A DNA stretch of 64,000 bases from Calothrix sp. NIES-4105 (GTDB lineage: Bacteria > Cyanobacteriota > Cyanobacteriia > Cyanobacteriales > Nostocaceae): the NCBI RefSeq assembly GCF_002368415.1, contig NZ_AP018290.1, positions 5,965,614 to 6,029,613 on the forward strand. The letters are read 5' to 3'. Within the stretch, counting starts at the first letter, position 1. The number at the start of each line of letters is the position of its first letter. The notes beneath the pieces are model-generated. The model was given only the letters and a program-made list of their open reading frames with translations, made no database searches and was not told the DNA's origin. Positions 1 to 64,000 of this stretch are shown one piece after another. The translations under genes and the position numbers were made by a program.

Positions 1-802
1 TAATGGTTTGTATATCCAAAATACCAATAAGCGAACGCGCGATTTCAATTGCTTTTTCTTTTGCTCCTTCTCTTCTACCCTTAGCTTCACCATCCTGTTT
101 TGCTTTCAAAATTGCGTTTTTGCTGTCATGGAGAAATATCTCTCGTTTTTCCAACGCTTCTAGCTCCTTAGGAGTTAACTTACTTTCTCTTGCAACTTCA
201 AATGCATGATTTATTTCTGGTACTTCTTCCAAACTGGGTGGAACTGACTTGAGTGTGTTTGCTGCTTTCAAGAAATATAGCCACTTATCTGATAATGTTT
301 CTAATTCTGAAAGTTGTTTAGTGAATTTGGGTAACTCGACGAATACGAGTTCGATATCATCGCTATAATCTGTAAAATCATCTTTCTCTTTTAATCGGTA
401 GCGAGATATAACTTTATTATTGCCTTCAAACATGTCAAAGTCTGTAATCGTCAACGCGATAACTGGGTTCAACAGTGTATAGTCTTCACCAACTCGAAGT
501 TGTATCGAAAAGGCTTTGGCAGCATTATACAGCACTCGCTTATCAATACCCAACACATTTAAAACCTGCATCTCAATGATAACGGTTTTATTCCCTGTAA
601 TTGTAGCTTTTACGTCTAAATACGAATCTTTTATACCCTTGATGCGCGGCGCCTGATAAGGGTCAATAATTTCCAAGTCTAAAATCACAGTTTTCTCTTG
701 ATACAATATTGCATTGAGAAAATTAATTAAAATATCTTTACTTTGTTTGGAGCCAAAGATTTTTTTAAAGGCGAAATCTGTTTTAGGGTTAATGAAGGTC
801 AT
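1..802 (-). CDS. Rpn-family recombination-promoting nuclease / PD-(D/E)XK putative transposase (3' end outside window)
   Basis: I translated this frame by hand because it runs off the left edge. It starts at ATG 800-802 with MTFINPKTDFAFKKIFG, the usual N-terminus of the Rpn/PDDEXK_2 family (TIGR01784-like). The PD-(D/E)XK core is visible: Asp63 in SYLDVKA, then Glu77 and Gln79 in VIIEMQV. The C-terminal part is charged and helical, as usual in these proteins. At least 267 codons are present with no stop. Family members are Mg-dependent DNA endonucleases linked to RecA-independent recombination and are scattered in many copies through cyanobacterial genomes. The family call is firm; the cellular role is not known. 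The gene stands alone, with a dispersed repeat upstream at about 971-1000. Confidence 0.85.
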   Translation of the reverse strand, partial: MTFINPKTDFAFKKIFGSKQSKDILINFLNAILYQEKTVILDLEIIDPYQAPRIKGIKDSYLDVKATITGNKTVIIEMQVLNVLGIDKRVLYNAAKAFSIQLRVGEDYTLLNPVIALTITDFDMFEGNNKVISRYRLKEKDDFTDYSDDIELVFVELPKFTKQLSELETLSDKWLYFLKAANTLKSVPPSLEEVPEINHAFEVARESKLTPKELEALEKREIFLHDSKNAILKAKQDGEAKGRREGAKEKAIEIARSLIGILDIQTI

Positions 803-970
803 TTTAGACCCTCCTGCTAGTTGTTAATTTAGAACAATAGTATCATTAAATTTGGTTGTAAACTACGTTGGGTTATGTAGGCGCCGTTACTGATATACCA
901 ACACTTTTATAGAAAATATTTTTTATATTGTTTGGTTAGACCCTAATCATAATCTTTATCAATGAACATG

Positions 971-1000
971 TGTAAAGACGTGACATGTCACGTCTCTACA
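971..1000. repeat. Dispersed palindromic repeat, GTAGAGACG family (copy 1)
   Basis: A hairpin of the form TGTAAAGACGTGACATGTCA followed by CGTCTCTACA. Related copies lie at about 28606-28634, 40818-40846 and 50598-50647. The arms are conserved (GTAGAGACG / CGTCTCTAC) and the loops vary. All copies are intergenic. Confidence 0.75.
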
Positions 1001-1021
1001 AATATACAAAACAAACACATA

Positions 1022-2515
1022 TTAATCACGGTTGTCAATTTGCGCGCGTTGTAAGCTTCCGGAAAAGTCTACATAAACTGTTTTCCACTCGGTAAATGTA
1101 TCTATTGCAGCGCTTCCTGCTTCGCGATGTCCGTTACCTGTTTGCTTAACTCCTCCGAAAGGTAAATGAACTTCGGCGCCTATAGTTGGCCCATTAATAT
1201 AAGTAATACCTGCTTCGATATCACGCATTGCTGTAAACGCGCGATTAACATCACGTGTATATATAGAAGATGAAAGACCGTAGTTTGTATCGTTGAGAAT
1301 ATCTATTGCTTCTGTAAATGAGTTTACTTCGATTAAAGCGACCACGGGACCAAATATTTCTTCACGAGCAACCCGCATATTTGGTGTGACGTTATCTAAT
1401 ATAGTGGGTTGGAAAAAGTAGCCTTCTTTGAGTGTACCTTCAGTAGCTATTTCACCACCTATTAATATAGTGGCGCCTTCAGAGCGAGCAACATCCATAT
1501 ACTTTCTAACTTGTTGGAGTTGCTTCTCATTTATTATTGGTCCAATTTCAGTATCTGTGTCGTAACCGGCGCCTAAACGTAATTGACTTGCACGCTCTTT
1601 AAGCATTTCTGTAAATTTGGCTTTGATATCGCGGTGTAAAATAAGACGACTTGTTGCAGTACATCGTTGTCCTGCGGTTCCAAATGCTCCCCATACGGCG
1701 CCATCAAGTGCTAATTCTAAGTCAGCGTCTTCCATAACTATCTGGGCATTTTTTCCTCCCATCTCTAAACATACCCGCTTATGGAGGCGCCCACAAATTT
1801 CTCCGACAGAAGAACCTGTAACAGAAGAACCTGTAAATGAGACTAAGTTGACTAAAGGATGTTCTACTAACGCTTTACCTGCTTCTTCACCAATACCATG
1901 TACCAAATTAACAACACCAGGTGGAAAACCAGCCTTTTCAAAAATCTCAATTAACTTTGTCGCACAAGCAGGAGTATCTTCAGCAGGTTTGAGAATAACG
2001 GTGTTACCACATACTAATGCTGGCATCGCTTTCCAACAAGGAATAGCAATAGGAAAATTCCACGGAGTAATTAAAGCGCATACACCTATTGGAGTTCTAA
2101 CTGTCATTGCAAACTTATTCGGCATTTCGGATGGAGTTGTTTGTCCATAAAGACGGCGCCCTTCCCCTGCACTATAAAAAGCACAGTCGATACCTTCCTG
2201 CACATCCCCGCGCGCTTCGGTGAGCGGTTTACCCATTTCCCGACTTATTAACTGTGCTAGTTCTTCTTTGTGTTGAAGTAATAATTCTCCGACTTTGAAT
2301 ACATACTCCGCGCGTGCAGGTGCCGGAACAAGGCGCCAGCTTTTGTAAGCATGACGTGCTGCTGTCACCGCAGAGTTGACATTTTCACTTGTAGAACTAG
2401 GAAAAGTCGCTACAACTTCGTGCTTCGATGCTGGATTAAAGCTAGAGAGTGTATTTTCAGTGCTATCTAGCCATTTACCATTGATAAAATTACGACAAGT
2501 GAAGCTAGCAGTCAT
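1022..2515 (-). CDS. NAD(P)-dependent aldehyde dehydrogenase
   Basis: A 497-residue protein, full length for the ALDH superfamily. The Rossmann region has PWNFP (Asn153) and ILKPAED (Lys176). The general base is Glu251 in LEMGGKN and the catalytic Cys285 lies in GTAGQRCTATSR. The protein oxidises an aldehyde to a carboxylate in the cytosol. The GQRCTATSR context resembles alpha-ketoglutaric-semialdehyde or succinate-semialdehyde type enzymes, but the substrate cannot be read from sequence. It is monocistronic, with no partner gene to help. GGCGCC sites are dense in this gene, so it looks like long-term resident DNA. Confidence 0.9.
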   Translation of the reverse strand: MTASFTCRNFINGKWLDSTENTLSSFNPASKHEVVATFPSSTSENVNSAVTAARHAYKSWRLVPAPARAEYVFKVGELLLQHKEELAQLISREMGKPLTEARGDVQEGIDCAFYSAGEGRRLYGQTTPSEMPNKFAMTVRTPIGVCALITPWNFPIAIPCWKAMPALVCGNTVILKPAEDTPACATKLIEIFEKAGFPPGVVNLVHGIGEEAGKALVEHPLVNLVSFTGSSVTGSSVGEICGRLHKRVCLEMGGKNAQIVMEDADLELALDGAVWGAFGTAGQRCTATSRLILHRDIKAKFTEMLKERASQLRLGAGYDTDTEIGPIINEKQLQQVRKYMDVARSEGATILIGGEIATEGTLKEGYFFQPTILDNVTPNMRVAREEIFGPVVALIEVNSFTEAIDILNDTNYGLSSSIYTRDVNRAFTAMRDIEAGITYINGPTIGAEVHLPFGGVKQTGNGHREAGSAAIDTFTEWKTVYVDFSGSLQRAQIDNRD

Positions 2516-2874
2516 AATTTACAACCCCAATAAGATAGTACACCGATACAATGTATTTAGTTTCGCGCTTATTTTAGAAATCGTCAATATGCTCAAGGTG
2601 TATAATAGAACTAATATATTAAAACTATGATTAAAAATTAAACTGCTGTATCAACTATAGGTATCCTAAATTGTTTTTGAAAAAATCTAAGTATCTGTAG
2701 GGTGGGCAATGCCCACCTTACGTGGTATTGAAAAATCAAACAGGATTCCTATATTGACATGTAACCACTGTAGATACATGACTTTATGACTAACGATATC
2801 ATGACTTTTTTCACGTGTTTATAATTGCTACTAATTCTACTATTGAAATATCAAATCAGCAGTGAGATTTAATT
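2516..2874. other. Intergenic region with a dispersed GTAGGGTGGGCA repeat
   Basis: No gene seen in about 360 bases between divergent genes. Positions 2697-2721 hold the palindrome GTAGGGTGGGCA/TGCCCACCTTAC. Related copies are at about 36614-36641 and 49202-49225. The AT-rich remainder probably carries the promoters of both flanking genes; I could not assign -10/-35 boxes with confidence. Confidence 0.6.
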
Positions 2875-3162
2875 ATGAAGCGGATTATAGCTATTGGCTT
2901 ACTTGCCCTTCCTTTTGCTGTTTTATCTTTACCAAAACCAGCCGCAGCACTGGAGATTTTTCTTGGTACTCCTCGCTATCATCGGCATCGAAATGTAATT
3001 GTTGAACCTGTAGTTGTTGAGCCAAGTGCAGTTGTTGCGCCAGCTACAGTTATTGTACCTGCTGGGCAAGCCGAATATCAGCAACAAGTGTGGGTTCAAG
3101 GGCATTGGGAGTATACCAATACAGGAAGATATTGGGTAAATAGTCATTACGAATATCATTAA
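2875..3162 (+). CDS. Small secreted protein with C-terminal WVQGHW-type motif
   Basis: A 95-residue protein with a clear signal peptide (MKRIIAIGLLALPFAVL, cleavage after about AAA). A short Val/Pro-rich linker follows, then an aromatic C-terminus with VWVQGHWEY and RYWVNSHYEYH. This resembles the short tryptophan/tyrosine-rich repeats found in many small periplasmic or surface proteins of Gram-negative bacteria. Function unknown. It is monocistronic, and an intrinsic terminator-like hairpin follows about 115 bases downstream. Confidence 0.75.
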   Translation: MKRIIAIGLLALPFAVLSLPKPAAALEIFLGTPRYHRHRNVIVEPVVVEPSAVVAPATVIVPAGQAEYQQQVWVQGHWEYTNTGRYWVNSHYEYH

Positions 3163-3276
3163 ACTTGATTGCTGATTCTACGTATTTAATTTCCACAATT
3201 TTCATATTTACTAATTGGTTCACATTATATAATTACGTTACCCTGTGAACATTTCTTATATTCCTCATGGTTATTT

Positions 3277-3311
3277 GCTCTCTTGTTGGTTCATGCCAAG
3301 AGAGCATTTTT
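3277..3311. terminator. Terminator-like hairpin between convergent genes
   Basis: The stem GCTCTCTTG (3277-3285) pairs exactly with CAAGAGAGC (3297-3305) around an 11-base loop. A short T run follows on the + strand and an A-rich run precedes it. It may serve both the small secreted protein gene and the convergent fusion gene. Confidence 0.7.
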
Positions 3312-3313
3312 AC

Positions 3314-5221
3314 TTATGACAATAATGCTAGAACTCCTACAGGAGAACCTGAACCTTTTCGCAACAATAAAGGCGCCACGACAATTTTAAACCCGCGCGG
3401 AGGTAATTTATCTAGGTTTGTCAAATTCTCTAAAACAATCCGAGGTTTCTCTAGAACCATACGGTTTATAGTAAAATCCATATCAGCGCCATCAACGCCA
3501 TGTGTATCAATTCCTAAACCTGCTATTTGACGTGTGTTAAGTAAGAACTTTGTAGCTTCGGCGCCGAAACCAGGAAAGTGTATATTACCGTTTGCATCAA
3601 GAGATATAAAAGCGCTGGCATCATGCCATTTTGCTGACCAGCCTGTATGTAATAACACAACGCATTCAGAAGGTATTTCACCATGTTGTTGTTCCCAATC
3701 CAAGATATCAGAAACATGAAGCGTATAATCAGAGTTAATAGTAGCTTGTGTGCTGATATCAATTACAACTGCTGATAAATACAATGATTCTGCAGGATAT
3801 TGGTCAATGCTGGCGCCGTCTTTATAAAAACTAATTGGTGCATTTATATGAGTTGCACTGTGTTCACCAATTTTCAACTCCCGTAAAAAATAACCATGTG
3901 TTTCAATATCTGCCACAGGTGTAAACATCATAGGTGGGTCGCCTTGCCACTGAGGAATGTTGCTATCTATGATGTGACTTAGATGAATTACATTATTCTG
4001 AACTGTTGTGGAATGAAGTGTATCTCTTGTGGGATGGGCATCTTGCCCGTCCTTGTAATTATCACTGCTATGGCTTGATGCCTGTGCTACATGTGATGCC
4101 TGTGCTACATGTGATGTTGGTCGGGTTAATGTTTCTAGAGTAGCTGCCATAACCGAGCGCGTTTGCCCAGTGACAGTACATACTAATGCTTCTCGATATA
4201 CACGTTGTGCATTATGGTGTTTATAATTAGCGGCGCCGCTAGAAACTGTAACAGCAGCATGGGCAACGCGCGTAGCCAAGTCAATAGACCAAGCACGTAA
4301 ATCTAACTTTTGTGCAAAACCGATATCTTCACTTACTAACGCATTACGAATAGCCGCGCGACATTCATTTAATTCCTGCTGTAACGAAACATAAGCATTG
4401 GTAACAAACGAAAGATTTTTCTTACGTGCTTCCACCTCAATAATATCCAAACCAGCAAGCGCGCATCCCGTAGCCAAGAAAGTAGATTTTAATACATTAC
4501 TTTCATCTTGCTTATGAATCCAACCAGGAGGTTTAATAAACACAACAGATTCATCACCTAAAAACCAATTATTAAAAAAAGCCTCCACAGTATTAGTAGA
4601 AGGCATAGCAACCAAATCGGCAACCCCACCAAAACGAATAAACCCCTCGGACTCTCTTCCTTTGTGTCCTTTGTGCCTTTGTGGTTCATTCTCTTCCTTA
4701 AAAGGCGCCATCCCAAACAAAGCACTCCCATCAGGTAGCGTCGCTGCCACAATAAACTCTTGAAAAATACCCCACCCCGTCACCCAAGGAACCACCCCAT
4801 TCAATACATACCCACCCTCAACTCTTATAGCAGTAATTAAAGGTGTACCCGCGCGTCGTAACTGTGAAAAACCCACACCTAACAAAACCTCACCTCTACC
4901 CACATGCGGTAAATACTGTTCTTGCAACTTCCTATTACCACTATTAACTAGCATTCCCACAGCACTTTGATGCTGAGTTTGTAAAAAAGCTAAGGCGCCA
5001 CTGTAACGAGCAACAAGTTCCTGAAATTCACCATACTCGACTTCTGAAACCTCCCTTCCACCCCAAGAACGTGGTAGACGTAGTGCGAGTAAATCTAAAT
5101 TTCCTAACCCTCGTAAAGCGCGAAAAAGTTCCAACTCTTGACTATCGATAGCATTAGCATTGTGTGATTCCGCAATTAAAAACGATTTTATGGTATCAAA
5201 TTTGAAAAACGTGCTGTTCAT
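3314..5221 (-). CDS. Acyl-CoA dehydrogenase-like / cyclase fusion protein
   Basis: I place the start at the internal ATG 5219-5221 (MNSTFFKFDTIKSFL), since the reading frame upstream of it looks non-coding; about 635 residues. Residues ~1-375 are acyl-CoA dehydrogenase-like (LRLPRSWGGREV, LGVGFSQLRRAGTP, helical C-terminus). Residues ~415-635 are a metal-dependent cyclase/kynurenine-formamidase-like domain with GEHSATHINAPISF in place of the usual HxGTHxDxPxHF, so the usual Asp is Asn and the last His is Ser. The domains normally exist as separate proteins. Two stretches derive from dispersed DNA repeats: EPQRHKGHKGRE inside the dehydrogenase part (~4650-4697) and an HVAQAS doublet plus DNYKDGQDAHPTRDT in the linker (~4022-4115). 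Substrate unknown. Confidence 0.8.
   Translation of the reverse strand: MNSTFFKFDTIKSFLIAESHNANAIDSQELELFRALRGLGNLDLLALRLPRSWGGREVSEVEYGEFQELVARYSGALAFLQTQHQSAVGMLVNSGNRKLQEQYLPHVGRGEVLLGVGFSQLRRAGTPLITAIRVEGGYVLNGVVPWVTGWGIFQEFIVAATLPDGSALFGMAPFKEENEPQRHKGHKGRESEGFIRFGGVADLVAMPSTNTVEAFFNNWFLGDESVVFIKPPGWIHKQDESNVLKSTFLATGCALAGLDIIEVEARKKNLSFVTNAYVSLQQELNECRAAIRNALVSEDIGFAQKLDLRAWSIDLATRVAHAAVTVSSGAANYKHHNAQRVYREALVCTVTGQTRSVMAATLETLTRPTSHVAQASHVAQASSHSSDNYKDGQDAHPTRDTLHSTTVQNNVIHLSHIIDSNIPQWQGDPPMMFTPVADIETHGYFLRELKIGEHSATHINAPISFYKDGASIDQYPAESLYLSAVVIDISTQATINSDYTLHVSDILDWEQQHGEIPSECVVLLHTGWSAKWHDASAFISLDANGNIHFPGFGAEATKFLLNTRQIAGLGIDTHGVDGADMDFTINRMVLEKPRIVLENLTNLDKLPPRGFKIVVAPLLLRKGSGSPVGVLALLS
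4650..4697. repeat. Dispersed CTTTGTGTCCTTTGTG repeat lying inside a coding region
   Basis: This matches the internal arm of the miniature elements at 19431-19588 and about 45697-45944, and the fragments at about 12870-12905 and 30390-30405. Here it is in frame inside the dehydrogenase/cyclase fusion gene and encodes EPQRHKGHKGRE. Confidence 0.75.
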
Positions 5222-5725
5222 AACTACCAGGCGCCGTATTTTGGAGAAAACAAAAATATAAAATAAACTCTTGCATAAAAGCCTCTTCCCCAAAAAATAA
5301 TCCCCCTAAGCAACCGTAGATTTCGGGAGCCAAGGAGGTTCAAATGTTGCAGCAAAAAGTGAATTAGTAATAAGTTAACAGGTCTAATCTTAAAATTTAA
5401 GTAAATTTAGGTTAAGATTTGGTAAATAAACTTAAGTAGGGATACACAATTACTGACCTTCGCTGAGTAATGTATCCCTAAAACTGCTGATGGTGCTTGA
5501 TGCGGGCGCTACTTGGAAAATTATGTTATCTGAGGATAGAATCAAAATATTACGTTTCAAATATTAAGTATGGGAAGAGGGTAGATACCCCTTATCAAAA
5601 ATTAGTGCCGAGTAGAAAGTGCGCTCGTTCTGAGTAGTACATTTCATACTTGTAACTCAGCACTCAACACTCAACACTCAGCACGACTCACTCAGCACGA
5701 CTCACTCAGCACGACTCACTCAATT
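5222..5725. other. Intergenic region with heptamer tandem repeats (STRR-like)
   Basis: About 500 bases with no convincing gene. Positions ~5655-5722 are built from heptamers of the type CACTCAA, CACTCAG and CACGACT in tandem, the style of short tandemly repeated repetitive (STRR) sequences known from heterocystous cyanobacteria. The reverse complement of the same heptamers is at ~34144-34180. The rest is AT-rich and probably carries the promoter of the fusion gene. Confidence 0.65.
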
Positions 5726-6334
5726 CTATGGTTCAAAGCGACATCGTAACGAGTCAAAGACTTTTGATGCTTTATCTTGGGCATTTTCACCATTAGTGAT
5801 AATACTGACATTTCTTTCAACACCGTTTTCTGTCACCTTGGCAAGATAACGAATAGCGGGTACAGGTGGAGTTTTTTCATCGAATATCTGTTGACCGCTT
5901 TGAATTGAAACTTCAACGGTTTTGCCGCATAGTAATTTGTTCTCGGTTGTTGACTTAGTTTCAATAAAGTCACCCTGAAAAATTTCCTGTAGCGTATCGT
6001 CTAAATTTACTGTGTCTTCAGTTGTTTGTACTATAGGTACTTTACTTACAAAGAGTGTCACATCTGGTGGGTTTTTCTGACTTGTAACGATAGCAATATT
6101 TTTGGCGCCGAAATTTAGACCAGCGACTCCTTTAGAACCACCTGGTATTTGATAATCGAATAAGCTTTGAGCTATTGCTTCTGCTCTAGCTGGTGTTAGT
6201 ACATTAGTTAGCGTTTTTGATGCCAGTCCAACCAAAGCAGTACCTACTAACCCGAATGCTCCCAGCAGAATTAAAAGTAATTCCCATACTCGTACCGGGT
6301 AATTAGGTATGACATTTTTTGATTCTTCTTTCAT
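5726..6334 (-). CDS. Membrane-anchored hypothetical protein, partner of the P-type ATPase
   Basis: A 202-residue protein with one N-terminal membrane segment (VWELLLILLGAFGLVGTALVGL), then a soluble domain of about 160 residues. I do not recognise the family. The domain has two cysteines (KLLCGKTV and SLRCRFEP). The gene starts two bases after the stop of the P-type ATPase gene, so the two are almost certainly co-transcribed. It may be an accessory or regulatory subunit of the pump; that is inferred from position only. Confidence 0.7.
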   Translation of the reverse strand: MKEESKNVIPNYPVRVWELLLILLGAFGLVGTALVGLASKTLTNVLTPARAEAIAQSLFDYQIPGGSKGVAGLNFGAKNIAIVTSQKNPPDVTLFVSKVPIVQTTEDTVNLDDTLQEIFQGDFIETKSTTENKLLCGKTVEVSIQSGQQIFDEKTPPVPAIRYLAKVTENGVERNVSIITNGENAQDKASKVFDSLRCRFEP

Positions 6335-6336
6335 AG

Positions 6337-8790
6337 TTAACTTAAATCGATTCCTAGAAAACGGTTGAAGAATTTAGAACGCCATACTGCTCTTAGTATA
6401 AAAGACCACTCGAACGCGACTAAAACCAAAAATAGACAATCTTGCCAGCTTAATGTTGCTAGTTCAAAAAAGCGGCGTAATGGTGGCAGCGTCAGAACTA
6501 ACATATATATTATAAATAATACTGACGCAGCAATAGTGTAACGCCAGTCATTACTCAAAGGTTCTGCGGCAACCCAAATTCTCGCTGGAGGTTTGAGGAA
6601 GGGAAGTAGAAATAGATGACATAAAACAAGAGTAGTAACTAAAGCTGTACGGGGAAGTGTGTAGTCAACGTCGTTAATGTCTTGACCTGGTGGTAAATCT
6701 AAAACTGCTCTGACAAGATAAAGTAAGAAAACTAGCAGTGCGACTAGTGTCATCGATAATGTAGCAGGAATTGTAAAATGCAGCAACGAGCGAACCATGC
6801 TGCTGTGTTTTGTCGTTTCTCCCGGTTTTGCCCAAATTGGAAATACTGCTGTTGGTAGTCCGACTCCAAACATTGCTAGCAGTGCGCTATGTTTGTTTAC
6901 TAGTGGAAAGCTATCGGCTACCATACCTGTAGAGAAAATCAGCAGTGCAACACAAAATACCCGAACTATAAATAATGCTAGCGAGTCACGAATACCGTTA
7001 CGAATTCTTTGACCTTCTAAGAAGGCAAATGGTAGTGCTGCAAAAGAGTCTTTGAGTAGAATAATATCGGCAACACTGCGAGTTGCTTTTGAACCACTCT
7101 CCATTGATATAGCCAAAGACGCTTGTTTGAGAGATAAAACGTCATTTACTCCGTCACCTATCATTGCAACATAATTGCCTTGTAAACGTAGCATTTGTAC
7201 TAGTTTAGCTTTTTGTTCCGGGGTAATACGACCGAAAACAGTGCAAGATTTTGCTGCTGCTGCGAATTGAGAGTCATCCATTATTGTTAACTCTAAACCC
7301 GACACAACGTTAATATCTTCACTTAACCCAGCTTGTTTAGCGAGTGCTGCTACTGTACTTGGATTATCCCCCGAAATAATTTTGAGGTCGATACCTGCTT
7401 TATTGAATGAATGCAGTGTTTCAGATGCTTGGGCACGTAGTTTATCACTAAAGACAACAACACCCAAGGGTGTGAGTGTACTTGGTAAAGCTATTTTCTC
7501 TGGTTCTTCATTAATTACATCCAGATTTTCTGTATAGGCGAACAATAGTACTCGCAATCCGCGTTCAAAGTTTTCTTGGATGTAATTATTTATTGATTCG
7601 GGCAGCGATATTGATGCAGCTAATATCTCCGGCGCCCCTAAAATATAAGTACCAGCACCGATTCCTTCATCAAACGCAATTGCACTCCATTTACGCGCGC
7701 TGGAAAACGGTATTTCCGCTTTAGTTGAACGTTTAATACCGCTGCAAGATAACTCTATTGCCTCACTAGTACGATTAGGCGCCGTCGTATTAGCTACATA
7801 ATCTCCCAATTTTTGCCGCAGTTCGGTTTCACTAATACCAATCGGGAAAACTCGCTGTAATTCTATTTGGTTACTCGTTAAGGTTCCTGTCTTATCTAAA
7901 CAAAGCACATTTACATGTGACAGTGATTCTACTGCATTAGCTTGTTGAATTAATACATCTTGACCTAACATTCTGACTGCTGCTGTACCATAAGCTAAAG
8001 TAATCGCGATTAGTAACCCACTAGGAACTAAACCAGCAACGACAGCAGCATGTTGAACGATATCCGCTAAAGAATAAGAACGACTAGTAAAGCTAATACC
8101 AACTAAAATCCATAAAAAACAGGCAAGTAGTAATAGTATGCGAATAATTAGATTAATTTCTTGCTGTAGGGGTGTATAAACGTGACGAAACGCGCGCGCT
8201 CCTGTCATTAGTTTATATGCTACCGTTTCGGCGCCAACTTTTACAGCTTCAAAATAAGCGGCGCCGTTAACACAAAAAGTACCAGAATAAACATTATCTT
8301 GGGCAACTTTTGATATCAAATCTGATTCACCAGTTAGCAAAGACTCATCGACATCAATACGACCATCACCGACAATAAACCCATCAACTAAAATTTGGTC
8401 GCCAGCAGCAAGGACAATAATATCACCCTGAACAATTTCTGTAGGGTCAATGTCACGTTTATTACCTGAGCGAATCACAGTAGTGTGAGGACGGTTAAGC
8501 AAAGCAATTTCGTCTAACTTACGCTTTGCCCATATTTCCTGACAAACAGCGATAATAACACCGCTCAAAATAATTACTACGACAAGGAAGGCATCGCTGT
8601 AACGCCGTAGAAGAATCATAATAGCGCTAAGGGCGAAGAAGACGATATTAATAAAATTAAATACGTTCTCGTTTATAATCTGACGGTAGGAACGACTCGT
8701 TTGCAGAAACACATTGTTGCCCAAACCTTCTGCACGCCGTTTTAGAGCTTCTTCCTCTGTCAGACCTTGCTGTTGTAAGTAGTTATCCAT
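6337..8790 (-). CDS. Cation-transporting P-type ATPase (CtpE-like)
   Basis: An 817-residue integral membrane pump. Visible P-type motifs: LLTGES (actuator), LCLDKTGTLTSN near residue 298 (phosphorylated Asp), the ISGDNPSTV region, and MIGDGVNDVLSLKQA. The M4 segment reads VAGLVPSGLLIAITLAYG, close to the VPEGL-type sites of Ca2+ and related pumps. There is no N-terminal heavy-metal domain or CPC motif, so Cu/Zn/Cd transport is unlikely. The overall form is closest to CtpE-like bacterial ATPases, for which Ca2+ uptake has been reported in mycobacteria; the substrate here is inference. It heads a two-gene operon with the downstream membrane protein. Confidence 0.88.
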   Translation of the reverse strand: MDNYLQQQGLTEEEALKRRAEGLGNNVFLQTSRSYRQIINENVFNFINIVFFALSAIMILLRRYSDAFLVVVIILSGVIIAVCQEIWAKRKLDEIALLNRPHTTVIRSGNKRDIDPTEIVQGDIIVLAAGDQILVDGFIVGDGRIDVDESLLTGESDLISKVAQDNVYSGTFCVNGAAYFEAVKVGAETVAYKLMTGARAFRHVYTPLQQEINLIIRILLLLACFLWILVGISFTSRSYSLADIVQHAAVVAGLVPSGLLIAITLAYGTAAVRMLGQDVLIQQANAVESLSHVNVLCLDKTGTLTSNQIELQRVFPIGISETELRQKLGDYVANTTAPNRTSEAIELSCSGIKRSTKAEIPFSSARKWSAIAFDEGIGAGTYILGAPEILAASISLPESINNYIQENFERGLRVLLFAYTENLDVINEEPEKIALPSTLTPLGVVVFSDKLRAQASETLHSFNKAGIDLKIISGDNPSTVAALAKQAGLSEDINVVSGLELTIMDDSQFAAAAKSCTVFGRITPEQKAKLVQMLRLQGNYVAMIGDGVNDVLSLKQASLAISMESGSKATRSVADIILLKDSFAALPFAFLEGQRIRNGIRDSLALFIVRVFCVALLIFSTGMVADSFPLVNKHSALLAMFGVGLPTAVFPIWAKPGETTKHSSMVRSLLHFTIPATLSMTLVALLVFLLYLVRAVLDLPPGQDINDVDYTLPRTALVTTLVLCHLFLLPFLKPPARIWVAAEPLSNDWRYTIAASVLFIIYMLVLTLPPLRRFFELATLSWQDCLFLVLVAFEWSFILRAVWRSKFFNRFLGIDLS

Positions 8791-9102
8791 TAAATAAGGC
8801 AGGGGTTAATCCAAAGTGCTAGCTGTTCTTATATAAACATTACATCAGCAGCTAAGTTAACACGATTTTTATTCAACCTGCCACCAACTGTAGCATAGGC
8901 GTCTCGCCTGTGCAGTCAAATATATTTTTATCACTAAGTATTTGTTAAATTATTGGCTGCGTTCATACCCGCATAGGGTTAAAAACCACATGCTAATAGC
9001 AAAAGTCCTCTGAAAGAGGACTAGAAGATAAGTGTTATTATTATCACATTTGTATTAGTTATAATGTAGTTTGTACTTATAAAGGCAAGATATCAGTTGG
9101 TG
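8791..9102. other. Intergenic region with a two-hairpin repeat
   Basis: No gene seen in about 310 bases. Positions 8959-9022 hold GTTCATACCCGC, an imperfect first stem, GCTAATAGC, then a second hairpin AGTCCTCT/AGAGGACT. Two relatives lie at 28057-28116 and, inverted, at 28663-28725. A separate small hairpin, GGCGTCTCGCC, is at about 8899. Confidence 0.6.
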
Positions 9103-9642
9103 CTAATGTTCAGGACAAGTGATGATACATCCTTTTGGCCATACAGATATTAAATCCTGCCGCACCCAACCAGTCGCATTGCTGGGAAACTTGACGCGAT
9201 ACCAACGATAATTTCCAGACTCTTTGTACGAATCCTCAACCGTTACCAAATCACCCGAAAGTCCGTAGTGCAGGATTTTGCTGTTTAAGCTAGGAGACGA
9301 GCGCACGTTAATTTTATCCCCAAGGCTGCCTACTAGGGTTGCATAACTTTTGCTGCTCGGCTTAAATGAAACTAAATTACTACGTATCCAACCGTCTGGT
9401 GTCCCTTCCACTTCCGGTCGCACATAATACCAGTAATTGCCATCACTTCCGGCTGTGATATTCAAAACCTCTACGTTACTACCTGGTGGTAAAACTTCTA
9501 ATATACTTGCTGTCAAAGATGCATCGGTTCGCAGATTGCTATCGGTCGTTAACGTTGCTGGACGTGCCATTACAGGCAATGCTCCAGTCATCAATGTCCC
9601 AAAACTTAAAATACATGCTGCTAACTTTGTCACCAAGCCCAT
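9103..9642 (-). CDS. Secreted bacterial SH3 (SH3b) domain protein
   Basis: A 179-residue protein with a signal peptide (MGLVTKLAACILSFGTLMTG, cleavage near VMA-RP) and two SH3b repeats: TDSNLRTDASLTASILEVL...WIRSNLVSF and INVRSSPSLNSKIL...WVRQDLISV. Such domains bind cell-wall peptides or act as targeting modules in the periplasm. No catalytic domain is attached. It appears monocistronic. Confidence 0.8.
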   Translation of the reverse strand: MGLVTKLAACILSFGTLMTGALPVMARPATLTTDSNLRTDASLTASILEVLPPGSNVEVLNITAGSDGNYWYYVRPEVEGTPDGWIRSNLVSFKPSSKSYATLVGSLGDKINVRSSPSLNSKILHYGLSGDLVTVEDSYKESGNYRWYRVKFPSNATGWVRQDLISVWPKGCIITCPEH

Positions 9643-9841
9643 ATTTTCTCCGAAAGAAAGTTAATAAATAAAATCCAACTCAAGCTAGATAAGCTGAAAG
9701 AGTATTTATAGCTACAGTCAAATCAGAGATATTCCGCAAGACATAGTTTAAACAGCGCTTTGCTCCTGAATTTACTTGCATACTGAACAATAACAATAAT
9801 GGCGCCAAGAAGTAGAACCATATAGTACTTAGCAGTTTGAA

Positions 9842-10062
9842 ATGGCGCCAGATTAGGAAAAATACATCTAGAACGCGAAATTGGCACTAAATTACTAGGA
9901 GAAAGCATAGCCAAAAAGCTACCAGACGCAAGAGTTTATATTGATGCAGAAGCACTCGAAACCCGTCTAACAGCAAACGATTCACCAGTACTACAATTAG
10001 CAACTATAATAGAAACATATGAATTATTTCTCACTTATTGGATAGCGAGAAAAGGAGTTACT
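9842..10062 (+). pseudogene. Orphan coding-like segment in frame upstream of the diiron protein
   Basis: After a TGA near 9840 the + frame stays open for about 73 codons and runs straight into the ATG at 10063. It reads like real protein (LEREIGTKLLGESIAKKLPD, then VLQLATIIETYELFLTYWIA). It has no ATG of its own. It could be the 3' remnant of a lost gene or a fused N-terminal extension. I do not recognise the family. Confidence 0.4.
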
Positions 10063-10782
10063 ATGTTGACTCGCACAATACCAATGCAATGGTTGATAGA
10101 GCTAGTGCAAGAATACCGCGATATCATCAAAACCAATGTTTTCTACAAAACAGTAAGTCTGGCATCCTCACCTTCAGACTTTCAATGGATTAGACAATTG
10201 TATTATTTATCCTCCGACTTTACTGCAGCAGTGGCACTACGTTATGGTAGCTGTCACGAGCCACGTTTTCGCGACGCTTTTGGCGAACACGCTTCTGAAG
10301 AAGTGACGCACCCTGAAGAACTTGCTCATTGGATGCGCTCATGGGGTTTACTAGCTCCTGATGAACAACCAACTTCAATACCACCAACGTTTGAAACTTT
10401 AGCATTAGGGTCTTATTTTATCCGCTCAGTAATGCGTGAATCAATAGCACATCAGATTATCACGCTGAATTTGGTGACAGAGGGACTTGCCTGCGACTTC
10501 TATGCAATTATAAACCCCAAATTAGCTGAAGTCGGATTGACTCCAAAAGGCTACTGGTTGGTTCATCAAGAAGCTGATATGGAACATCAAATTTTAGGAC
10601 TTGACTTAATCCCAGAATGTGAGAGCAATTCACCAGAAGGCAAAGTATATGCTCATACTGTGTGGGAAGTGTTCAGCCTTTGGAGCCAAGTATTTTACTC
10701 TTGGAGTAAAATGCCAATGGAACACAAACAGCAACTTGCTACACCGGTAGAATTAGCAGTTAAAGGCAAGCCAGTGTCTTAA
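10063..10782 (+). CDS. Haem-oxygenase-like (HDO/TenA-fold) iron-containing redox enzyme
   Basis: A 239-residue all-helical protein of the haem-oxygenase-like fold. Candidate metal ligands are spaced as in diiron HDO proteins: GEHASEEVTHPEELAHW in one helix pair, and HQEADMEHQILGLD near the C-terminus. Related proteins (CADD, UndA and TenA-like groups) use O2 to cleave or modify small metabolites. The substrate here is unknown. ATG 10063 follows GAAAAGGAG at a good distance. The frame is open for about 70 codons upstream, so a longer protein is possible. The P450 gene next door is convergent and separated by about 220 bases. Confidence 0.72.
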   Translation: MLTRTIPMQWLIELVQEYRDIIKTNVFYKTVSLASSPSDFQWIRQLYYLSSDFTAAVALRYGSCHEPRFRDAFGEHASEEVTHPEELAHWMRSWGLLAPDEQPTSIPPTFETLALGSYFIRSVMRESIAHQIITLNLVTEGLACDFYAIINPKLAEVGLTPKGYWLVHQEADMEHQILGLDLIPECESNSPEGKVYAHTVWEVFSLWSQVFYSWSKMPMEHKQQLATPVELAVKGKPVS

Positions 10783-11002
10783 ATATTGAAAACTTAAACC
10801 CTTGGGACTGCCGCAATCATCAGAGGTGCGTAAAAACACAGTAACTCAGGAGCGTCTCAGTGTCTCTACGCACCATGTCTCTTCGTTAAATCGTTAAATT
10901 GTTCTACAAAATTTTGCCCAGTAATAAACTTTCTCGACTCAGCAATCAAGTACTTAACCATTGTCGATGATACTTGTGTATTGTTTAGTACGCTAATTTA
11001 AA

Positions 11003-12364
11003 TTAGAATATCGGCGCCATTTGTCGTTTTCCAGTCATCATCATCCGCACGCCACCCGTGGGAGCAAGGGTAAACCCACGACGTTGCATTTTAACAGGTT
11101 TATCCTCTACTGAAACAAGTTGATACTTGGATAAAACTGTTGCTAGGACTAATTTCATTTCCAACTGAGCTAAAGCATATCCTAAACACCGCCGACTTCC
11201 ACCACCAAAAGGCAAATATTCCGCAGCAGAATACTGGCGCCCCATAAAACGTTCTGGTTTAAACTGTTTAGCATTGGGATACAAATCTTCCCGGTAATGT
11301 ACGAGGTAGATACTGGGCATGAGGGTAGTTTCTGCATCAAACTTATATCCGGCAATGTTTATAGATGATTTGGTAATGCGTGGGAATAGTACTGGAAGAA
11401 CTGGATACATTCGTAACGTTTCTTGACAAACTGCTGTTAAGTAGGGAAGTTGAGCAATTTCCATCGGGTTATTATTATCCCCCAAGCTGTCAAGTTCGTG
11501 CTGCAACTTTTCTAGAATATCTGGATTTTGATGAATTTGATAAAAAGCCCACGAAAGTGTTGTTGAAGTAGTTTCATGCCCAGCAAATAAAATTGTCAGC
11601 AGTTCATCTCTTAATTCCTCGTCGCTCATTGCTTGCCCGGTTTCATCTCGTGCTGCCATCATTAGGCTCAAAACATCACCTCGCTTATCATCTTGTTTTG
11701 CTCTTTTCTCTGTAATTTCTGCTTGGAGCAAATCATGAACCTGGCGTTGTCTTTGTTTCATCTGCCCCCAAGGAGTCCACATTCCCCAATCTTTTTGTAA
11801 AAACCGCAAAAATAACATACTTGAGCGTAACGGAGAATCTGTCATATCAAGCCAACTTGTAAGTAGGGGTTTAAGTTGTTGATAGCGTTCCCCTTCACTT
11901 AAACCAAAAACAATTTGTAAAATTACTTCTAGACTCACTTTCTGCATGACAGACCGAGCTACAAATGTTTGACCGACTTGCCATTGACTCGCAATCTGCT
12001 CGGTAATTAAGCAGATTTGTTTGGCATAAGCTTGTAGTTTTTCTCCATGAAAAGGAGGCATTAATAATTTTCGTTCTCGTCGATGGCGCCCACCGTCCAT
12101 TAGCATCAAAGAATTTTGCCCAATCAGAGGTTTTGCAAGTTCGTTCGCGCGACCGATATCAAATTTAGCATCTTGGTTAAAAATTTCTTGAATAGCTTGC
12201 GGATTTCCAATGATTACATAAGACCCGACTCCACTTAGACGTATAGAGAAAATATCACCATACTTTTGGCTACATCTGCGCTGAAATTCGATTGGGTCGG
12301 CAATCCAATTTATAAGTTGCCACACTGAAGGGCTAGTGATACTATTTGGTAATTGACTCAACAT
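11003..12364 (-). CDS. Cytochrome P450 (CYP110-like)
   Basis: A 453-residue P450. Motifs: I-helix [10 protein letters not shown]-helix ETLRMYP (ExxR), the PERF-type segment FKPERF, and haem loop [10 protein letters not shown] with the thiolate Cys near residue 393. There is no N-terminal membrane anchor. The N-terminus ([17 protein letters not shown]) and overall form match cyanobacterial CYP110, a group reported to oxidise fatty acids, alkanes and terpenes with ferredoxin partners. No terpene synthase is nearby, so the substrate is open. Monocistronic. Confidence 0.88.
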
Positions 12365-12606
12365 AGCATTTTTCCTTTAAGTTATCCCTATAACTTAATT
12401 TTACATAAGAAAATGTCACTAACTAAGCCAAGCTTACGTAGTATTTCAAAAATCGAACAGTAATCTTGTATATAATATTACTAATTTGGATAAAATTTAG
12501 TGATGTTACTCTGAAAAGTATAATACTAGTAATGACTTATAAGCTATGTGAAACAATTTGATTTGCGGAACAGTCAGAAAATTTGTTGATTTAATATATA
12601 TTTAAT

Positions 12607-12816
12607 ATGGAAATTATAGGTGTATCATTTAGTATTTTAATTCCAATCATGATATCGGTTATTATAACAAGATGGTTGTTTAGAATAGACCATATTGTTA
12701 AAGTACTAGAACAGTCAGCAAACAATCTCGCAGAGATAAAGAAGCAAAACAATATTTTAATAAAGCAGCAGGACGAGATTATTCAATTATTAGCCTCTGA
12801 TGAATATAAACCTTAA
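12607..12816 (+). CDS. Small membrane protein with coiled-coil tail
   Basis: A 69-residue protein: one N-terminal membrane segment (about residues 4-22), then a short amphipathic helix likely to coil (SANNLAEIKKQNNILIKQQD). The family is not recognised, but the layout is common among small cyanobacterial proteins. AT-rich. The coding call rests on plausible composition only. Confidence 0.5.
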   Translation: MEIIGVSFSILIPIMISVIITRWLFRIDHIVKVLEQSANNLAEIKKQNNILIKQQDEIIQLLASDEYKP

Positions 12817-12837
12817 TAATTATATAGTGATGTACAT

Positions 12838-12950
12838 TACTCCCTTCCCACTCAAAGAATACTGATTTGGAATTAACCACAAAGGACACAAAGGGCACAA
12901 AGGAAGAAGGAAGATAGGTAATCTTATGCCGGGAAGGGAGTATTATTCCA
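12838..12950. repeat. Inverted-repeat element containing the CACAAAGG repeat
   Basis: TTACTCCCTTCCC at about 12838 is mirrored by GGGAAGGGAGTATTA at about 12934. Between them lie AACCACAAAGGACACAAAGG and related bases, the same internal unit as in the miniature elements at 19.4 and 45.8 kb. Probably a degenerate non-coding repeat. Confidence 0.55.
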
Positions 12951-13100
12951 GTTAAAGACTGTATCTACTCCTTTACCTGACATCTTGCACCACGAGCTTA
13001 TTGACAATAAAAGAGCGCGTGTTCTGCTTATTTTTGCGTAGGTTCGTCACTGACGACCTTACCCAAGCCAAAAGAAGATGCAAGATGTGAGTTACCCAAA

Positions 13101-13750
13101 TTAGGAATCAAAAATACCAATTAGCAATGCTATTGGTGCAACTAGTAATACCCACATGATGTTCTGCAAACCAAACTGAGTAGCTAGTAACCCAAGAATT
13201 AGTGGCATGAAACCACCAACTAAACCAAACAAGTTGTCTAGCGTCATGACTGTACCACTTTGTCCTGGCATTGCTGTGTATAATTGCCCTTTAAGAATTG
13301 AGTACCAACCAGCGTTGAAAAAACCCAGTAAGCCAAGAATTAGAAATTTGACATTTATATTTGGTACAACCAAAAAAGCGGAGTAAAGACACAGGACGAT
13401 TATGGCACTAAATCTTAAATAATCTAATCCCCGCACCCGTTCGAGTAAGGGAATGATTAAAAAATCTCCCAGCAATCCTACTCCTAACCATATAGTTACA
13501 GCAAAACTAGCCTGTGTATTGTTTGCACCGACTACATCAACAAAGTATAGTGCTAAAAAGCCACGTAGAACATCCAACATTAAGTCAGAAAATTGCAGCA
13601 AAGTTAACCAACGTAGTACTTCAGACTGCTTTAAGGTAATAAGAGCATTGCGTATCCCCAAATTGAAACCATGCATTGGTTCATTAACTTGTTCGGATGC
13701 AGGCAAAGTTGTAATTGGATTCCACAGCACCCCTAATAGTAACAGTGTGG
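13101..13750 (-). pseudogene. MFS transporter, C-terminal half (split by TnpB-type insertion)
   Basis: This frame carries the last ~215 residues of a major facilitator protein, with about six membrane segments (for example FLILGLLGFFNAGWYSILKG). No start is needed: the frame continues upstream as LTTLLLLGVLWNP and meets the insertion end at about 13750. The N-terminal half is at 15540-16075. Removing 13750-15539 joins the halves in frame to an ORF of about 394 codons. While interrupted the transporter is very likely inactive. Substrate unknown. Confidence 0.82.
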
Positions 13751-15539
13751 TAAGAGAAATTCAGTATAAACCGGACATCTCGCTTCATTGTCCTTCCTGA
13801 TACGCCCAACCCAGAGACGACCGAACTAGCGGCTACTGTAAAAGGTGGGTATTTCGCTACTTCGTAGTAGCAGTACAGGCAAACCAACTGGGAATCACCA
13901 CAGTCCCCTTATCCACAGGCTTTTTCAGCCAAGCTACACAACCCGTGGATAAACCTGGATGTTTTAATGTCACAGGCTTTTCAAACTTGCGGACTAAATA
14001 TTTTAGCCCAATATTTTTTGCTGCATTTTCGCCGGAATCATAAATTTTATTCTCTGGCGTTAACACTAATTTTCCAAGTCCATTTTTTGTCCACAAATAA
14101 AGATTAAGTGCCCCAACTTGTGACCCTCTTAAACATTTTCCACCATGATACGCATCCGTGATACTCGTATAAGCAGGGTTAACTTTCACTGTATAAATTG
14201 AAAAGCGATTTAACGCTTTCTCAGTGGTTCGTTTTTGAATCTTCTTTGCTACCCAAAAAGAGCGTTTTGTATTACTTCTCTTGGAATATTTACCTTTCTG
14301 GGGTTTGAGAGTTTTGAGATTTTCAAAAACAATCACACTGACTAAATACTGTTGAGCAAACTTTACAATTGAATTAGAAATAGTTTCAATTATTTCTTTT
14401 TCTAATTGTTTTATTCGCTTCCATAAGTTGGCACACATGTTTTTTGGGGGCAAAAAACCTAACTCCGTATGAGTGTTTGTTAAAGCTTTGGCTTTGGCTA
14501 TTTTTCCAAGGATACGCTTCCTAAGATGAGATAAGCGATTGTTTCCACATAGACGTAGATTGGCTAACTCTACAACAACGCCCGTATCTTCGTACCCTTC
14601 TAGCACTTTGCCTACAACGATTGGGTCGTCTAGGTTTAAGTCAATGCTGAGAATTCGGATTTTACCCGAAGCCTTAATTTGGTCGTCTAGCTTTCCTTTT
14701 GATGGTGTGTTTTTTTGAATTGTCCAAATCAACACAGCCTGTTGGTCGCACATCATCAATGACATGCTACCTTTTATATATCCTTGTGGTAATTCTCTAC
14801 ACTTATAATCTACTTTTAACCATACCCAAGCATTACCTGTCCATAATTTGATTAAAACTGTTTCTCCCGTATCGGACTTAAACATTCCAGAGTAGAACTG
14901 AGCCGGAAAATTTGTTTTGGTTGGAAGCGTTGGTGGTTTACCTGCTTTCTTCTTTAAGCGATTTTGTGTTTTTACACTCTTAGATTTTAAAGCTTTCTCT
15001 ATTTTTGAGTCCCAGCGAATTTTATTAGAATTCCAAGATTTTACTATTCCGGCTGCTTTTTTAATTGCAGCACGTCTAAAATCTGATGGAACATCTTTAA
15101 ATAATAGAGGGAATTTGACAGAAGTTCTTTCTTTTGTTTTGATTGTAAGTAACTCATATACTACATACAAATCTTTACTGCTGGTAGATATTAAAAGAGC
15201 TACGTCATTTGCCATTACAGCTACGTAAAACATCACCACATCATTGAACAATACTTGCGTAGTATTAATATATTCAGGATGTTTTATACTTATAGTCGCA
15301 AGTATTGATTCGTTGACTTGGAAATGTCCTTTCTCTTTCTTTAAAGCCACGTAGATATCACCTCCTTCAGTACGCATGTATATTCGTTCATCAAATACTT
15401 TTAGGGTAGACATTGCAAGTCTAAATGTGACAGTTTAACGTTTTTAAGGAATTGTCACACATCTTAGCCGTAAAAGCCTTATGTCCAACTTTTACCGTAT
15501 TTGTCCAATAAATCCTAATAAATCTTGATTAGATATCAC
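13750..15539 (-). mobile_element. IS200/IS605-type element carrying tnpB only, inserted in an MFS gene
   Basis: Boundaries come from the broken host gene. On the minus strand the target reads ...GTGCTGAC then element then CACACTGTTA..., with one ambiguous C. Excision restores V-L-T-T-L-L-L-L-G in frame and no target duplication is seen, as expected of single-strand IS200/IS605 transposition. The element is about 1.79 kb and carries one gene, a TnpB-like protein, with no tnpA Y1 transposase. About 105 bases lie between the tnpB stop and the right end, where the omega-RNA 3' end would be expected. No GGCGCC site was seen inside, unlike the flanking DNA, which suggests recent arrival. Confidence 0.75.
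13857..15413 (-). CDS. TnpB-like protein with altered RuvC-III motif and no zinc ribbon
   Basis: A 518-residue protein, longer than typical TnpB (~400). RuvC-I Asp is near residue 257 (LSIDLNLDDP), RuvC-II Glu near 362 (VIVFENLKTL), and RuvC-III near 456-466 reads YDSGENAAKNIG. The usual form is D-x-D-x-NAA, so the Asp two positions before NAA is Gly here. The four-cysteine zinc ribbon that normally precedes this motif is absent; only KCLRGS has a cysteine. TnpB proteins are omega-RNA-guided nucleases that protect the empty or donor site. This one may be nuclease-deficient or use a rearranged site. Unusually it has ~200 residues before RuvC-I with no recognised motif. Confidence 0.7.
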   Translation of the reverse strand: MSTLKVFDERIYMRTEGGDIYVALKKEKGHFQVNESILATISIKHPEYINTTQVLFNDVVMFYVAVMANDVALLISTSSKDLYVVYELLTIKTKERTSVKFPLLFKDVPSDFRRAAIKKAAGIVKSWNSNKIRWDSKIEKALKSKSVKTQNRLKKKAGKPPTLPTKTNFPAQFYSGMFKSDTGETVLIKLWTGNAWVWLKVDYKCRELPQGYIKGSMSLMMCDQQAVLIWTIQKNTPSKGKLDDQIKASGKIRILSIDLNLDDPIVVGKVLEGYEDTGVVVELANLRLCGNNRLSHLRKRILGKIAKAKALTNTHTELGFLPPKNMCANLWKRIKQLEKEIIETISNSIVKFAQQYLVSVIVFENLKTLKPQKGKYSKRSNTKRSFWVAKKIQKRTTEKALNRFSIYTVKVNPAYTSITDAYHGGKCLRGSQVGALNLYLWTKNGLGKLVLTPENKIYDSGENAAKNIGLKYLVRKFEKPVTLKHPGLSTGCVAWLKKPVDKGTVVIPSWFACTATTK

Positions 15540-16075
15540 GTCAGCACTGCCAATACTAAAAACGCACTCCGCCAACTTTGATGTAATGCGACAGCACAAC
15601 TTAAAATCAAGGGTCCAATTACGTTTCCAACAGAACCTGCCAATGTCCAACGTGCCATATTTTGCTGGTGCCGTGTAGGTTCAATGTCCATTAAAGTTGC
15701 TTGTGAAAGACTTACAAAGGCGCCGGAAGCTGGATAAAACAATACAAAAGCTGCTAATAACAGTGAAAAGTTCTGGCTAAAAGAAACTAGCAGTAAAGAA
15801 ATAGCAAAAGCTATACCTCCACCCAAGATAAGCTGGCGCCTATATCCAATATCTCCCAGTATTCCCAAAATTGGTTCTATTAAGCTACTGATGGTATTCG
15901 GTATTGTAAGCAACATCCCGACTTGTACATAAGAAAGATGCAAGTCGTTACGAATCAAAGGCCATGCGGCGCCGCGCACTCCATCAACAAGTTCATCTAA
16001 TAATTCAATAACTAGGAAGGTGAAGGTTAATAAAACTACATTCCTAGCAGTTCTGTTTTTACCATTAAGTGGCAT
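15540..16075 (-). pseudogene. MFS transporter, N-terminal half
   Basis: The start is ATG 16073-16075 (MPLNGKNRTARNVV); a TTG at 16129 is the other option. The fragment has about 179 residues and roughly six membrane segments (for example VVLLTFTFLVIELLDELVDG), ending ...SAFLVLAVLT. The stop codon is created by the first bases of the inserted element. It belongs with 13101-13750. Confidence 0.82.
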
Positions 16076-16152
16076 AAAAAGAATTCTCCCATCCTCAAAG
16101 GCTTGAATATCGTATGACTTTGAGTTCAATAAAGAATGGCAAGGTCGCTCCT

Positions 16153-16236
16153 ATGCTATTAAACGAGTTTCGCGCTCTCGTTGCCGGAAGCGAGACAGAG
16201 ATTGTGGTTATTACTGTGTATACTTTTTATTTTTGA
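16153..16236 (+). pseudogene. C-terminal remnant of a DUF4258-like gene
   Basis: The frame MLLNEFRALVAGSETEIVVI followed by TVYTFYF ends in TGA at 16236. It resembles the last strands of DUF4258 proteins, which often sit directly upstream of DUF2283 genes in toxin/antitoxin-like pairs. Only ~28 codons survive. Low confidence because it is short. Confidence 0.4.
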
Positions 16237-16249
16237 GGAAAGCAACGCT

Positions 16250-16471
16250 ATGAAAATTAGTTATGACCAAGAAACTGACTCACTTTATATTCGCCTAATC
16301 GATGGATATCATGAATGTCGTACTTTGCGCTTAAACGATGAAATAGCACTAAATATTGGTGCGGATGAAGTTTTAGTTGGTGTAGAAATTCTTGATGTAA
16401 AAGAGGTTCTTGAGTCAGGTCAATCAAAATATCCGCGCGTTGCGGCGCCTGTACAGTCACGCGCGTCATAA
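16250..16471 (+). CDS. DUF2283 family protein
   Basis: The start is ATG 16250 with GAGGAAAGC just upstream; 73 residues. The N-terminus MKISYDQETDSLYIRL is the DUF2283 signature, and the rest is small and beta-rich. DUF2283 genes usually follow a DUF4258 gene and have been proposed as antitoxin-like partners; function is unproven. Here only a DUF4258-like stub remains upstream, so the pair looks broken. Confidence 0.75.
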   Translation: MKISYDQETDSLYIRLIDGYHECRTLRLNDEIALNIGADEVLVGVEILDVKEVLESGQSKYPRVAAPVQSRAS

Positions 16472-16583
16472 AAAACCCACAATTAATTATATTCACCACG
16501 CCCGACACAGAGTACACAGAGAGTTGTTTTTGAGCTACAGGCGCCAATAACAATTATTTAAAACGCAATTTCCTGCTGACTCA

Positions 16584-17102
16584 TTACAGCGTAGTTTTAT
16601 CTACAAATTGACTTGGTATTTCTTTGAGGTCGTGACCCCCAAGTGTTAATGGCTGATTCAATACATCCATAGATTTTACTATTATGATATCGGAGACATT
16701 ACTCGATTTAAGAAAATTTGTTGCGTGTTCAGAAATATTATCTAAGAAAATAACTGTTTTGATGAATCCTTTATGTTGAATTGCAATATCAAAAATTGTT
16801 TCAAGTTCTAACCCATAGTCCCATAATTCGTTTAAAGTAGGTATTCCATCTGGTCTTATTAGCTCAGAGTTTGAAACATATTCATCCCATACTGGGTCAG
16901 AGGCTTCATGCCCTTTTGTTGTAATTGGATAATCTGGAAAAACTCCCCAAAAGGGTTCTCCTCTATTCACACGCCAACTAATTGCAGGTAATAAATGACT
17001 TTTGACGTAATTATCGTATCCAGCAAACTCGGCTTCATTTCTCAGCCATTTAACAAGTAGCTCCTGTGCATATTTTTGAGCGTGAGTTTTAGGTTTTAGC
17101 AT
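16584..17102 (-). CDS. Hypothetical protein, possible nuclease-like partner of helicase
   Basis: A 172-residue protein with a good start (AAGGAAG ahead of ATG 17102). Family not recognised. The segment LELETIFDIAIQHKG followed by a hydrophobic strand (IKTVIFLDN) has the Glu...Asp-x-x-x-Gln-x-Lys look of a PD-(D/E)XK-type core, and PDGIPTLNELW precedes it. It starts only 16 bases after the helicase stop, so the two are one operon. A helicase-nuclease pair is the natural inference but is unproven. Confidence 0.65.
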   Translation of the reverse strand: MLKPKTHAQKYAQELLVKWLRNEAEFAGYDNYVKSHLLPAISWRVNRGEPFWGVFPDYPITTKGHEASDPVWDEYVSNSELIRPDGIPTLNELWDYGLELETIFDIAIQHKGFIKTVIFLDNISEHATNFLKSSNVSDIIIVKSMDVLNQPLTLGGHDLKEIPSQFVDKTTL

Positions 17103-17118
17103 TTATTTTTCTTCCTTA

Positions 17119-19272
17119 TTAGAATTTAACTTCATTCAAATCGAGATAATCATGTACAAATGCTTTTCTTAGCAACGGGTAGGGTATATACTCATCATAC
17201 TTCTGAAGTTGCGGCGCCTCTCTTGAGCTTACCAGGTGTTCGGGTATTATACGCTGTTCGCATAACGAAGTTATCTCTGGCTGGAGATTATCTACTTTAT
17301 ATGACGGTAGCCTAACAGTAATATAATACGGACACGAACCACCGATACTTTTAATTTCTAAGGATTCACGGCAAAAAGTATTGAGCATTCTTTCTAAAGT
17401 TTTAAACCCTGCTGTTCCTAGCCAAGGAAATATTACGCATTTTCCTTTTGGTAAACGCGCGATGTAGTTTTCATCCAATCCTAAACCTTGTACTAGTTCG
17501 CGTACTTGTTTTAACCGCTTTAAAGCATTGGGTTGTAAATAGCTATATTCGGTATCTTCGCATAATACACGACGCATACGTTGTAAGACTTTAGTATGAA
17601 CTCTGCCACTACCACCACGCCAAAATGTACTAGCTTGTCCTTCACTAGGTTTAACGGATACTGACTTTTTACGAAAGTCTACATCTAAAACTTGCCATGT
17701 TCTTCCTGCTAAACCAAACTCACTACCAACAGTTGGTATCATAGCTATGCTGCCAATATGAGTTGCATTACAGTTGACGGCAAATTCGAGATTTTCGGGG
17801 AAAACTGCATAAAACTGGAATCTATTGACAATTTTATCGCCGTTCATGCCTAATATTAATCGACCTTTGTCTGTTTTCTGAATATGGTCAATATCTACTA
17901 GGTAGTTTAATAGTAATCGATAGTCGTCTTGGGAGATATATTGAAAAGCTGATAAACTTAACACTCGTTTTGCTAATAAAGCTGGTGATATTTCACAATT
18001 AGCTGCAATAATACTCATTGTTTGGTGATACAGCAGTGAGAAAGGGTATTTTACTGGTTTAAACGGCTCTACCCAACGTTCTTCCATGTAAAGTTGTATA
18101 ATTGCAATGCTTTGTATAAGCTGCCACGGTATTTGTTCGTAGGGAGGCGCCTCTTCTAAAACTTCCTCTTCAGCACATACAAAGCGCATATCTGAGGGTT
18201 TACCACGTCTTCCCGCACGTCCTAGTCTTTGTAAAAAACTTGCTACGGACATTGGCGCCTCTAATTGAATAACTCGCTCCAAGCTACCAATATCTACACC
18301 AACCTCTAACGTTAAGGTTGCCGCAGTAACGCATGGTTTATCTTTATCACGCATAGCATTTTCTGCTTGTTGACGTAAAGAAGCTGCAATACTGCCATGA
18401 TGGACATGGTAAATATCTGGTTCTTTTTTGCGCGCGGCAATTTGTCGTAATGCTGCTACTATTGATTCGGTTTGCGCTTTATTATTAGCGAAGATAAGAC
18501 ATTTACTATCTTTACTCAGATTATATATGTACTGCGAGTAAGCGTTTGTCTCATACGCATCGGCGCCGTCACCTGTGTAAAAATGTTCTAAAGATAGCTT
18601 AATATTACGTTTCCCTGCTTCGAGTTTTGGTGTAATTACTTCTTTATCAGTGTCCGAACGTAACCACTCTTGGGCTAACGAATAATCTCCTAAAGTTGCC
18701 GATAACCCAATTCGACGATGTTGTTTTCCTGTAGCTTGGGCAATACGCGCGAGTTGGCATAAAATCTGACAACCCCGCTCAGTCCCCATAAAAGCATGAA
18801 CTTCGTCGATAATTACAAAGCGTAAATCTCCGAATAACCTCACTAAATCATCATTTTTGTTGATTAACAAACTTTCTAAAGACTCTGGAGTAATTTGTAA
18901 AATCCCGCGCGGGTTTTTTAATACTTTATTTTTATGGCTTTGGGAAACATCTCCATGCCAAGGTATAACGGGAATATCAGCTTCCTTGCATAATTCATTA
19001 AGGCGTTCAAACTGGTCATTAATCAACGCTTTGATGGGACCAATATAAATAACTCCGATACTGCACGGATTTTCTGCGTGTAATACAGTGATTACTGGCA
19101 AAAAAGCCGCTTCTGTTTTACCTGCGGCAGTTCCAGCAGCGACCAGCAAATGCGCGTCTGTGTCAAATATTACTTCACTTGCAGCGGTTTGGATTGGTCT
19201 TAATTCTGTCCAGTTATTGTTGTAAATATATTCTTGGATAAACGGCGCCAGTCTGTTGAAGGTTTTGTTCAT
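17119..19272 (-). CDS. Lhr-like superfamily 2 DEAD/DEAH helicase
   Basis: A 717-residue protein. Helicase motifs: Q-like ELRPIQTAA, Walker A VAAGTAAGKTEAA, Ia GPIKALIN, Ib TPESLESL, Walker B IIDEVHAF, III SATLGD, V TLTLEVGVDIG, VI QRLGRAGRRG. The C-terminal ~300 residues include the winged-helix/beta-barrel region seen in Lhr-type enzymes. It is much shorter than E. coli Lhr (~1500) and closer to Lhr-core proteins. Such helicases unwind RNA:DNA or branched DNA in repair; stand-alone Lhr-like helicases also occur in phage-defence operons. It forms an operon with the downstream 172-residue protein. Confidence 0.85.
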   Translation of the reverse strand: MNKTFNRLAPFIQEYIYNNNWTELRPIQTAASEVIFDTDAHLLVAAGTAAGKTEAAFLPVITVLHAENPCSIGVIYIGPIKALINDQFERLNELCKEADIPVIPWHGDVSQSHKNKVLKNPRGILQITPESLESLLINKNDDLVRLFGDLRFVIIDEVHAFMGTERGCQILCQLARIAQATGKQHRRIGLSATLGDYSLAQEWLRSDTDKEVITPKLEAGKRNIKLSLEHFYTGDGADAYETNAYSQYIYNLSKDSKCLIFANNKAQTESIVAALRQIAARKKEPDIYHVHHGSIAASLRQQAENAMRDKDKPCVTAATLTLEVGVDIGSLERVIQLEAPMSVASFLQRLGRAGRRGKPSDMRFVCAEEEVLEEAPPYEQIPWQLIQSIAIIQLYMEERWVEPFKPVKYPFSLLYHQTMSIIAANCEISPALLAKRVLSLSAFQYISQDDYRLLLNYLVDIDHIQKTDKGRLILGMNGDKIVNRFQFYAVFPENLEFAVNCNATHIGSIAMIPTVGSEFGLAGRTWQVLDVDFRKKSVSVKPSEGQASTFWRGGSGRVHTKVLQRMRRVLCEDTEYSYLQPNALKRLKQVRELVQGLGLDENYIARLPKGKCVIFPWLGTAGFKTLERMLNTFCRESLEIKSIGGSCPYYITVRLPSYKVDNLQPEITSLCEQRIIPEHLVSSREAPQLQKYDEYIPYPLLRKAFVHDYLDLNEVKF

Positions 19273-19430
19273 ATTAAATACAAATAAATTGAATTATATA
19301 TAGAAAAATTACTTAAGAATATATCAAAACCAAGCACAGGTAATCTTACAGTGGAACGGCGCCTTGTAGTGAAGCTATAAATGCAACATAGATTGCATTA
19401 CTTTTGATCCTCCCAACGCCCCGCGTGGAA

Positions 19431-19588
19431 GCTACCGTGTACACACATCTTTAATAACCCCCCTTGTATTCCCCCCTTTGTGTCCTTTGTGTCTTTGTGG
19501 TTTATCTCTTTAAGGAACCACAAAGGCACAAAGAACACAAAGAAAGAGAAGAAAAGTTACTTTTAGAGGCTTGTGTGTACACGGTAGC
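19431..19588. repeat. Miniature inverted-repeat element, GTGTACAC family (copy 1)
   Basis: The ends GCTACCGTGTACACACA and TGTGTGTACACGGTAGC are inverted. Outside them a weaker C-run/G-run inverted extension reaches about 19406-19615. The inside folds on itself: CTTTGTGTCCTTTGTGTC... pairs with ...GGCACAAAGAACACAAAG. A second full copy is at ~45697-45944. A short open frame through this copy is repeat translation, not a gene. The stretch 19273-19659 holds nothing else. Confidence 0.78.
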
Positions 19589-19659
19589 GCGAGTTCGGGG
19601 GGCTAGGGGGATCAAATATCAATACAATTTACTTAAAATAAATTTAACAAACTCAATAC

Positions 19660-20211
19660 ATGGATATATCAAAGTTTGATATCAAAGAACCATCTCAACG
19701 TAAGGTCATGATTCTCAAGAATGATGATATTGTTGAGATTTTCATTCCTTCGGTAGGATTATTTTCGCGTTTTACAATGTTAAGTCTGATTTTCTTGATT
19801 TTTCCGGTTTGTTTAATTAACTTTTTTACACTTTCGATTCCCAAGGATATCAGACTTTTCCCACCAGTAGTTACTTTTAATTTAGTAATTTCGTTAATTG
19901 CTATTGGAGTAGTTCTATTATCAGAGTTTGCCCAAAAACGCTTTTCTATAAGTCGTCAAAAAATATCTTGGAGTTATGAAATTTTTGGACTGAAGCTAAA
20001 AGACCTTTTCCCTGCTTCAGTACCAGGAATTGTTCGCATCGCAAAAACAAAGCCTACTTGGAATCGCTGGTTTCTTCAAATTTGGGCTGGGCGCCGACTT
20101 TATGAAATTTCTACCAGTGATTTTTCCCCGTTTGCAGTTACTAATTCTGAAATTGACCTCTTAGCTCAGGAACTAAGTAATTGGCTGGAATTAACGATTT
20201 TACAGGATTAG
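19660..20211 (+). CDS. Membrane protein, hypothetical
   Basis: A 183-residue protein with two adjacent membrane segments at about residues 38-60 and 68-88. A soluble C-terminal ~90 residues follows, with ISWSYEIFGLKLK and WAGRRLYEIST. Cyanobacterial small membrane proteins with a PH-like C-terminal domain look like this, but I cannot name the family. The last ~70 bases overlap the convergent PAP2 gene tail to tail. Confidence 0.65.
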   Translation: MDISKFDIKEPSQRKVMILKNDDIVEIFIPSVGLFSRFTMLSLIFLIFPVCLINFFTLSIPKDIRLFPPVVTFNLVISLIAIGVVLLSEFAQKRFSISRQKISWSYEIFGLKLKDLFPASVPGIVRIAKTKPTWNRWFLQIWAGRRLYEISTSDFSPFAVTNSEIDLLAQELSNWLELTILQD

Positions 20212-21160
20212 ATTGAGCATTGAACAGTATACAAGCAGATAACCATACCAAACCAGCAGCGTAACCAGCCGTAACATCTGTCAACCAATGTACACCCAAG
20301 TATAACCGACTAAAACCAATTGCCATTATTACAGCAACAGCGAGTGTAGAAATTTGATTGCGGTATTGAGGATATTGTTTAGCTAAGGTATAGGCGATAT
20401 ACCCATAAACTACCATTGATACCATCGAGTGACCACTTGGAAAGCTATGATGACTAACTTCTACAATTCTGTCCCACAATAAAGGACGTGACCTAGCAAA
20501 TAACAGTTTAAGTATACAATTCAATCCAATTCCACCAAATGTGGCAACCATCAAGGTATTTGCATCTTGACGACGGTTATGACGCAATAGCCAATTTCCA
20601 TATAATCCGCTAACCAATAGTAAAGATATTCCTTCTCCTAATAAAGTGGCGCCAACCATAACATTATGGAAGAACGGAGAATGTAATTTCTGAATTGTTA
20701 GCAAAACCCGTTCATCAAGACCGCGCGTGTACACAAGCAAAGTACACAGTGCTAATGCGCTAACGGCGCCTGCCACAGGAACCAAGGTACTACTCGCTAT
20801 TTTTACTTTTTGTTCTGATACCACCTGAGTCGGTATAGTTGATTTATTTACGGTGTAACTCGTACAGTCAATATAACCAACGTTACTTCTACTAAAATCT
20901 GAGACAATTTTTTGAATTAGCCCAGCAATGGCATTTTGACCAAAGTTTGGATGATATAACACAAGAATATTGCCTGTAGAACAATTGCAAATCGCGCGTA
21001 CAATGGCTTTGTGCTGTAATAATTGAGATTCTAAATATTTCTTGAGCGCTTTATTACTATACAGTCCGCGCACTTTGTATCTGGCTCTACCTGTAACAGC
21101 AGTATGTACAGGCGTAATCAAAGAATTGTTGTATGTAATAGTCCTTAAAGCAGTAGTCAT
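20141..21160 (-). CDS. PAP2-family phosphatase with N-terminal HMA2-like domain
   Basis: A 339-residue protein. Residues ~15-100 (HTAVTGRARYKVRGLYSN..., NCSTGNILVLYHP) look like the ferredoxin-like heavy-metal-associated variant found at the N-terminus of some cyanobacterial P-type ATPases, without a CxxC. Residues ~150-320 are a membrane PAP2 phosphatase with all three signature pieces: KLLFARSRPLLWD, FPSGHSM and SRLYLGVHWLTDV. It probably dephosphorylates lipid phosphates or undecaprenyl pyrophosphate at the membrane. Joining these two domains is uncommon. Confidence 0.82.
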   Translation of the reverse strand: MTTALRTITYNNSLITPVHTAVTGRARYKVRGLYSNKALKKYLESQLLQHKAIVRAICNCSTGNILVLYHPNFGQNAIAGLIQKIVSDFSRSNVGYIDCTSYTVNKSTIPTQVVSEQKVKIASSTLVPVAGAVSALALCTLLVYTRGLDERVLLTIQKLHSPFFHNVMVGATLLGEGISLLLVSGLYGNWLLRHNRRQDANTLMVATFGGIGLNCILKLLFARSRPLLWDRIVEVSHHSFPSGHSMVSMVVYGYIAYTLAKQYPQYRNQISTLAVAVIMAIGFSRLYLGVHWLTDVTAGYAAGLVWLSACILFNAQSNPVKSLIPANYLVPELRGQFQN

Positions 21161-21189
21161 TTTTGCAAACTGATATATAGATAAATTAC

Positions 21190-21320
21190 GTAGTAGTTCG
21201 TGTCATTAAATTTGGTAGGTACGTAGTAGCGCGGAGAGCGCAAAAAGTATTAAAAATTTTTAGAGGGCTAAAGCCCTACTACGTACCTGACCCTCCAAAA
21301 CTAATGACATGGACTAGTAG
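21190..21320. repeat. Miniature inverted-repeat element, ACTAGT-GTGTCAT family (copy a)
   Basis: The left end TAGTTCGTGTCATTAAATTTGG is mirrored by CCAAAACTAATGACATGGACTA. The interior holds TACGTAGTAGCGC and GGGCTAAAGCCCTACTACGTA hairpins. Relatives are at 28203-28560 and 28555-28664. The rest of 21161-21501 holds another palindromic repeat (GTTGGATGGAGCG ... CCCAACCCAC, ~21320-21382) and the promoter region of the site-2 protease gene. Confidence 0.72.
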
Positions 21321-21501
21321 GTTGGATGGAGCGAAGCGGGAACCCAACATCAAGGAACGCAAGTTGAGTTCCACCCAACCCACATACCAAGTATAGCTTT
21401 TTTGATTTTCAACGCAGTGAGGGATTCGTTATACATTAGTTAAGTTAGTGGTTTTTCATAAATTGCTTTCCAGAAAGACTTAGTTTTGTAAACAAAGGGT
21501 T

Positions 21502-22986
21502 TTGGAAGAGATGTTTACTGCGTCAGAGACTCCTATAATCGCGACAATCGTAGTTGTTGCTTTTGGTATTTTGGGTTGGGGCTTTTATCGTGCCAGACCT
21601 TTTGGTAAGCTAGGAATCTTAGCCTGGTTGCAATCGCTTGTGCTAATGACACCGTGGCTACTATTCTTTGGCTTGTTTGCTGCGGGGATTTACATTAATA
21701 TTATCGGTATTATCTTGCTGTTAGTTGTCTCCGCAGGAATATATGTGTATCTAGGGCGCCAACTGCGCGCGGCTGGGCAAGATGTTATTCTACGGCAAAA
21801 AGCCGCTTCTCGATTAGCTACCGAAAATCAATCTGATACTAATGCACCTCCCGTAGCTGTATTGGTACCTGAAACCCTACCAATACCTGATGATGATTTA
21901 AGTGCAATTAAAAGTATTTTTGGTATTGATACTTTTTTTGCTACTGAAACAATTCCTTATCAAGATGGCGCCGTATTTAAAGGTAATCTACGAGGGGAAC
22001 CCGAAGCTACTCACAACCGTTTAACCGAGAGTCTACAGTCACGTCTAGGTGATAAATATAGATTGTTCCTTGTGGAAAATGCGGAAGGTAGACCTGTAGT
22101 TATCGTCCTTCCTAGCCGTAATGACCCGCGTCCAATGACGATAGCGCAAAAAGCGTTTGCTGGAATTTTGTTAACTGCGACACTTGGTACTTGCTTAGAA
22201 GCTGCTGGTTTACTGCTGGGTTTTGACTTCTTTTCTTATCCCGCGCGTTACTTAGAAACTCTACCTATCGGTGGAGGCATTTTCCTTATTTTAATCGCAC
22301 ATGAAATTGGTCACTTTTTAGCAGCACGTCGTCACCAAGTTCGTTTGAGTTTACCCTTTTTCCTTCCAGCAGTACAAATCGGTTCATTCGGCGCCATTAC
22401 CCGCTTCGAGTCACTGCTACTCAACCGTAAAGTACTATTTGATATATCGCTAGCTGGACCTGCCACTGGGGGAATTATTTCTCTAGTCATGTTAATAACT
22501 GGATTGTTGCTGTCGAAACAAACTAGCTTGTTTCAAATACCTAGCGAGTTTTTCCAAGGTTCAATTTTAGTCGGAACTTTAAGCAAAGTAGTACTCGGCG
22601 CCGCGTTACAATCTTCTTCTGTTGGTGTACATCCATTAGTAGTAATTGGTTGGCTTGGTTTAGTAGTAACTGCTTTAAATTTAATGCCAGCAGGTCAATT
22701 AGACGGTGGTCGTATCGTCCAAGCAATTTATGGACGTAAAATAGCTAGTCGAACTACTATTGCCACTTTAATAGTGCTAGCACTAGTTTCTCTTGGTAAT
22801 CCCTTGGCTATGTACTGGGCAATTGTAATTGTATTTTTACAGCGTGACCTCGAACGTCCTAGCTTAAACGAAATTACTGAACCTGATGACGCGCGCGCTG
22901 CGTTAGGTTTACTCGCACTGTTTCTAATGATTGCAACACTTATTCCTCTAAGCCCCGCTTTAGCTGGTAAATTGGGAATCGGTTAG
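21502..22986 (+). CDS. Site-2 protease family intramembrane metalloprotease (M50, EGY-like)
   Basis: A protein of about 494 residues. It starts at TTG 21502 or, nine bases on, at ATG 21511; the ATG start is the simpler choice. Two or three membrane segments come first, then a soluble domain (~130-215), then the M50 core: zinc site HEIGHFLAARRH and third ligand in NLMPAGQLDGGRI. The order matches cyanobacterial and chloroplast EGY-type proteases, which cut membrane-bound anti-sigma or other regulators. Monocistronic. Confidence 0.88.
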   Translation: MEEMFTASETPIIATIVVVAFGILGWGFYRARPFGKLGILAWLQSLVLMTPWLLFFGLFAAGIYINIIGIILLLVVSAGIYVYLGRQLRAAGQDVILRQKAASRLATENQSDTNAPPVAVLVPETLPIPDDDLSAIKSIFGIDTFFATETIPYQDGAVFKGNLRGEPEATHNRLTESLQSRLGDKYRLFLVENAEGRPVVIVLPSRNDPRPMTIAQKAFAGILLTATLGTCLEAAGLLLGFDFFSYPARYLETLPIGGGIFLILIAHEIGHFLAARRHQVRLSLPFFLPAVQIGSFGAITRFESLLLNRKVLFDISLAGPATGGIISLVMLITGLLLSKQTSLFQIPSEFFQGSILVGTLSKVVLGAALQSSSVGVHPLVVIGWLGLVVTALNLMPAGQLDGGRIVQAIYGRKIASRTTIATLIVLALVSLGNPLAMYWAIVIVFLQRDLERPSLNEITEPDDARAALGLLALFLMIATLIPLSPALAGKLGIG

Positions 22987-22995
22987 GCAACTCCT

Positions 22996-23085
22996 GAGAG
23001 CGGATGTAACGGATGGGTTATTTGTGACAAACAAAATCTTGTTCTTAAAAATCAATTATCCGTTACATCCGTTTATAATCCGTTG
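22996..23085. terminator. Inverted repeat between convergent genes
   Basis: GCGGATGTAACGGATGGGTTA is mirrored by TTATCCGTTACATCCGT about 50 bases later. The long imperfect stem lies between the convergent site-2 protease and DUF3122 genes, so it is likely a two-way terminator or RNA-stabilising structure. Confidence 0.55.
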
Positions 23086-23095
23086 CCAGCGTTAC

Positions 23096-23587
23096 CTAAT
23101 CAAATTCTGTAATTAGCATTTGCCATTCGGTAATAATGTTTGTTGGTATTTTGATTTGAGTATCTGAACTGGATAATGGTAGGTTTAACTTTAAAGATTT
23201 GGTTGTTGGTAATTTGTTCAATATACTTGTAAATTTATACTCTCCAACATTCGGCGCCGGTGACGAGAGTGCATAAACGTCTGGCGCACTCAATAGTAAA
23301 CCTTGTGATGTCATTACTTCTAATGATTGCGGATGAATAAATTTTACTACGCCTGGAAATCCGACTAGTCGAAGATTAATATCTTCGCTGGCGCCCCTGT
23401 TTTTGACTTTATATAATATGATTTGCCATGCATGTCCTGTCTCATCCTTGATTGATGTTTGTGAGTGATAGCGCATTACTCCTGGTGATTCTTGGTGCTG
23501 ACGAAGTAATGCTGTGGCACTTGGTGCAAAGAAAGTAAATGTTAACGTTAACAACGTCAAAAAATATGGTATAATCTTTTTTTGCAT
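23096..23587 (-). CDS. DUF3122 family secreted protein
   Basis: A 163-residue protein with a signal peptide (KKIIPYFLTLLTLTFTFFAPSATA). The mature part has the DUF3122 features RYHSQTSIKDETGHAWQ and LRLVGFPG. This small family is almost restricted to cyanobacteria and its function is unknown. It lies 27 bases downstream of the DUF928 gene and is probably the last gene of that run. Confidence 0.8.
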   Translation of the reverse strand: MQKKIIPYFLTLLTLTFTFFAPSATALLRQHQESPGVMRYHSQTSIKDETGHAWQIILYKVKNRGASEDINLRLVGFPGVVKFIHPQSLEVMTSQGLLLSAPDVYALSSPAPNVGEYKFTSILNKLPTTKSLKLNLPLSSSDTQIKIPTNIITEWQMLITEFD

Positions 23588-23614
23588 TTTTAAGTCGAGT
23601 TCAACCTAGGAAAA

Positions 23615-24445
23615 TTAATGTTTCTTGCTTAATCTATTGTAATTATTTGAGTCGTCTGGAAGTATTCGCATATCAACAATTTCATGCAATCCAATGTCGG
23701 TTAGTAAGTTTTTCCAGTCGGTCTGAATCATGTCATTTTGAGGGTTTTTTTGTTTTAGCTGTATAATTGTTGCCAACGCTTGATACCATATACCGTTTCG
23801 AGCATATATGGCAAATCTTTCTAATGGTTGAGCGGTTTGTAGCTGTTGATTAATTGTAAGAGCAAGGTTAACTCGACTAACTACACCTTCAACGTAAACT
23901 GGGGGTGCTTCTTTTAGTTGGTCACAGTATACTTTGAGAAACCAACGGTATTGCTTATTTACGGACAATGCTGGAAAATTTGCTGGAATTTTAATGCTGA
24001 TTATTCCAGCTTGTTCTGGTAAGGAAATATCTTTTTTATAAATTGGACTTGATTTGTCATTCAAAAGCACGAAGGAAGTTGGATATCCAGAACTTTTGGT
24101 GTAAGGAAGGTAAAACCAAAAAGTTGGACGTTCTTCAGTTGTTAATCCCCAGACGTGTTGTACCGTTGCAGCTTCTTCGGTTACAGGTACTAATGCAGTG
24201 AGTTTTGGAGTCATATCTGGACATGCATCACGACGCCCACCCCCGGTACGACGCCCTCCCGGTGGTGTTCCTTCTGGCAACTTCGGACGGATAAATTCTT
24301 TATTTAAAGACTTTTGAACTTGCTTTGATAATACAGGCAATGTTCTAGCAATATTTGATTGCGTTTCTTTGGAATTGACGTGAGCTTGGCTACTAAAAGC
24401 TATAGCAACTATTACTAAGGTTATCTGTGATTGAAAATATCTCAT
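23615..24445 (-). CDS. DUF928 family protein
   Basis: A 276-residue protein with a signal peptide (about residues 1-22). It has the DUF928 core: TPPGGRRTGGGRRDAC, LTALVP, and WGLTTEERPTFWFYLPY followed by a beta-rich domain. DUF928 is cyanobacterial and usually sits with CHASE2/CHAT and DUF1822 genes, as here. It is 21 bases from the CHASE2 gene. Its function is unknown; the conserved neighbourhood suggests an envelope sensor or stress module. Confidence 0.85.
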   Translation of the reverse strand: MRYFQSQITLVIVAIAFSSQAHVNSKETQSNIARTLPVLSKQVQKSLNKEFIRPKLPEGTPPGGRRTGGGRRDACPDMTPKLTALVPVTEEAATVQHVWGLTTEERPTFWFYLPYTKSSGYPTSFVLLNDKSSPIYKKDISLPEQAGIISIKIPANFPALSVNKQYRWFLKVYCDQLKEAPPVYVEGVVSRVNLALTINQQLQTAQPLERFAIYARNGIWYQALATIIQLKQKNPQNDMIQTDWKNLLTDIGLHEIVDMRILPDDSNNYNRLSKKH

Positions 24446-24466
24446 ATGCCACCTACACAGGCAATA

Positions 24467-26860
24467 TCAATCTATTTGTACATAAGTACTAAATGCACTC
24501 ATTATTAAAGCTGTTCCACTTAATGCGATTACGCTTGGCACAAATGGCGCCCAATAACTCAATAATAGTAATCCGAAGCAGAGTATATAAAGTATTGTAG
24601 TCGCGATTGTGATACTGATTATTAGTCGCGTTTGTTTACGCAATCGCAGCGTTAAAATACCTCCTACTACAGACGAACTTACTATCCAAATTATCTCACT
24701 TTGGGGTGTAAAAGTTTGTAGTAAAGAGCGATTGTCAAGAACATGGCTAAGAATTTGACTTAGCATGTGTGCGTGAATTATTACTCCTGGCTTTTGCACA
24801 TCTAGCTTGCTGCCTAATGGTGTTGATAAATAATCTTGTAAATCACCTTTGGAGATAACACCGATAAGTACTATTTTGTCTTTGAAAGAATCTGGGTTGA
24901 CTTTATAGGTTAAAATTTCTGTTAGCGATACTTGTTGAGATATTTTATCGCTCATTCTCCAGTTTAGTAAAACTTGTCCACCGTTTGCGTCGATACCTTG
25001 GTATCCTCCACTATAATCTGTCAAAGCTTTAAAAGTCGCGTTGGCGATTTTGAGTGTTTTGTTTGAATCTATACTAGCTTGGCTAATGCCTCTTAATTTA
25101 AAATACTCAAATGCTAACTGTAAGCTTAAAGAATATTCTGTTGGGCATAATGAGTTTGGTTCTTGTTTCATGAATAAAAGCTGGCGCCTAACTATGCCAT
25201 CTTCGTCTCGAATGAAATCGCTAAATCCCAAACGTTCTTGGCTATCTTGTGTACCAATTTCGGGTGGTGGTGCGATACCTTTGCTATTGATACCAGTATA
25301 ACTACCTTTACATATGGCAACCAAATTTTTGGATTGAAGACGCTTTGTGAGCTTCTGGTCTTCAGATTTAAAATCACGGTATATATCTAAACCAATTACA
25401 GCAGGCTGATACTGTTCTAATTTTTCGAGAAGTATGTTTAATGATTTATCTGAGATTGAAGTTCCCTTTAACGATTCACCTTTGCGACGTTGTTCTGCTA
25501 GGTCATTATCATCTACTGTCACCATTACTATACGATTATCGGGTTGTTCTTCAACAACTTGATGCCGTAACCACAGCATTTGGTCGAATATCTTCAATTC
25601 TGTAGTCTCAAATAATCCTAATAATCGTACTACCACTAGTACAAATGCTACTATAGCAATTATACCTGAGTATACTTTCAAGTTAAAATTATAAGGACGA
25701 GGCGCCATTTGAAATTGATTTATCGTTGTAGACGCAGTATTGTTAATTTCTTCCCCCTGTAATGTCTGATGTAATGTCATTTCATGGTCTGAAAGTTCGT
25801 ACCAAGTTAAAGGTATTTGTATCGGGTTATTTTGATAAATCATTGGTAGCCAAGTGCAACTCGGAAATTTATCTTCAAGTCCTTGTAATCGTTCTCTGGC
25901 AATACGTACAGCAAGATAGAACTCTGTACCGCTAGCAAATTCCGAAAGGAAATACTTTAAAAATTCGCTAGCAATTTTGTCAGGAATCGGTTCGCGCATA
26001 AATATTATGGACGGTATTTGTAAACAAGCTAGTTCGCGCGCTAAACCAAAACCATCGCAAGAATTAAATATAGCTAATTGCAATCCGCTCTTGACAGCTT
26101 TTTGAAGCGCATATCGCAGTTCTGCCATACTCAAACTGTCGGTTTGATTAAGATAAATTTTTCCGCTGTCGTCCGAATGGGTTAAGCTGTGTCCAGCAAA
26201 GAATAAAATATCCCAATTATTATTCCATAAATGGTCATTTAACTCTTGGCGCCCACTTTCGACCATCCAAGTAATATCAGCGGGTATTTTTTGAAGTATA
26301 TTCCGGTCTGCTTGAGTATCAATTCCTCTACTATCACCGACTATAGCTAAAATTTTAACTTTTTGATTAGTATGACGAAGTAAGGAGTTGCGTTCGTAGT
26401 TGGAAGATGAAACCGCTATTTCTGCTTTTGTGTAGCGTTCTAATAAGTCCCAAGCGTACCAAGGCAAGTGTACTAAAGTACTATTTTTTGTTTGTAGAAT
26501 AACTCTAATATTATCTGTAATATTGAGATATTCAAGCCACTTTTCGCGCAATGGACGAAACGAATCTGATTGCAACCAAGAATTGAAGTTTGCACACAGT
26601 ATTTGAGCAGTTGTCTTTATATCAGCAGTTATCGATACATTTGTTACTTGCACCTTATCAGCAGACAAACGAAATGCATTACCTAAACGTTCGTAATTTG
26701 AGCGCCAATGGTTATAGTACATCAATAATTGCGGCGCCTCTGGTAATCTACCAGTAATTTCAACATCAGGCAGTGTACCTTCACAACCAATCTGTAACGT
26801 TACAGTAAACCCGACATCAAAATTGCCGTCACTAAATTTCAAAACAACCAGCTTACTCAT
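24467..26860 (-). CDS. CHAT peptidase-like / CHASE2 sensor protein
   Basis: A 797-residue protein. Residues ~150-330 form a CHAT caspase-like domain with His in LFFAGHSLTHSDDSG and Cys in LAIFNSCDGFGLA. A membrane segment follows near residue 395 (SGIIAIVAFVLVVVRLLGLF), then a periplasmic CHASE2 sensor (VMVTVDDNDLAE, AVIGLDIYRD, KIVLIGVISKGD), and two or three C-terminal membrane helices. CHASE2 usually drives kinases or cyclases; here it is tied to a cytosolic protease-like domain. It may sense an envelope signal and cut a target. The neighbours (DUF1822, DUF928, DUF3122) recur with it. Confidence 0.88.
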   Translation of the reverse strand: MSKLVVLKFSDGNFDVGFTVTLQIGCEGTLPDVEITGRLPEAPQLLMYYNHWRSNYERLGNAFRLSADKVQVTNVSITADIKTTAQILCANFNSWLQSDSFRPLREKWLEYLNITDNIRVILQTKNSTLVHLPWYAWDLLERYTKAEIAVSSSNYERNSLLRHTNQKVKILAIVGDSRGIDTQADRNILQKIPADITWMVESGRQELNDHLWNNNWDILFFAGHSLTHSDDSGKIYLNQTDSLSMAELRYALQKAVKSGLQLAIFNSCDGFGLARELACLQIPSIIFMREPIPDKIASEFLKYFLSEFASGTEFYLAVRIARERLQGLEDKFPSCTWLPMIYQNNPIQIPLTWYELSDHEMTLHQTLQGEEINNTASTTINQFQMAPRPYNFNLKVYSGIIAIVAFVLVVVRLLGLFETTELKIFDQMLWLRHQVVEEQPDNRIVMVTVDDNDLAEQRRKGESLKGTSISDKSLNILLEKLEQYQPAVIGLDIYRDFKSEDQKLTKRLQSKNLVAICKGSYTGINSKGIAPPPEIGTQDSQERLGFSDFIRDEDGIVRRQLLFMKQEPNSLCPTEYSLSLQLAFEYFKLRGISQASIDSNKTLKIANATFKALTDYSGGYQGIDANGGQVLLNWRMSDKISQQVSLTEILTYKVNPDSFKDKIVLIGVISKGDLQDYLSTPLGSKLDVQKPGVIIHAHMLSQILSHVLDNRSLLQTFTPQSEIIWIVSSSVVGGILTLRLRKQTRLIISITIATTILYILCFGLLLLSYWAPFVPSVIALSGTALIMSAFSTYVQID

Positions 26861-26904
26861 ATAAAAAAGTGTGAAGTGTGAAGTCCAGAGTCGAGTATTT
26901 TACC

Positions 26905-27843
26905 CTAAATTACAAAATGCTCAATAATATAAGCTTCATCATGTCCTAGCCTTACACTAAACCTTTCTCCAACTTCACCGCTAAATTGTAACTGAATGTA
27001 ATTATCGGCACTCCGTGATTGCGCTTCCAAAAATAAATTATGAGACTCATCCAATACAGATAGTACAACTCCTGGCTGTAGATAAACGGCGCCTGTAGGA
27101 TACAGTTGCAAACGAACACTAGTTTGTACCTCTGTTTGAGGTTTTATTTCAACTATTAATATAACGGGTTGATTGGCAATTTGAATCCCCAAATCGAATA
27201 ACTTTGCCCGTCTAGTCGTCGGCACCTCCGACTTCAACACAGTATCACCACTAACAGCCTCAGCACTGCGAAATACATACGCGGGTCGAACAGCATTATC
27301 GAGTAAAGACTCAACAGTTTGCCAGCCATTTTCAACTACACCAGTAAGCCATCGACTTAAATTAGCTAAAGGTACAGATAATTTCTGCTGTTCCAAGTGC
27401 GCTACCAAATCCTCCAACGGCAGCAACTCCTCGTCATGCAGCACTTCAGTGCTGCAACTCTTAACAAACCCCATAATTTTTGCTTCCCGCAAAGACTCAT
27501 CAATCACCACCACAACATACGCCGCGCGTGTACCCCAAGTTTCAGGAGGGATGTAACAAAAATCGTCATGAATTGAAGCTGGACGGCATTCAATTTTACC
27601 AACACCCGGCACTTCCAAGTCCGCGATATCCGTAGATAACCGAATAACTGGATTCCAAGAGTCACCAACATCAATGTCAGTTGACACACCCATTAAATAA
27701 AGGTAGTAGCTAACAGTCAATACCGATAGAGTATTCAAAAGCACTTTTTCGGCTTTTTCACGAGTCGGTTGCTGTTGAGCAAAACTCCGTGCTGTCAAAC
27801 GAGCGGTTTCAGATATTGGCAGCGGCAAAGCATTGCATGTCAT
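26905..27843 (-). CDS. DUF1822 family protein
   Basis: I chose ATG 27841-27843 (MTCNALPLPISETARLTA), preceded by GGAGTAAAT; an ATG at 27888 would add 15 residues. About 312 residues. DUF1822 features: an N-terminal helix with ARSFAQQQPTREKAEKVLLNTLSV, then the WNPVIR and PETWGTRAAYVVV region. A cyanobacterial family of unknown function, the first gene of the DUF1822 - CHASE2/CHAT - DUF928 - DUF3122 run. It ends 45 bases before the CHASE2 gene. Confidence 0.85.
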   Translation of the reverse strand: MTCNALPLPISETARLTARSFAQQQPTREKAEKVLLNTLSVLTVSYYLYLMGVSTDIDVGDSWNPVIRLSTDIADLEVPGVGKIECRPASIHDDFCYIPPETWGTRAAYVVVVIDESLREAKIMGFVKSCSTEVLHDEELLPLEDLVAHLEQQKLSVPLANLSRWLTGVVENGWQTVESLLDNAVRPAYVFRSAEAVSGDTVLKSEVPTTRRAKLFDLGIQIANQPVILIVEIKPQTEVQTSVRLQLYPTGAVYLQPGVVLSVLDESHNLFLEAQSRSADNYIQLQFSGEVGERFSVRLGHDEAYIIEHFVI

Positions 27844-28056
27844 ATTTACTCCTAAACGGTAAATGCTGCTGTTTACATATCTGCTCATTCTATAGAGATT
27901 ACGCAGTAAATTTAAAAATTATCAGAAATCTGGTTTGTTTATATATGTATAAAATTGGATGTTTTTTAGTAAGATATGACACTCAGTGCCAATTCCTGGT
28001 TGTGACGTGAAAAATAACTGTCGTGATGCTGCTTTATAATTTGATGGCCAGTCGAT

Positions 28057-28116
28057 AATTCCGACCCGCATAGATTAAAATCCTATGCTAATAGCAAAAG
28101 TCCTCTTAAGAGGACT
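28057..28116 (+). repeat. Two-hairpin repeat (copy B)
   Basis: Reads CCGACCCGCATAGATTAAAA, then a stem closing with CTATG, then CTAATAGCAAAAGTCCTCTT and AAGAGGACT. Compared with 8959-9022, the first stem differs on both sides in a compensating way, while GCTAATAGCAAAAGTCCTCT is kept. Confidence 0.6.
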
Positions 28117-28202
28117 AAATAATAAAGTTATTTTTGTTACCTTGTACAAATGTATATTAGATTTTTTATTTAGAACCCACATTCAGCTCAGGTGGATCTC
28201 CT

Positions 28203-28560
28203 CACTAGTGGTTCGTGTCATTAATTTTGGGGAGTTGTCGCAGATTCTGATCCCCCCTGCCCCCGCGCGCGGAAGGGGGGGAAAGAGAGTTATCGAAGAG
28301 ACGCGGGGCGTAGAGACGCTCTTACGCGGAGAGTATCTACGTCCCGCGTCCGGGGCGGCAGCCCCTTCATGTCGCTCAACCCCAATTTCGCTCTTGTTGT
28401 CTAACGAGCGTTGGGGTTCAATCCCCATCTGAGATATCCCCGCTCTTGAGCGTCCCCCAGTCTCCGCGTCTCTTCCTTGAATCTTAGCCCCCCTTCCACA
28501 CGGGGGGTTGGGGGGGTTTAATTCTATAACCTATCAAAACTTATGACATGAACCACTAGT
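28203..28560. repeat. Miniature inverted-repeat element, ACTAGT-GTGTCAT family (copy b, ~360 bp)
   Basis: The left end ACTAGTGGTTCGTGTCATTA is mirrored by TTATGACATGAACCACTAGT. The interior is unusually GC-rich (CCCCCCTGCCCCCGCGCGCG, mirrored near 28486-28515) and contains two of the window's rare GATC-type bases nearby. Short frames across it are not genes. Confidence 0.72.
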
Positions 28561-28664
28561 AGTCCGTGTCATAAAATTTGGGGAGTTGCGTAAAAATCAA
28601 AATCTTGTAAAGACGCGAAGTTTCGCGTCTCTACATCCCAGAATTAATGACACAGACCACTAGT
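28555..28664. repeat. Miniature inverted-repeat element, ACTAGT-GTGTCAT family (copy c)
   Basis: This copy abuts copy b and shares its ACTAGT hexamer (28555-28560). The left end is AGTCCGTGTCATAAAATTTGG and the right end TTAATGACACAGACCACTAGT. A GTAGAGACG-family hairpin is nested inside at 28606-28634. Confidence 0.7.
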
Positions 28665-28725
28665 CCATTTTAATGGACTTGGGTTATTAGCCTATAGCTT
28701 TCAGCTATAGGCGGGTATGAACGTA
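28663..28725 (-). repeat. Two-hairpin repeat (copy C, inverted)
   Basis: On the minus strand: CGTTCATACCCGCCTATAGC, closing stem GCTATAGG, CTAATAACCCAAGTCCATT and AATGGAC. It has the same order of parts as the copies at 8959 and 28057, with both stems changed but still paired. It abuts the YdeI gene, whose stop lies at 28733. Confidence 0.6.
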
Positions 28726-28732
28726 GTTACAA

Positions 28733-29314
28733 TTACGATAAAGGATTTTTATTCTGTGCTGCTGAATTTACCGTTTGCTCAATGCGCTTTAATCTTGTTT
28801 CCGCGCGCCCAGCAGATTGAATCCACGAAAGGATATTCTTTTTAGAGGAATTACTAAATGCCTGGAAATTACGATAGGCTGTTTCATTTGTTTGTAGAGC
28901 TAAATTTAAATCATCTGGAATAATTAGAGCTTCAATAGCATCTAAACTAGTCCAAGAACCATCAAGTTGCGCTGATTCGATTTTTATCAAACCAGCTTCA
29001 GTCATTAAGCCTTGTTCGGTAAGTTGTTCTATATATTGCTTATTCAGCTTTGACCACACACTTTTAGGTTTGCGAGGTGTAAATATTTGTATGTAACGTT
29101 TTGCATCTAAGGATTTGACTTTACTATCAATCCAGCCAAAGCATAAAGCTTCTTTTACCGCTTCGCTATATATAACACTAGCTTTACCGCTTTTAATTTT
29201 GTAGTAAACAAGCCAGATGCCAATAGAAGTACTGTGATTTTCTGTAAGCCATTGGCGCCATTCTTGACGTGATGACGCATAAATAGATTCTAGTTTATCC
29301 TCAAATTTTATCAT
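28733..29314 (-). CDS. YdeI/OmpD-associated family protein
   Basis: A 193-residue protein. YdeI-family landmarks: WLTENHSTSIGIWLVYYKI, EAVKEALCFGWIDSKVK, RKPKSVWSKLNK and a helical C-terminus. The family is widespread and loosely tied to stress or bacteriocin protection (YdeI/YjbR-like); no enzyme activity is established. It is monocistronic, with repeats immediately downstream. Confidence 0.82.
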   Translation of the reverse strand: MIKFEDKLESIYASSRQEWRQWLTENHSTSIGIWLVYYKIKSGKASVIYSEAVKEALCFGWIDSKVKSLDAKRYIQIFTPRKPKSVWSKLNKQYIEQLTEQGLMTEAGLIKIESAQLDGSWTSLDAIEALIIPDDLNLALQTNETAYRNFQAFSNSSKKNILSWIQSAGRAETRLKRIEQTVNSAAQNKNPLS

Positions 29315-30499
29315 TCCGATATAAATTTATATTTAACATACCCAAAGATAGATGTAATTAAACTATTTTAGCATTAGACCTTTATTTCATTAGTAAATAA
29401 CCAATAACTAAAACTCAACAGCTTGTTGTACGTACATAAATAAATAATTGCAAAGATTGTAATTAACATCTATCCAAAAGTAGATAAAATTTAAAAATAA
29501 TGTAAAGGAGTTATAAAGTTTAGATGAAGAATGGTGATTAACCTGTAAATACTTCGACCAAATATACGACAATTTATGATGAAATAACAGTGTATTATAA
29601 ACGTGCGTAAGAATTATGTATCTTATGCTAGTTTTGCGTTATTATTTTCTAGTCGCAAATTGAATAATTATGTCGATTTGAAAATCTAGACGTGTCCAAT
29701 TGTTCCTTCAAGTGCAATTACTAGCCATAAGTCTAATTTCTTGCTAAATTTTTGTTTTTTTTTGCTGAACTGTGTTAGACTTTTAAAAGTTTTGTCAAGT
29801 TGACTTAACTTAGTGTTGTGTTTATTTGCAGATTTGACTGTAAGTATTTCGGCTAAGTCAGTTTTGAGTTTGTATAATTCAACCGCAATACATTTAGGAT
29901 TTACATAAGGAAACTGGGAATCGCGCGCAGAATCTTTGTATTCATTACAAGATATCGACCAAGAAACCCGATTTACAACAATTTATACGTAAGTCCTATT
30001 AGTTTTCATAAGCTTTATCATTGTCGTCAGTATATATGGCTGGTTTTTGAAAAGCGATTATGACAACTAACCTCAGTCAAATCATCTTCTTATCACTAAT
30101 GATTTCAAACCAGAAACACTGCTGTTTATTAAGGAAAACAACAGCTATGTATTGTGCATCACATTTAAAAATGAATTACAACTATTCACTGATTCAGTTA
30201 ATCTTACTTAGACGCCGAAGTAATCTACTGAGAAGTTGTTAACCCTCTTTTCAAGATTACGATAATACAAAAGTCTTTGAAAGTAGCTTTGGTACTAGAT
30301 TACCAATAACTTAATTATCTTTCTTTACGTCCTACTTTTTACTTTTCCTGCTCCGCTTTACTTGACCTTTACGGTTTATTTATTGAATCACAAAGAACAC
30401 AAAGGAGAATGCACAATTTTCATTGTGAAAGAGGGAAGGTGGAGATAAAAATTTGATCTGGGTAGTATTGGTAGCACGACAAGTGTTGTTGTAATAACC
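29315..30499. other. Long AT-rich intergenic region upstream of the RiPP transport genes
   Basis: Nearly 1.2 kb with no gene I can support. It has long A/T runs and two short stretches that read like decayed protein: about 29930-29990 (GNWESRAESLYSLQDID) and about 30075-30210 (LLITNDFKPETLLFIKENNS), neither with a start codon. ATCACAAAGAACACAAAGGA at ~30388 is a fragment of the CACAAAG repeat. It may carry a long leader or an RNA gene, but I see no clear fold. Confidence 0.5.
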
Positions 30500-30508
30500 G
30501 TGAGAACT

Positions 30509-31099
30509 ATGTCAAATAATTTAAGTCAAAACAAGGTTGATAATGAGATAAACGAGTATAAAGGTAAGTTGCTAACACCTTTTCAGCACAAAACTCTTGT
30601 CAAGTATTTACAGACGAATTTACAGCGAGAGTACCGTTGTCGGATTGAAATAATGCTACTGGCAGATATGGGTAAATCTCAAACTCAAATTTGTAGCATT
30701 GTCGGTTGTTCTCAAGAAATGGCACGTTATTGGATTGCGCTAGCAGAAGCTGGTTTGGCGCATAAATGGAATTCACGACCTATTGGCAGGCCTAAAACAA
30801 TCAGCAATCAATATTTAGACCGCTTGCAAGAACTGGTCAAACATAGTCCGCGCGAGTACGGTTATGCATTTGGTTCCTGGACGGCACAATGGTTAAGTAA
30901 GCATCTTGCTCAAGAATTTGATATCCAAGTCAGTGACCGTCATATTAATCGCTTGCTCAAACAAATGGGACTTTCTACCAAATCTAAGTCTTGTTACCAG
31001 CTAGAATCTGACTCCATACATAATACTGGTATTCAGATTAAGGATTTGCAATCTGCCAAAGAGCCGACCAATCAATGGTCATTAGTTGTTGGTCATTAG
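30509..31099 (+). CDS. Helix-turn-helix protein (IS630-type HTH) heading the RiPP export operon
   Basis: The start is ATG 30509 (MSNNLSQNKVDNEI); about 196 residues. Two HTH/winged-helix blocks: CRIEIMLLADMGKSQTQICS-IVGCSQEMARYW, and LQELVKHSPREYGYAFGSW...VSDRHINRLLKQMGL. These match the DNA-binding N-terminus of IS630-type transposases, but the DDE catalytic domain is absent, so it is probably a domesticated regulator. It is 30 bases from the exporter gene. It may control the peptide locus; the palindrome repeated at 40950 and 43032 is a candidate site (inference). Confidence 0.7.
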   Translation: MSNNLSQNKVDNEINEYKGKLLTPFQHKTLVKYLQTNLQREYRCRIEIMLLADMGKSQTQICSIVGCSQEMARYWIALAEAGLAHKWNSRPIGRPKTISNQYLDRLQELVKHSPREYGYAFGSWTAQWLSKHLAQEFDIQVSDRHINRLLKQMGLSTKSKSCYQLESDSIHNTGIQIKDLQSAKEPTNQWSLVVGH

Positions 31100-31129
31100 T
31101 TGTTTGATGGTAAGTCACAAAGTTTATAG

Positions 31130-34100
31130 GTGATAACAGTGTTTTCACAGGAATTAAAGAGTGAGCGACTTACCCAATTTTTTGGTGAAACGCTTACACA
31201 GAAAGAGTTAGATGAGTGTTTAGCGGTGGCGGAAATTATCGAGCCACCACCTGCAAAACAGTTTTGGAATGCAAGAGAGTCACAGCCAGGAATTTATATG
31301 ATTCTGGCAGGTAAAGTCAGGTTGCTTGATGATTCTAATAATTTAATTACTACAATTACTGTTGGAATGTCTTTCGGCGAGTTGACTTTATTTTCTGAAC
31401 ATCAGTTTATACCTTACACCGCCAGGTCTTCTGTCAATTTAAAGCTGTTGTTTCTTAAACAAGAAGTCTTGCAGCTTAAGATGCGCCAACATCCGAATCT
31501 AGAAGCGCGTATAAAGAGAAACGCTGAACTTTTAGATTTGACGCTATCGTTTCGGTTGCGTCCTGGCGGTAGTACAGATGCAGAGGAAATGCATAAAGCT
31601 TTGTCATTGTTTGACAGGCATGTTTTCGAGGCGCCTTCACAAATACCCATACCAGCAGATGCGGAAATGCTGATTATATGGCAGGGAGAAATCCTCAACT
31701 CTAACGGTAACAAGTTGACAAATGGAAATTTGTATACTATAGAACAAAATGAGAATTGGCAGGCGACTCAACCAAGCATTGCTTACATACTCAAAAGCTC
31801 AAACGTTAAAACTGCGTCTTCGCACTGGTCTAGTTTAAATCAACTCAAGAGCGATTACAAAACAGAAAGGCAAGATTCCCAATATTCAGCACCCAATATT
31901 ATCCAATTTCCACATACTGCCCAAACAAAGCGTCCAAAGCGGCAAGCATATTTTCCCAGTCCGACACTGACACTAGGACATTGGTGGGGGCGCCTAATTA
32001 AGCGTTATCCAATTTTTGAACAGCAAAGTGCCTCCGACTGTGGAGCAGCTTGTTTAATAATGATTAGTCGCTATTGGGGTAAGCGATTAAGTGTAAATCG
32101 AGTCCGAGATTTAACTAATATCAGTCGCAGTGGAGCATCATTAAAAGGTTTGGCTTTTTGTGCAGAGAGTCTTGGTTATACTACTCGTCCGGTCAAAGCC
32201 AGTCTTGACAAATTAGCACAGCAACCACTACCAGCAATCGTTCACTGGGAAGGCAAGCATTACATAGTTGTTTACGAAATTACTAAAAAACAAGTTTTTG
32301 TGGGTGACCCCGCAATTGGTCAACGTAACTTGACGGTGGCTGACTTCAAAGCAGGGTGGACAGGTTATGCTTTATTACTCGAACCCACAGTTCAGTTACA
32401 AGAAACAACAGAAACAAGTACACCATTCTGGCGCCTGTTTGAATTAGTCAGACCTCATACAGTAGTACTCTTAGAAGTATTTGCAGCATCGCTACTAATT
32501 CAAATATTTGGACTTGTAACACCTTTATTCACCCAGTTATTGCTAGATCGAGTCATAGTTCAAGGCAGTACGCTGACTTTGAATGCAGTCGGTTTTGGAC
32601 TGCTGATTTTTGGCTTATTCCGTGTTGCGCTGAATGGACTGCGGCAATATCTCCTCGACCATACGGCAAACCGCGTTGGTGTAGCTCTAATGGTAGGTTT
32701 TATCAAACATACCTTCCGCTTACCCCTAGCATTCTTTGAATCACGCTATGTCGGAGATATAGTCTCTCGTGTGCAAGAAAACCAGAAAATCCAACGTTTT
32801 CTTACAGGAGAAGCGTTATCAATTTGCCTAGATTTAATGACAGTGTTTATTTATGTGGGACTAATGTTCTGGTACAGTTGGCAAATGGCACTACTGTGCT
32901 TAACTATCGTGCCACCATTTTTCTTGCTGACACTACTCGCAACACCATTTTTACGTCGGATCTCCAAAGAAGTATTTACCGCTTTAGCTAGCGAGAACAG
33001 TTATTTAATACAAAGCTTGTCGGGAATTAGCTCAATTCGTTCAATGGCAATTGAGCAAACCGTGCGTTGGCATTGGGAAGAACAACTGAATAATTTAGTT
33101 AAAAAAACTTTCACCGGACAAGTAATTAGCAACCAACTACAAGTATTTAGTGCTACGATACAAAGCCTTGTAACTACTGGCCTGCTCTGGTTTGGGGCAT
33201 GGCAAGTAATTCAAAATCAGCTTACCATTGGGCAATTAGTGGCTTTCAATATGTTGCTGGGTAATATAATCCAGCCTTTCCAGCGGCTAATAGTGCTATG
33301 GAATCAATTACAAGAAGTTATCGTTTCTACCGAACGCATAAACGATGTGTTAGAAGCAGAACCCGAAGAAGATTTACAAGCATCACCCCGTCAGTTTTTG
33401 GATAAATTGCACGGAAGTATTCGCTTTGATAACGTTACGTTTCGTTATCATCCAGAAAGTGATATTAATGTATTAGAAAACCTCAGCTTTGAAATAAAAC
33501 CCCAACAAACGGTAGCAGTCGTTGGACGTAGCGGTTCAGGAAAAACAACGCTTTCTAAACTAATTTTGGGTTTATATAAACCAACAGACGGCAAAGTGTT
33601 GATTGATGCTCAAGATATCACAACAATTTCATTGAGCGCGCTTCGTTCGCAAATTGGTGTAGTCAACCAAGACACATTTTTGTTTGGCGGAACAATTCGT
33701 GAAAACATCAGTATTGCTCATCCTGAAGCAAACCTTGAAGAAATAGCAGAAGTCGCACGTTTGGCTGGAGCAGATGAATTTATCAAGCGTTTACCAATGG
33801 GTTACGAAACCCAAATAGGTGAAGGAGGAGGAATGCTATCAGGAGGACAGCGACAAAGATTAGCAATAGCTCGCGCGTTACTAGGTAATCCTCGCTTATT
33901 GCTCTTAGACGAAGCTACAAGTCATCTAGACTCAGAATCTGAACGTATCATTCAGAAAAATCTCAAAACAATACTCAAAGGACGTACAAGCTTAATTATT
34001 GCCCATCGTCTGTCTACCGTGCGAAATGCCGACTTAATTTTGGTATTAGCAAACGGAGTATTAGTCGAAAGCGGTACTCATAACCAACTAATTGCCAAAA

Positions 34101-34147
34101 AAGGGCATTACTTCTATCTCAATCAGCAACAACTTCAAGAGTGCTGA
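31130..34147 (+). CDS. CNBD-C39 peptidase-ABC exporter (bacteriocin/RiPP maturation and export)
   Basis: A 1005-residue protein, starting at GTG 31130. Residues ~25-130 are a cyclic-nucleotide-binding-like domain (AGKVRLLDDSNNL, GMSFGELTLFSE). Residues ~295-420 are a C39 peptidase with catalytic Cys in ASDCGAACL, His in GKHYIVVYE and Asp in FVGDPAIG. A six-helix ABC membrane domain follows, then the ATPase: Walker A GRSGSGKTT, signature LSGGQRQRLAIARA, Walker B LLLLDEATS. C39 domains cut after double-Gly leaders, and the six precursors at 41-43 kb all have such leaders, so they are the likely cargo. The CNBD N-terminus is typical of cyanobacterial exporters. Confidence 0.92.
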   Translation: MITVFSQELKSERLTQFFGETLTQKELDECLAVAEIIEPPPAKQFWNARESQPGIYMILAGKVRLLDDSNNLITTITVGMSFGELTLFSEHQFIPYTARSSVNLKLLFLKQEVLQLKMRQHPNLEARIKRNAELLDLTLSFRLRPGGSTDAEEMHKALSLFDRHVFEAPSQIPIPADAEMLIIWQGEILNSNGNKLTNGNLYTIEQNENWQATQPSIAYILKSSNVKTASSHWSSLNQLKSDYKTERQDSQYSAPNIIQFPHTAQTKRPKRQAYFPSPTLTLGHWWGRLIKRYPIFEQQSASDCGAACLIMISRYWGKRLSVNRVRDLTNISRSGASLKGLAFCAESLGYTTRPVKASLDKLAQQPLPAIVHWEGKHYIVVYEITKKQVFVGDPAIGQRNLTVADFKAGWTGYALLLEPTVQLQETTETSTPFWRLFELVRPHTVVLLEVFAASLLIQIFGLVTPLFTQLLLDRVIVQGSTLTLNAVGFGLLIFGLFRVALNGLRQYLLDHTANRVGVALMVGFIKHTFRLPLAFFESRYVGDIVSRVQENQKIQRFLTGEALSICLDLMTVFIYVGLMFWYSWQMALLCLTIVPPFFLLTLLATPFLRRISKEVFTALASENSYLIQSLSGISSIRSMAIEQTVRWHWEEQLNNLVKKTFTGQVISNQLQVFSATIQSLVTTGLLWFGAWQVIQNQLTIGQLVAFNMLLGNIIQPFQRLIVLWNQLQEVIVSTERINDVLEAEPEEDLQASPRQFLDKLHGSIRFDNVTFRYHPESDINVLENLSFEIKPQQTVAVVGRSGSGKTTLSKLILGLYKPTDGKVLIDAQDITTISLSALRSQIGVVNQDTFLFGGTIRENISIAHPEANLEEIAEVARLAGADEFIKRLPMGYETQIGEGGGMLSGGQRQRLAIARALLGNPRLLLLDEATSHLDSESERIIQKNLKTILKGRTSLIIAHRLSTVRNADLILVLANGVLVESGTHNQLIAKKGHYFYLNQQQLQEC

Positions 34148-34180
34148 GTGTTGAGTGCTGAGTGTTGAGTGTTGAGTAAG
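34144..34180. repeat. Heptamer tandem repeat GTGCTGA/GTGTTGA (STRR-like)
   Basis: GTGCTGAGTGTTGAGTGCTG and so on in steps of seven, starting at the exporter's stop codon. It is the reverse complement of the heptamers at ~5655-5722. Confidence 0.65.
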
Positions 34181-34257
34181 AACCAATGAGTAGAGCGGGC
34201 ATCCCGAACCGCCCTGGTAAAAAACAACAGTCTAAATTACCTTACAAGTGAAAAGCT

Positions 34258-35790
34258 ATGCCAAACCCATCTTTGAATTCACGGGCGCCACTAACTACGC
34301 CAAATCAAGATGAATCAACAAATACAACTCAAGCAAATCAGGTAAAGACCAAAAATAATATCAAAGACTGGTTCTACGGTACAGAAGAACTGTTAGATGC
34401 ATTACCAAGACGCTGGACACGCTCTTTGCTATATTTACTGATTGCATTCACTACAATTGTTTTACCTTGGGCAATGTTGTCCAAAGTGGATGAAACAGGA
34501 ACAGCTAGAGGACGTATACAACCCAAAGGAGCGACGCAAAAACTAGATAGTGCAGTAGGAGGTAGGGTTATAGCAGTTAAGGTCAAAGAAGGTCAAACAG
34601 TTTCTTCTGGGCAAATCTTAATGGAATTAGAATCTGATATCCTTAAAACCCAATTACAAGAAGCACAAAAAAAGTTAGAAGGTCAGAAAAATAGGCTTGC
34701 ACAAGTAAAGTTGCTAAAAAATCAACTGCTGCTATCAACAAACGTTCAAGAGCAGCAAAATAAATCTCAAGAGTTAGAAAAGCTTTCGCAAATTAATCAA
34801 GCCCAGCAAAATCTCGATGCGAAACAAAGTAACTATAATTTACAAAAGTTAGAAAAACAGGCATTAGTTAGTCAAGCGCAGCAGCAGATTAACTCCATTC
34901 AAAATGACCAACAATCCGCTCAAAATCGTTTGAGTATAGATACTAGACAAGTCGGACGATTTAGCCAACTTGTCAGCGACGGTGCCGTTTCTGCAAACCA
35001 AGTAGACCAACTCAAAAAAGAAGAGGAAGAAAGTAAAAGACTTTATGCAAAAGCGCAATCTGATACCAAACAATCTCAATTACGTTTAAACGAAGAACAA
35101 AATCGTTATCAGTCAACAATTAATCAGTTAGAAGCGGATATAAAGCAAGCAAAGCTACGTTTAGAAGAGCAAAAAAACAATTACCAAACTACAATAAAAG
35201 CAGGTCAACTCGCTATACTCAAAAATCAGGAGCAACTCAAAGACTTACAAAGACAAATTAGCAGCGAACAATCTGAAATTGCTCAAACCGGGAGTCAGAT
35301 AGCATCTTTAAAAATACAACTCGGTCAAAGAATACTACGGGCGCCTGTTGACGGCACAATATTTGAATTACCCATTACCAAACCAGATACTGTAGTACAA
35401 CCTGCCCAAACAGTAGCTCAAATAGCTCCTAAAAATACTGCGTTAGTCTTAAAAGCGCTTCTTCCTAGCCAGCAAAGCGGTTTTTTGAAAGAAGGAATGC
35501 CAGTAAAAATCAAATTTGACGCATATCCCTTCCAAGATTATGGAGTGCTACAAGGACATGTTAATTGGATATCACCTGACTCGAAAGTTCAGGAAACAAG
35601 CCAGGGAAAAGTCGAAAATTTTGAATTAGAAATAACACTTAGCAAGCCTTACATCAAAAGCGGTAACAAACGTATTGCTTTAACCCCCGGTCAAACAGCA
35701 ACAGCCGAAGTAATCGTTCGTCAACGTCGAATTATAGATTTTATCCTAGACCCATTCAAGAAATTACAAAAAGGTGGTCTAGAATTATAG
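34258..35790 (+). CDS. HlyD-family membrane fusion protein
   Basis: A 510-residue protein with a cytosolic N-terminus and one membrane helix at about residues 57-75 (SLLYLLIAFTTIVLPWAML). A lipoyl/barrel half-motif follows (GGRVIAVKVKEGQTVSSGQI). A long coiled coil of ~220 residues comes next, then the second half-motif (LRAPVDGTIFELPI) and the beta-barrel. It bridges the inner-membrane ABC exporter to an outer-membrane channel; no TolC-like gene is in the window. It is 110 bases downstream of the exporter and is presumably co-transcribed. Confidence 0.9.
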   Translation: MPNPSLNSRAPLTTPNQDESTNTTQANQVKTKNNIKDWFYGTEELLDALPRRWTRSLLYLLIAFTTIVLPWAMLSKVDETGTARGRIQPKGATQKLDSAVGGRVIAVKVKEGQTVSSGQILMELESDILKTQLQEAQKKLEGQKNRLAQVKLLKNQLLLSTNVQEQQNKSQELEKLSQINQAQQNLDAKQSNYNLQKLEKQALVSQAQQQINSIQNDQQSAQNRLSIDTRQVGRFSQLVSDGAVSANQVDQLKKEEEESKRLYAKAQSDTKQSQLRLNEEQNRYQSTINQLEADIKQAKLRLEEQKNNYQTTIKAGQLAILKNQEQLKDLQRQISSEQSEIAQTGSQIASLKIQLGQRILRAPVDGTIFELPITKPDTVVQPAQTVAQIAPKNTALVLKALLPSQQSGFLKEGMPVKIKFDAYPFQDYGVLQGHVNWISPDSKVQETSQGKVENFELEITLSKPYIKSGNKRIALTPGQTATAEVIVRQRRIIDFILDPFKKLQKGGLEL

Positions 35791-35843
35791 CACAAAATTC
35801 AACTCTAACCCCTATAACTTAATTCAAAACGGAGAATTACATC

Positions 35844-36614
35844 ATGTCCAAAACATTAAACGTATCTGAAAAAGACATTCTCAACTACATCAAAATCTCT
35901 TGTCAACTACCTGGATTATTAGAAGCAATTGCCACTCACCAAATTCTGATTAATACAATTCAAGAACAAGGTATTCAAATTAACCCGCAAGAAGTTCAAC
36001 AAGCAGCAGACAACCTACGATTAACAAACCAACTGCTCAAAGCCGAAGATACTTGGGCATGGTTAAAAAAACACTATATGACGCTCGACGAATTTGAAGA
36101 ACTAGCTCAAACCAACTTACTATCTTCAAAACTAGCAAATCACTTATTCGCCCATAAAGTAGAGTCAATATTTTATCAAGACCAACTTGAATATGCAGGC
36201 GCCGTCACGTATGAAGTCATTTTAGATGATGAGGATATAGCGCTAGAATTATTTTACTGCCTACAAGAAGGCGAGATAAATTTTACTGAAATCGCACGCC
36301 AATATATTCAAAATCTAGAACAGCGACGCGCTTATGGTTATCAAGGAATCCGACGACGTAAAGACTTTAGACCAGAAATAGCAGCAGCAGTATTTGCCGT
36401 AACTCCACCGCAAATACTCAAACCAATAATCACATCAAAAGGCGCCCATCTAATTTGGGTAGAAGAAATAATCAAACCTCAATTAGATGAACAATTACGT
36501 AGTCAAATAATAGGAGAATTATTTGCAGTGTGGTTGAAAGAGCAAATTGAGCAACTTGAAATTGTCACATGCTACGATTCCGAAAATAGTATTCCAGTTA
36601 CCAGCGGTGTTTAG
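35844..36614 (+). CDS. Parvulin-type peptidyl-prolyl isomerase (SurA-like), first copy
   Basis: A 256-residue protein with GGAGAATTACATC ahead of ATG 35844. The helical N-terminal half (~1-120) is like SurA N-domains. It is followed by a divergent parvulin core (~125-225; FTEIARQYIQNLEQRRAYGY, FAVTPPQILKPIITSKGAHLIWVEEI). There is no signal peptide, so it acts in the cytosol. As last gene of the export operon it may hold the unfolded, hydrophobic precursor for modification or export. A second parvulin lies in the facing operon. Confidence 0.82.
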   Translation: MSKTLNVSEKDILNYIKISCQLPGLLEAIATHQILINTIQEQGIQINPQEVQQAADNLRLTNQLLKAEDTWAWLKKHYMTLDEFEELAQTNLLSSKLANHLFAHKVESIFYQDQLEYAGAVTYEVILDDEDIALELFYCLQEGEINFTEIARQYIQNLEQRRAYGYQGIRRRKDFRPEIAAAVFAVTPPQILKPIITSKGAHLIWVEEIIKPQLDEQLRSQIIGELFAVWLKEQIEQLEIVTCYDSENSIPVTSGV

Positions 36615-36641
36615 GGTAAGGTGGGCACTGCCCACCCTACA
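36614..36641. repeat. GTAGGGTGGGCA palindrome between convergent operons
   Basis: TAAGGTGGGCACTGCCCACC then CTAC, at the meeting point of the two RiPP operons. It could serve as a two-way terminator; it is the same repeat family as at 2697 and 49202. Confidence 0.6.
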
Positions 36642-36642
36642 A

Positions 36643-37371
36643 CTAGTTACTCAACCAAGACTCAAACAAAGAATTCATAATTTCATCTCGGACAGATTCA
36701 CTAAGCTCAGTTGGAAACCACTTTTCAACTCTCAGAACGTGATATCCCAGTTTGCTTTCTACTGGACCAATGATTTCACCTTCAGATGCATTACTTACAA
36801 CACTACGAATTTCTGATATCAGTTCCACTAGATAGCGGACTCCTACGAAACCACCATTTTCCTGAGACTGCTTACCCTTCGAGTGTTGCAATGCCAAAGC
36901 TGCAAAAGAAGCATTTTCTTCACGCAACAAATGTATTATTTTATTCGCAGTCGCTAAATCAGGCGCCAAAATCTGCGACAGTGCCACTCTTCTATAATTA
37001 TCACGATTATTAATATAAGCAGCATCTACAGCTAGACCAAAAAGATGCTCTTTCAGCTTTCTGGTGAGCAGCGCAATTTTAACACCTTCCGACCATTGTT
37101 CCACATCAATACGCTGCTGTTGTAACCAAGCCATAGTTTCGTTATTTCCCCATAACTTGCGCTCAAGTCGAAAAGCATCACCAGCAGCTTGCCATTCTTC
37201 ATCAGTTACAGAAATATTAAAACGCTCGCAATAAGATAATATCAGCGCCTCACGTTCAGCAGCACTAGCAATTTCAGCAAATTTAGCAGAATGACGTAGA
37301 TATGCGACAATTTCCGCATCAGTTGCACTTTTGAGCGTAGGTTTATCAAGTGATACTAATTGTTCTGTCAT
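36643..37371 (-). CDS. Parvulin-type peptidyl-prolyl isomerase, second copy
   Basis: A 242-residue protein with a helical SurA-like N-terminus (EREALILSYCERFNISVTDEE). The parvulin domain is better preserved than in the first copy: RRVALSQILAPDLATANKII, FAALALQHSKGKQSQENGGF, GEIIGPVESKLGYHVLRVE. It is the last gene of the precursor-kinase-lyase operon, 20 bases after the aldo/keto reductase gene. No signal peptide. Prolines are scarce in the precursors' cores, so a chaperone role is more likely than proline isomerisation (inference). Confidence 0.85.
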   Translation of the reverse strand: MTEQLVSLDKPTLKSATDAEIVAYLRHSAKFAEIASAAEREALILSYCERFNISVTDEEWQAAGDAFRLERKLWGNNETMAWLQQQRIDVEQWSEGVKIALLTRKLKEHLFGLAVDAAYINNRDNYRRVALSQILAPDLATANKIIHLLREENASFAALALQHSKGKQSQENGGFVGVRYLVELISEIRSVVSNASEGEIIGPVESKLGYHVLRVEKWFPTELSESVRDEIMNSLFESWLSN

Positions 37372-37391
37372 AATTCAACCTATTTAAAAAC

Positions 37392-38411
37392 CTAAATTTT
37401 TATAAGACGTTCGAGCGGAATTTCTGATGCTTTTACACGATTACGATGTAAATCACCATAAAGATTGAGGTAGTCAATTTCTCTTGGTGTTAATTTACCC
37501 TTCTGTATATTCTGAATTGCAGCATCAACCTCATGACGATTTCTCCAACCTGCCAATGCCACATCAACAGAGTTTTGACTCAACGAATAACGATATAAAT
37601 CTGGTACAGAAGGTTGCCAGCACCCAGGTGGTAGTCCTAATGGAGGTTCCCAAAGTGAGCCAAACATTCCTGCAGATTTAAAGGTAACAATACCCGGTCG
37701 TTGCGGATCTTGAGCGTCTAAATGTGGAAAAACCTTTCTTTGAGCAGTACGGTGTGCGACATTGTGTCTTACCATCACCACATCTAATAACTCACTGTCT
37801 AGCCACTTTTGTGCTAAATCATGGTCATGGAAAGAGGCACCGATATAGCGTACTGCCCCCATTTTTTTCAAACGCTCTGAGACTCCAAACATTCTTTCGA
37901 TTTGTCGCTGACAGATTGAATTGGGACCGCGAATATCTTTAGAAGCACTAACGCACTTCTCGAAAGCATTATTATTATTTTCGTCAATCCAACCCCAAAA
38001 AAAGACATCAATATAATCAATACCCAAGTCTATAAACTGGTCATATAAATAGGTAAATACTGTGTCGGGGGTTCTAATCATATAAGTGACAGTTGCCAAG
38101 ACTACCTTATCGCGCGCCGAAGCTCCTCGTCCGCATAATGTACGTAGCGCTTCTCGCATCGAACTATACAGGTATTGATGCAAATCGCTTGAGTAGAAAA
38201 AATAATTGATTCCTTGGTCAAAGGCATAGAGAGTATCTTCACTTGATATATGACCTCCACCTCCTAAACCCAGACAACTAACCGTTAAATCAGTTCGTCC
38301 TAGTTTTCGGTAGAAAGGCAAATCAGACTGGGCAAATCTGCTATTTTTGAGTTCTAGGTCATCTACTGTCGCAGTTGGTGCTGCAATAGGCGCCAGATTA
38401 CTAATTTTCAT
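37392..38411 (-). CDS. Aldo/keto-reductase-fold protein lacking the usual catalytic residues
   Basis: A 339-residue protein with a TIM-barrel AKR outline: LGRTDLTVSCLGLGGGG at the start, DLGIDYIDVFFWGWID, MGAVRYIGASFHDHD, and the C-terminal LTPREIDYLNLYGDL. Aligned by eye to AKRs, the catalytic Asp (usually FDTA) is Phe in INYFFYSSDLHQY, the Lys (usually TK) is Val in VVLATVTY, and the His (usually LHxxD) is missing in FFWGWID; only a Tyr may remain. So ordinary carbonyl reduction is doubtful. It is 10 bases from the HopA1-like lyase gene. It could reduce dehydro-residues by other chemistry, or be a scaffold. Confidence 0.8.
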   Translation of the reverse strand: MKISNLAPIAAPTATVDDLELKNSRFAQSDLPFYRKLGRTDLTVSCLGLGGGGHISSEDTLYAFDQGINYFFYSSDLHQYLYSSMREALRTLCGRGASARDKVVLATVTYMIRTPDTVFTYLYDQFIDLGIDYIDVFFWGWIDENNNNAFEKCVSASKDIRGPNSICQRQIERMFGVSERLKKMGAVRYIGASFHDHDLAQKWLDSELLDVVMVRHNVAHRTAQRKVFPHLDAQDPQRPGIVTFKSAGMFGSLWEPPLGLPPGCWQPSVPDLYRYSLSQNSVDVALAGWRNRHEVDAAIQNIQKGKLTPREIDYLNLYGDLHRNRVKASEIPLERLIKI

Positions 38412-38421
38412 AATTTAATAC

Positions 38422-39534
38422 TTAGTATGCAATGTCTAAATAAATATCTTCTGAATCAGCATTAAGGTAAGGACGCTGCAATTCAACTCCTGTAGCCGAA
38501 AATTGCTCTAAAATCGATTGCATTCGGCTTTCAGGTGAATTATTACCTTGATGCCAAGCTTCGAGTAAACCGTTAGCAAGTATTTGACAGCGGTTCATTC
38601 CAAAGCTTTCTTTATCTCCAAATTTTTGGTCAGGTTCTTCTGCTATTGCTAATCCAGGAGCAATAAATTTGGTAAATAAGGGCACTTGGGATTTAAAATG
38701 CGCTTGATGTTGTGCATAAACTTGCGCGAGTACTGCATGAACAGCTTCGTAGTTATTTTTGTTAAAATAAAGCACTGCTGAGTCATAGCGCGTATAGTCA
38801 GAAGGATTATACAAAGCTTTAAACGCGAAAGGCAAATTGATTGCATTAAGTTGAGCAGTCAAACTCTCCATTACTGCAACCGCACCATCACAAGTCAAGT
38901 TAAAGTAAACGCGCGTAATATTTTCATGGCTTTGTGAAGCATTGCCAACTGCCATATAAAAACCGTTTTGTACCAAGTTTTTAGGTAATTTGATTGCCAC
39001 TAAGTCCCCAATAGTCGCAGCTTGGTGTTGTGATTGCAGATGAATTTCTCGTTCAATATGTAGTGTCAAACCACCTTTGTTGACTGCTAAACTACCATCT
39101 GATTCTTTAACTACTTGCCACCCGCCACTATAATAACCATCTCCCTGATTGCTTTGGTGCAAGCGCTCGTAAAATGTTACATCTACACCTAAAAATGTAT
39201 TGTTTTCTAGTGGGTTGACTTCCAAATTCACTCCATCTCCATCAGGCGCCAATGATTGTTGGTAGGCACCGTTATAATAAATGCCATAGAGAAAATTCGA
39301 TAGCTGTAGCTTTAAAAACTTATTTTGTAAATCCGAGGGTAATTGCTCAAAGCGTGCGACTGTCTCCGGCGCCAGTTCCAAAGGCTTATAATCTGGGTGT
39401 TTGATACAATACTGGGACTCAATCTCTAACTTCAAAGTAATATCTTGCAGCGTTGCAAGCAATCGCTCTGGGATATTTACCAATCTTTGCTGTAAATCTA
39501 ATTGTGAGCTTAATTGTGAATCGAGTATTTGCAT
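38422..39534 (-). CDS. HopA1-family lyase (LanY/LxmY-like)
   Basis: A 370-residue protein. HopA1-type features: LQLSNFLYGIYYNGAYQQ, FLGVDVTFYERLHQSNQGDG-YYSGGW, LVAIKLPKNLVQNGFYMAVGN, FKALYNPSDYTRYDSAVLY and SFGMNRCQILANGLL. HopA1 relatives serve as phospho-Ser/Thr lyases in class V lanthipeptide synthesis (LxmY), turning phosphorylated Ser/Thr into dehydroalanine/dehydrobutyrine. It is 15 bases downstream of the kinase gene, matching the split LxmK/LxmY arrangement. The family assignment is firm; the activity is inferred from that pairing. Confidence 0.85.
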   Translation of the reverse strand: MQILDSQLSSQLDLQQRLVNIPERLLATLQDITLKLEIESQYCIKHPDYKPLELAPETVARFEQLPSDLQNKFLKLQLSNFLYGIYYNGAYQQSLAPDGDGVNLEVNPLENNTFLGVDVTFYERLHQSNQGDGYYSGGWQVVKESDGSLAVNKGGLTLHIEREIHLQSQHQAATIGDLVAIKLPKNLVQNGFYMAVGNASQSHENITRVYFNLTCDGAVAVMESLTAQLNAINLPFAFKALYNPSDYTRYDSAVLYFNKNNYEAVHAVLAQVYAQHQAHFKSQVPLFTKFIAPGLAIAEEPDQKFGDKESFGMNRCQILANGLLEAWHQGNNSPESRMQSILEQFSATGVELQRPYLNADSEDIYLDIAY

Positions 39535-39549
39535 GATATCTACCCATAA

Positions 39550-40743
39550 TTAAAGCGAAAAGGACAAAGGAGTTATTTCTTTCAGAATATCTGTACCAAA
39601 TAGTGTTGGAATCGATGATTCGGGACGACATAACAAAGACTTAGCCACCTGAAGCATACAAATTCCCGTATTGCCAAAAGATTTTTGGTACTGAAGTGTA
39701 GATTGAATTGCATTAATTAAATTCCAACCAGAGAATTGTATAACTCGTCGCAAAAAATCACCTCGATGTTCTAAAATCTCTGGAAACTCTTTGACGTATG
39801 CGCGAACTAATGCTGCCATAGATGGTTGTAACTCTTCTAAAGGAGTCGTTGCCATACGCAAAGATTCATCAATGCTCATGTCCCTACTAGTCATCAAGCT
39901 ACCCAACCATAATAGTAAATAACTACCAATTAAGGTGCCTAAATCGAACGCTGGGTCTCCCCAACTACATCGCTCCCAATCAATAAGTCGTACTATTTCA
40001 TTTTTTTTACCCCCATTAACTGCCAGATGATTTACAGGGATAGTTTGCCAATCATTAAACAGCAAAATATTATTTAGCTTCAGGTCATTATGCGTTAAAC
40101 AACAGGGAGTCAAAGAAGCGTGAATTTCTGCAATTGCTTGTCCTAAACTGTCATAACGCTGGTAAAGAGTATAGAATTTTATACCATCAGCAGGAACCAA
40201 GCCAAAAATTTCCGGAGTAATCTTGCCTAATTTCCTAATTATGTTTTTGTTAAAATCAACAGATTTTTCTCTCTGTTTGCTCGTGAAAAACTCTTGATAG
40301 TCCTGATGCTTGAAAGTTAAACGATGAATTTTAGCTGTACTCGTTCCAATTGCAGTCGGGATATCTGTTGGAAAAATATTCTCTTTGGCATAAAAATCCA
40401 TCAAATCCCGGTAGTTACTCAGGTAATTAAAAACTATTATAGAATTTTCAGCGTCAAAATAAATCGCTTCGGAAATCCAAGGACGCATTTGGCTTACATG
40501 CGGAAACTGCCGCAAAAATTCATGAATACACCACTCCTGCAAAAATTCTCCAGATGTTTTACCATCTGGAGTATGAGGTTCTTGCTTAATCAAGAGTGTG
40601 CGACCATTCGTCAAAGTCACTAATAAATTAAAGTTCTTAGCGTATTTAAGCTCAATTTTGCTGTTAGCTTCTTCTTCTGCGCTACATATCGCACGTTCTC
40701 TTAAATACTCAAAAACATTTTGATTACTTAGTACAAATGTCAT
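39550..40743 (-). CDS. APH-fold kinase (LanK/LxmK-like) of the RiPP locus
   Basis: A 397-residue aminoglycoside-phosphotransferase-fold protein. The catalytic loop LTHNDLKLNNILL gives Asp and Asn, and the metal site is LIDWERCSWGDPAFDLG. The N-lobe has LLIKQEPHTPDGK (likely ATP Lys) and EFLQEWCIHEFL. In class V lanthipeptide loci a kinase of this fold phosphorylates precursor Ser/Thr before HopA1-type elimination. It is the first enzyme gene after the six precursors, with about 275 bases between holding a hairpin and a palindromic element. Antibiotic resistance is unlikely given the context. Confidence 0.85.
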   Translation of the reverse strand: MTFVLSNQNVFEYLRERAICSAEEEANSKIELKYAKNFNLLVTLTNGRTLLIKQEPHTPDGKTSGEFLQEWCIHEFLRQFPHVSQMRPWISEAIYFDAENSIIVFNYLSNYRDLMDFYAKENIFPTDIPTAIGTSTAKIHRLTFKHQDYQEFFTSKQREKSVDFNKNIIRKLGKITPEIFGLVPADGIKFYTLYQRYDSLGQAIAEIHASLTPCCLTHNDLKLNNILLFNDWQTIPVNHLAVNGGKKNEIVRLIDWERCSWGDPAFDLGTLIGSYLLLWLGSLMTSRDMSIDESLRMATTPLEELQPSMAALVRAYVKEFPEILEHRGDFLRRVIQFSGWNLINAIQSTLQYQKSFGNTGICMLQVAKSLLCRPESSIPTLFGTDILKEITPLSFSL

Positions 40744-40949
40744 AGGTCAAAATTTTTAGATTACAGAGCTTCAGAAATTAAAACAAATGAAAACAAATTA
40801 AATATCTATGACTTTAGTAGAGACGCTTGGGTATTACGTCTCTACACACGACCTTAATATTACTGATATTGGTATTACTCGTGCTGGCATTTAACTTTAT
40901 CATTGATGAATTTAACTACAAGCGTCAAGTTTAATATGTTGTTTTTTTA

Positions 40950-40972
40950 GACATAACTAAAGGAAATATGTC
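40950..40972 (-). promoter_or_regulatory. Palindromic element (copy 1) upstream of the kinase gene
   Basis: GACATA-N11-TATGTC, inside a ~35-base block that recurs upstream of the first precursor at 43032-43054 in the same orientation and with the same 11-base spacing. It lies about 205 bases ahead of the kinase start. Candidate operator shared by the peptide and enzyme blocks. Confidence 0.5.
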
Positions 40973-40984
40973 CACACACTAGTT

Positions 40985-41012
40985 GTAGAAACCGTATTAA
41001 TCCGGTTTCTAC
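40985..41012 (-). promoter_or_regulatory. Perfect 10-bp hairpin after the last precursor gene
   Basis: GTAGAAACCG pairs with CGGTTTCTAC around an 8-base loop, just after the stop of the last precursor. No T run follows on the minus strand, so it may be a processing or stabilising hairpin that lets peptide mRNA outnumber enzyme mRNA rather than a full terminator. Confidence 0.5.
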
Positions 41013-41017
41013 GTAGT

Positions 41018-41302
41018 CTACGTCGAAAAAATGTCTATTATGCTGCTTTTTATACTGTATGTAATATTGTGAAAGTAACTATCAACGTTAAAATATGCAG
41101 GCGCCCAATACTGTTGATAGTTTCGCTCGTTTTGATATTCTGGAACAACTAAAAAACCTGCTGTTACAGTAGCTTGACTCACTACTACACCGCCTAAGGT
41201 ATATTTTATCTCCGCATCATTTAGCTCCTCTAAGTAACTTTCTGAATCTACGAGTAAATCGGAGCCAACTAAGCCTAAATTTGATATCTTTATACTAGAC
41301 AT
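41018..41302 (-). CDS. RiPP precursor peptide 6
   Basis: A 94-residue peptide. The leader is MSSIKISNLGLVGSDLLVDS-ESYLEELNDAEIKYTLGG; the core is about 56 residues. The core opens with VVVSQATVTAG, the block shared by the family, and goes on to a Tyr/Asn-rich stretch and an SIKSSI-IDIFST end. No cysteine. It has the longest and least hydrophobic core of the set. It is the last of six, followed by a hairpin and then the kinase gene. Confidence 0.85.
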   Translation of the reverse strand: MSSIKISNLGLVGSDLLVDSESYLEELNDAEIKYTLGGVVVSQATVTAGFLVVPEYQNERNYQQYWAPAYFNVDSYFHNITYSIKSSIIDIFST

Positions 41303-41326
41303 TTGCTTGATTCTCCATAATTTATC

Positions 41327-41365
41327 TGTAGGTTGGGTTCCGTTCCTCCACCCAACCTACGAGCA
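41327..41365. repeat. Palindromic repeat GTAGGTTGGGTTC between precursors 6 and 5
   Basis: GTAGGTTGGGTTC and CACCCAACCTAC form a hairpin between two precursor genes, a member of the repeat type also at ~21320-21382. Confidence 0.6.
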
Positions 41366-41374
41366 ATGATATTT

Positions 41375-41644
41375 CTAAGCAGGAGAAAGGACGGAATAGG
41401 TTTGTAAACCAACTCCAACAGAAACAGTTACTTCGGTTTGCACAAACTGAGTTTCCACATTTTTGACTGCTGGCGTGTCGATAATATAGGTGTACGCGAC
41501 TGCATAAGATATAATTTCAGTCAAAGCAGCACCACCTACAACAGTTTCCGTTTCTTTGTTGCTTAGGTCATTAAGAAAACTTTCTGAATCCTCAAATAAG
41601 TCAAAACCAGCAGGACGCAGTAGACTAATTTTGATGCTAGCCAT
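41375..41644 (-). CDS. RiPP precursor peptide 5
   Basis: I start it at ATG 41642-41644 (MASIKISLLRPAG), aligned with the sisters; 89 residues. The leader holds LFEDSESFLNDLSNKETETV and VGG. The core has TEVTVSVG, matching the shared [S/T][Q/E]x[T/S]x[S/T]xG block, and ends GLQTYSVLSPA like the tail of precursors 1-3. No cysteine. Compared with precursors 1-3 there is an extra ~25 residues before the block. Confidence 0.85.
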   Translation of the reverse strand: MASIKISLLRPAGFDLFEDSESFLNDLSNKETETVVGGAALTEIISYAVAYTYIIDTPAVKNVETQFVQTEVTVSVGVGLQTYSVLSPA

Positions 41645-41677
41645 AGTCCAGTCCTCTAACACGACTTTGTTCATTCA

Positions 41678-41911
41678 CTAAATTGCTACAGACAAGGAAA
41701 GCAAATCACTATTTGCATCAGGCTCTACAAAAGTCAAATTTGAATCAGTCGGTAAGTATTCGTAACCAACACTATAAGTTACTTGACTTACAGACGAACC
41801 ACCATTGACCATACTAAGTTCCTGGTTAGTTAGCTCTACTAAAAAGCTTTCACTATCCTCAAATAATTCGTGCCCATTTTGACGAAGCTCTAATATCCTA
41901 ATATTAGGCAT
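41678..41911 (-). CDS. RiPP precursor peptide 4
   Basis: I start it at ATG 41909-41911 (MPNIRILELRQNGHELF), after CAGGAGGTATCAA, an excellent ribosome site; 77 residues. The leader includes FEDSESFLVELTNQELSMV and NGG. The core begins SSVSQVTYSVGYEY, carrying the shared block, then a more acidic Asp/Pro part ending LLSLSVAI. No cysteine in the peptide from this start. Confidence 0.85.
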   Translation of the reverse strand: MPNIRILELRQNGHELFEDSESFLVELTNQELSMVNGGSSVSQVTYSVGYEYLPTDSNLTFVEPDANSDLLSLSVAI

Positions 41912-41986
41912 TTGATACCTCCTGCATGTGAGCAATTGAGTTTGGTTACCTCAAGCACTCCGAATCGCGCCGTTCTGCATCGAAAA

Positions 41987-42226
41987 TTAATTATTGAATG
42001 CGTTAACAACTAAAGGTGCATTGCTAACAGCAGATAAAGTTGCTAGAGAAATTCCTTGAGATATTGTAATTTGACTATTGATATAGATATCAGAAGTTAC
42101 TGCTGAATACTTATATCCACCTTGAACTTCTCTAACTTCATTTTCAGTTAACTCGTTAAGGTAGCTTTCAGAATCATTAAAAAGTTCACTGCCAACAGGA
42201 TGAAGTTGATTAACTTTTACAAACAT
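41987..42226 (-). CDS. RiPP precursor peptide 3
   Basis: A 79-residue peptide. Leader: VKVNQLHPVGSELFNDSESY then LNELTENEVREVQGG. The core is ~41 residues with NSQITISQGISLATLSAVSN, nearly the same ending as precursors 1 and 2, after an extra YKYSAVTSDIYI and before PLVVNAFNN. Ser/Thr-rich, no cysteine. About 220 bases separate it from precursor 2; that gap holds an imperfect TCAATCGGGA/TTCCGGTTGA hairpin (~42262-42290). Confidence 0.87.
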   Translation of the reverse strand: MFVKVNQLHPVGSELFNDSESYLNELTENEVREVQGGYKYSAVTSDIYINSQITISQGISLATLSAVSNAPLVVNAFNN

Positions 42227-42445
42227 GTTTACATTCCTTAAGAAAAGTGCTATTATTGGCTAATCAACCGGAATTATTTCAATCCCGATTGACTTATAGA
42301 AGCTTGACATTGATGTCAAGTTATAAATTGCACGGAAATCAAACAATTTGCTGTTGAGAATCTTAGCAGGAATCAATGGCAAAATTTTACGTGATATCCG
42401 GCAATTTATTTAAATATTTGCTTTTAATTAAACTAAACTTGGTTA

Positions 42446-42643
42446 TTAACCGAAGTTAGAAATAGCACTTAGAGTTGCGATTGATACGCCTATACTGAGT
42501 GAGAATTGGCTAATCACGCCAACGGCACCTCCACCAACAGTTGCAGAGATTTCTTGCTCGTTAAGTTCATTCAAATAGCTTTCAGAATCTTGGAAGAATT
42601 CAGAACCAGCAGGACGAAGGTCAGAGATTTTTAGAAAAGCCAT
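42446..42643 (-). CDS. RiPP precursor peptide 2
   Basis: The start is ATG 42641-42643 (MAFLKISDLRPAGSEFF); 65 residues. The leader is identical to that of precursor 1 up to SATVGGG. Core: AVGVISQFSLSIGVSIATLS followed by AISNFG. No cysteine. Precursors 1 and 2, with their upstream DNA (GATTTTACTCC and TTTGTTGTGGTT), are a recent tandem duplication. Confidence 0.88.
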   Translation of the reverse strand: MAFLKISDLRPAGSEFFQDSESYLNELNEQEISATVGGGAVGVISQFSLSIGVSIATLSAISNFG

Positions 42644-42705
42644 GATTTTACTCCTAAAATTTGATTTGTTGTGGTTGCTAAGTGATAAATGGTTACTAAC
42701 CAAAG

Positions 42706-42900
42706 TTAGAAGTTAGAAATTAAGCTTGCTGTTAGAATTGATATACCAACACTAACTGTAGCTTGGCTGATAACGCTAACCACGCCTCCTCCAAGAGTTG
42801 CGGAGATTTCTTGCTCGTTGAGTTCATTCAAATAGCTTTCAGAATCTTGGAAGAATTCAGAACCAGCAGGACGGAGGTCAGAGATTTTTAGAAAAGCCAT
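42706..42900 (-). CDS. RiPP precursor peptide 1
   Basis: A 64-residue peptide. The leader runs MAFLKISDLRPAGSEFFQDS, ESYLNELNEQEISATLGGG; the double-Gly end fits C39 cleavage. The core is ~25 residues: VVSVISQATVSVGISILTAS then LISNF. It has seven Ser/Thr and no cysteine, so dehydration is possible but thioether rings are not. GAGT sits ahead of ATG 42900. It is the first gene of the precursor block and sits ~130 bases after the palindromic element. Confidence 0.88.
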   Translation of the reverse strand: MAFLKISDLRPAGSEFFQDSESYLNELNEQEISATLGGGVVSVISQATVSVGISILTASLISNF

Positions 42901-43031
42901 GATTTTACTCCAAAGTAATTTGTTGTGGTTTTCAAGAAGCTTCGGAAAGGTTTAAACTTCTTTCGTCTAGCCCTTGATTACATTCAAGACGAATAAACCT
43001 AGTAAATCAAGCCTTTTGCGGGGTTTTTCTA

Positions 43032-43054
43032 GACACAACTAAAGATTTTATGTC
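43032..43054 (-). promoter_or_regulatory. Palindromic element (copy 2) upstream of precursor 1
   Basis: GACACA-N11-TATGTC within a block that matches 40941-40975 at roughly 28 of 35 positions. It lies about 130-155 bases ahead of the first precursor ATG. Candidate operator. Confidence 0.5.
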
Positions 43055-43171
43055 TCCAACTATTCATGGATATTAAGTAGGTTGTCTTTTGTGTAACGAA
43101 TTTAGCCTACAGTTGCAATTTATAGGGAGACATTAATCAAGGTATTTTGTCTTTTAATTCTGCTAATTCAA

Positions 43172-45676
43172 TTACAGCCAATTCCCAATTAATACATATG
43201 CCCCCCAATAACCCGGCGCCCTATAATTAGGATGATTGAGAAGTTTTAACTGTGCAAGTCGTAGCGCCGCCGCTTTACTAACTTTTGCTTTCAACTCGCG
43301 ATAAAAGTTACCTACAAATATTGCCGTTGACTCATCGTCAATTTGCCATAATGATGCAAGCGTACTGCGGGCGCCTGCTTTAATAGCAACTCCAGCTAAA
43401 CCAAGAGCAGCACGTTTATCACCTTCTGCAGTTTGGCAAGCGCTCAATACAAGCAACTGTACCGCTCTTGAATGTGCTTGCTCACGACTACGCAATAAAT
43501 TATCAAATTCACGGACGTTAATCGGTCCATCTGCTGCCAAAATAAATGTATCCTCAGCGCGCGAGCTAAATATACCGTGAGTAGCAAGATGAACAATGTT
43601 AAAGGGTATATCGTGAACTAAATTATTTAATTGTTTACTCGTAAACTGTCGGTCCAGTAATGTTGTGGTTTTAATTCCAGCTTTGCTAATCTGCTCTAAC
43701 TCTGATTTAATGCCAGGTAGCGGAGCAAATTTATATGGAAATGGAGGTTGGCTTAAACCCGCAGTCAGAACATTTAGCTGCTGTCTTTGCAACGGTTGAG
43801 GGTCAAGAAGTTGTAAACCTGCATTCATCGTAATTGCATATTTTTCAATTAAGTAATTTTTTCCGTCAAAAAGCGCTGAGAATGGTATACTGCGTAGTAA
43901 AGTGTCTGGAATAAATACAATTGTATCAACATCTGATGTCGCTAAATCAGGCTCAATCTTTTTAACTAACCATGTATAAAGTTTTTGCGACTGAATTTTG
44001 AAACTTTCAATTGCCGAAGGGTCGATTATATCACGTCTTAGTTGGGCGACTGTTGTTTCAATTTCGGCAGTAGTAACTTCTGTAGTGTAGAATTTTAGCT
44101 GCTGCTTGGGAATTTTAACTATAACTTGGAGTGTGTCAGCAAGAATAATTGGATAAAGTATAGCTGTATTCGGATTATCTTGGTCTACAACTTTGTCTAA
44201 AATGACTTTTTTGCCTTGTAAGCAAGCTTCACGAAAGTAATTATCAAGTTCGGCAAGTTGCAAAGCTTCGATATGCTGACGTGCTTTATCAAGAATTTTT
44301 GCATCTGGGCGCCCTGGAATCTGCGATTCTAGAAGTAGCGCTACTAACTGACGATATACAGGTTCAACGTTTTCCTTGAAGTTAAACTGAACATCTTGAT
44401 TAATCGCTACTAAGTCACTGCGAAGTTTGGAAAGCGTTTCTATTGCTGCCTCATAAGATGCAATGGCGCCTTTTGTATCGAGTTGTACACGTAACAATCT
44501 ACCAAGTTGCCATTGTAGTTGATACGTAATTACGTCATCTATATTTTCTGCTTGTGCTATTACCAAAGCCTTTTGGGTTAATTTTAGCGCTTCCGGATAC
44601 TGCTGCGTTTTTTCGTACAATAAAGCTAACTCACCTAATGCATATGCATATGCGGTTTGGTCATTAATACTGCGCGCGATTTGAATAGCAGTCGCAATTA
44701 CAGTAGAAGGACGCTGCATATAACGTCTAGAACGCATTAAACTATCTGCAAAGTTGATTCGCGCGTAAATAGCTGCTCGACTAGGTGAAAGTTGTTGAAG
44801 TAACGATTCAATTACAGAGATTAAATTTGTAGCTTCTGTATCATTTTTAGCTTGTATTACTAAACTCAGCTGATTGAGTAATGCTTGTACTTTAATTTGT
44901 GGCGATGAAGATATATCAACTGTTTGTTGGTAATATTTAATCGCTTGCTGTGGCTTTTGAGAGAAGAGCGCATGATTTCCTAAACTAAATAAACTAGTTG
45001 CTATTTCAGCATTATTACTTAAATTACGAGCAACTTTTAAACTTTGCTCTAAAACAATGCGTGATTGCTCTAACTCTCCAACTAATTGCAAAGCATCACC
45101 TAATGAACGTAAACTCACTAATTTTTGTATCGAATCTGGTTGGTAGTGAAGGGACGAATTTACTTCTCTAAGAAGTTTAACAGCATTATAGTAATAACCC
45201 AAGATTTGTAGTGACTGCGCTTGGTTGACGCGCGCTTTCAAGCTACCGTCTTTATTACCTGTTTTCTCAAATACTTTTTCTGCTTGCCTCCATGTTTGTA
45301 GCGCTGCATCAGTTTGCCCTGTTGAAAATAATAGGCGCCCTTGAATTATTAAAGTTTGAGCGAAAACGTTTTTGTCTGCTGCTGCTCCTTGTAAGCGCAA
45401 ACTCGAATTAAGTGCTTCTGTTGCTTGCTTCCAATTACCAAGCTGTTGGTATGCTAAAGATAAATTACCCAAGGTGACAGCCTGTTTTAATATCTCGCCA
45501 TTTCTTTGATATTCTTGTACTGCTTGCTGTAACACTTGTACAGCTTCTGAAAATCTTCCAGCATCATATAAAAGTTTACCTTGGTCAATTTGAGATTGGT
45601 TTGTTATTGATTGAGTTTGAGTTATTGGGGTTGTATATGTATGATGCGGGTTTGCAAGACTTGGCAAAGCAAACAT
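43172..45676 (-). CDS. TPR-CHAT domain protein paired with a TpsB transporter
   Basis: The frame is open from 45997, but the first ~100 codons are translated miniature repeat. I place the start at ATG 45674-45676 (MFALPSLANPHH), giving ~834 residues. The short hydrophobic run before it (LILLTLLMFALPSLA) looks like a signal peptide whose natural start was displaced by the repeat. Residues ~45-480 are TPRs; the C-terminal ~300 are a CHAT domain with His in IVHLATHGIF and Cys in LLVLSACQTAEGD, both intact. The pair with a TpsB gene is common in cyanobacteria, hinting at export or surface processing. Confidence 0.8.
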   Translation of the reverse strand: MFALPSLANPHHTYTTPITQTQSITNQSQIDQGKLLYDAGRFSEAVQVLQQAVQEYQRNGEILKQAVTLGNLSLAYQQLGNWKQATEALNSSLRLQGAAADKNVFAQTLIIQGRLLFSTGQTDAALQTWRQAEKVFEKTGNKDGSLKARVNQAQSLQILGYYYNAVKLLREVNSSLHYQPDSIQKLVSLRSLGDALQLVGELEQSRIVLEQSLKVARNLSNNAEIATSLFSLGNHALFSQKPQQAIKYYQQTVDISSSPQIKVQALLNQLSLVIQAKNDTEATNLISVIESLLQQLSPSRAAIYARINFADSLMRSRRYMQRPSTVIATAIQIARSINDQTAYAYALGELALLYEKTQQYPEALKLTQKALVIAQAENIDDVITYQLQWQLGRLLRVQLDTKGAIASYEAAIETLSKLRSDLVAINQDVQFNFKENVEPVYRQLVALLLESQIPGRPDAKILDKARQHIEALQLAELDNYFREACLQGKKVILDKVVDQDNPNTAILYPIILADTLQVIVKIPKQQLKFYTTEVTTAEIETTVAQLRRDIIDPSAIESFKIQSQKLYTWLVKKIEPDLATSDVDTIVFIPDTLLRSIPFSALFDGKNYLIEKYAITMNAGLQLLDPQPLQRQQLNVLTAGLSQPPFPYKFAPLPGIKSELEQISKAGIKTTTLLDRQFTSKQLNNLVHDIPFNIVHLATHGIFSSRAEDTFILAADGPINVREFDNLLRSREQAHSRAVQLLVLSACQTAEGDKRAALGLAGVAIKAGARSTLASLWQIDDESTAIFVGNFYRELKAKVSKAAALRLAQLKLLNHPNYRAPGYWGAYVLIGNWL

Positions 45677-45696
45677 TAATAAAGTTAATAAAATTA

Positions 45697-45944
45697 AATC
45701 CCCCCTAACCCCCCTTAATAAGCTACTGTGTACACACAAGTTTCTTAAAGTTACTTTTCTTCTCTTTCTTCTCTTCCTTTGTGACCTACCCTGCGGGAAA
45801 TCCTCCGGATTATGTGACCTTTGTGGTTCCTTAAAGAGATAAACCACTTTGACACAAAGGACACAAAGGGGGGAAAAAAGGTCGTTATTAAAGATGTGTG
45901 TACACAGTAGCTTCCAAGCGCTCTGTTGGGGGGATTTAATCCAA
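45697..45944. repeat. Miniature inverted-repeat element, GTGTACAC family (copy 2)
   Basis: It has GCTACTGTGTACACACAAG and TGTGTGTACACAGTAGC ends, within outer TTAAATCCCCCC / GGGGGGATTTAA arms. The interior carries CTTTGTG/CACAAAG arms and an extra CCTGCGGGAAATCCTCCGGA insert. It lies between the TpsB stop and the CHAT gene and overlaps the CHAT gene's open frame. Confidence 0.78.
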
Positions 45945-45948
45945 AATC

Positions 45949-47727
45949 TTAAAACGGATTGTAAATAACGGAGAAATAGATACCATTTTCTTGCCACGTG
46001 TTTTTCCTTGAGTCCAGCGATACTAAAGGAATACCCCAGTCTATTTGTGCATTTAGCCGGCTACCTAATTGTAATCGTAATCCTAAACCTGTTGATACTA
46101 GAGTACTTGTTTCTGGGTTAGGAGTACCACCTTTATTCCATGATGTACCAACATCAATAAATGGTACTACTTGTAATACTGATTGTGATTGACGCTGGCG
46201 CCATATTGGTAAACGTACTTCTGCGCTTGCAAAAAAACCATTGTCAGTAAGTAAAGCATCCTGACGGTATCCTCGAACGCTTTGTTGTCCACCCAAACCA
46301 AATTGTTCGAGTGCAACAAGTGGTCTGTCAGCAACCTGTAAGTCACCACGTAAAAGTAATAAAGTATCTGGAGCAAGTAAGCGTACCCATTGCGCTTGTC
46401 CTCGCCATGCATAAAACCTACTATCTGGAGACGTAGCCTTAGTTGTGGAATTAAGTGCATCGAGTCCAATACTAAACTGCGAACGTGCGGCAAATACCTG
46501 CTGACTATCGCGCTGCGTCCATTCTTGGATAAACCGTAATGCTGTGACGCTGGTTCTACCATTGTCGTCTGCACCAACAGCAGGAAATGGAATTTCGCCA
46601 TTTAATAAGCTAGCTTGACTTTCGCGTCGAGTTAGCGCAATTCCTACTGCTAACTCACGATTCGGTTTTTGAATTATTGGTTGACGCAGCGTAACTTCGT
46701 AATACTTTGAATATGATTCAATATCAAGCGTGTTAAAGGGACGTTCGATAACATTGTTGTCAGAAGTTCCATAACTAAAAGCAAAAGTGCCGTTGCGAGG
46801 ATTAATTGGCACATTATAGTTGAAATCAAAAGAGTTGCTACCATCAGTATTTGTATAGCTACCGCTAAGACTATCACCCCATCCTAAAAGGTTTGCTTCG
46901 CTTAATTGTACAGACCGCCTAAAACTACCTACACTTGGCGAACGACCATTATCAATACTTAACTGCGCGTTAAATGTTTTCGCTTCGCGTACCGTCACTT
47001 CCAGCGTACTTACACCAGGACGAGTACCAGCAGCTAGTTCCGCAGAAAGATTCTGAATTAAAGGATTTAACTGAAGAACTTGTAGCGCTTCGAGCAAACG
47101 CTCTCTATTTAAAGGTTTTCTAGTCGCAATTTCTAAACGACTTCGCACATAACCACTATTGAGTCTGCGTGTACCGCTCACTTTAATCTCTTCGAGTTCG
47201 CCTTCAATAACTCGAATTTCAACCACCCCATCCTTGAGCTTTTGTGGTGGTATAAACGCTCCACTTGTAATATACCCTTTGTCAACGTAATACTTTGTAA
47301 TTTCAGAGCGAACCTGAAATAACTCCGCAATTGTAATTGGACGGTTCCTGTACTTCTGAGTAATTTTGTCAAAATCCTTCGCGCTAAAAACAGTACTACC
47401 CGTGACGTTGAATTTTGTTACTGTTATCGTCTGCGGAATATCACTAGGTTGATTTTGTTGTGGTTCTGTTGGCGTTACACCCGGTGTAGGTAATAACTCT
47501 TCGGGAGGTGGTAGCTGCGGTGGTGTCGTTGGTTCAGGTAAAGGTTGATTAGACGGTGGCTTTGTTTCTGGACGCGGAAAATTTGGATTTTGCTGCTGCC
47601 CCGGTAAATCCGAGGGTCTAATCACTTGTGCCTTAAGTGGTTTTACTGAGATAAAAATCGCAACAAGAACGTATAAAGCAAAGTAAACTCGATAAAAACT
47701 CCTGTTTGAAAGCAATTTATAAAACAT
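45949..47727 (-). CDS. ShlB/FhaC/HecB-type outer-membrane TpsB transporter
   Basis: A 592-residue protein with a signal peptide (residues ~1-34, ending LKA-QV) and a long Pro/Gln linker (~36-95). Two POTRA domains follow (ITVTKFNVTGSTVFSAKDFD; VIEGELEEIKVSGTRRLN), then a 16-strand barrel region with the VRGYRQDALLTDNG lid-lock motif, ending in ...YFSVIYNPF. It exports large beta-helical TpsA proteins; none is in this window. The downstream CHAT-TPR gene may be its partner or may process the cargo. Confidence 0.9.
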   Translation of the reverse strand: MFYKLLSNRSFYRVYFALYVLVAIFISVKPLKAQVIRPSDLPGQQQNPNFPRPETKPPSNQPLPEPTTPPQLPPPEELLPTPGVTPTEPQQNQPSDIPQTITVTKFNVTGSTVFSAKDFDKITQKYRNRPITIAELFQVRSEITKYYVDKGYITSGAFIPPQKLKDGVVEIRVIEGELEEIKVSGTRRLNSGYVRSRLEIATRKPLNRERLLEALQVLQLNPLIQNLSAELAAGTRPGVSTLEVTVREAKTFNAQLSIDNGRSPSVGSFRRSVQLSEANLLGWGDSLSGSYTNTDGSNSFDFNYNVPINPRNGTFAFSYGTSDNNVIERPFNTLDIESYSKYYEVTLRQPIIQKPNRELAVGIALTRRESQASLLNGEIPFPAVGADDNGRTSVTALRFIQEWTQRDSQQVFAARSQFSIGLDALNSTTKATSPDSRFYAWRGQAQWVRLLAPDTLLLLRGDLQVADRPLVALEQFGLGGQQSVRGYRQDALLTDNGFFASAEVRLPIWRQRQSQSVLQVVPFIDVGTSWNKGGTPNPETSTLVSTGLGLRLQLGSRLNAQIDWGIPLVSLDSRKNTWQENGIYFSVIYNPF

Positions 47728-47887
47728 AATAAACGAATTTATTAAAACACACCACGAAAATCAACTGTTTGTCATAAAAGTCATACTTAACATCGATGAC
47801 ATATAACAGATAATTCTATGGTATCAAAGTCAATTTATACACATAGTTCCTAAATATTTACCAAATTGGCATGTTCGTAGTAGCGCT

Positions 47888-49132
47888 TCAGCGCACTACC
47901 TTTCGCATTACCCATATCGTAAAAACAGGAATCGCAATCAACTGTGAAATTAAAACAGCACATGCGACAGCAAAAATTCCTTGCCTAACCGCAACTAATA
48001 GCGAAACTGCGAAAATACTCGTAAAGATTAAATTCCAGTAAAAATCCAGATGAGTTTTATTCAGAGCTTGCAGTAACTGTGAAGTCGCGCGTGATAGTGC
48101 GACAGGTACAGCAGATAAACAAATCAAAATTAGTACAGGTATTCCTTCTACCCATTTTGTACCAAATATAATCGGTACATAAAACGGTGCAAGAGTAGAT
48201 TGTAAAATTACAAGTGGAAGTACAATCAATGCAATAGTTTTCAATCCGCGAAGGAACTGTTTTTTCATTTGCACTCTATCACCCTGTACAGAACATAAGT
48301 GTGGGTAAAGCGCTGACATAAAAGCATTGATAACGCTTTGGCTAATTCCTAAACCAGCATTAAACGCGAAAAAATATACTCCAAGTGCATCAACACCAAT
48401 AAAGTACCCCACTAATAAATAATCTAAATTCATTCTGAGGCGACTTAGGGCATTTACACCAAGCGTCTTTAGCCCAAAGCTAACAATTTCGCGCCATTTC
48501 TCTAACGTAAACGATTTGGACGGGCGCCAGCTATGATGCGTCAAGTAAATGATTACACCAACAGGTATAATCATGACTATAGGTAAAATTACAGCCCATG
48601 ACCTCATTCCATTAAGAGCTAAAATAATAGTTAGAAAATTTCCAAAAATTAATTGTATTGCTGTACATATAGCAGTAATTTTTAATCGATTTTCGCGCTG
48701 AATCAGAGTAGCTTGAATTGCATATATCGGTAAAATTAAATATCCGATAGCAACTACGCAAATAGGTAAAATTAATTGATTATTTTGATAAAAATGAGCA
48801 ATAGGAAACGCTGCCAAGCATTGAAATATAAATATTAAAATACATAACAACCAATTTAACCAATAACTAGTATTACAAACCGTTTCTAATTCTTCATCAC
48901 TTGCTTGAATAAGTTTGGCGCTAAACCCAGGATTGATAGCTAAGACACTGCCAAAATCAACAATTGTAAAAATTATCGAAGCAACACCGTAGTCATATGA
49001 AGTCAAAGTACGAGCCAATACCACAGTAGTTGCTAACCTTGCAACCCGATTAAAAAGTTCTGCACCACCTAACCAGCCAATATTACTAATAAAGCGGTCT
49101 TTTAATAACCGTTTTATATAATTAATTATCAT
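47888..49132 (-). CDS. Polysaccharide flippase (Wzx/oligosaccharide transporter)
   Basis: A 414-residue protein with about 12 membrane helices. The N-terminus WLGGAELFNRVARLATTVVLARTLTSYDYG is the MOP/Wzx signature of lipid-linked oligosaccharide flippases. It moves repeat units across the inner membrane for exopolysaccharide or O-antigen. An acyltransferase gene follows ~115 bases upstream on the same strand, as in polysaccharide loci; no glycosyltransferases are nearby. Confidence 0.85.
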   Translation of the reverse strand: MIINYIKRLLKDRFISNIGWLGGAELFNRVARLATTVVLARTLTSYDYGVASIIFTIVDFGSVLAINPGFSAKLIQASDEELETVCNTSYWLNWLLCILIFIFQCLAAFPIAHFYQNNQLILPICVVAIGYLILPIYAIQATLIQRENRLKITAICTAIQLIFGNFLTIILALNGMRSWAVILPIVMIIPVGVIIYLTHHSWRPSKSFTLEKWREIVSFGLKTLGVNALSRLRMNLDYLLVGYFIGVDALGVYFFAFNAGLGISQSVINAFMSALYPHLCSVQGDRVQMKKQFLRGLKTIALIVLPLVILQSTLAPFYVPIIFGTKWVEGIPVLILICLSAVPVALSRATSQLLQALNKTHLDFYWNLIFTSIFAVSLLVAVRQGIFAVACAVLISQLIAIPVFTIWVMRKVVR

Positions 49133-49201
49133 TTAATTATAAATGCTGAACACCTATATGATTTTACATGATTATACTTGTAATATCATATACTTACTAC
49201 G

Positions 49202-49225
49202 TAGGGTGGGGAATGCCCACCTTAC
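49202..49225. repeat. GTAGGGTGGGGAATGCCCAC palindrome
   Basis: A member of the family at 2697 and 36614, between the acyltransferase and flippase genes. Confidence 0.6.
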
Positions 49226-49247
49226 AGATTAAAGCTTTGTCTCAAAT

Positions 49248-49904
49248 TTATAAACTAGAGATGTGTTGTAAAACGCTTAATTCAGGCATAGGTAAGCGCA
49301 GCAGATTTTCATTAAAATCATTATTGATGCGAATCACTCTCGCCGGATTTCCAACAACTACTGCATTTTCTGGGACATCTTTTACAACAACAGAACCCGC
49401 TCCAATTACAGCGTTATCTCCAATTTTTATGGCACCTATAATAACAACATTCGAGCCGATATTAACATTGTCACCAATTTGTGGACAACCGCTATAAGAA
49501 CCATCAGCAAGCTTTTTATTTCCAATAGTTGTGCAATGTCTTAATGTACAATTACTTCCAATTATAGAATGATGATTAACAACCAATGCGACTCCATGTA
49601 AAAGCTGTAGATTTTTGCCAACTTTAACATCCCAAGGCAATTCAATTCCAAGTATCCACTCGACTATTAAAGTATAAAAATTACAGTATATTTTGGCGAA
49701 TATTCTTAATGAACGAGGTAATGTACCAATAATTTGCGCGGAACGAAGCAGAACTAAAGCTAAACGTGTTTTAGAACTGCTGTCTTTATTCGCCTGCCAG
49801 TCTTGAAATATATAATCAACAATGTTTTTCATATGTTTTGCTTGGAATTGAGGGGATAGTTGTGCGGGTTTCAACTGCCAATCAACGCTACTTATATTGT
49901 CCAT
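49248..49904 (-). CDS. Hexapeptide-repeat acyltransferase (serine acetyltransferase-like)
   Basis: A 218-residue protein. The helical N-terminal ~95 residues precede a left-handed beta-helix: [53 protein letters not shown], ending VVGNPARVI. The [11 protein letters not shown] segment carries the active-site His. The fold is that of CysE, but with a polysaccharide flippase next door it more likely O-acetylates a sugar than makes O-acetylserine. Confidence 0.8.
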
Positions 49905-50109
49905 CAGTAGAATAACATGGTTGATGACACAAGGAACACAACTGTCAAAGCTGATTTGATTAAACTACACAAACAGGCGCCTTGAGCAAAAATACTTATT
50001 AAGCTAAAACTAAATAATTTAATCTAAAAATAAGCGTTTTACCTAAAATCACAAATTTTTACTTTAGTCAATACATTTCATTCAAACTTTAAATTTACAT
50101 CTGTACTAC

Positions 50110-50577
50110 TTAATTAGATTGCTTTTTATTAAGTTTTTCAAAATACTGTTGATGTTCCTCTGATGCCAACCAATAGGCAGAAGCGGGTTCTATATCAGTG
50201 ACAATATCTTTTTCGTATTTCCCAGAAGCTTGTAAACGCTGCTTAGAATTTCTGGCTATAGCTTCTTGTTCACTTGTATGGCAAAAAATTACAGACCGAT
50301 ATTGCTCACCTCGGTCTGGCCCTTGACGATTTAAACTTGTAGGGTCATGAACATCCCAAAATATATTTAATAGCTCTTCATAACTTACAACAGTAGGGTC
50401 ATACTCAACTTGTGCCACCTCTGCATGTCCAGTTATACGCGACACTACATCAAGATGACACGGGTTTTCAAAGTGCCCTCCCATGTAACCTACAGAAGTT
50501 GATAGCACTCCTTTAACCTTACGATATGCTGCTTCTATACTCCAAAAACAGCCACCCCCAAACGTTGCTTTCTCCAT
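50110..50577 (-). CDS. msrA: Peptide methionine sulfoxide reductase A
   Basis: The start is ATG 50577 (MEKATFGGGCFWSIEAAY); 155 residues. A GTG four codons earlier is possible. It has the catalytic GCFW, the GYMGGHFENP segment, RITGHAEVAQVEYDP, and FWDVHDPTSLNRQGPDRGEQYRS. It reduces Met-S-sulfoxide in proteins with thioredoxin. The C-terminal resolving cysteines are absent (the end is ...EHQQYFEKLNKKQSN). It lies behind a peroxiredoxin gene and near a PerR-like gene, so peroxide control is likely. Confidence 0.93.
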   Translation of the reverse strand: MEKATFGGGCFWSIEAAYRKVKGVLSTSVGYMGGHFENPCHLDVVSRITGHAEVAQVEYDPTVVSYEELLNIFWDVHDPTSLNRQGPDRGEQYRSVIFCHTSEQEAIARNSKQRLQASGKYEKDIVTDIEPASAYWLASEEHQQYFEKLNKKQSN

Positions 50578-50597
50578 ATTTTTATACACATATGCAC

Positions 50598-50647
50598 GTA
50601 GAGACGCGATTAAATCGCGTCTCTACACAATTATCGCGTCTCTACAC
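50598..50647. repeat. GTAGAGACG-family hairpin with an extra half unit
   Basis: GTAGAGACGCGATT/AAATCGCGTCTCTAC followed by a second ATCGCGTCTCTACAC. It lies between msrA and the peroxiredoxin gene and could act as a terminator or mRNA-processing site. Confidence 0.7.
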
Positions 50648-50660
50648 TATTGTTTAATAA

Positions 50661-51209
50661 TTACACAGCGGCGCCTACACGCGCGCTCTTAAGATAATTA
50701 AGCATCGTGTCAGCATCAGAAACTTCAAACGGGTCAGTAGTACAATTATCTTCGTGACCTTCTTCTATAAATATTTTTTCGATTACGCAGTCGTTGACGA
50801 CCATTGCGTAACGCCAAGAACGCATTCCAAAACCTAAATTCGACTTATCTACTAGCATTCCCATCTTGCGGGTAAACTCACCATTGCCATCAGGCAAGAT
50901 AAACATTTTGTTAATACCTAAATTCTTAGCCCACTGAAACATAACAAACGCATCGTTGACAGACAAGCAAATAACTTCGTCAACTCCCTGCGCTTTGATT
51001 TCATCGTAAAGTTCTTCATAACGTGGTAAGTGCGTCGAGGAACAGGTAGGAGTAAATGCTCCAGGCAATGCAAGCAGTACAATCCTTTTTCCACCAAAGA
51101 TTTCTTGTGTAGTCCGGTCTTGCCAACGGAAAGGGTTAGGGCCACCTACTGACTCATCGCGCACACGTGTTTTGAAAACTACGTTAGGCACTCTTGTTAC
51201 CGCTACCAT
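50661..51209 (-). CDS. Peroxiredoxin (Prx5/type II)
   Basis: A 182-residue protein. The peroxidatic Cys lies in [35 protein letters not shown] and [20 protein letters not shown] are typical of type II Prx. No glutaredoxin domain is fused. It reduces H2O2 and alkyl peroxides using glutaredoxin/GSH or thioredoxin. It is divergent from the PerR-like gene, and the ~190-base spacer holds inverted AATCAGAATAATT sites. Confidence 0.92.
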
Positions 51210-51263
51210 TTGTTTACTCCTAATATATATTTATTGTTGGCTTGACTTTTAGTTTTGATTCTA

Positions 51264-51333
51264 AATCAGAATAATTCCGATTTAAGAATTAGTCAATAGT
51301 AATAAATACTTAATAAAGATAATAATTCTGATT
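51264..51333. promoter_or_regulatory. Paired inverted AT-rich sites, candidate PerR/Fur operator
   Basis: AATCAGAATAATT at 51264-51276 and its near reverse complement AATAATTCTGATT at 51321-51333 sit between the divergent peroxiredoxin and PerR-like genes. The base composition resembles Fur/PerR boxes. Regulation of both genes by the PerR-like product is the natural inference. Confidence 0.55.
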
Positions 51334-51395
51334 GTAGTATGATTTGAAGATGTGAACCATTACAATAAAAAGACACCTTGTAGCACCAAGCAGTA

Positions 51396-51815
51396 ATGAC
51401 AAAATTAGCTTCGGACATAATTAAGACCTTGAAGGAAAAAGGTTTGAAAGTGACACCCCAACGGTTTGCGGTTTATGCGAACTTACTATCACGTCAAGAC
51501 CATCCAACAGCAGAGCAGATACTCAAAGACCTGAATAAAGAGGCGCCAACATCATCGCAAGCAACGGTATACAGCGCGCTCCAAGCTTTGCGCGATGTTG
51601 GTTTAGTGCGTGAAGTCCTTTTAGAAGCGGGTGTATCACGTTACGATGCCAATGTTGAGAAGCACCATCATTTCTACTGTCGTCAGTGCAACGCGATAGA
51701 AGATATCCCGTGGGAAACTTTTCCCGATGTCAGTTTAGATAAATTACGTCCAGGGTTAGAAGCACAAACCTACGAAATGACTGTATACGGAATGTGCGAC
51801 TGTGAGTGCAAGTAA
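51396..51815 (+). CDS. PerR-type Fur family repressor (FurC-like)
   Basis: A 139-residue protein with winged-helix N-terminus GLKVTPQRFAVYANL and PTSSQATVYSALQALRDVGLV. The metal site is in EKHHHFYCRQCNAIEDI (HHH plus CxxC), with a closing CDCEC. The conserved Asp/His pattern and its position opposite a peroxiredoxin favour PerR (called FurC in Anabaena) over iron-sensing Fur. It represses peroxide-defence genes until oxidised. Confidence 0.88.
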   Translation: MTKLASDIIKTLKEKGLKVTPQRFAVYANLLSRQDHPTAEQILKDLNKEAPTSSQATVYSALQALRDVGLVREVLLEAGVSRYDANVEKHHHFYCRQCNAIEDIPWETFPDVSLDKLRPGLEAQTYEMTVYGMCDCECK

Positions 51816-52096
51816 AATAATTTAAAAATCAATAAAACAAAAAACTAGTCTTGAAAACCCTTTATATATGGTTGTTTTAACCTTAAGCTTTAGCGTTCAC
51901 CTCCAGATAAAAACGTTCCCAATTTGGGTCAAATATAGGCGAGAGTAAGGGATAATTTGGGATGTCCGCTTTGTTTTAACATGCGATTTGAAAATTTGCT
52001 TAATATCATTTTTGGTAAAATTAGTAAATCAATAAGGCAGACTCTGCAATATTTATTTACAACGTGTCCCTTTTTGCCCTCATCTTGGCGGTCACC

Positions 52097-52201
52097 CTAA
52101 TTGACGCGAAATTTCGACACCCGCCGACACCATAATTGACGCGAAATTTCGACACCCGCCGACACCATAATTGACGCGAAATTTCGACACCCGCCGACAC
52201 C
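52097..52201. repeat. Three tandem 35-bp repeats
   Basis: The unit begins ATAATTGACGCGAAATTTCG and ends ACACCCGCCGACACC. It includes the palindrome CGAAATTTCG. Units are almost identical with no spacers. The fragment ATAATTGACGC occurs again near 58368. Confidence 0.85.
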
Positions 52202-52227
52202 ATAGAATGGTGCGGCTAATTGGACAA

Positions 52228-52271
52228 AGCCCACCTTCGTGGGCTAATTTTTTTAGCCCACGAAGGTGGGC
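52228..52271. repeat. Perfect 18-bp inverted repeat
   Basis: AGCCCACCTTCGTGGGCT, then a short T-rich loop, then AGCCCACGAAGGTGGGCT. Each arm is itself partly palindromic (CCCAC...GTGGG), so it can fold as one long or two short hairpins. Confidence 0.8.
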
Positions 52272-52307
52272 TTCGTATCAATAGCCCCAGGCTTATAGCC
52301 TGTGGGC

Positions 52308-52636
52308 GTTATGTCGGGTATACGAGAAAATTTGGCGCCTCTATTTGCTTTGGCGTTATGTCGGATATACGAGAAAATTTGGCGCCTGTATTTGCTTTGG
52401 CGTTATGTCGGGTATACGAGAAAATTTGGCGCCTGTATTTGCTTTGGCGTTATATCGGGTATACGAGAAAATTTGGCGCCTGTATTTGCTTTGGCGTTAT
52501 GTCGGGTATACAAGAAAATTTGGCACCTGTATTTGCTTTGGCGTTATGTCGGGTATACGAGAAAATTCGGCGCCTTTATTTGCTTTGGCGTTATATCGGG
52601 TATACGAGAAAATTTGGCGCCTTATCGTTGGGTTAT
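52308..52636. repeat. Seven tandem 47-bp units (minisatellite)
   Basis: The unit starts GTTATGTCGGGTATACGAGA, continues AAATTTGGCGCCTGTATTTG and ends CTTTGGC. Starts are at 52308, 52355, 52402, 52449, 52496, 52543 and 52590. Most units keep one GGCGCC (the fifth has GGCACC). Since 47 is not a multiple of three, all frames stay open by chance. No variable spacers, so not CRISPR. Confidence 0.9.
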
Positions 52637-52783
52637 GAGCTTCGCAAAAAAAGATACCTATTTGTATGTCGTGGAACGGCTGGTACTTTTTTAGGGCATA
52701 TGCCTAGATAAAATTTGTAATACAATAAAGAGCAATATCGATGATTTAATTAGCCTAACTTAAAATGTGTATATAATCATACA

Positions 52784-55700
52784 ATGAATGCCCCTGTTTC
52801 TCAGGATTATCAATATCAATTTGGTGGCAGTCTTCCTGCATCGGCGCCTACCTATGTTACACGTAAAGCGGATACAGACTTGTATGAGGCTTTGAAAGCT
52901 GGAGAGTTTTGTTTTGTTCTTAACTCTCGACAGATGGGAAAATCGAGCTTGCGTGTCCGTACAATGCAGAGGTTACAAGCTGAGGGAATTGCTTGTGTAT
53001 CTATTGATTTGACAGGAATTGGTACTTTAGGGTTACGTGCTGAACAATGGTATGCTGGAATTATTGATACTATTGCTGAAAGTTTAGATTTAGATGAGCA
53101 GTTTGATTTAGATGCACTATGGGAAGAAAATTCCCGATTTTCTGATGTACAGATTTTTGGAAAATTTATTGATAAATTACTAAAATTAATCTCCACTCAA
53201 ATTGTTATTTTTATTGATGAAATTGATAGTACTCTCAGCTTAAATTTTCCGGTTGATGATTTCTTTGCCTTAATTCGTGCTTTCTTTAATCAAAGAGTTG
53301 ATAATCCTGAATATCAACGCATTACCTTTGTGCTTTTGGGTGTGGCTACTCCTTCCGAGTTAATTCAAGATAAAAAACGCACTCCTTTTAATATTGGACA
53401 AGGAATTGAATTAACTGGATTTGAATTTGTCGAAGCTTTACCTTTAGCAACTGGATTTTCTGCCCAAACGCACAATCCTCAAGCAGTACTAAAAGCAATT
53501 TTAGACTGGACAGGAGGACAGCCGTTTTTGACTCAGAAAATCTGTCAAATTGTCCGTGAAACTGAAACTATAATTCCTACTGGAGAAGAAGCTGATTTTG
53601 TCGAGAAATTAGTTAGAAGTCGCGTGATTGAGAATTGGGAATATCAGGATGAACCGGAACATTTTAGAACAATTCGGGACAGGATTTTAAAAAGATACGA
53701 GCAGAAGGCAGCGTATTTATTAGATTTATATCAACAAGTGTGGCACTTAGGAGGGATTGAGACTGATAATAGTATCGAACAGAGTGATTTACAATTAGCG
53801 GGAATCGTTGTTAAAAGAGAGAGTAAGTTAAAGGTTTATAATCTAATTTATCAAACCATTTTTGATAACATTTGGATTGAGAAAGCTTTAGCCAGTTTGC
53901 GTCCTTATGCAGAAACTTTTCGTCAGTGGATATTAGCAGAAAAACAGGATGAGTCTAGGTTACTGCGGGGGAATGCTTTAGCAGAAGCGGAAACTTGGGC
54001 AAAGGATAAAAGTTTAGGTTATCAAGATTTAGAATTTTTAGCAGCTAGTCGTAAACGAGAACGAGAAGAGGAATTAGCAGAAACAGAAAGACAGGCAGAA
54101 TTAGAAAGGGAAAGGAAAGAAAAAGAAGCTGCGGAACGAGCTAGGATAATTGAAGCGGAAGCTAAACAAGAAGCAGAAAAGCAACTAGCAACTGCTAAAA
54201 AAAGAATGACTTTTGGAACAGTAGTTTTATGGATTACTTTAGGACTTGCAGGCTTATCATTAATAGCTGCAATCACGCAAGGAACTAAAGCGATACAGGA
54301 ACAACAAAAAGCGAAAGATGCTCAAAAAATAGCTAAAAATTCCCAAGAAAAATCTGCTCAAGCGACAAAAGAGCTTAATCAGAAAAATGAAGAATTAACA
54401 AAGATAAATGAACAAATGAGACAAGGTAAGCAAGAGGCAGAAACAGCAAAAGAAGAAGCCGAGAAAGAAAAGAAACAAACAAAAATTGCTCAACAACAAG
54501 CTCAAACAGCTAAAGGAGATTTAGCTAAAGTTCAACGTGATAAAGAAAATTTAGCAGTACAAAAAACCAAATTAACTAATGAGGCTCAAAAATTACAAGG
54601 AGAATTAAATTCCAAATCAGGAGAATTAGAATTAAAATCTCAAGAAATTAGGAAAGCTGAAAAGCAAGTTTCAAATTTCCAAAAAAAGCAAGAAGAAATT
54701 CAAATACAACTTAGTAAAAAACAAAAAGAGCTTGATATCGCTCAAAAAGAAACAGATAAATCTAAAAAAGATGTTGCTCAAATTAAAAACCGTATCGCTA
54801 AAATCACAGAATTATCAACAGTGGCTTCTCGACTACAACAAAAAGGTAAGGAAAACGAAGCCAATCAATCTTTGAATATTGCAGGGTTAGTTTTGCAAGA
54901 AAAAATTAAAAATCAAGAACTAAAAGAGGCTTTGTTAGATAGTTCCCTAGTTTTAGGATATGAGAACTTAGTTGATGCTAAAGATACAAAAAATCAAAAA
55001 GAAACATTAAACTCTTTTGTTTTAGTAAATTTCCATAAAAGCATAGATTATTTATCAAAAGCAGAGAATACAATTGATAATAATCCTACTAATTTAGCTA
55101 CTTTAGCTTATATTTACTATGTTAAAGGAAAATTAGCAGAAAATTCAGATAAAGCTTCAGCTTTAAAAGATTATAAGAAGGCAGTTGATAAATATGAGCG
55201 TCTAAAAACTCAGTTTAAATCTCCCCTTGAATTATTTACTTTAGACCTAAATATTCTCTACAATGGTAATGCTGATATTATTGCTGCCCTTTATCGGCAA
55301 CTAAAAGAATTAGATGGCTCAAATTCTATTTATGCTAAATCTTTAAAGCAACATTATTTAGATGAGCTAGATTATTTAATGCAGCAAAAAAGATGGAGAG
55401 AAGCAGATGAGAAAAATTGGCAGTTCCTTCTCTATTCAGCCGGAAGAGGAAGGGAAGACACTTTATATTTAGATGATATCAAAAACTTTAAGTGTGAGGA
55501 TTTAAAACAACTAGATAATCTTTGGGTAAAGAACTCTCAAGGGCATTTTGGTTACAGTGTTCAGAAAAAAATATATTTGGCATCAGGCAATTCTTTAGAT
55601 TTTGACTGGGAGAAGGGTGAGTGGAAAAAATGGAACGAAAAGGGGTATAATCAATTTGTAGAAAGTGTGGGGTGGAGGAAAAAACAGGGGGGGGTAGCAC

Positions 55701-55807
55701 CAAGGGGAATGCTCCCTGTACGAGAGGCGTTAGCGAGGCCGTACACGGTAGACGAGGCGTTTTTATCTCTTCTCTTCTTGCCGAGACTTGTAGATTGTAG
55801 CAGATAA
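52784..55807 (+). CDS. AAA-like ATPase / coiled-coil / GUN4-domain membrane protein
   Basis: A 1007-residue protein. Residues ~1-330 are an AAA-like (AAA_35) STAND-type ATPase: Walker [14 protein letters not shown], Walker [13 protein letters not shown], sensor-like [13 protein letters not shown] winged-helix-like part leads to a membrane helix near 477-500 ([19 protein letters not shown]). A coiled coil of ~200 residues and TPR-like helices follow, then a GUN4 domain ([42 protein letters not shown]). GUN4 binds porphyrins/bilins in chlorophyll synthesis; here it is probably a sensor or effector tip. The last ~37 residues come from repeat DNA. AT-rich with a single GGCGCC, so probably acquired. 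Confidence 0.85.
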
Positions 55808-55848
55808 GGCTTTCAAAGTATTGTAAAGATTTGTTATAGGAAGATTTT

Positions 55849-56253
55849 TCACGCAATAATAAGGTTTTCAGAAATTCGATACCTGGCACTGGCACAGCCA
55901 ACCAATGCTCGTTGATGGTCATTTTTATCAAATCCTGTGCTGTGATAACGTTTTTCCCAAAAATGCCCTGTGCGGTTCAGCATTCGGTTAAAACACATAG
56001 CAGTGTACCAGTTGAGCCAGTGCATGATTTTTGGTAAATTATTAGATTGTGCTGGCTCAATCAGGTAATGGACGTGATTAGACATAATGCATAGGGCATA
56101 AAGCTTAAAATCAAACTTATTCAATGCCTTTTTGAGAGCATAGAGAAACACCTGACGGCATTCGTGACGAGTTAAGTTAAATTCACGGTTATTGCAGCGA
56201 GTTGTAACGTGATAGCAGTATCCTAGTTGAAAGTCGCGCTTTGGTCGTGACAT
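55849..56253 (-). pseudogene. REP-associated tyrosine transposase (RAYT/Y1), truncated
   Basis: 134 residues of a Y1 HUH transposase. The HUH motif is IMSNHVHYLIEP, and the catalytic Tyr is probably in LNWYTAMCFNRMLN with GHFWEKRYHST. Full-length relatives run on through a segment like LRYIDLNPVRA; here the sequence departs after NDHQRAL and stops within 20 residues. It is likely inactive. It sits between two AAA-like genes, a plausible past agent of their mobility. Confidence 0.72.
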
Positions 56254-56303
56254 AAAAATATTAGAATAGCAGTATTTAATACACTCAATACACGAGCGAG
56301 CGT

Positions 56304-57929
56304 ATGAACTGCCAAAAGATTTTAATTCTAACTGCGAATCCTAGCAATACCCAACCATTGCGTTTAAGTGAGGAAGTGCGAGAAATTAAAAGTGCTTGGG
56401 AACGTTCATCAAAACGAGAACAATTTGAAATTATAGTTGAAGAAGCTGTACGTCCCAAAGAATTACGCCGTGCTTTGTTAACTCATAAACCCCAAATACT
56501 TCATTTTTCTGGACATGGTGCAGGTGAACAGGGATTAGCTTTAATGGGAGATTCAGGGGACGCTGTGTTAGTTACACCTGATGCACTATCGCGTTTTTTT
56601 AAAGCTTTAAAAGATATTTTTACTATAGAAACTGTTTTACTCAATGCTTGTTATTCAGAAGTACAAGCTGAAGGTATTTATCCATACATTAATTATATTA
56701 TTGGCATGAATAAAGCAATAGGAGACAAAGCTGCTACACAATTTTCTATTGGCTTTTACGATACGCTTTTTAATGGAGAATCTATTGAAAATGCCTTCGC
56801 TTTGGGTTGCAATGCCATAGAATTAGAAAACATTCCCGAATATTTAACACCTATTTTTCGGAAGAATAGCCTAATCTCAACCCCTACCACCCCACAGTCT
56901 CAAAGCGAAAATAAAGTGATTTTTGATAATATTGATGGTCAAGTTCCCCTTAATTCTCCCTTTTATGTTGAGCGTCCAGAGGTGGAAATTAAATGTTATG
57001 AATCTATTGTCCAACCAGGCGCCTTAATTCGTATCAAAGCTCCACGCAAGATGGGTAAAACTTCCTTAATGAGTCGCATCCTCCACCATGCTAAACAAAA
57101 GGGCTATCGTACAGCTTTTTTGAATTTATGGAGTAAAGAAAACCTTATAGATATCAATACATTTTTACAGGGTTTTTGTGCTATTGTGAGTGAAGAATTA
57201 GGACTAGAAGAACAAATAGATAAATATTGGAGTAAACGTTTAAGTAGTCAAATCAACTGTACTAATTATTTTAAAAAATATTTATTAAAATCTATTGAAA
57301 ATCCTTTAGTATTAGGGTTAGATGATATTGACCAGATTTTTCCTTATACTGAGATTGCCCAAGAATTCTTTGCTTTACTCCGAGCTTGGCATGAAAACGG
57401 TAAAAATGAAGAGATTTGGCAAAAATTACGCTTAGTAATTGCTCATTCTCAAGAGGTCTATGTTTCTCTAAAAGTGAATCAATCCCCTTTTAATGTGGGT
57501 TTATCTATTCAAATAGGAGAATTTAACGCCACACAAATACAAGATTTAATCCAACGACATGGGTTAAATTGGTCAGAAGCAGAAATCGACCAATTAAAGG
57601 GAATGATTGATGGTCATCCTTATTTATTAAGAACTGCTCTTTATCAAATTGCTAAGGGGAATTTAACTCTAGAACAATTTCTGAAAGCGGCGCCGACTGA
57701 CGAAGGATTATTTGGCGATTTTTTATACCACTATCTTTTACTTCTGGAAGATGACGAGTTGTTGAAAACAGCGATGCAACAGGTAATTAAGAGTGATATG
57801 CCTGTCAAATTAGATTCAGTACAAGCCTTTAAATTACGCAGTATGGGACTAATTGAACCATTAGGCAATAAAGTACAATCCCTTTGTAATTTATATCGCC
57901 TTTATTTTCAAGAACGCTTATCTGAATGA
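56304..57929 (+). CDS. CHAT protease-like / AAA-like ATPase protein
   Basis: A 541-residue protein. Residues ~1-190 are a small CHAT-type caspase-like domain: LILTANPSNTQPLRLSEEV, His in ILHFSGHGAGEQG, Cys in TVLLNACYSEVQA. Residues ~210-540 are an AAA_35 ATPase: Walker A APRKMGKTSLMSR, Walker B LVLGLDDIDQIF, then helical repeats. The ATPase is of the same family as in the neighbouring GUN4 protein. A nucleotide-driven sensor fused to a caspase-like effector suits a cell-suicide or signalling role, as in other STAND proteins; not proven. Confidence 0.85.
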   Translation: MNCQKILILTANPSNTQPLRLSEEVREIKSAWERSSKREQFEIIVEEAVRPKELRRALLTHKPQILHFSGHGAGEQGLALMGDSGDAVLVTPDALSRFFKALKDIFTIETVLLNACYSEVQAEGIYPYINYIIGMNKAIGDKAATQFSIGFYDTLFNGESIENAFALGCNAIELENIPEYLTPIFRKNSLISTPTTPQSQSENKVIFDNIDGQVPLNSPFYVERPEVEIKCYESIVQPGALIRIKAPRKMGKTSLMSRILHHAKQKGYRTAFLNLWSKENLIDINTFLQGFCAIVSEELGLEEQIDKYWSKRLSSQINCTNYFKKYLLKSIENPLVLGLDDIDQIFPYTEIAQEFFALLRAWHENGKNEEIWQKLRLVIAHSQEVYVSLKVNQSPFNVGLSIQIGEFNATQIQDLIQRHGLNWSEAEIDQLKGMIDGHPYLLRTALYQIAKGNLTLEQFLKAAPTDEGLFGDFLYHYLLLLEDDELLKTAMQQVIKSDMPVKLDSVQAFKLRSMGLIEPLGNKVQSLCNLYRLYFQERLSE

Positions 57930-58439
57930 TTAGAGTGAGGATATAAACTATTGGCGCCATACCGGAGTTTTATTAACAAATTTTAACGAAGCAGGTTTAG
58001 TTTAAAAGAGTAAAGCATCCTCCAAAGCCAAAAAAACCAGAAATCATATTGTTTTGCACACACCTGTAGAGTTGATACGAAATCAATTAAGATATAGTCG
58101 GGGTTTTTATTTATGCCCATGACACAATTATCCTTCAGTCGGCACCGTAATCCGAGCATGAAAAGTATCAAACGCTCGCAAAAAAGTAGGCTAAGACAGT
58201 ATCCTATATTTAGATATTCCAGTATAAATAATAGATGATTATGTAGAAATAATGGTAATATACCAACCATTACAACCACCAACACAGCCAAACACACCCT
58301 TGAGGATGCGCGGATACCCACCCAACTTTTTTGAGCTTTCCCTTCAGTAGTTGTGCCTCAGACCCAATTATAATTGACGCTTGCAGCATTAATGATAAAG
58401 TAATCTGAAAAGTATTACAGAACATAAGGATTAAATGCT
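57930..58439. other. Intergenic region with a decayed antitoxin gene
   Basis: About 500 bases with no intact gene. It contains the antitoxin remnant at 58158-58350. The rest is AT-rich, and the first ~230 bases show nothing recognisable. A minus-strand open frame at 57983-58321 lacks coding character. Confidence 0.55.
58158..58350 (+). pseudogene. Degenerate copy of the downstream antitoxin gene
   Basis: Across frames and a stop it reads ...DSILYLDIPV(stop)IIDDYVEIMVIYQPLQ...GYPPNFFE. This mirrors the intact antitoxin (GILHLDIPVEMADTEIEVTL...GWMPGFFEE). A frameshift near 58190 and an in-frame TAA near 58230 show decay. Confidence 0.6.
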
Positions 58440-58670
58440 ATGTCTCGTATTAAAATACGTTCTCATGTTGGACAAGATGGTATTTTACATTTAGATATCC
58501 CCGTAGAAATGGCAGATACAGAAATCGAAGTTACATTAACAATTCAAAAAGTGGCGCCACAACAAGGGTGGATGCCTGGTTTCTTTGAAGAAGTAATTGG
58601 TGGTTGGGTAGGAGAACCACTATCAAGACCCGAACAGGGAGAATATGAAACTAGGGAGGAGCTATTTTGA
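58440..58670 (+). CDS. VapB-type antitoxin
   Basis: A 76-residue protein. The beta-rich N-terminus (IKIRSHVGQDGILHLDIPVE) leads to an acidic C-terminus (GWMPGFFEEVIGGW, EYETREELF). Short proteins of this pattern precede PIN toxins in cyanobacteria. Its stop overlaps the toxin's start (TTGA), the usual coupling of such pairs. It should bind and silence the PIN protein and repress the operon. Confidence 0.82.
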   Translation: MSRIKIRSHVGQDGILHLDIPVEMADTEIEVTLTIQKVAPQQGWMPGFFEEVIGGWVGEPLSRPEQGEYETREELF

Positions 58671-59074
58671 CTTACTTGCTTGATTCCAATGTTTGTATTC
58701 GCTTAATAAATAATAGCAGTCCTGCGGTAACAACTCGACTTACAGCACAACAGCCAGAAGATATTTTAGTTTCCACGATTACCCAGTTGGAACTATATTA
58801 TGGTGCTTACCGCAGTGCCCAGCGCGACAGAAATCTAGAAATATTGCAACGGTTTTTCATACAATTTAACATTGTACATTTAGACTCAGAAGCCGCAATC
58901 ATAGCCGGAAGAATCCGAGCCGAATTAGCAGCTAGGGGTACACCCATTGGTCCTTATGATGTGCAAATAGCAGCAATCGCGCTGGCGAATGGTTTAATAT
59001 TGGTAACACACAACACGGGTGAATTTACTAGAGTAAATGGGTTACAAATTGAAGATTGGGAGGACGAAGATTGA
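58667..59074 (+). CDS. PIN-domain toxin (VapC family)
   Basis: A 135-residue protein, starting at TTG 58667 four bases inside the antitoxin gene. PIN acidic residues: Asp in YLLDSNVCIR, Glu in ITQLELYYG, and Asp in IGPYDVQIAAIALANG, with a later THNTGEF segment where many VapCs have another Asp. It is a Mg-dependent endoribonuclease acting on tRNA or other RNA when free of antitoxin. Forms the pair with the upstream gene. Confidence 0.88.
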   Translation: MTYLLDSNVCIRLINNSSPAVTTRLTAQQPEDILVSTITQLELYYGAYRSAQRDRNLEILQRFFIQFNIVHLDSEAAIIAGRIRAELAARGTPIGPYDVQIAAIALANGLILVTHNTGEFTRVNGLQIEDWEDED

Positions 59075-59193
59075 TTAATTCTAATATTTTACCGTCAGGA
59101 TGGTGTTTAAGTTAGTACCGTTCCCTTCTTCGCTTGGTTGAGGAATAAACCAACAAGTGGCGCCCCCGAACGTAATTCAGACGCTTGATAGTA

Positions 59194-61896
59194 TTATTCT
59201 GGGCGCGCAGGTGGTATAGATTTTATTGGTAATATCAACGTATCCTCAATATATTTACGAACATCACGGCTAACATAACAATCACTGTTGAGACAATCAA
59301 CAAGTAACTTGTTGGCGCCGTAATATTTTTTCAACAGTTCTCTTTGAGAGTTAGTAAATTGCCAGTCGCAGTCAATATTGCGATTCTCAGTCATAATATC
59401 TCTTAGCTGTTCTATCCAATTGGAACCATTTTCTTCCCACCATTGTCTAAAAGTATCAACATTTTCTACTTGGTGAGGCAGTTTAGTTTTTAACTGTTGC
59501 AGCTTGTGGTTCAATTCCGAGTCTCGGTCGAGGTGGAGATTTTGGTAGAGAGCGAGGGCGAAGCCGAAGTCTTGGTCTCGGTTTCGATTGAGGGTGATGT
59601 TTCGGACGAGGGCAAAGGCGAAGGTAAGGACGAGGGCGAGGTTTCGGTCGAGAGCAAGGTCTTGGTTTCGACCGAAGGCGAAGGCGAGGTCTTGGTAGAG
59701 ACTTCGGTCGAGAGAGAAGGAGAGGTCGAGGTTGAGGTTGAGATAGAGGTAAAGGTCTCGGTCGAGGTAGAGGTCGAGGGAGAAATACCAAGCACGCACC
59801 GCAGCAGGTTTATAAGATGCCGTAATCGTTTTTGATTTATCCTGAACCCAAGCTAAAAACTGCTGCAATTTATCGTCGCTCCTTAGTAGCTTATCAATCT
59901 CTTGTTTCATCAATTGCAATAGCGGATCTGCATTATCTAACATCCCTACTGTTAACAAAAAAACTTCACTCCAACGTTTTTCGGTAATGCGGGTAGCTAA
60001 ATCTCGCAAAAGCCTGTCATTATATGTATTTGTAACAATCTTTCTTGCCGTAAAATACTCGTGAAAAGTCAAATGCGAGAACGAGTAAATACCGCGCGCA
60101 CGTTCAACAAACAACCCATGTTGTGCTTCGATAGATTTTAATACTGCCTCACTATCAAGCTGTAGCGCTTCCGGGTCATCGCTACAGTCAGGTAAATGGC
60201 AGATATATTCAATAATACGTAATTCAACTTCTTTTTGCTTGAAGAAGTATTGTCCCCGCTCAAAAGTTGAATAAGCAACTTGACTTAATAAGTCTTCCTT
60301 ACGTTTAAGGGATAGTCTCTTATATACTTGGTCGCGTTCAATATTGCGCTTACCATCCCACTTCTTTAGTAGTATATCTAAACCTTCTTTATAAAGTTCA
60401 GAGCGATTTTTTGGAAATTCCGCCGATTCTTCAAATACTAAACACAGTAACGTTAATAATAAAGGTAGCGAGGCTAGTTCACGGTAGGGTTCCGAATCTT
60501 GTAACTTTTCAATAAATTTTGTAGCTTTTACTGTATCATTTTTAGCAGTGAACCACTTTTGACTAAAAGATTCAATTTGTTCATCATTAAAGTCAGCAAC
60601 TTCGACTTCGGTAAACTGCTGAAAAGTAAATTCTCTCGAAGCAATACGGCAAGTAATAACAAATTGATTTTTAGGGAAATCATTTGTGAATCCTTGAATT
60701 TGATTCAAAACCCGCGCGCTATCAACTTCTCGTGCTTCATCCAAACCATCTAGAAGCACAAGCAGCTTACCTTGTTTTAATAGTTGCTCTATAGAGTTAA
60801 TACGAGCATCCGTATTAATTGTAATACTATTAACAAATATTTGATTTAAATAAGTAAATAAACTAGGTTGGTTTGGCGCTTCCGCAAAATCTTTAAGCGT
60901 GATAAATAAGGGAATACGGTTTTCTTGAAACTTACCCTTTATACACGAATACGCTAAATGCTTGAGAAACGTTGTCTTACCAGCACCAGGTTTACCCAAA
61001 ATAATTAGCTTAGAGTACTTTGCTACCGCTTTCAAACCTGGTACTCGTTCAGAGCATACTTCTCCTAAACGAAAACGCTCAAAGTCTTCTGTAGAAGTAT
61101 CTTTAATTAGTTCTGATACCGATAACCGCCTACGTCCAGTGATTGTCTCCAAAATATTAACACTGGTATAAATATCATCTAACCCTATTGGCTGCGTCAT
61201 ATCTAGTACACGCATCGTACTGCAACGTTCTTCAATATAGGCGCCAATTTTATCGCGCGCGGTTCGTACTAGTTCATCAATATTTATAGTCCCAGTTAAG
61301 GTTTGAGTTAATAACTCTTCAGTAATATTTTGTAAGTTAGAATTCCCAGGATTTGATGCTCTGGCAGCACGAACTAAATCTTGAACCCATCCTTGAGATT
61401 CTGCTGTTTTTATTAATGAAAAAACAATCTCTTGTAAACTGCCTCCAGAGACAATTTCATTTAAGTTTTTATTTAATTCAAATGATAACATATGCTCTAA
61501 TGATGATTTAGTTGGAAAAGCATCAACTAAAGCTATGAGTAAATTTTTACGCTGCTGCCCAGACAATTTCATATAGGCGCCAATTTTATTCCGTGCAGTT
61601 TGTACTAGTGCATCAGTTTTTATAGTCTCACTTAATGACTCCTTTATTGGCGCCGACTCTTCACTTACTTGGTTTGATGCTTGTCCTGTAATTTCATCGA
61701 TATCAAGTTCGAGAAACTTACAAATAGTAGCAAAGCTATAGTATCTAACTTTTATCCCATTAAAAAAGTTATCAACTGTACCGCGACTAAGGCTAACGTG
61801 TTTGGATAATTCTTGCTGGCTTAATCCCTTCCTAATTAAAGCATTTTTAGCTAAATCTATACCTCTTGGGCAAGCAGCAATAGAACTTTGCGACAT
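59194..61896 (-). CDS. HTH-EAD1-NACHT STAND NTPase with low-complexity C-terminus
   Basis: A 900-residue protein. Residues ~15-75 are an XRE-like HTH (GLSQQELSKHVSLSRGTVDN). Residues ~110-195 match an effector-associated domain (EAD1-like: RKNLLIALVDAFPTKSSLEH, SQGWVQDLVRAARASNPGN). The NACHT ATPase (~290-460) has Walker A ILGKPGAGKTTFLKHL and Walker B LLVLLDGLDEA. Helical repeats follow, then a Leu/Asp/Arg-rich stretch (~700-800, e.g. DLYLDRDLYLYLNLNLDLS) coded by near-repeats. Bacterial NACHT proteins are antiphage sensors; here the EAD may recruit a separate effector and the HTH may self-regulate. Alone on its strand. Confidence 0.87.
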   Translation of the reverse strand: MSQSSIAACPRGIDLAKNALIRKGLSQQELSKHVSLSRGTVDNFFNGIKVRYYSFATICKFLELDIDEITGQASNQVSEESAPIKESLSETIKTDALVQTARNKIGAYMKLSGQQRKNLLIALVDAFPTKSSLEHMLSFELNKNLNEIVSGGSLQEIVFSLIKTAESQGWVQDLVRAARASNPGNSNLQNITEELLTQTLTGTINIDELVRTARDKIGAYIEERCSTMRVLDMTQPIGLDDIYTSVNILETITGRRRLSVSELIKDTSTEDFERFRLGEVCSERVPGLKAVAKYSKLIILGKPGAGKTTFLKHLAYSCIKGKFQENRIPLFITLKDFAEAPNQPSLFTYLNQIFVNSITINTDARINSIEQLLKQGKLLVLLDGLDEAREVDSARVLNQIQGFTNDFPKNQFVITCRIASREFTFQQFTEVEVADFNDEQIESFSQKWFTAKNDTVKATKFIEKLQDSEPYRELASLPLLLTLLCLVFEESAEFPKNRSELYKEGLDILLKKWDGKRNIERDQVYKRLSLKRKEDLLSQVAYSTFERGQYFFKQKEVELRIIEYICHLPDCSDDPEALQLDSEAVLKSIEAQHGLFVERARGIYSFSHLTFHEYFTARKIVTNTYNDRLLRDLATRITEKRWSEVFLLTVGMLDNADPLLQLMKQEIDKLLRSDDKLQQFLAWVQDKSKTITASYKPAAVRAWYFSLDLYLDRDLYLYLNLNLDLSFSLDRSLYQDLAFAFGRNQDLALDRNLALVLTFAFALVRNITLNRNRDQDFGFALALYQNLHLDRDSELNHKLQQLKTKLPHQVENVDTFRQWWEENGSNWIEQLRDIMTENRNIDCDWQFTNSQRELLKKYYGANKLLVDCLNSDCYVSRDVRKYIEDTLILPIKSIPPARPE
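59510..59790. repeat. Purine-biased hexamer-like repeats (GGTCGAGGTAGA type) within the NACHT gene
   Basis: The + strand is nearly all purine with recurring GGTCGAGG, AGGTAGAG and TTTCGGTC units, which encode the Leu/Asp/Arg-rich C-terminal part of the NACHT protein on the other strand. Frames seen here on the + strand are shadows. Confidence 0.8.
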
Positions 61897-62065
61897 AAGA
61901 AAGCGTGCGTATTACTATATCAATTTTAATGCGCTGCCTGGAAGTTATGCCATTCTTCATGCCGTATCTAAGCAGAAGTCAAGCAACAGTAAAGCTGAAC
62001 GCTCTTCGCCTAACCTTTGATACTAATGTCAAAATAAATGTCAAAATTTATCCACACCTTCATAA

Positions 62066-62443
62066 TCATCCTAAAGTTAGCACGCGGTTGGGCATATCAA
62101 CCAACAATTTTCTATCTGTTAACCATTGGCGCCCTAGTAAAACTTCAGATAAACCTTTGCCAACATGAACGGGGATGTCATATTCAATACCATCAAGCTT
62201 TATCTTACCTGCGTAAATATTAAATCTAAAATTCCCCCGTGCAGTTTGCATTATTTGTTGGTCAACTTTAGTCCAACCAAACCCATCTATATCCTGCTTG
62301 TCCATAGCTAACCAATACGAGAAGCCAGTGTCAAATAAAGCTTCGATTTGTAGCTCTAATCCCCGGCTATCAATAAGTGCTATCTCAAAAAACAACGCAT
62401 CCTCATCACCAAATATACCAGATATCGTCATATCGTACCGCAA
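62066..62443 (-). CDS. Retropepsin-like (clan AA) aspartic protease
   Basis: A 125-residue protein. The active-site loop is LFDTGFSYWLAM and the second signature is VLLGRQWLTDR, giving a single-lobe retropepsin that would work as a dimer. Such small clan AA proteins are common in cyanobacteria and usually follow a small gene, as here; the pair has been suspected to be toxin/antitoxin-like without proof. It overlaps the upstream gene by 16 bases. Confidence 0.8.
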   Translation of the reverse strand: MRYDMTISGIFGDEDALFFEIALIDSRGLELQIEALFDTGFSYWLAMDKQDIDGFGWTKVDQQIMQTARGNFRFNIYAGKIKLDGIEYDIPVHVGKGLSEVLLGRQWLTDRKLLVDMPNRVLTLG

Positions 62444-62745
62444 GCCCCTGTTTCATTAATTCGGAAAGTATGGTGTATCTTGCCTGGATGCTTCTCCCGA
62501 CATTTGTGCCAAGCAGTTTCTAAATCTTTATCAATAAAATAATCACCGCTATCGGGTTCAATTGCAACATACCAGTTGTAATGACTTTCAATAAATTCTG
62601 CTTTAACTTTATCAAAGATGGGTTTACAACGTTGATAAAATTCCTCACCCTCCGCTTCCCATTCAGCAAATTGTTCCTCTGTCCACTGAATTTCGGGGAA
62701 AATGCGTCCTCGACGCACGGTACGAGTTGTTTTAGTTTCAGTCAT
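62428..62745 (-). CDS. Small partner protein of the aspartic protease
   Basis: A 105-residue protein. The basic N-terminus (TKTTRTVRRGRIF) leads to an acidic helix (EEQFAEWEAEGEEFYQ), then a small domain (NWYVAIEPDSGDYFIDKD, AWHKCREKHPGK) that looks DUF5678-like. It overlaps the protease gene by 16 bases, showing translational coupling. It may be the protease's substrate or inhibitor (inference). Confidence 0.75.
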   Translation of the reverse strand: MTETKTTRTVRRGRIFPEIQWTEEQFAEWEAEGEEFYQRCKPIFDKVKAEFIESHYNWYVAIEPDSGDYFIDKDLETAWHKCREKHPGKIHHTFRINETGACGTI

Positions 62746-62894
62746 GGTTATTTATTATAAGAGTCGCGACACTTCTATTCTCTCTTATCTACACCAATTA
62801 CAGTTAAATCGAAGCACAAGTATTTTTTATTACAATGTAGCCTTTACTATTCTGACTTTTGACGTTGTGTGGAAAAACGCGCTGTAGAACCTAA

Positions 62895-62930
62895 CCCCCA
62901 ACCCCTTCCCTACTTCGGGTTGGGGAGTAC
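62895..62930. repeat. Short C-rich hairpin repeat
   Basis: CCCCAACCCCTTCCCTACTT then CGGGTTGGGGAG form an imperfect hairpin between the protease pair and the PIN-like pair, similar to widely dispersed CCCCAACCCC repeats of cyanobacteria. Confidence 0.5.
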
Positions 62931-62990
62931 AATTGCATACCGACCCTCGTAGGTTCCTTTATGCAGTTCTAGAGGTTTTCAACCAAACAA

Positions 62991-63617
62991 TTAAATATAC
63001 TCTTGCAGACCTTGAGCATTATCTCTCAAATCATTTATATAAGCTTCTAACGCCATCAAAACATTATCCTGTGTACATCTTTGCCCAGAACCAAAAATAG
63101 CTTTTAAAGCCTTATCATATTCCCTAACTGGTAAAACTTTAATTAAAGTGACATCAAAACCTTCAACATTTATAATTTTTAAAATCAGTTGTTCCAAGCA
63201 AACTAATTTACCAGCCAGTCTCTCTTTAATTGCTACCAAACTGGGTTCAGTACTATTAGCCAAGGCAGTAATACATCGTTTATCACCCGTAGTTAAATAA
63301 AATGATTCTTCATGCTTTGTAGCTGAAATCAAAATCATTTCACCAGGGTCTAAACCCTCAATTTGTAAATCCCTAAGCTCCTCACTTAACTCCGGTTGTA
63401 TATTTTGACATCTTTCTACAATTAAAATTGCACTTTCACGAATTTCCAACGGATACTTCTTAGCTATCCGCCGACTGTTCCTAAATACATATTTCGCATC
63501 CGACAAAACACGTAAGTCAGATTCAACCAAGTTCAAGCTGCGTACTGCCTCCGAGAACAGATTACAAGCTACTAACTTCAGGATAATATCATTATCCAAA
63601 AAACAAACTCGCCGCAA
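62991..63617 (-). CDS. PIN-like domain protein (toxin-like)
   Basis: A 208-residue protein with PIN-style acidic residues: VCFLDNDIILKLVACNLF (two Asp), EGLDPGEMILISAT (Asp/Glu) and LTTGDKRCITAL (Asp). It is longer than VapC by a ~70-residue C-terminal extension. The upstream gene ends three bases before it, so they are a pair. A ribonuclease toxin is likely. Confidence 0.72.
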   Translation of the reverse strand: MRRVCFLDNDIILKLVACNLFSEAVRSLNLVESDLRVLSDAKYVFRNSRRIAKKYPLEIRESAILIVERCQNIQPELSEELRDLQIEGLDPGEMILISATKHEESFYLTTGDKRCITALANSTEPSLVAIKERLAGKLVCLEQLILKIINVEGFDVTLIKVLPVREYDKALKAIFGSGQRCTQDNVLMALEAYINDLRDNAQGLQEYI

Positions 63618-63620
63618 AGA

Positions 63621-63887
63621 TTACTCCATAATAGCTAACTTTAGGTAATCCTGACTGTCCACATCCAGTTTATCTAAATCTAGGTACTGTTGAGCATAAA
63701 TATTTATATATGAAGGAGCATCAGCATCACCCTCAATAATTTTGAGAGACTCCGAAGCCGTAGCCCAAATAATTCGCTCCTCCTTTGAAGTTGCCACCCG
63801 GAAAGCCTTATTCCATGCATTATTTAACACCACAGCCCCAGAGTCAACCCTGTCCCGAAAAGAAATCTTGCGAGCATAATCAGCCAT
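63621..63887 (-). CDS. Small protein upstream of PIN-like gene (possible antitoxin, start uncertain)
   Basis: 88 residues from ATG 63887 (MADYARKISFRDRVD). The frame stays open for ~28 more codons upstream with coding-like sequence (KKAVELLLGKPDIGYNFPAY), back to a stop near 63972, but has no usual start there. Family not recognised. It pairs with the PIN-like gene three bases downstream. Another short frame ends at 63934 (EVEASEESCRTFIR) and may be the tail of a gene beyond the window. Confidence 0.6.
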   Translation of the reverse strand: MADYARKISFRDRVDSGAVVLNNAWNKAFRVATSKEERIIWATASESLKIIEGDADAPSYINIYAQQYLDLDKLDVDSQDYLKLAIME

Positions 63888-64000
63888 TCCCTCCCCAGTT
63901 AGATAAGCAGGAAAATTATATCCAATATCAGGCTTACCTAATAAAAGTTCTACAGCTTTCTTCCGAAGCTTCTACCTCCTCAACATCTGAACTTTCAAGC

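What the first reader, a model, noticed from the sequence alone, without database searches (positions are those of the whole stretch)
30509..42900. RiPP locus with a class V-like split kinase/lyase but wholly cysteine-free precursors
Seen: six tandem small ORFs share a DSES(Y/F)L-x-(E/D)L leader ending in GG. Next to them are an APH-fold kinase, a HopA1-family protein, an AKR-fold protein and two parvulins; a CNBD-C39-ABC exporter and HlyD protein complete the set. Known: LxmK/LxmY-type kinase plus HopA1-type lyase dehydrate Ser/Thr in class V lanthipeptides, where Cys then forms rings. None of these six precursors has Cys. Inference: the product is a dehydrated, ring-free (or non-thioether) secreted peptide family, possibly further tailored, which would be a distinct RiPP class.
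Basis: partly seen in the sequence, partly recalled or inferred. Interest (0 to 1): 0.9.

Follow-up and report, generated by a model that had tools for sequence, protein, structure and literature searches.

The report
Cysteine-free dehydrated-peptide cluster with reductase-fold protein
A cyanobacterial gene cluster of a known but uncharacterised peptide family probably strips water from serines and threonines in cysteine-free peptides, and carries an unusual reductase-fold protein that may act on these sites in place of ring formation, possibly a new way to make mirror-image (D-) amino acids.

Summary
In detail: six tandem DSES(Y/F)L...GG precursors without Cys, next to an APH-type kinase, a HopA1-type lyase, an AKR-fold protein, two parvulins and a C39-ABC/HlyD exporter. 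Kinase and lyase are sequence relatives of LxmK/LxmY and keep the known catalytic residues, so Ser/Thr dehydration is likely. It is not a lone oddity: it fits the cyanobacterial 'Family 1A' of HopA1/phosphotransferase clusters (Eyles 2021, PMC8153245) and the 'group II bacteriocins' of 2011 (PMC3140520). Mostly Cys-free cores are a family trait; some sister loci do carry Cys.

What I find new is the AKR. All 45 places found in 388 genomes (E <= 1e-25) share a stretch of at most 20 kb with a Ser/Thr dehydratase: 42 HopA1/APH (one a single HopA1-AKR frame), 3 the unrelated LanM. Those LanM loci have Cys in 1 of 25 cores, against 36 of 52 in sampled LanM loci without AKR. The AKR lacks at least two, probably three, standard catalytic residues but has its own invariant set, and travels with its own parvulin. 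Best reading: it tailors dehydro-residues, most likely by reduction to D-Ala/D-Abu, giving ring-free secreted peptides. The reduction is inferred.

The parts
30500..31099 (+). HTH protein (HTH_32/HTH_28/HTH_33), probable regulator of the cluster (role inferred)
   Evidence: Pfam; same gene family near HopA1 in 40 of 83 related loci, often next to C39-ABC
31130..34147 (+). C39 peptidase-ABC exporter with N-terminal CNBD-like domain ('long type'); expected to remove the GG leader and export
   Evidence: Pfam, NCBIfam; long type described in PMC3140520
34258..35790 (+). HlyD-type membrane fusion protein
   Evidence: TIGR01843 over its cut-off, Pfam
35844..36614 (+). PPI1: parvulin-type isomerase that goes with the exporter
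   Evidence: Rotamase; TIGR04500 4.5e-16, below cut-off; present in AKR and non-AKR loci alike
36643..37371 (-). PPI2: second parvulin, companion of the AKR
   Evidence: Rotamase; PPI2 orthologue in 23 of 26 loci with AKR and 1 of 57 without; 20 bp from the AKR gene
37392..38411 (-). AKR-fold protein with altered active site; proposed dehydroamino-acid reductase
   Evidence: Pfam 1.4e-9; AlphaFold model pLDDT 70.6, pTM 0.74; best PDB matches are AKRs, TM about 0.4-0.6; linked to two unrelated dehydratases
38422..39534 (-). HopA1-type phospho-Ser/Thr lyase (LanY-like)
   Evidence: PF17914 2e-59; PDB 9dk1_B lyase 1.1e-7; R208/K239/R249/Y256 conserved with nearly the spacing of CaoY R187/K219/R229/Y236
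39550..40743 (-). APH/choline-kinase-fold Ser/Thr kinase (LanK-like)
   Evidence: NF038156 LxmK 6e-23, below its cut-off; 9dk1_A kinase 0.013; K53, H218-x-D220, N225, D255-x-E257 conserved in 79-80 of 80 rows
41018..41302 (-). precursor A6
   Evidence: leader and GG, no Cys
41375..41644 (-). precursor A5 (listed ORF starts at 41674)
41678..41911 (-). precursor A4 (listed ORF starts at 41935; an AGGAGG stands 5' of the 41911 ATG)
41987..42226 (-). precursor A3
42446..42643 (-). precursor A2 (listed ORF starts at 42703)
   Evidence: 83% identical to A1
42706..42900 (-). precursor A1

Best explanation
This is a RiPP cluster of the cyanobacterial HopA1/phosphotransferase family, in its AKR-bearing form. 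Likely steps: (1) the leader DSES(Y/F)LxxL..GG brings six different cores to a kinase-lyase pair; (2) the kinase phosphorylates Ser/Thr and the HopA1-type lyase eliminates phosphate, giving Dha/Dhb (strongly inferred from homology and conserved residues); (3) because the cores have no Cys and the genome no LanC-like cyclase, no thioether rings form; (4) the AKR-fold protein, helped by its parvulin PPI2, acts on the dehydro-residues, most likely reducing them to D-Ala/D-Abu (association shown, chemistry inferred); (5) the C39-ABC/HlyD exporter with PPI1 cuts at GG and secretes ring-free, hydrophobic peptides with D-residues or dehydro-residues. Step (2) I hold at about 0.85, step (4) as 'acts on dehydro-residues' at about 0.7 and as 'reductase' at about 0.5.
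For: Kinase and lyase; CaoK/CaoY were shown in vitro to dehydrate (PMC9486802, passages). Cys-free: 0 of 6 here; 3 of 88 unique cores in the AKR clade around the window. AKR tied to dehydration: all 45 AKR places found at E <= 1e-25 in 388 order-wide genomes lie in the same stretch (20 kb or less) as a Ser/Thr dehydratase, 42 HopA1/APH and 3 LanM without HopA1 (LanM domains shown for L136 and L137, for L155 by 48% identity and the DUF4135 hit G302:C204). One HopA1-AKR pair is a single 714-aa frame. LanM-linked AKRs fall in two places of the AKR tree, so the context changed at least twice. LanM+AKR loci: Cys in 1 of 25 cores; sampled LanM loci without AKR: 36 of 52 cores; majority-Cys loci 0 of 3 against 20 of 23, Fisher p 0.008. 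AKR residues C46, D76, H78, Y82, Y110, W139, W141, H195, R215, H216, N217, H220 and K245 are invariant in 62 rows, 54 distinct, which speaks for an enzyme, not a relic. PPI2 goes with the AKR.
Against: No chemistry is shown. In the printed alignment to Kv-beta-2 the canonical Asp and Lys sites read F72 and V108, and carrying that alignment on by two residues the His site reads G140, so ordinary AKR carbonyl chemistry is unlikely and hydride transfer itself is unproven; region 247-289 of the model has pLDDT under 50, so cofactor binding could not be judged. 57 of 83 HopA1 loci show no AKR yet have mostly Cys-free cores (12 of 218 with Cys), so the AKR is not needed for the Cys-free state there. 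AKR loci outside the window's clade do have Cys (40 of 91). Cys-free LanM loci without AKR exist (L193, L210, L211). Only three LanM+AKR loci were found, one of them has one Cys core, and L155 sits on a long branch.
Confidence: 0.55

Rival explanations
1. Dehydration only: the products simply keep many Dha/Dhb residues, and the AKR-fold protein is a substrate-binding or scaffold subunit without redox activity.
For: Loss of two, probably three, canonical AKR catalytic residues; 57 of 83 HopA1 loci lack the AKR and still have mostly Cys-free cores.
Against: A substitute set of polar and aromatic residues is invariant in 62 rows across both dehydratase contexts; a mere scaffold would hardly follow LanM as well as HopA1.
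Confidence: 0.25
2. Rings form by another nucleophile: Dha/Dhb are attacked by Lys, His or another side chain (lysinoalanine- or histidinobutyrine-like), with AKR or PPI2 as cyclase.
For: A nitrogen crosslink to a dehydro-residue is known (PMC10880069, passage); many non-AKR cores contain Lys and His close to Ser.
Against: A1, A2 and A4 contain no Cys, Lys or His, and 35 of 88 unique cores of this AKR clade lack all three.
Confidence: 0.1
3. The AKR reduces an N-terminal 2-oxo group that arises when an N-terminal Dha/Dhb hydrolyses after leader removal (as recalled for ElxO of epilancin 15X).
For: Ketone reduction is usual AKR chemistry (recalled).
Against: Only 4 of 88 unique cores of the clade start with Ser/Thr, and 4 of 25 in the LanM+AKR loci; of the window cores only A4 does; the leader is presumably cut by the exporter, after the cytoplasm (inference).
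Confidence: 0.05
4. A true lanthipeptide whose Cys comes from a second precursor encoded elsewhere, or a degenerate cluster.
For: The same genome has a sister locus whose cores contain Cys (L004, 4 of 5).
Against: No further confident precursor with this leader in the genome, no LanC-like match, no LanM match; the window genes are intact, with the same gene set in L012 and L006.
Confidence: 0.05

Closest known systems
Family 1A HopA1/phosphotransferase RiPP clusters of cyanobacteria (Eyles et al. 2021, PMC8153245; section 16 read)
   Same: Cyanobacterial; conserved GG leader; several non-identical precursors; highly variable cores without conserved Ser, Thr or Cys; HopA1 beside a phosphotransferase.
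   Different: The section read names no AKR, no parvulin and no Cys-free rule; no product is given there.
Group II cyanobacterial bacteriocin clusters (Wang, Fewer, Sivonen 2011, PMC3140520; sections 5 and 6 read, passages of others)
   Same: Long-type C39-ABC with CAP_ED domain, HlyD, SurA, many precursors, extra modification genes. The M16 peptidase that the paper links to group II lies near HopA1 in 24 of 83 of my loci.
   Different: In the text I read most modification domains are unnamed; the window has no relative of that M16 protein.
Class V lanthipeptides: lexapeptide LxmKY, cacaoidin CaoKY
   Same: Split kinase plus HopA1 lyase; conserved catalytic residues; sequence match to PDB 9DK1, which PMC12141560 (passages) identifies as LxmKY.
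   Different: No Cys, no LanC-like protein in the genome, no HFCD decarboxylase nearby, an AKR where lexapeptide has the F420-dependent LanJC.
LanJ dehydroamino-acid reductases (JA zinc/NADPH, JB flavin, JC F420; PMC11519912, passages)
   Same: Encoded beside a Ser/Thr dehydratase; proposed to turn Dha/Dhb into D-Ala/D-Abu.
   Different: AKR fold; not one of the three classes named there; activity unproven.
[quoted passage not shown] content recalled, the paper is not held)
   Same: Several Ser/Thr converted to D-residues with few rings (recalled).
   Different: LanM and flavin LanJB, Bacillus cereus.

Membership tests
Family 1A HopA1/phosphotransferase RiPPs (Eyles 2021) | HopA1 protein encoded beside a phosphotransferase | tested here: met
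   38422-39534 and 39550-40743, 15 bp apart
Family 1A HopA1/phosphotransferase RiPPs (Eyles 2021) | multiple precursors with conserved GG leader and variable cores, cyanobacterial | tested here: met
   the 80 named relatives have cyanobacterial titles
Family 1A HopA1/phosphotransferase RiPPs (Eyles 2021) | same similarity-network family (40% identity) | not testable with these tools
Class V lanthipeptide | LanK-type kinase and LanY-type lyase, catalytic residues present | tested here: met
   the LxmK equivalog cut-off (315 bits) is not reached, 81 bits
Class V lanthipeptide | Cys in the core as ring partner (Lan/MeLan) | tested here: not met
   0 of 6 cores
Class V lanthipeptide | HFCD decarboxylase for AviMeCys nearby (in the characterised members) | tested here: not met
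   the only two PF02441 places in the genome are far from the window
Lanthipeptide in general | a LanC-type cyclase | tested here: not met
   0 LANC_like in the 12.04-Mb genome; cyclases without LanC fold, as in class V, are not excluded
Group II cyanobacterial bacteriocin (2011) | long-type C39-ABC, HlyD, SurA-like rotamase, modification genes, several precursors | tested here: met
   (CNBD just under Pfam cut-off)
LanJ dehydroamino-acid reductase | reduces Dha/Dhb to D-Ala/D-Abu | not testable with these tools
   needs biochemistry
LanJ dehydroamino-acid reductase | encoded with a Ser/Thr dehydratase | tested here: met
   45 of 45 AKR places at E <= 1e-25
Aldo-keto reductase superfamily | AKR TIM-barrel fold | tested here: met
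   Pfam over cut-off; AKRs are the top Foldseek matches, probability 1.00 but TM only about 0.4-0.6
Aldo-keto reductase superfamily | catalytic tetrad Asp-Tyr-Lys-His (recalled) | tested here: not met
   F72 and V108 at the Asp and Lys sites of the printed Kv-beta-2 alignment, G140 at the His site by extending it two residues; Tyr site uncertain

The most novel reading that the evidence does not exclude
The AKR-fold protein, with its partner parvulin, is a fourth and independently evolved kind of dehydroamino-acid reductase. It turns whole series of Ser/Thr into D-Ala/D-Abu in Cys-free cores and has been passed between two unrelated dehydratase systems (HopA1/APH and LanM), so cyanobacteria secrete a large, overlooked group of ring-free peptides rich in D-residues.
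Probability: 0.4. Interest if true: 0.8.

Novelty: new variant of a known kind. Interest (0 to 1): 0.62.

Why it matters
Dehydration without Cys leaves open what the family's products are; Eyles et al. call finding the true products of such clusters a significant future effort (PMC8153245). The AKR link gives a direct test with few genes. If it is a reductase, it adds an AKR to the three LanJ classes named in PMC11519912 and a tool to place D-residues in peptides; if it does something else to Dha/Dhb, that is a new tailoring step. The Cys-free trait also matters for genome mining: the class V study collected precursors that contain Cys (PMC9486802, section 7) and so would miss peptides like these.

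Tried and rejected
Strict i/i+2 Ser/Thr alternation, as a D/L beta-helix would need: rejected. In 53 non-redundant cores of the window's AKR clade Ser/Thr avoid adjacency (lag 1 at 0.28 of shuffled, z -9.9) and prefer spacings 3 (1.48) and 5 (1.63), with lag 2 at 0.89.

N-terminal ketone reduction by the AKR: made unlikely by the first residues of the cores. Transposase remnant for 30500-31099: rejected, its family recurs at RiPP loci. Another reductase as the reason for the Cys-free LanM loci: ten neighbour proteins from L210 (5), L193 (4) and L200 (1) were scanned and none was a reductase; L210 has a JmjC protein and 2OG oxygenases. A LanC-like, HFCD or LanJ gene near type-A loci: 44 of the 54 neighbour ORFs selected were scanned, 78 families matched and only the first 25 are shown; none of these is among the 25.

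Literature: 'keto reductase' had 0 occurrences in each of the 25 papers listed (219 matched), and 'aldo-keto reductase' 0 in the 15 listed (35 matched). The statement that the AKR link is not in print rests on these, and on a CC-licensed library only; supplements could not be read.

Not done: a second structure prediction, structural superposition of the lyase on LxmY, and any scan of viral contigs, phages or plasmids.
Full report
1. What is there. The biosynthetic genes run on the - strand: six precursors, then kinase, lyase, AKR and parvulin PPI2, with gaps of 10 to 20 bp between the four enzyme genes. The export genes run on the + strand: HTH protein, C39-ABC, HlyD, parvulin PPI1. The two parvulins face each other at 36.6 kb. 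The precursors share DSES(Y/F)L and a GG leader end, and their cores differ. None has Cys; A1, A2 and A4 have no Lys or His either. The window lies at C1:5965614-6029613 of a 12.04-Mb genome with three HopA1 loci.

2. Relatives. A genome-contig scan with the HopA1 protein kept the best 80 of 165 confirmed loci, all with cyanobacterial titles. A kinase relative, in some cases cut by the contig end, was found in all 80, and exporter genes in most with enough flank. In a phylum-wide sample 42 of 292 genomes have HopA1. Among 83 loci (80 named, the window, L004, L005), 26 have the AKR and 57 do not; of the 80 named, one AKR-less locus (L029) ends less than 1.2 kb after HopA1, so its AKR could be missing for that reason. 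I call type A the 13 with AKR at 72% identity or more to the window's, type B the 13 below that, and N the rest. Unique cores with Cys: A 0 of 44, B 21 of 34, N 12 of 218. After adding the AKR loci of the order-wide search and taking instead the AKR tree clade around the window (a few loci not in the tree, L011, L017, L081, L143 and L174, were placed by me by identity or relatedness), the counts are: window clade 3 of 88, other AKR loci 40 of 91, no AKR 12 of 218. In some searches precursors of the loci known count only within 6.5 kb of HopA1; those of the loci fetched later have no such limit. Without that filter 47 of 334 parsed cores had Cys and 12 hits could not be parsed. Core limits were set by a rule (first G[GASC] at or after residue 23 of the hit), so some are off by a residue or more.

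3. Dehydratase. The lyase matches PDB 9dk1_B at 1.1e-7 and the kinase 9dk1_A at 0.013; 9DK1 is LxmKY according to PMC12141560 (passages). CaoY residues R187, K219 and R229 (mutated there) and Y236 (PMC9486802, passages) have equivalents by spacing at R208, K239, R249 and Y256 here (32/10/7 residues apart there, 31/10/7 here). Conservation in 113 rows (110 distinct): R208 112, K239 105 (6 Gln, 2 Tyr), R249 113, Y256 110. The kinase motifs are conserved in 79 or 80 of 80 rows. This equivalence is by spacing and Pfam family, not by a structural superposition.

4. AKR. The protein has the AKR fold (TM-scores about 0.4-0.6 only, model pLDDT 70.6). In the printed alignment to Kv-beta-2 the Asp and Lys sites read F72 and V108; carrying it on by two residues past its end, the His site reads G140 (my reading). 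The Tyr site falls near H78-Y82 across a gap and is unclear. In 62 rows F72, V108, G140 and many polar residues do not vary. An order-wide search found AKR relatives (E <= 1e-25) in 41 of 388 genomes, 46 rows at 45 places. All were fetched and annotated (the window itself; annotation): 42 lie in the same stretch as HopA1 and APH, the other three (L136, L137, L155) beside LanM without HopA1. L163 has HopA1 and also a LanM-like match. One locus, L172, encodes lyase and AKR as a single 714-aa frame. In the AKR tree L136 and L137 form one branch and L155 lies inside the HopA1-linked rows (97/89), though on a long branch whose place the program calls unsure. Among HopA1 lyases the AKR label needs at least four changes on starred branches.

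5. Cys and AKR in LanM loci. 40 LanM stretches without AKR were taken, mostly from the top of the 75 match rows; the AKR loci were left out, rows in one stretch were taken together, and some high rows were passed over (G116:C114, two 671-aa frames in G344 and G357, G338:C8, G366:C7, G129:C6). With precursor models seeded on the AKR loci, 23 of the 40 gave a parsed core: 36 of 52 cores had Cys, against 1 of 25 in the three AKR loci; 14 hits were not parsed. By locus, majority-Cys 20 of 23 against 0 of 3, Fisher p 0.008. The core-level p of 2e-8 overstates it because cores within a locus are related. The models were seeded on AKR-locus leaders, so the control set leans to similar leaders, and in a few control loci (L179, L183, L187) the core was cut too early. 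Three control loci (L193, L210, L211) are Cys-free without AKR; L210 and L211 are close relatives by their cores.

6. Parvulin partner. A PPI2 orthologue (48% identity or more) is in 23 of 26 AKR loci and 1 of 57 without AKR. The three AKR loci without it (L040, L043, L081) end within 260 bp of the AKR gene. No PPI2 match was seen in the three LanM loci.

7. Reading. Kinase plus lyase on Ser/Thr-rich, Cys-free cores gives Dha/Dhb. A protein that follows two unrelated dehydratases, and in the window's clade and the LanM loci their Cys-poor substrates, most simply acts on the dehydro-residues. Reduction is the best guess because AKRs are NAD(P)H enzymes (recalled) and known LanJ enzymes do this (PMC11519912, passages). 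From recall, AKR1D1 (steroid 5-beta-reductase) shows that the fold can reduce a C=C bond with a changed tetrad. The guess is not proven, and AKR loci with Cys (several with SSxxC) suggest that AKR and ring formation may also coexist.

8. Known or not. The cluster kind is known (Family 1A, PMC8153245, section 16; group II, PMC3140520, sections 5 and 6). The Eyles section says that cores lack conserved Ser, Thr or Cys; it does not state that they are Cys-free and names no AKR. I therefore rate the find a new variant of a known kind.

Noticed in passing
L172:8357-10498 (+): Lyase and AKR are one 714-aa reading frame, a natural fusion (or a lost stop), supporting joint action.
   Followed up: partly
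L210, L211: LanM loci with six Cys-free Nif11-type cores each, all twelve ending in KW, with a JmjC-domain protein next to LanM in L210 and no AKR; possibly another ring-free tailoring route.
   Followed up: partly
L015, L016, L021, L024 (first precursor of the array): In several non-AKR loci the first precursor has a run of 6-7 Arg near the start of its core, unlike the following ...AKSFS... cores.
   Followed up: no
32 of 54 named non-AKR loci with parsed precursors (L006-L085): 130 of 244 cores carry an [AV]KS(F/Y)S motif; a conserved Ser pair as possible dehydration site, in Nostoc, Anabaena, Nodularia and kin.
   Followed up: partly
L006, L008, L009, L138: Cores with Asn-rich repeats such as NANTVGNVNT, reminiscent (from recall) of polytheonamide-type cores.
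   Followed up: no
L005 (G000:C1:8247000-8266500): Third HopA1/kinase pair of the same genome, about 40-45% identical, with no precursor carrying this leader found nearby.
   Followed up: partly
window 43172-45997 (-): TPR-CHAT protein directly upstream of the precursor array; relation to the cluster unknown.
   Followed up: no
window 35844-36614 and 36643-37371: Both parvulins match TIGR04500 (PpiC-related putative peptide maturation protein) below its cut-off.
   Followed up: partly
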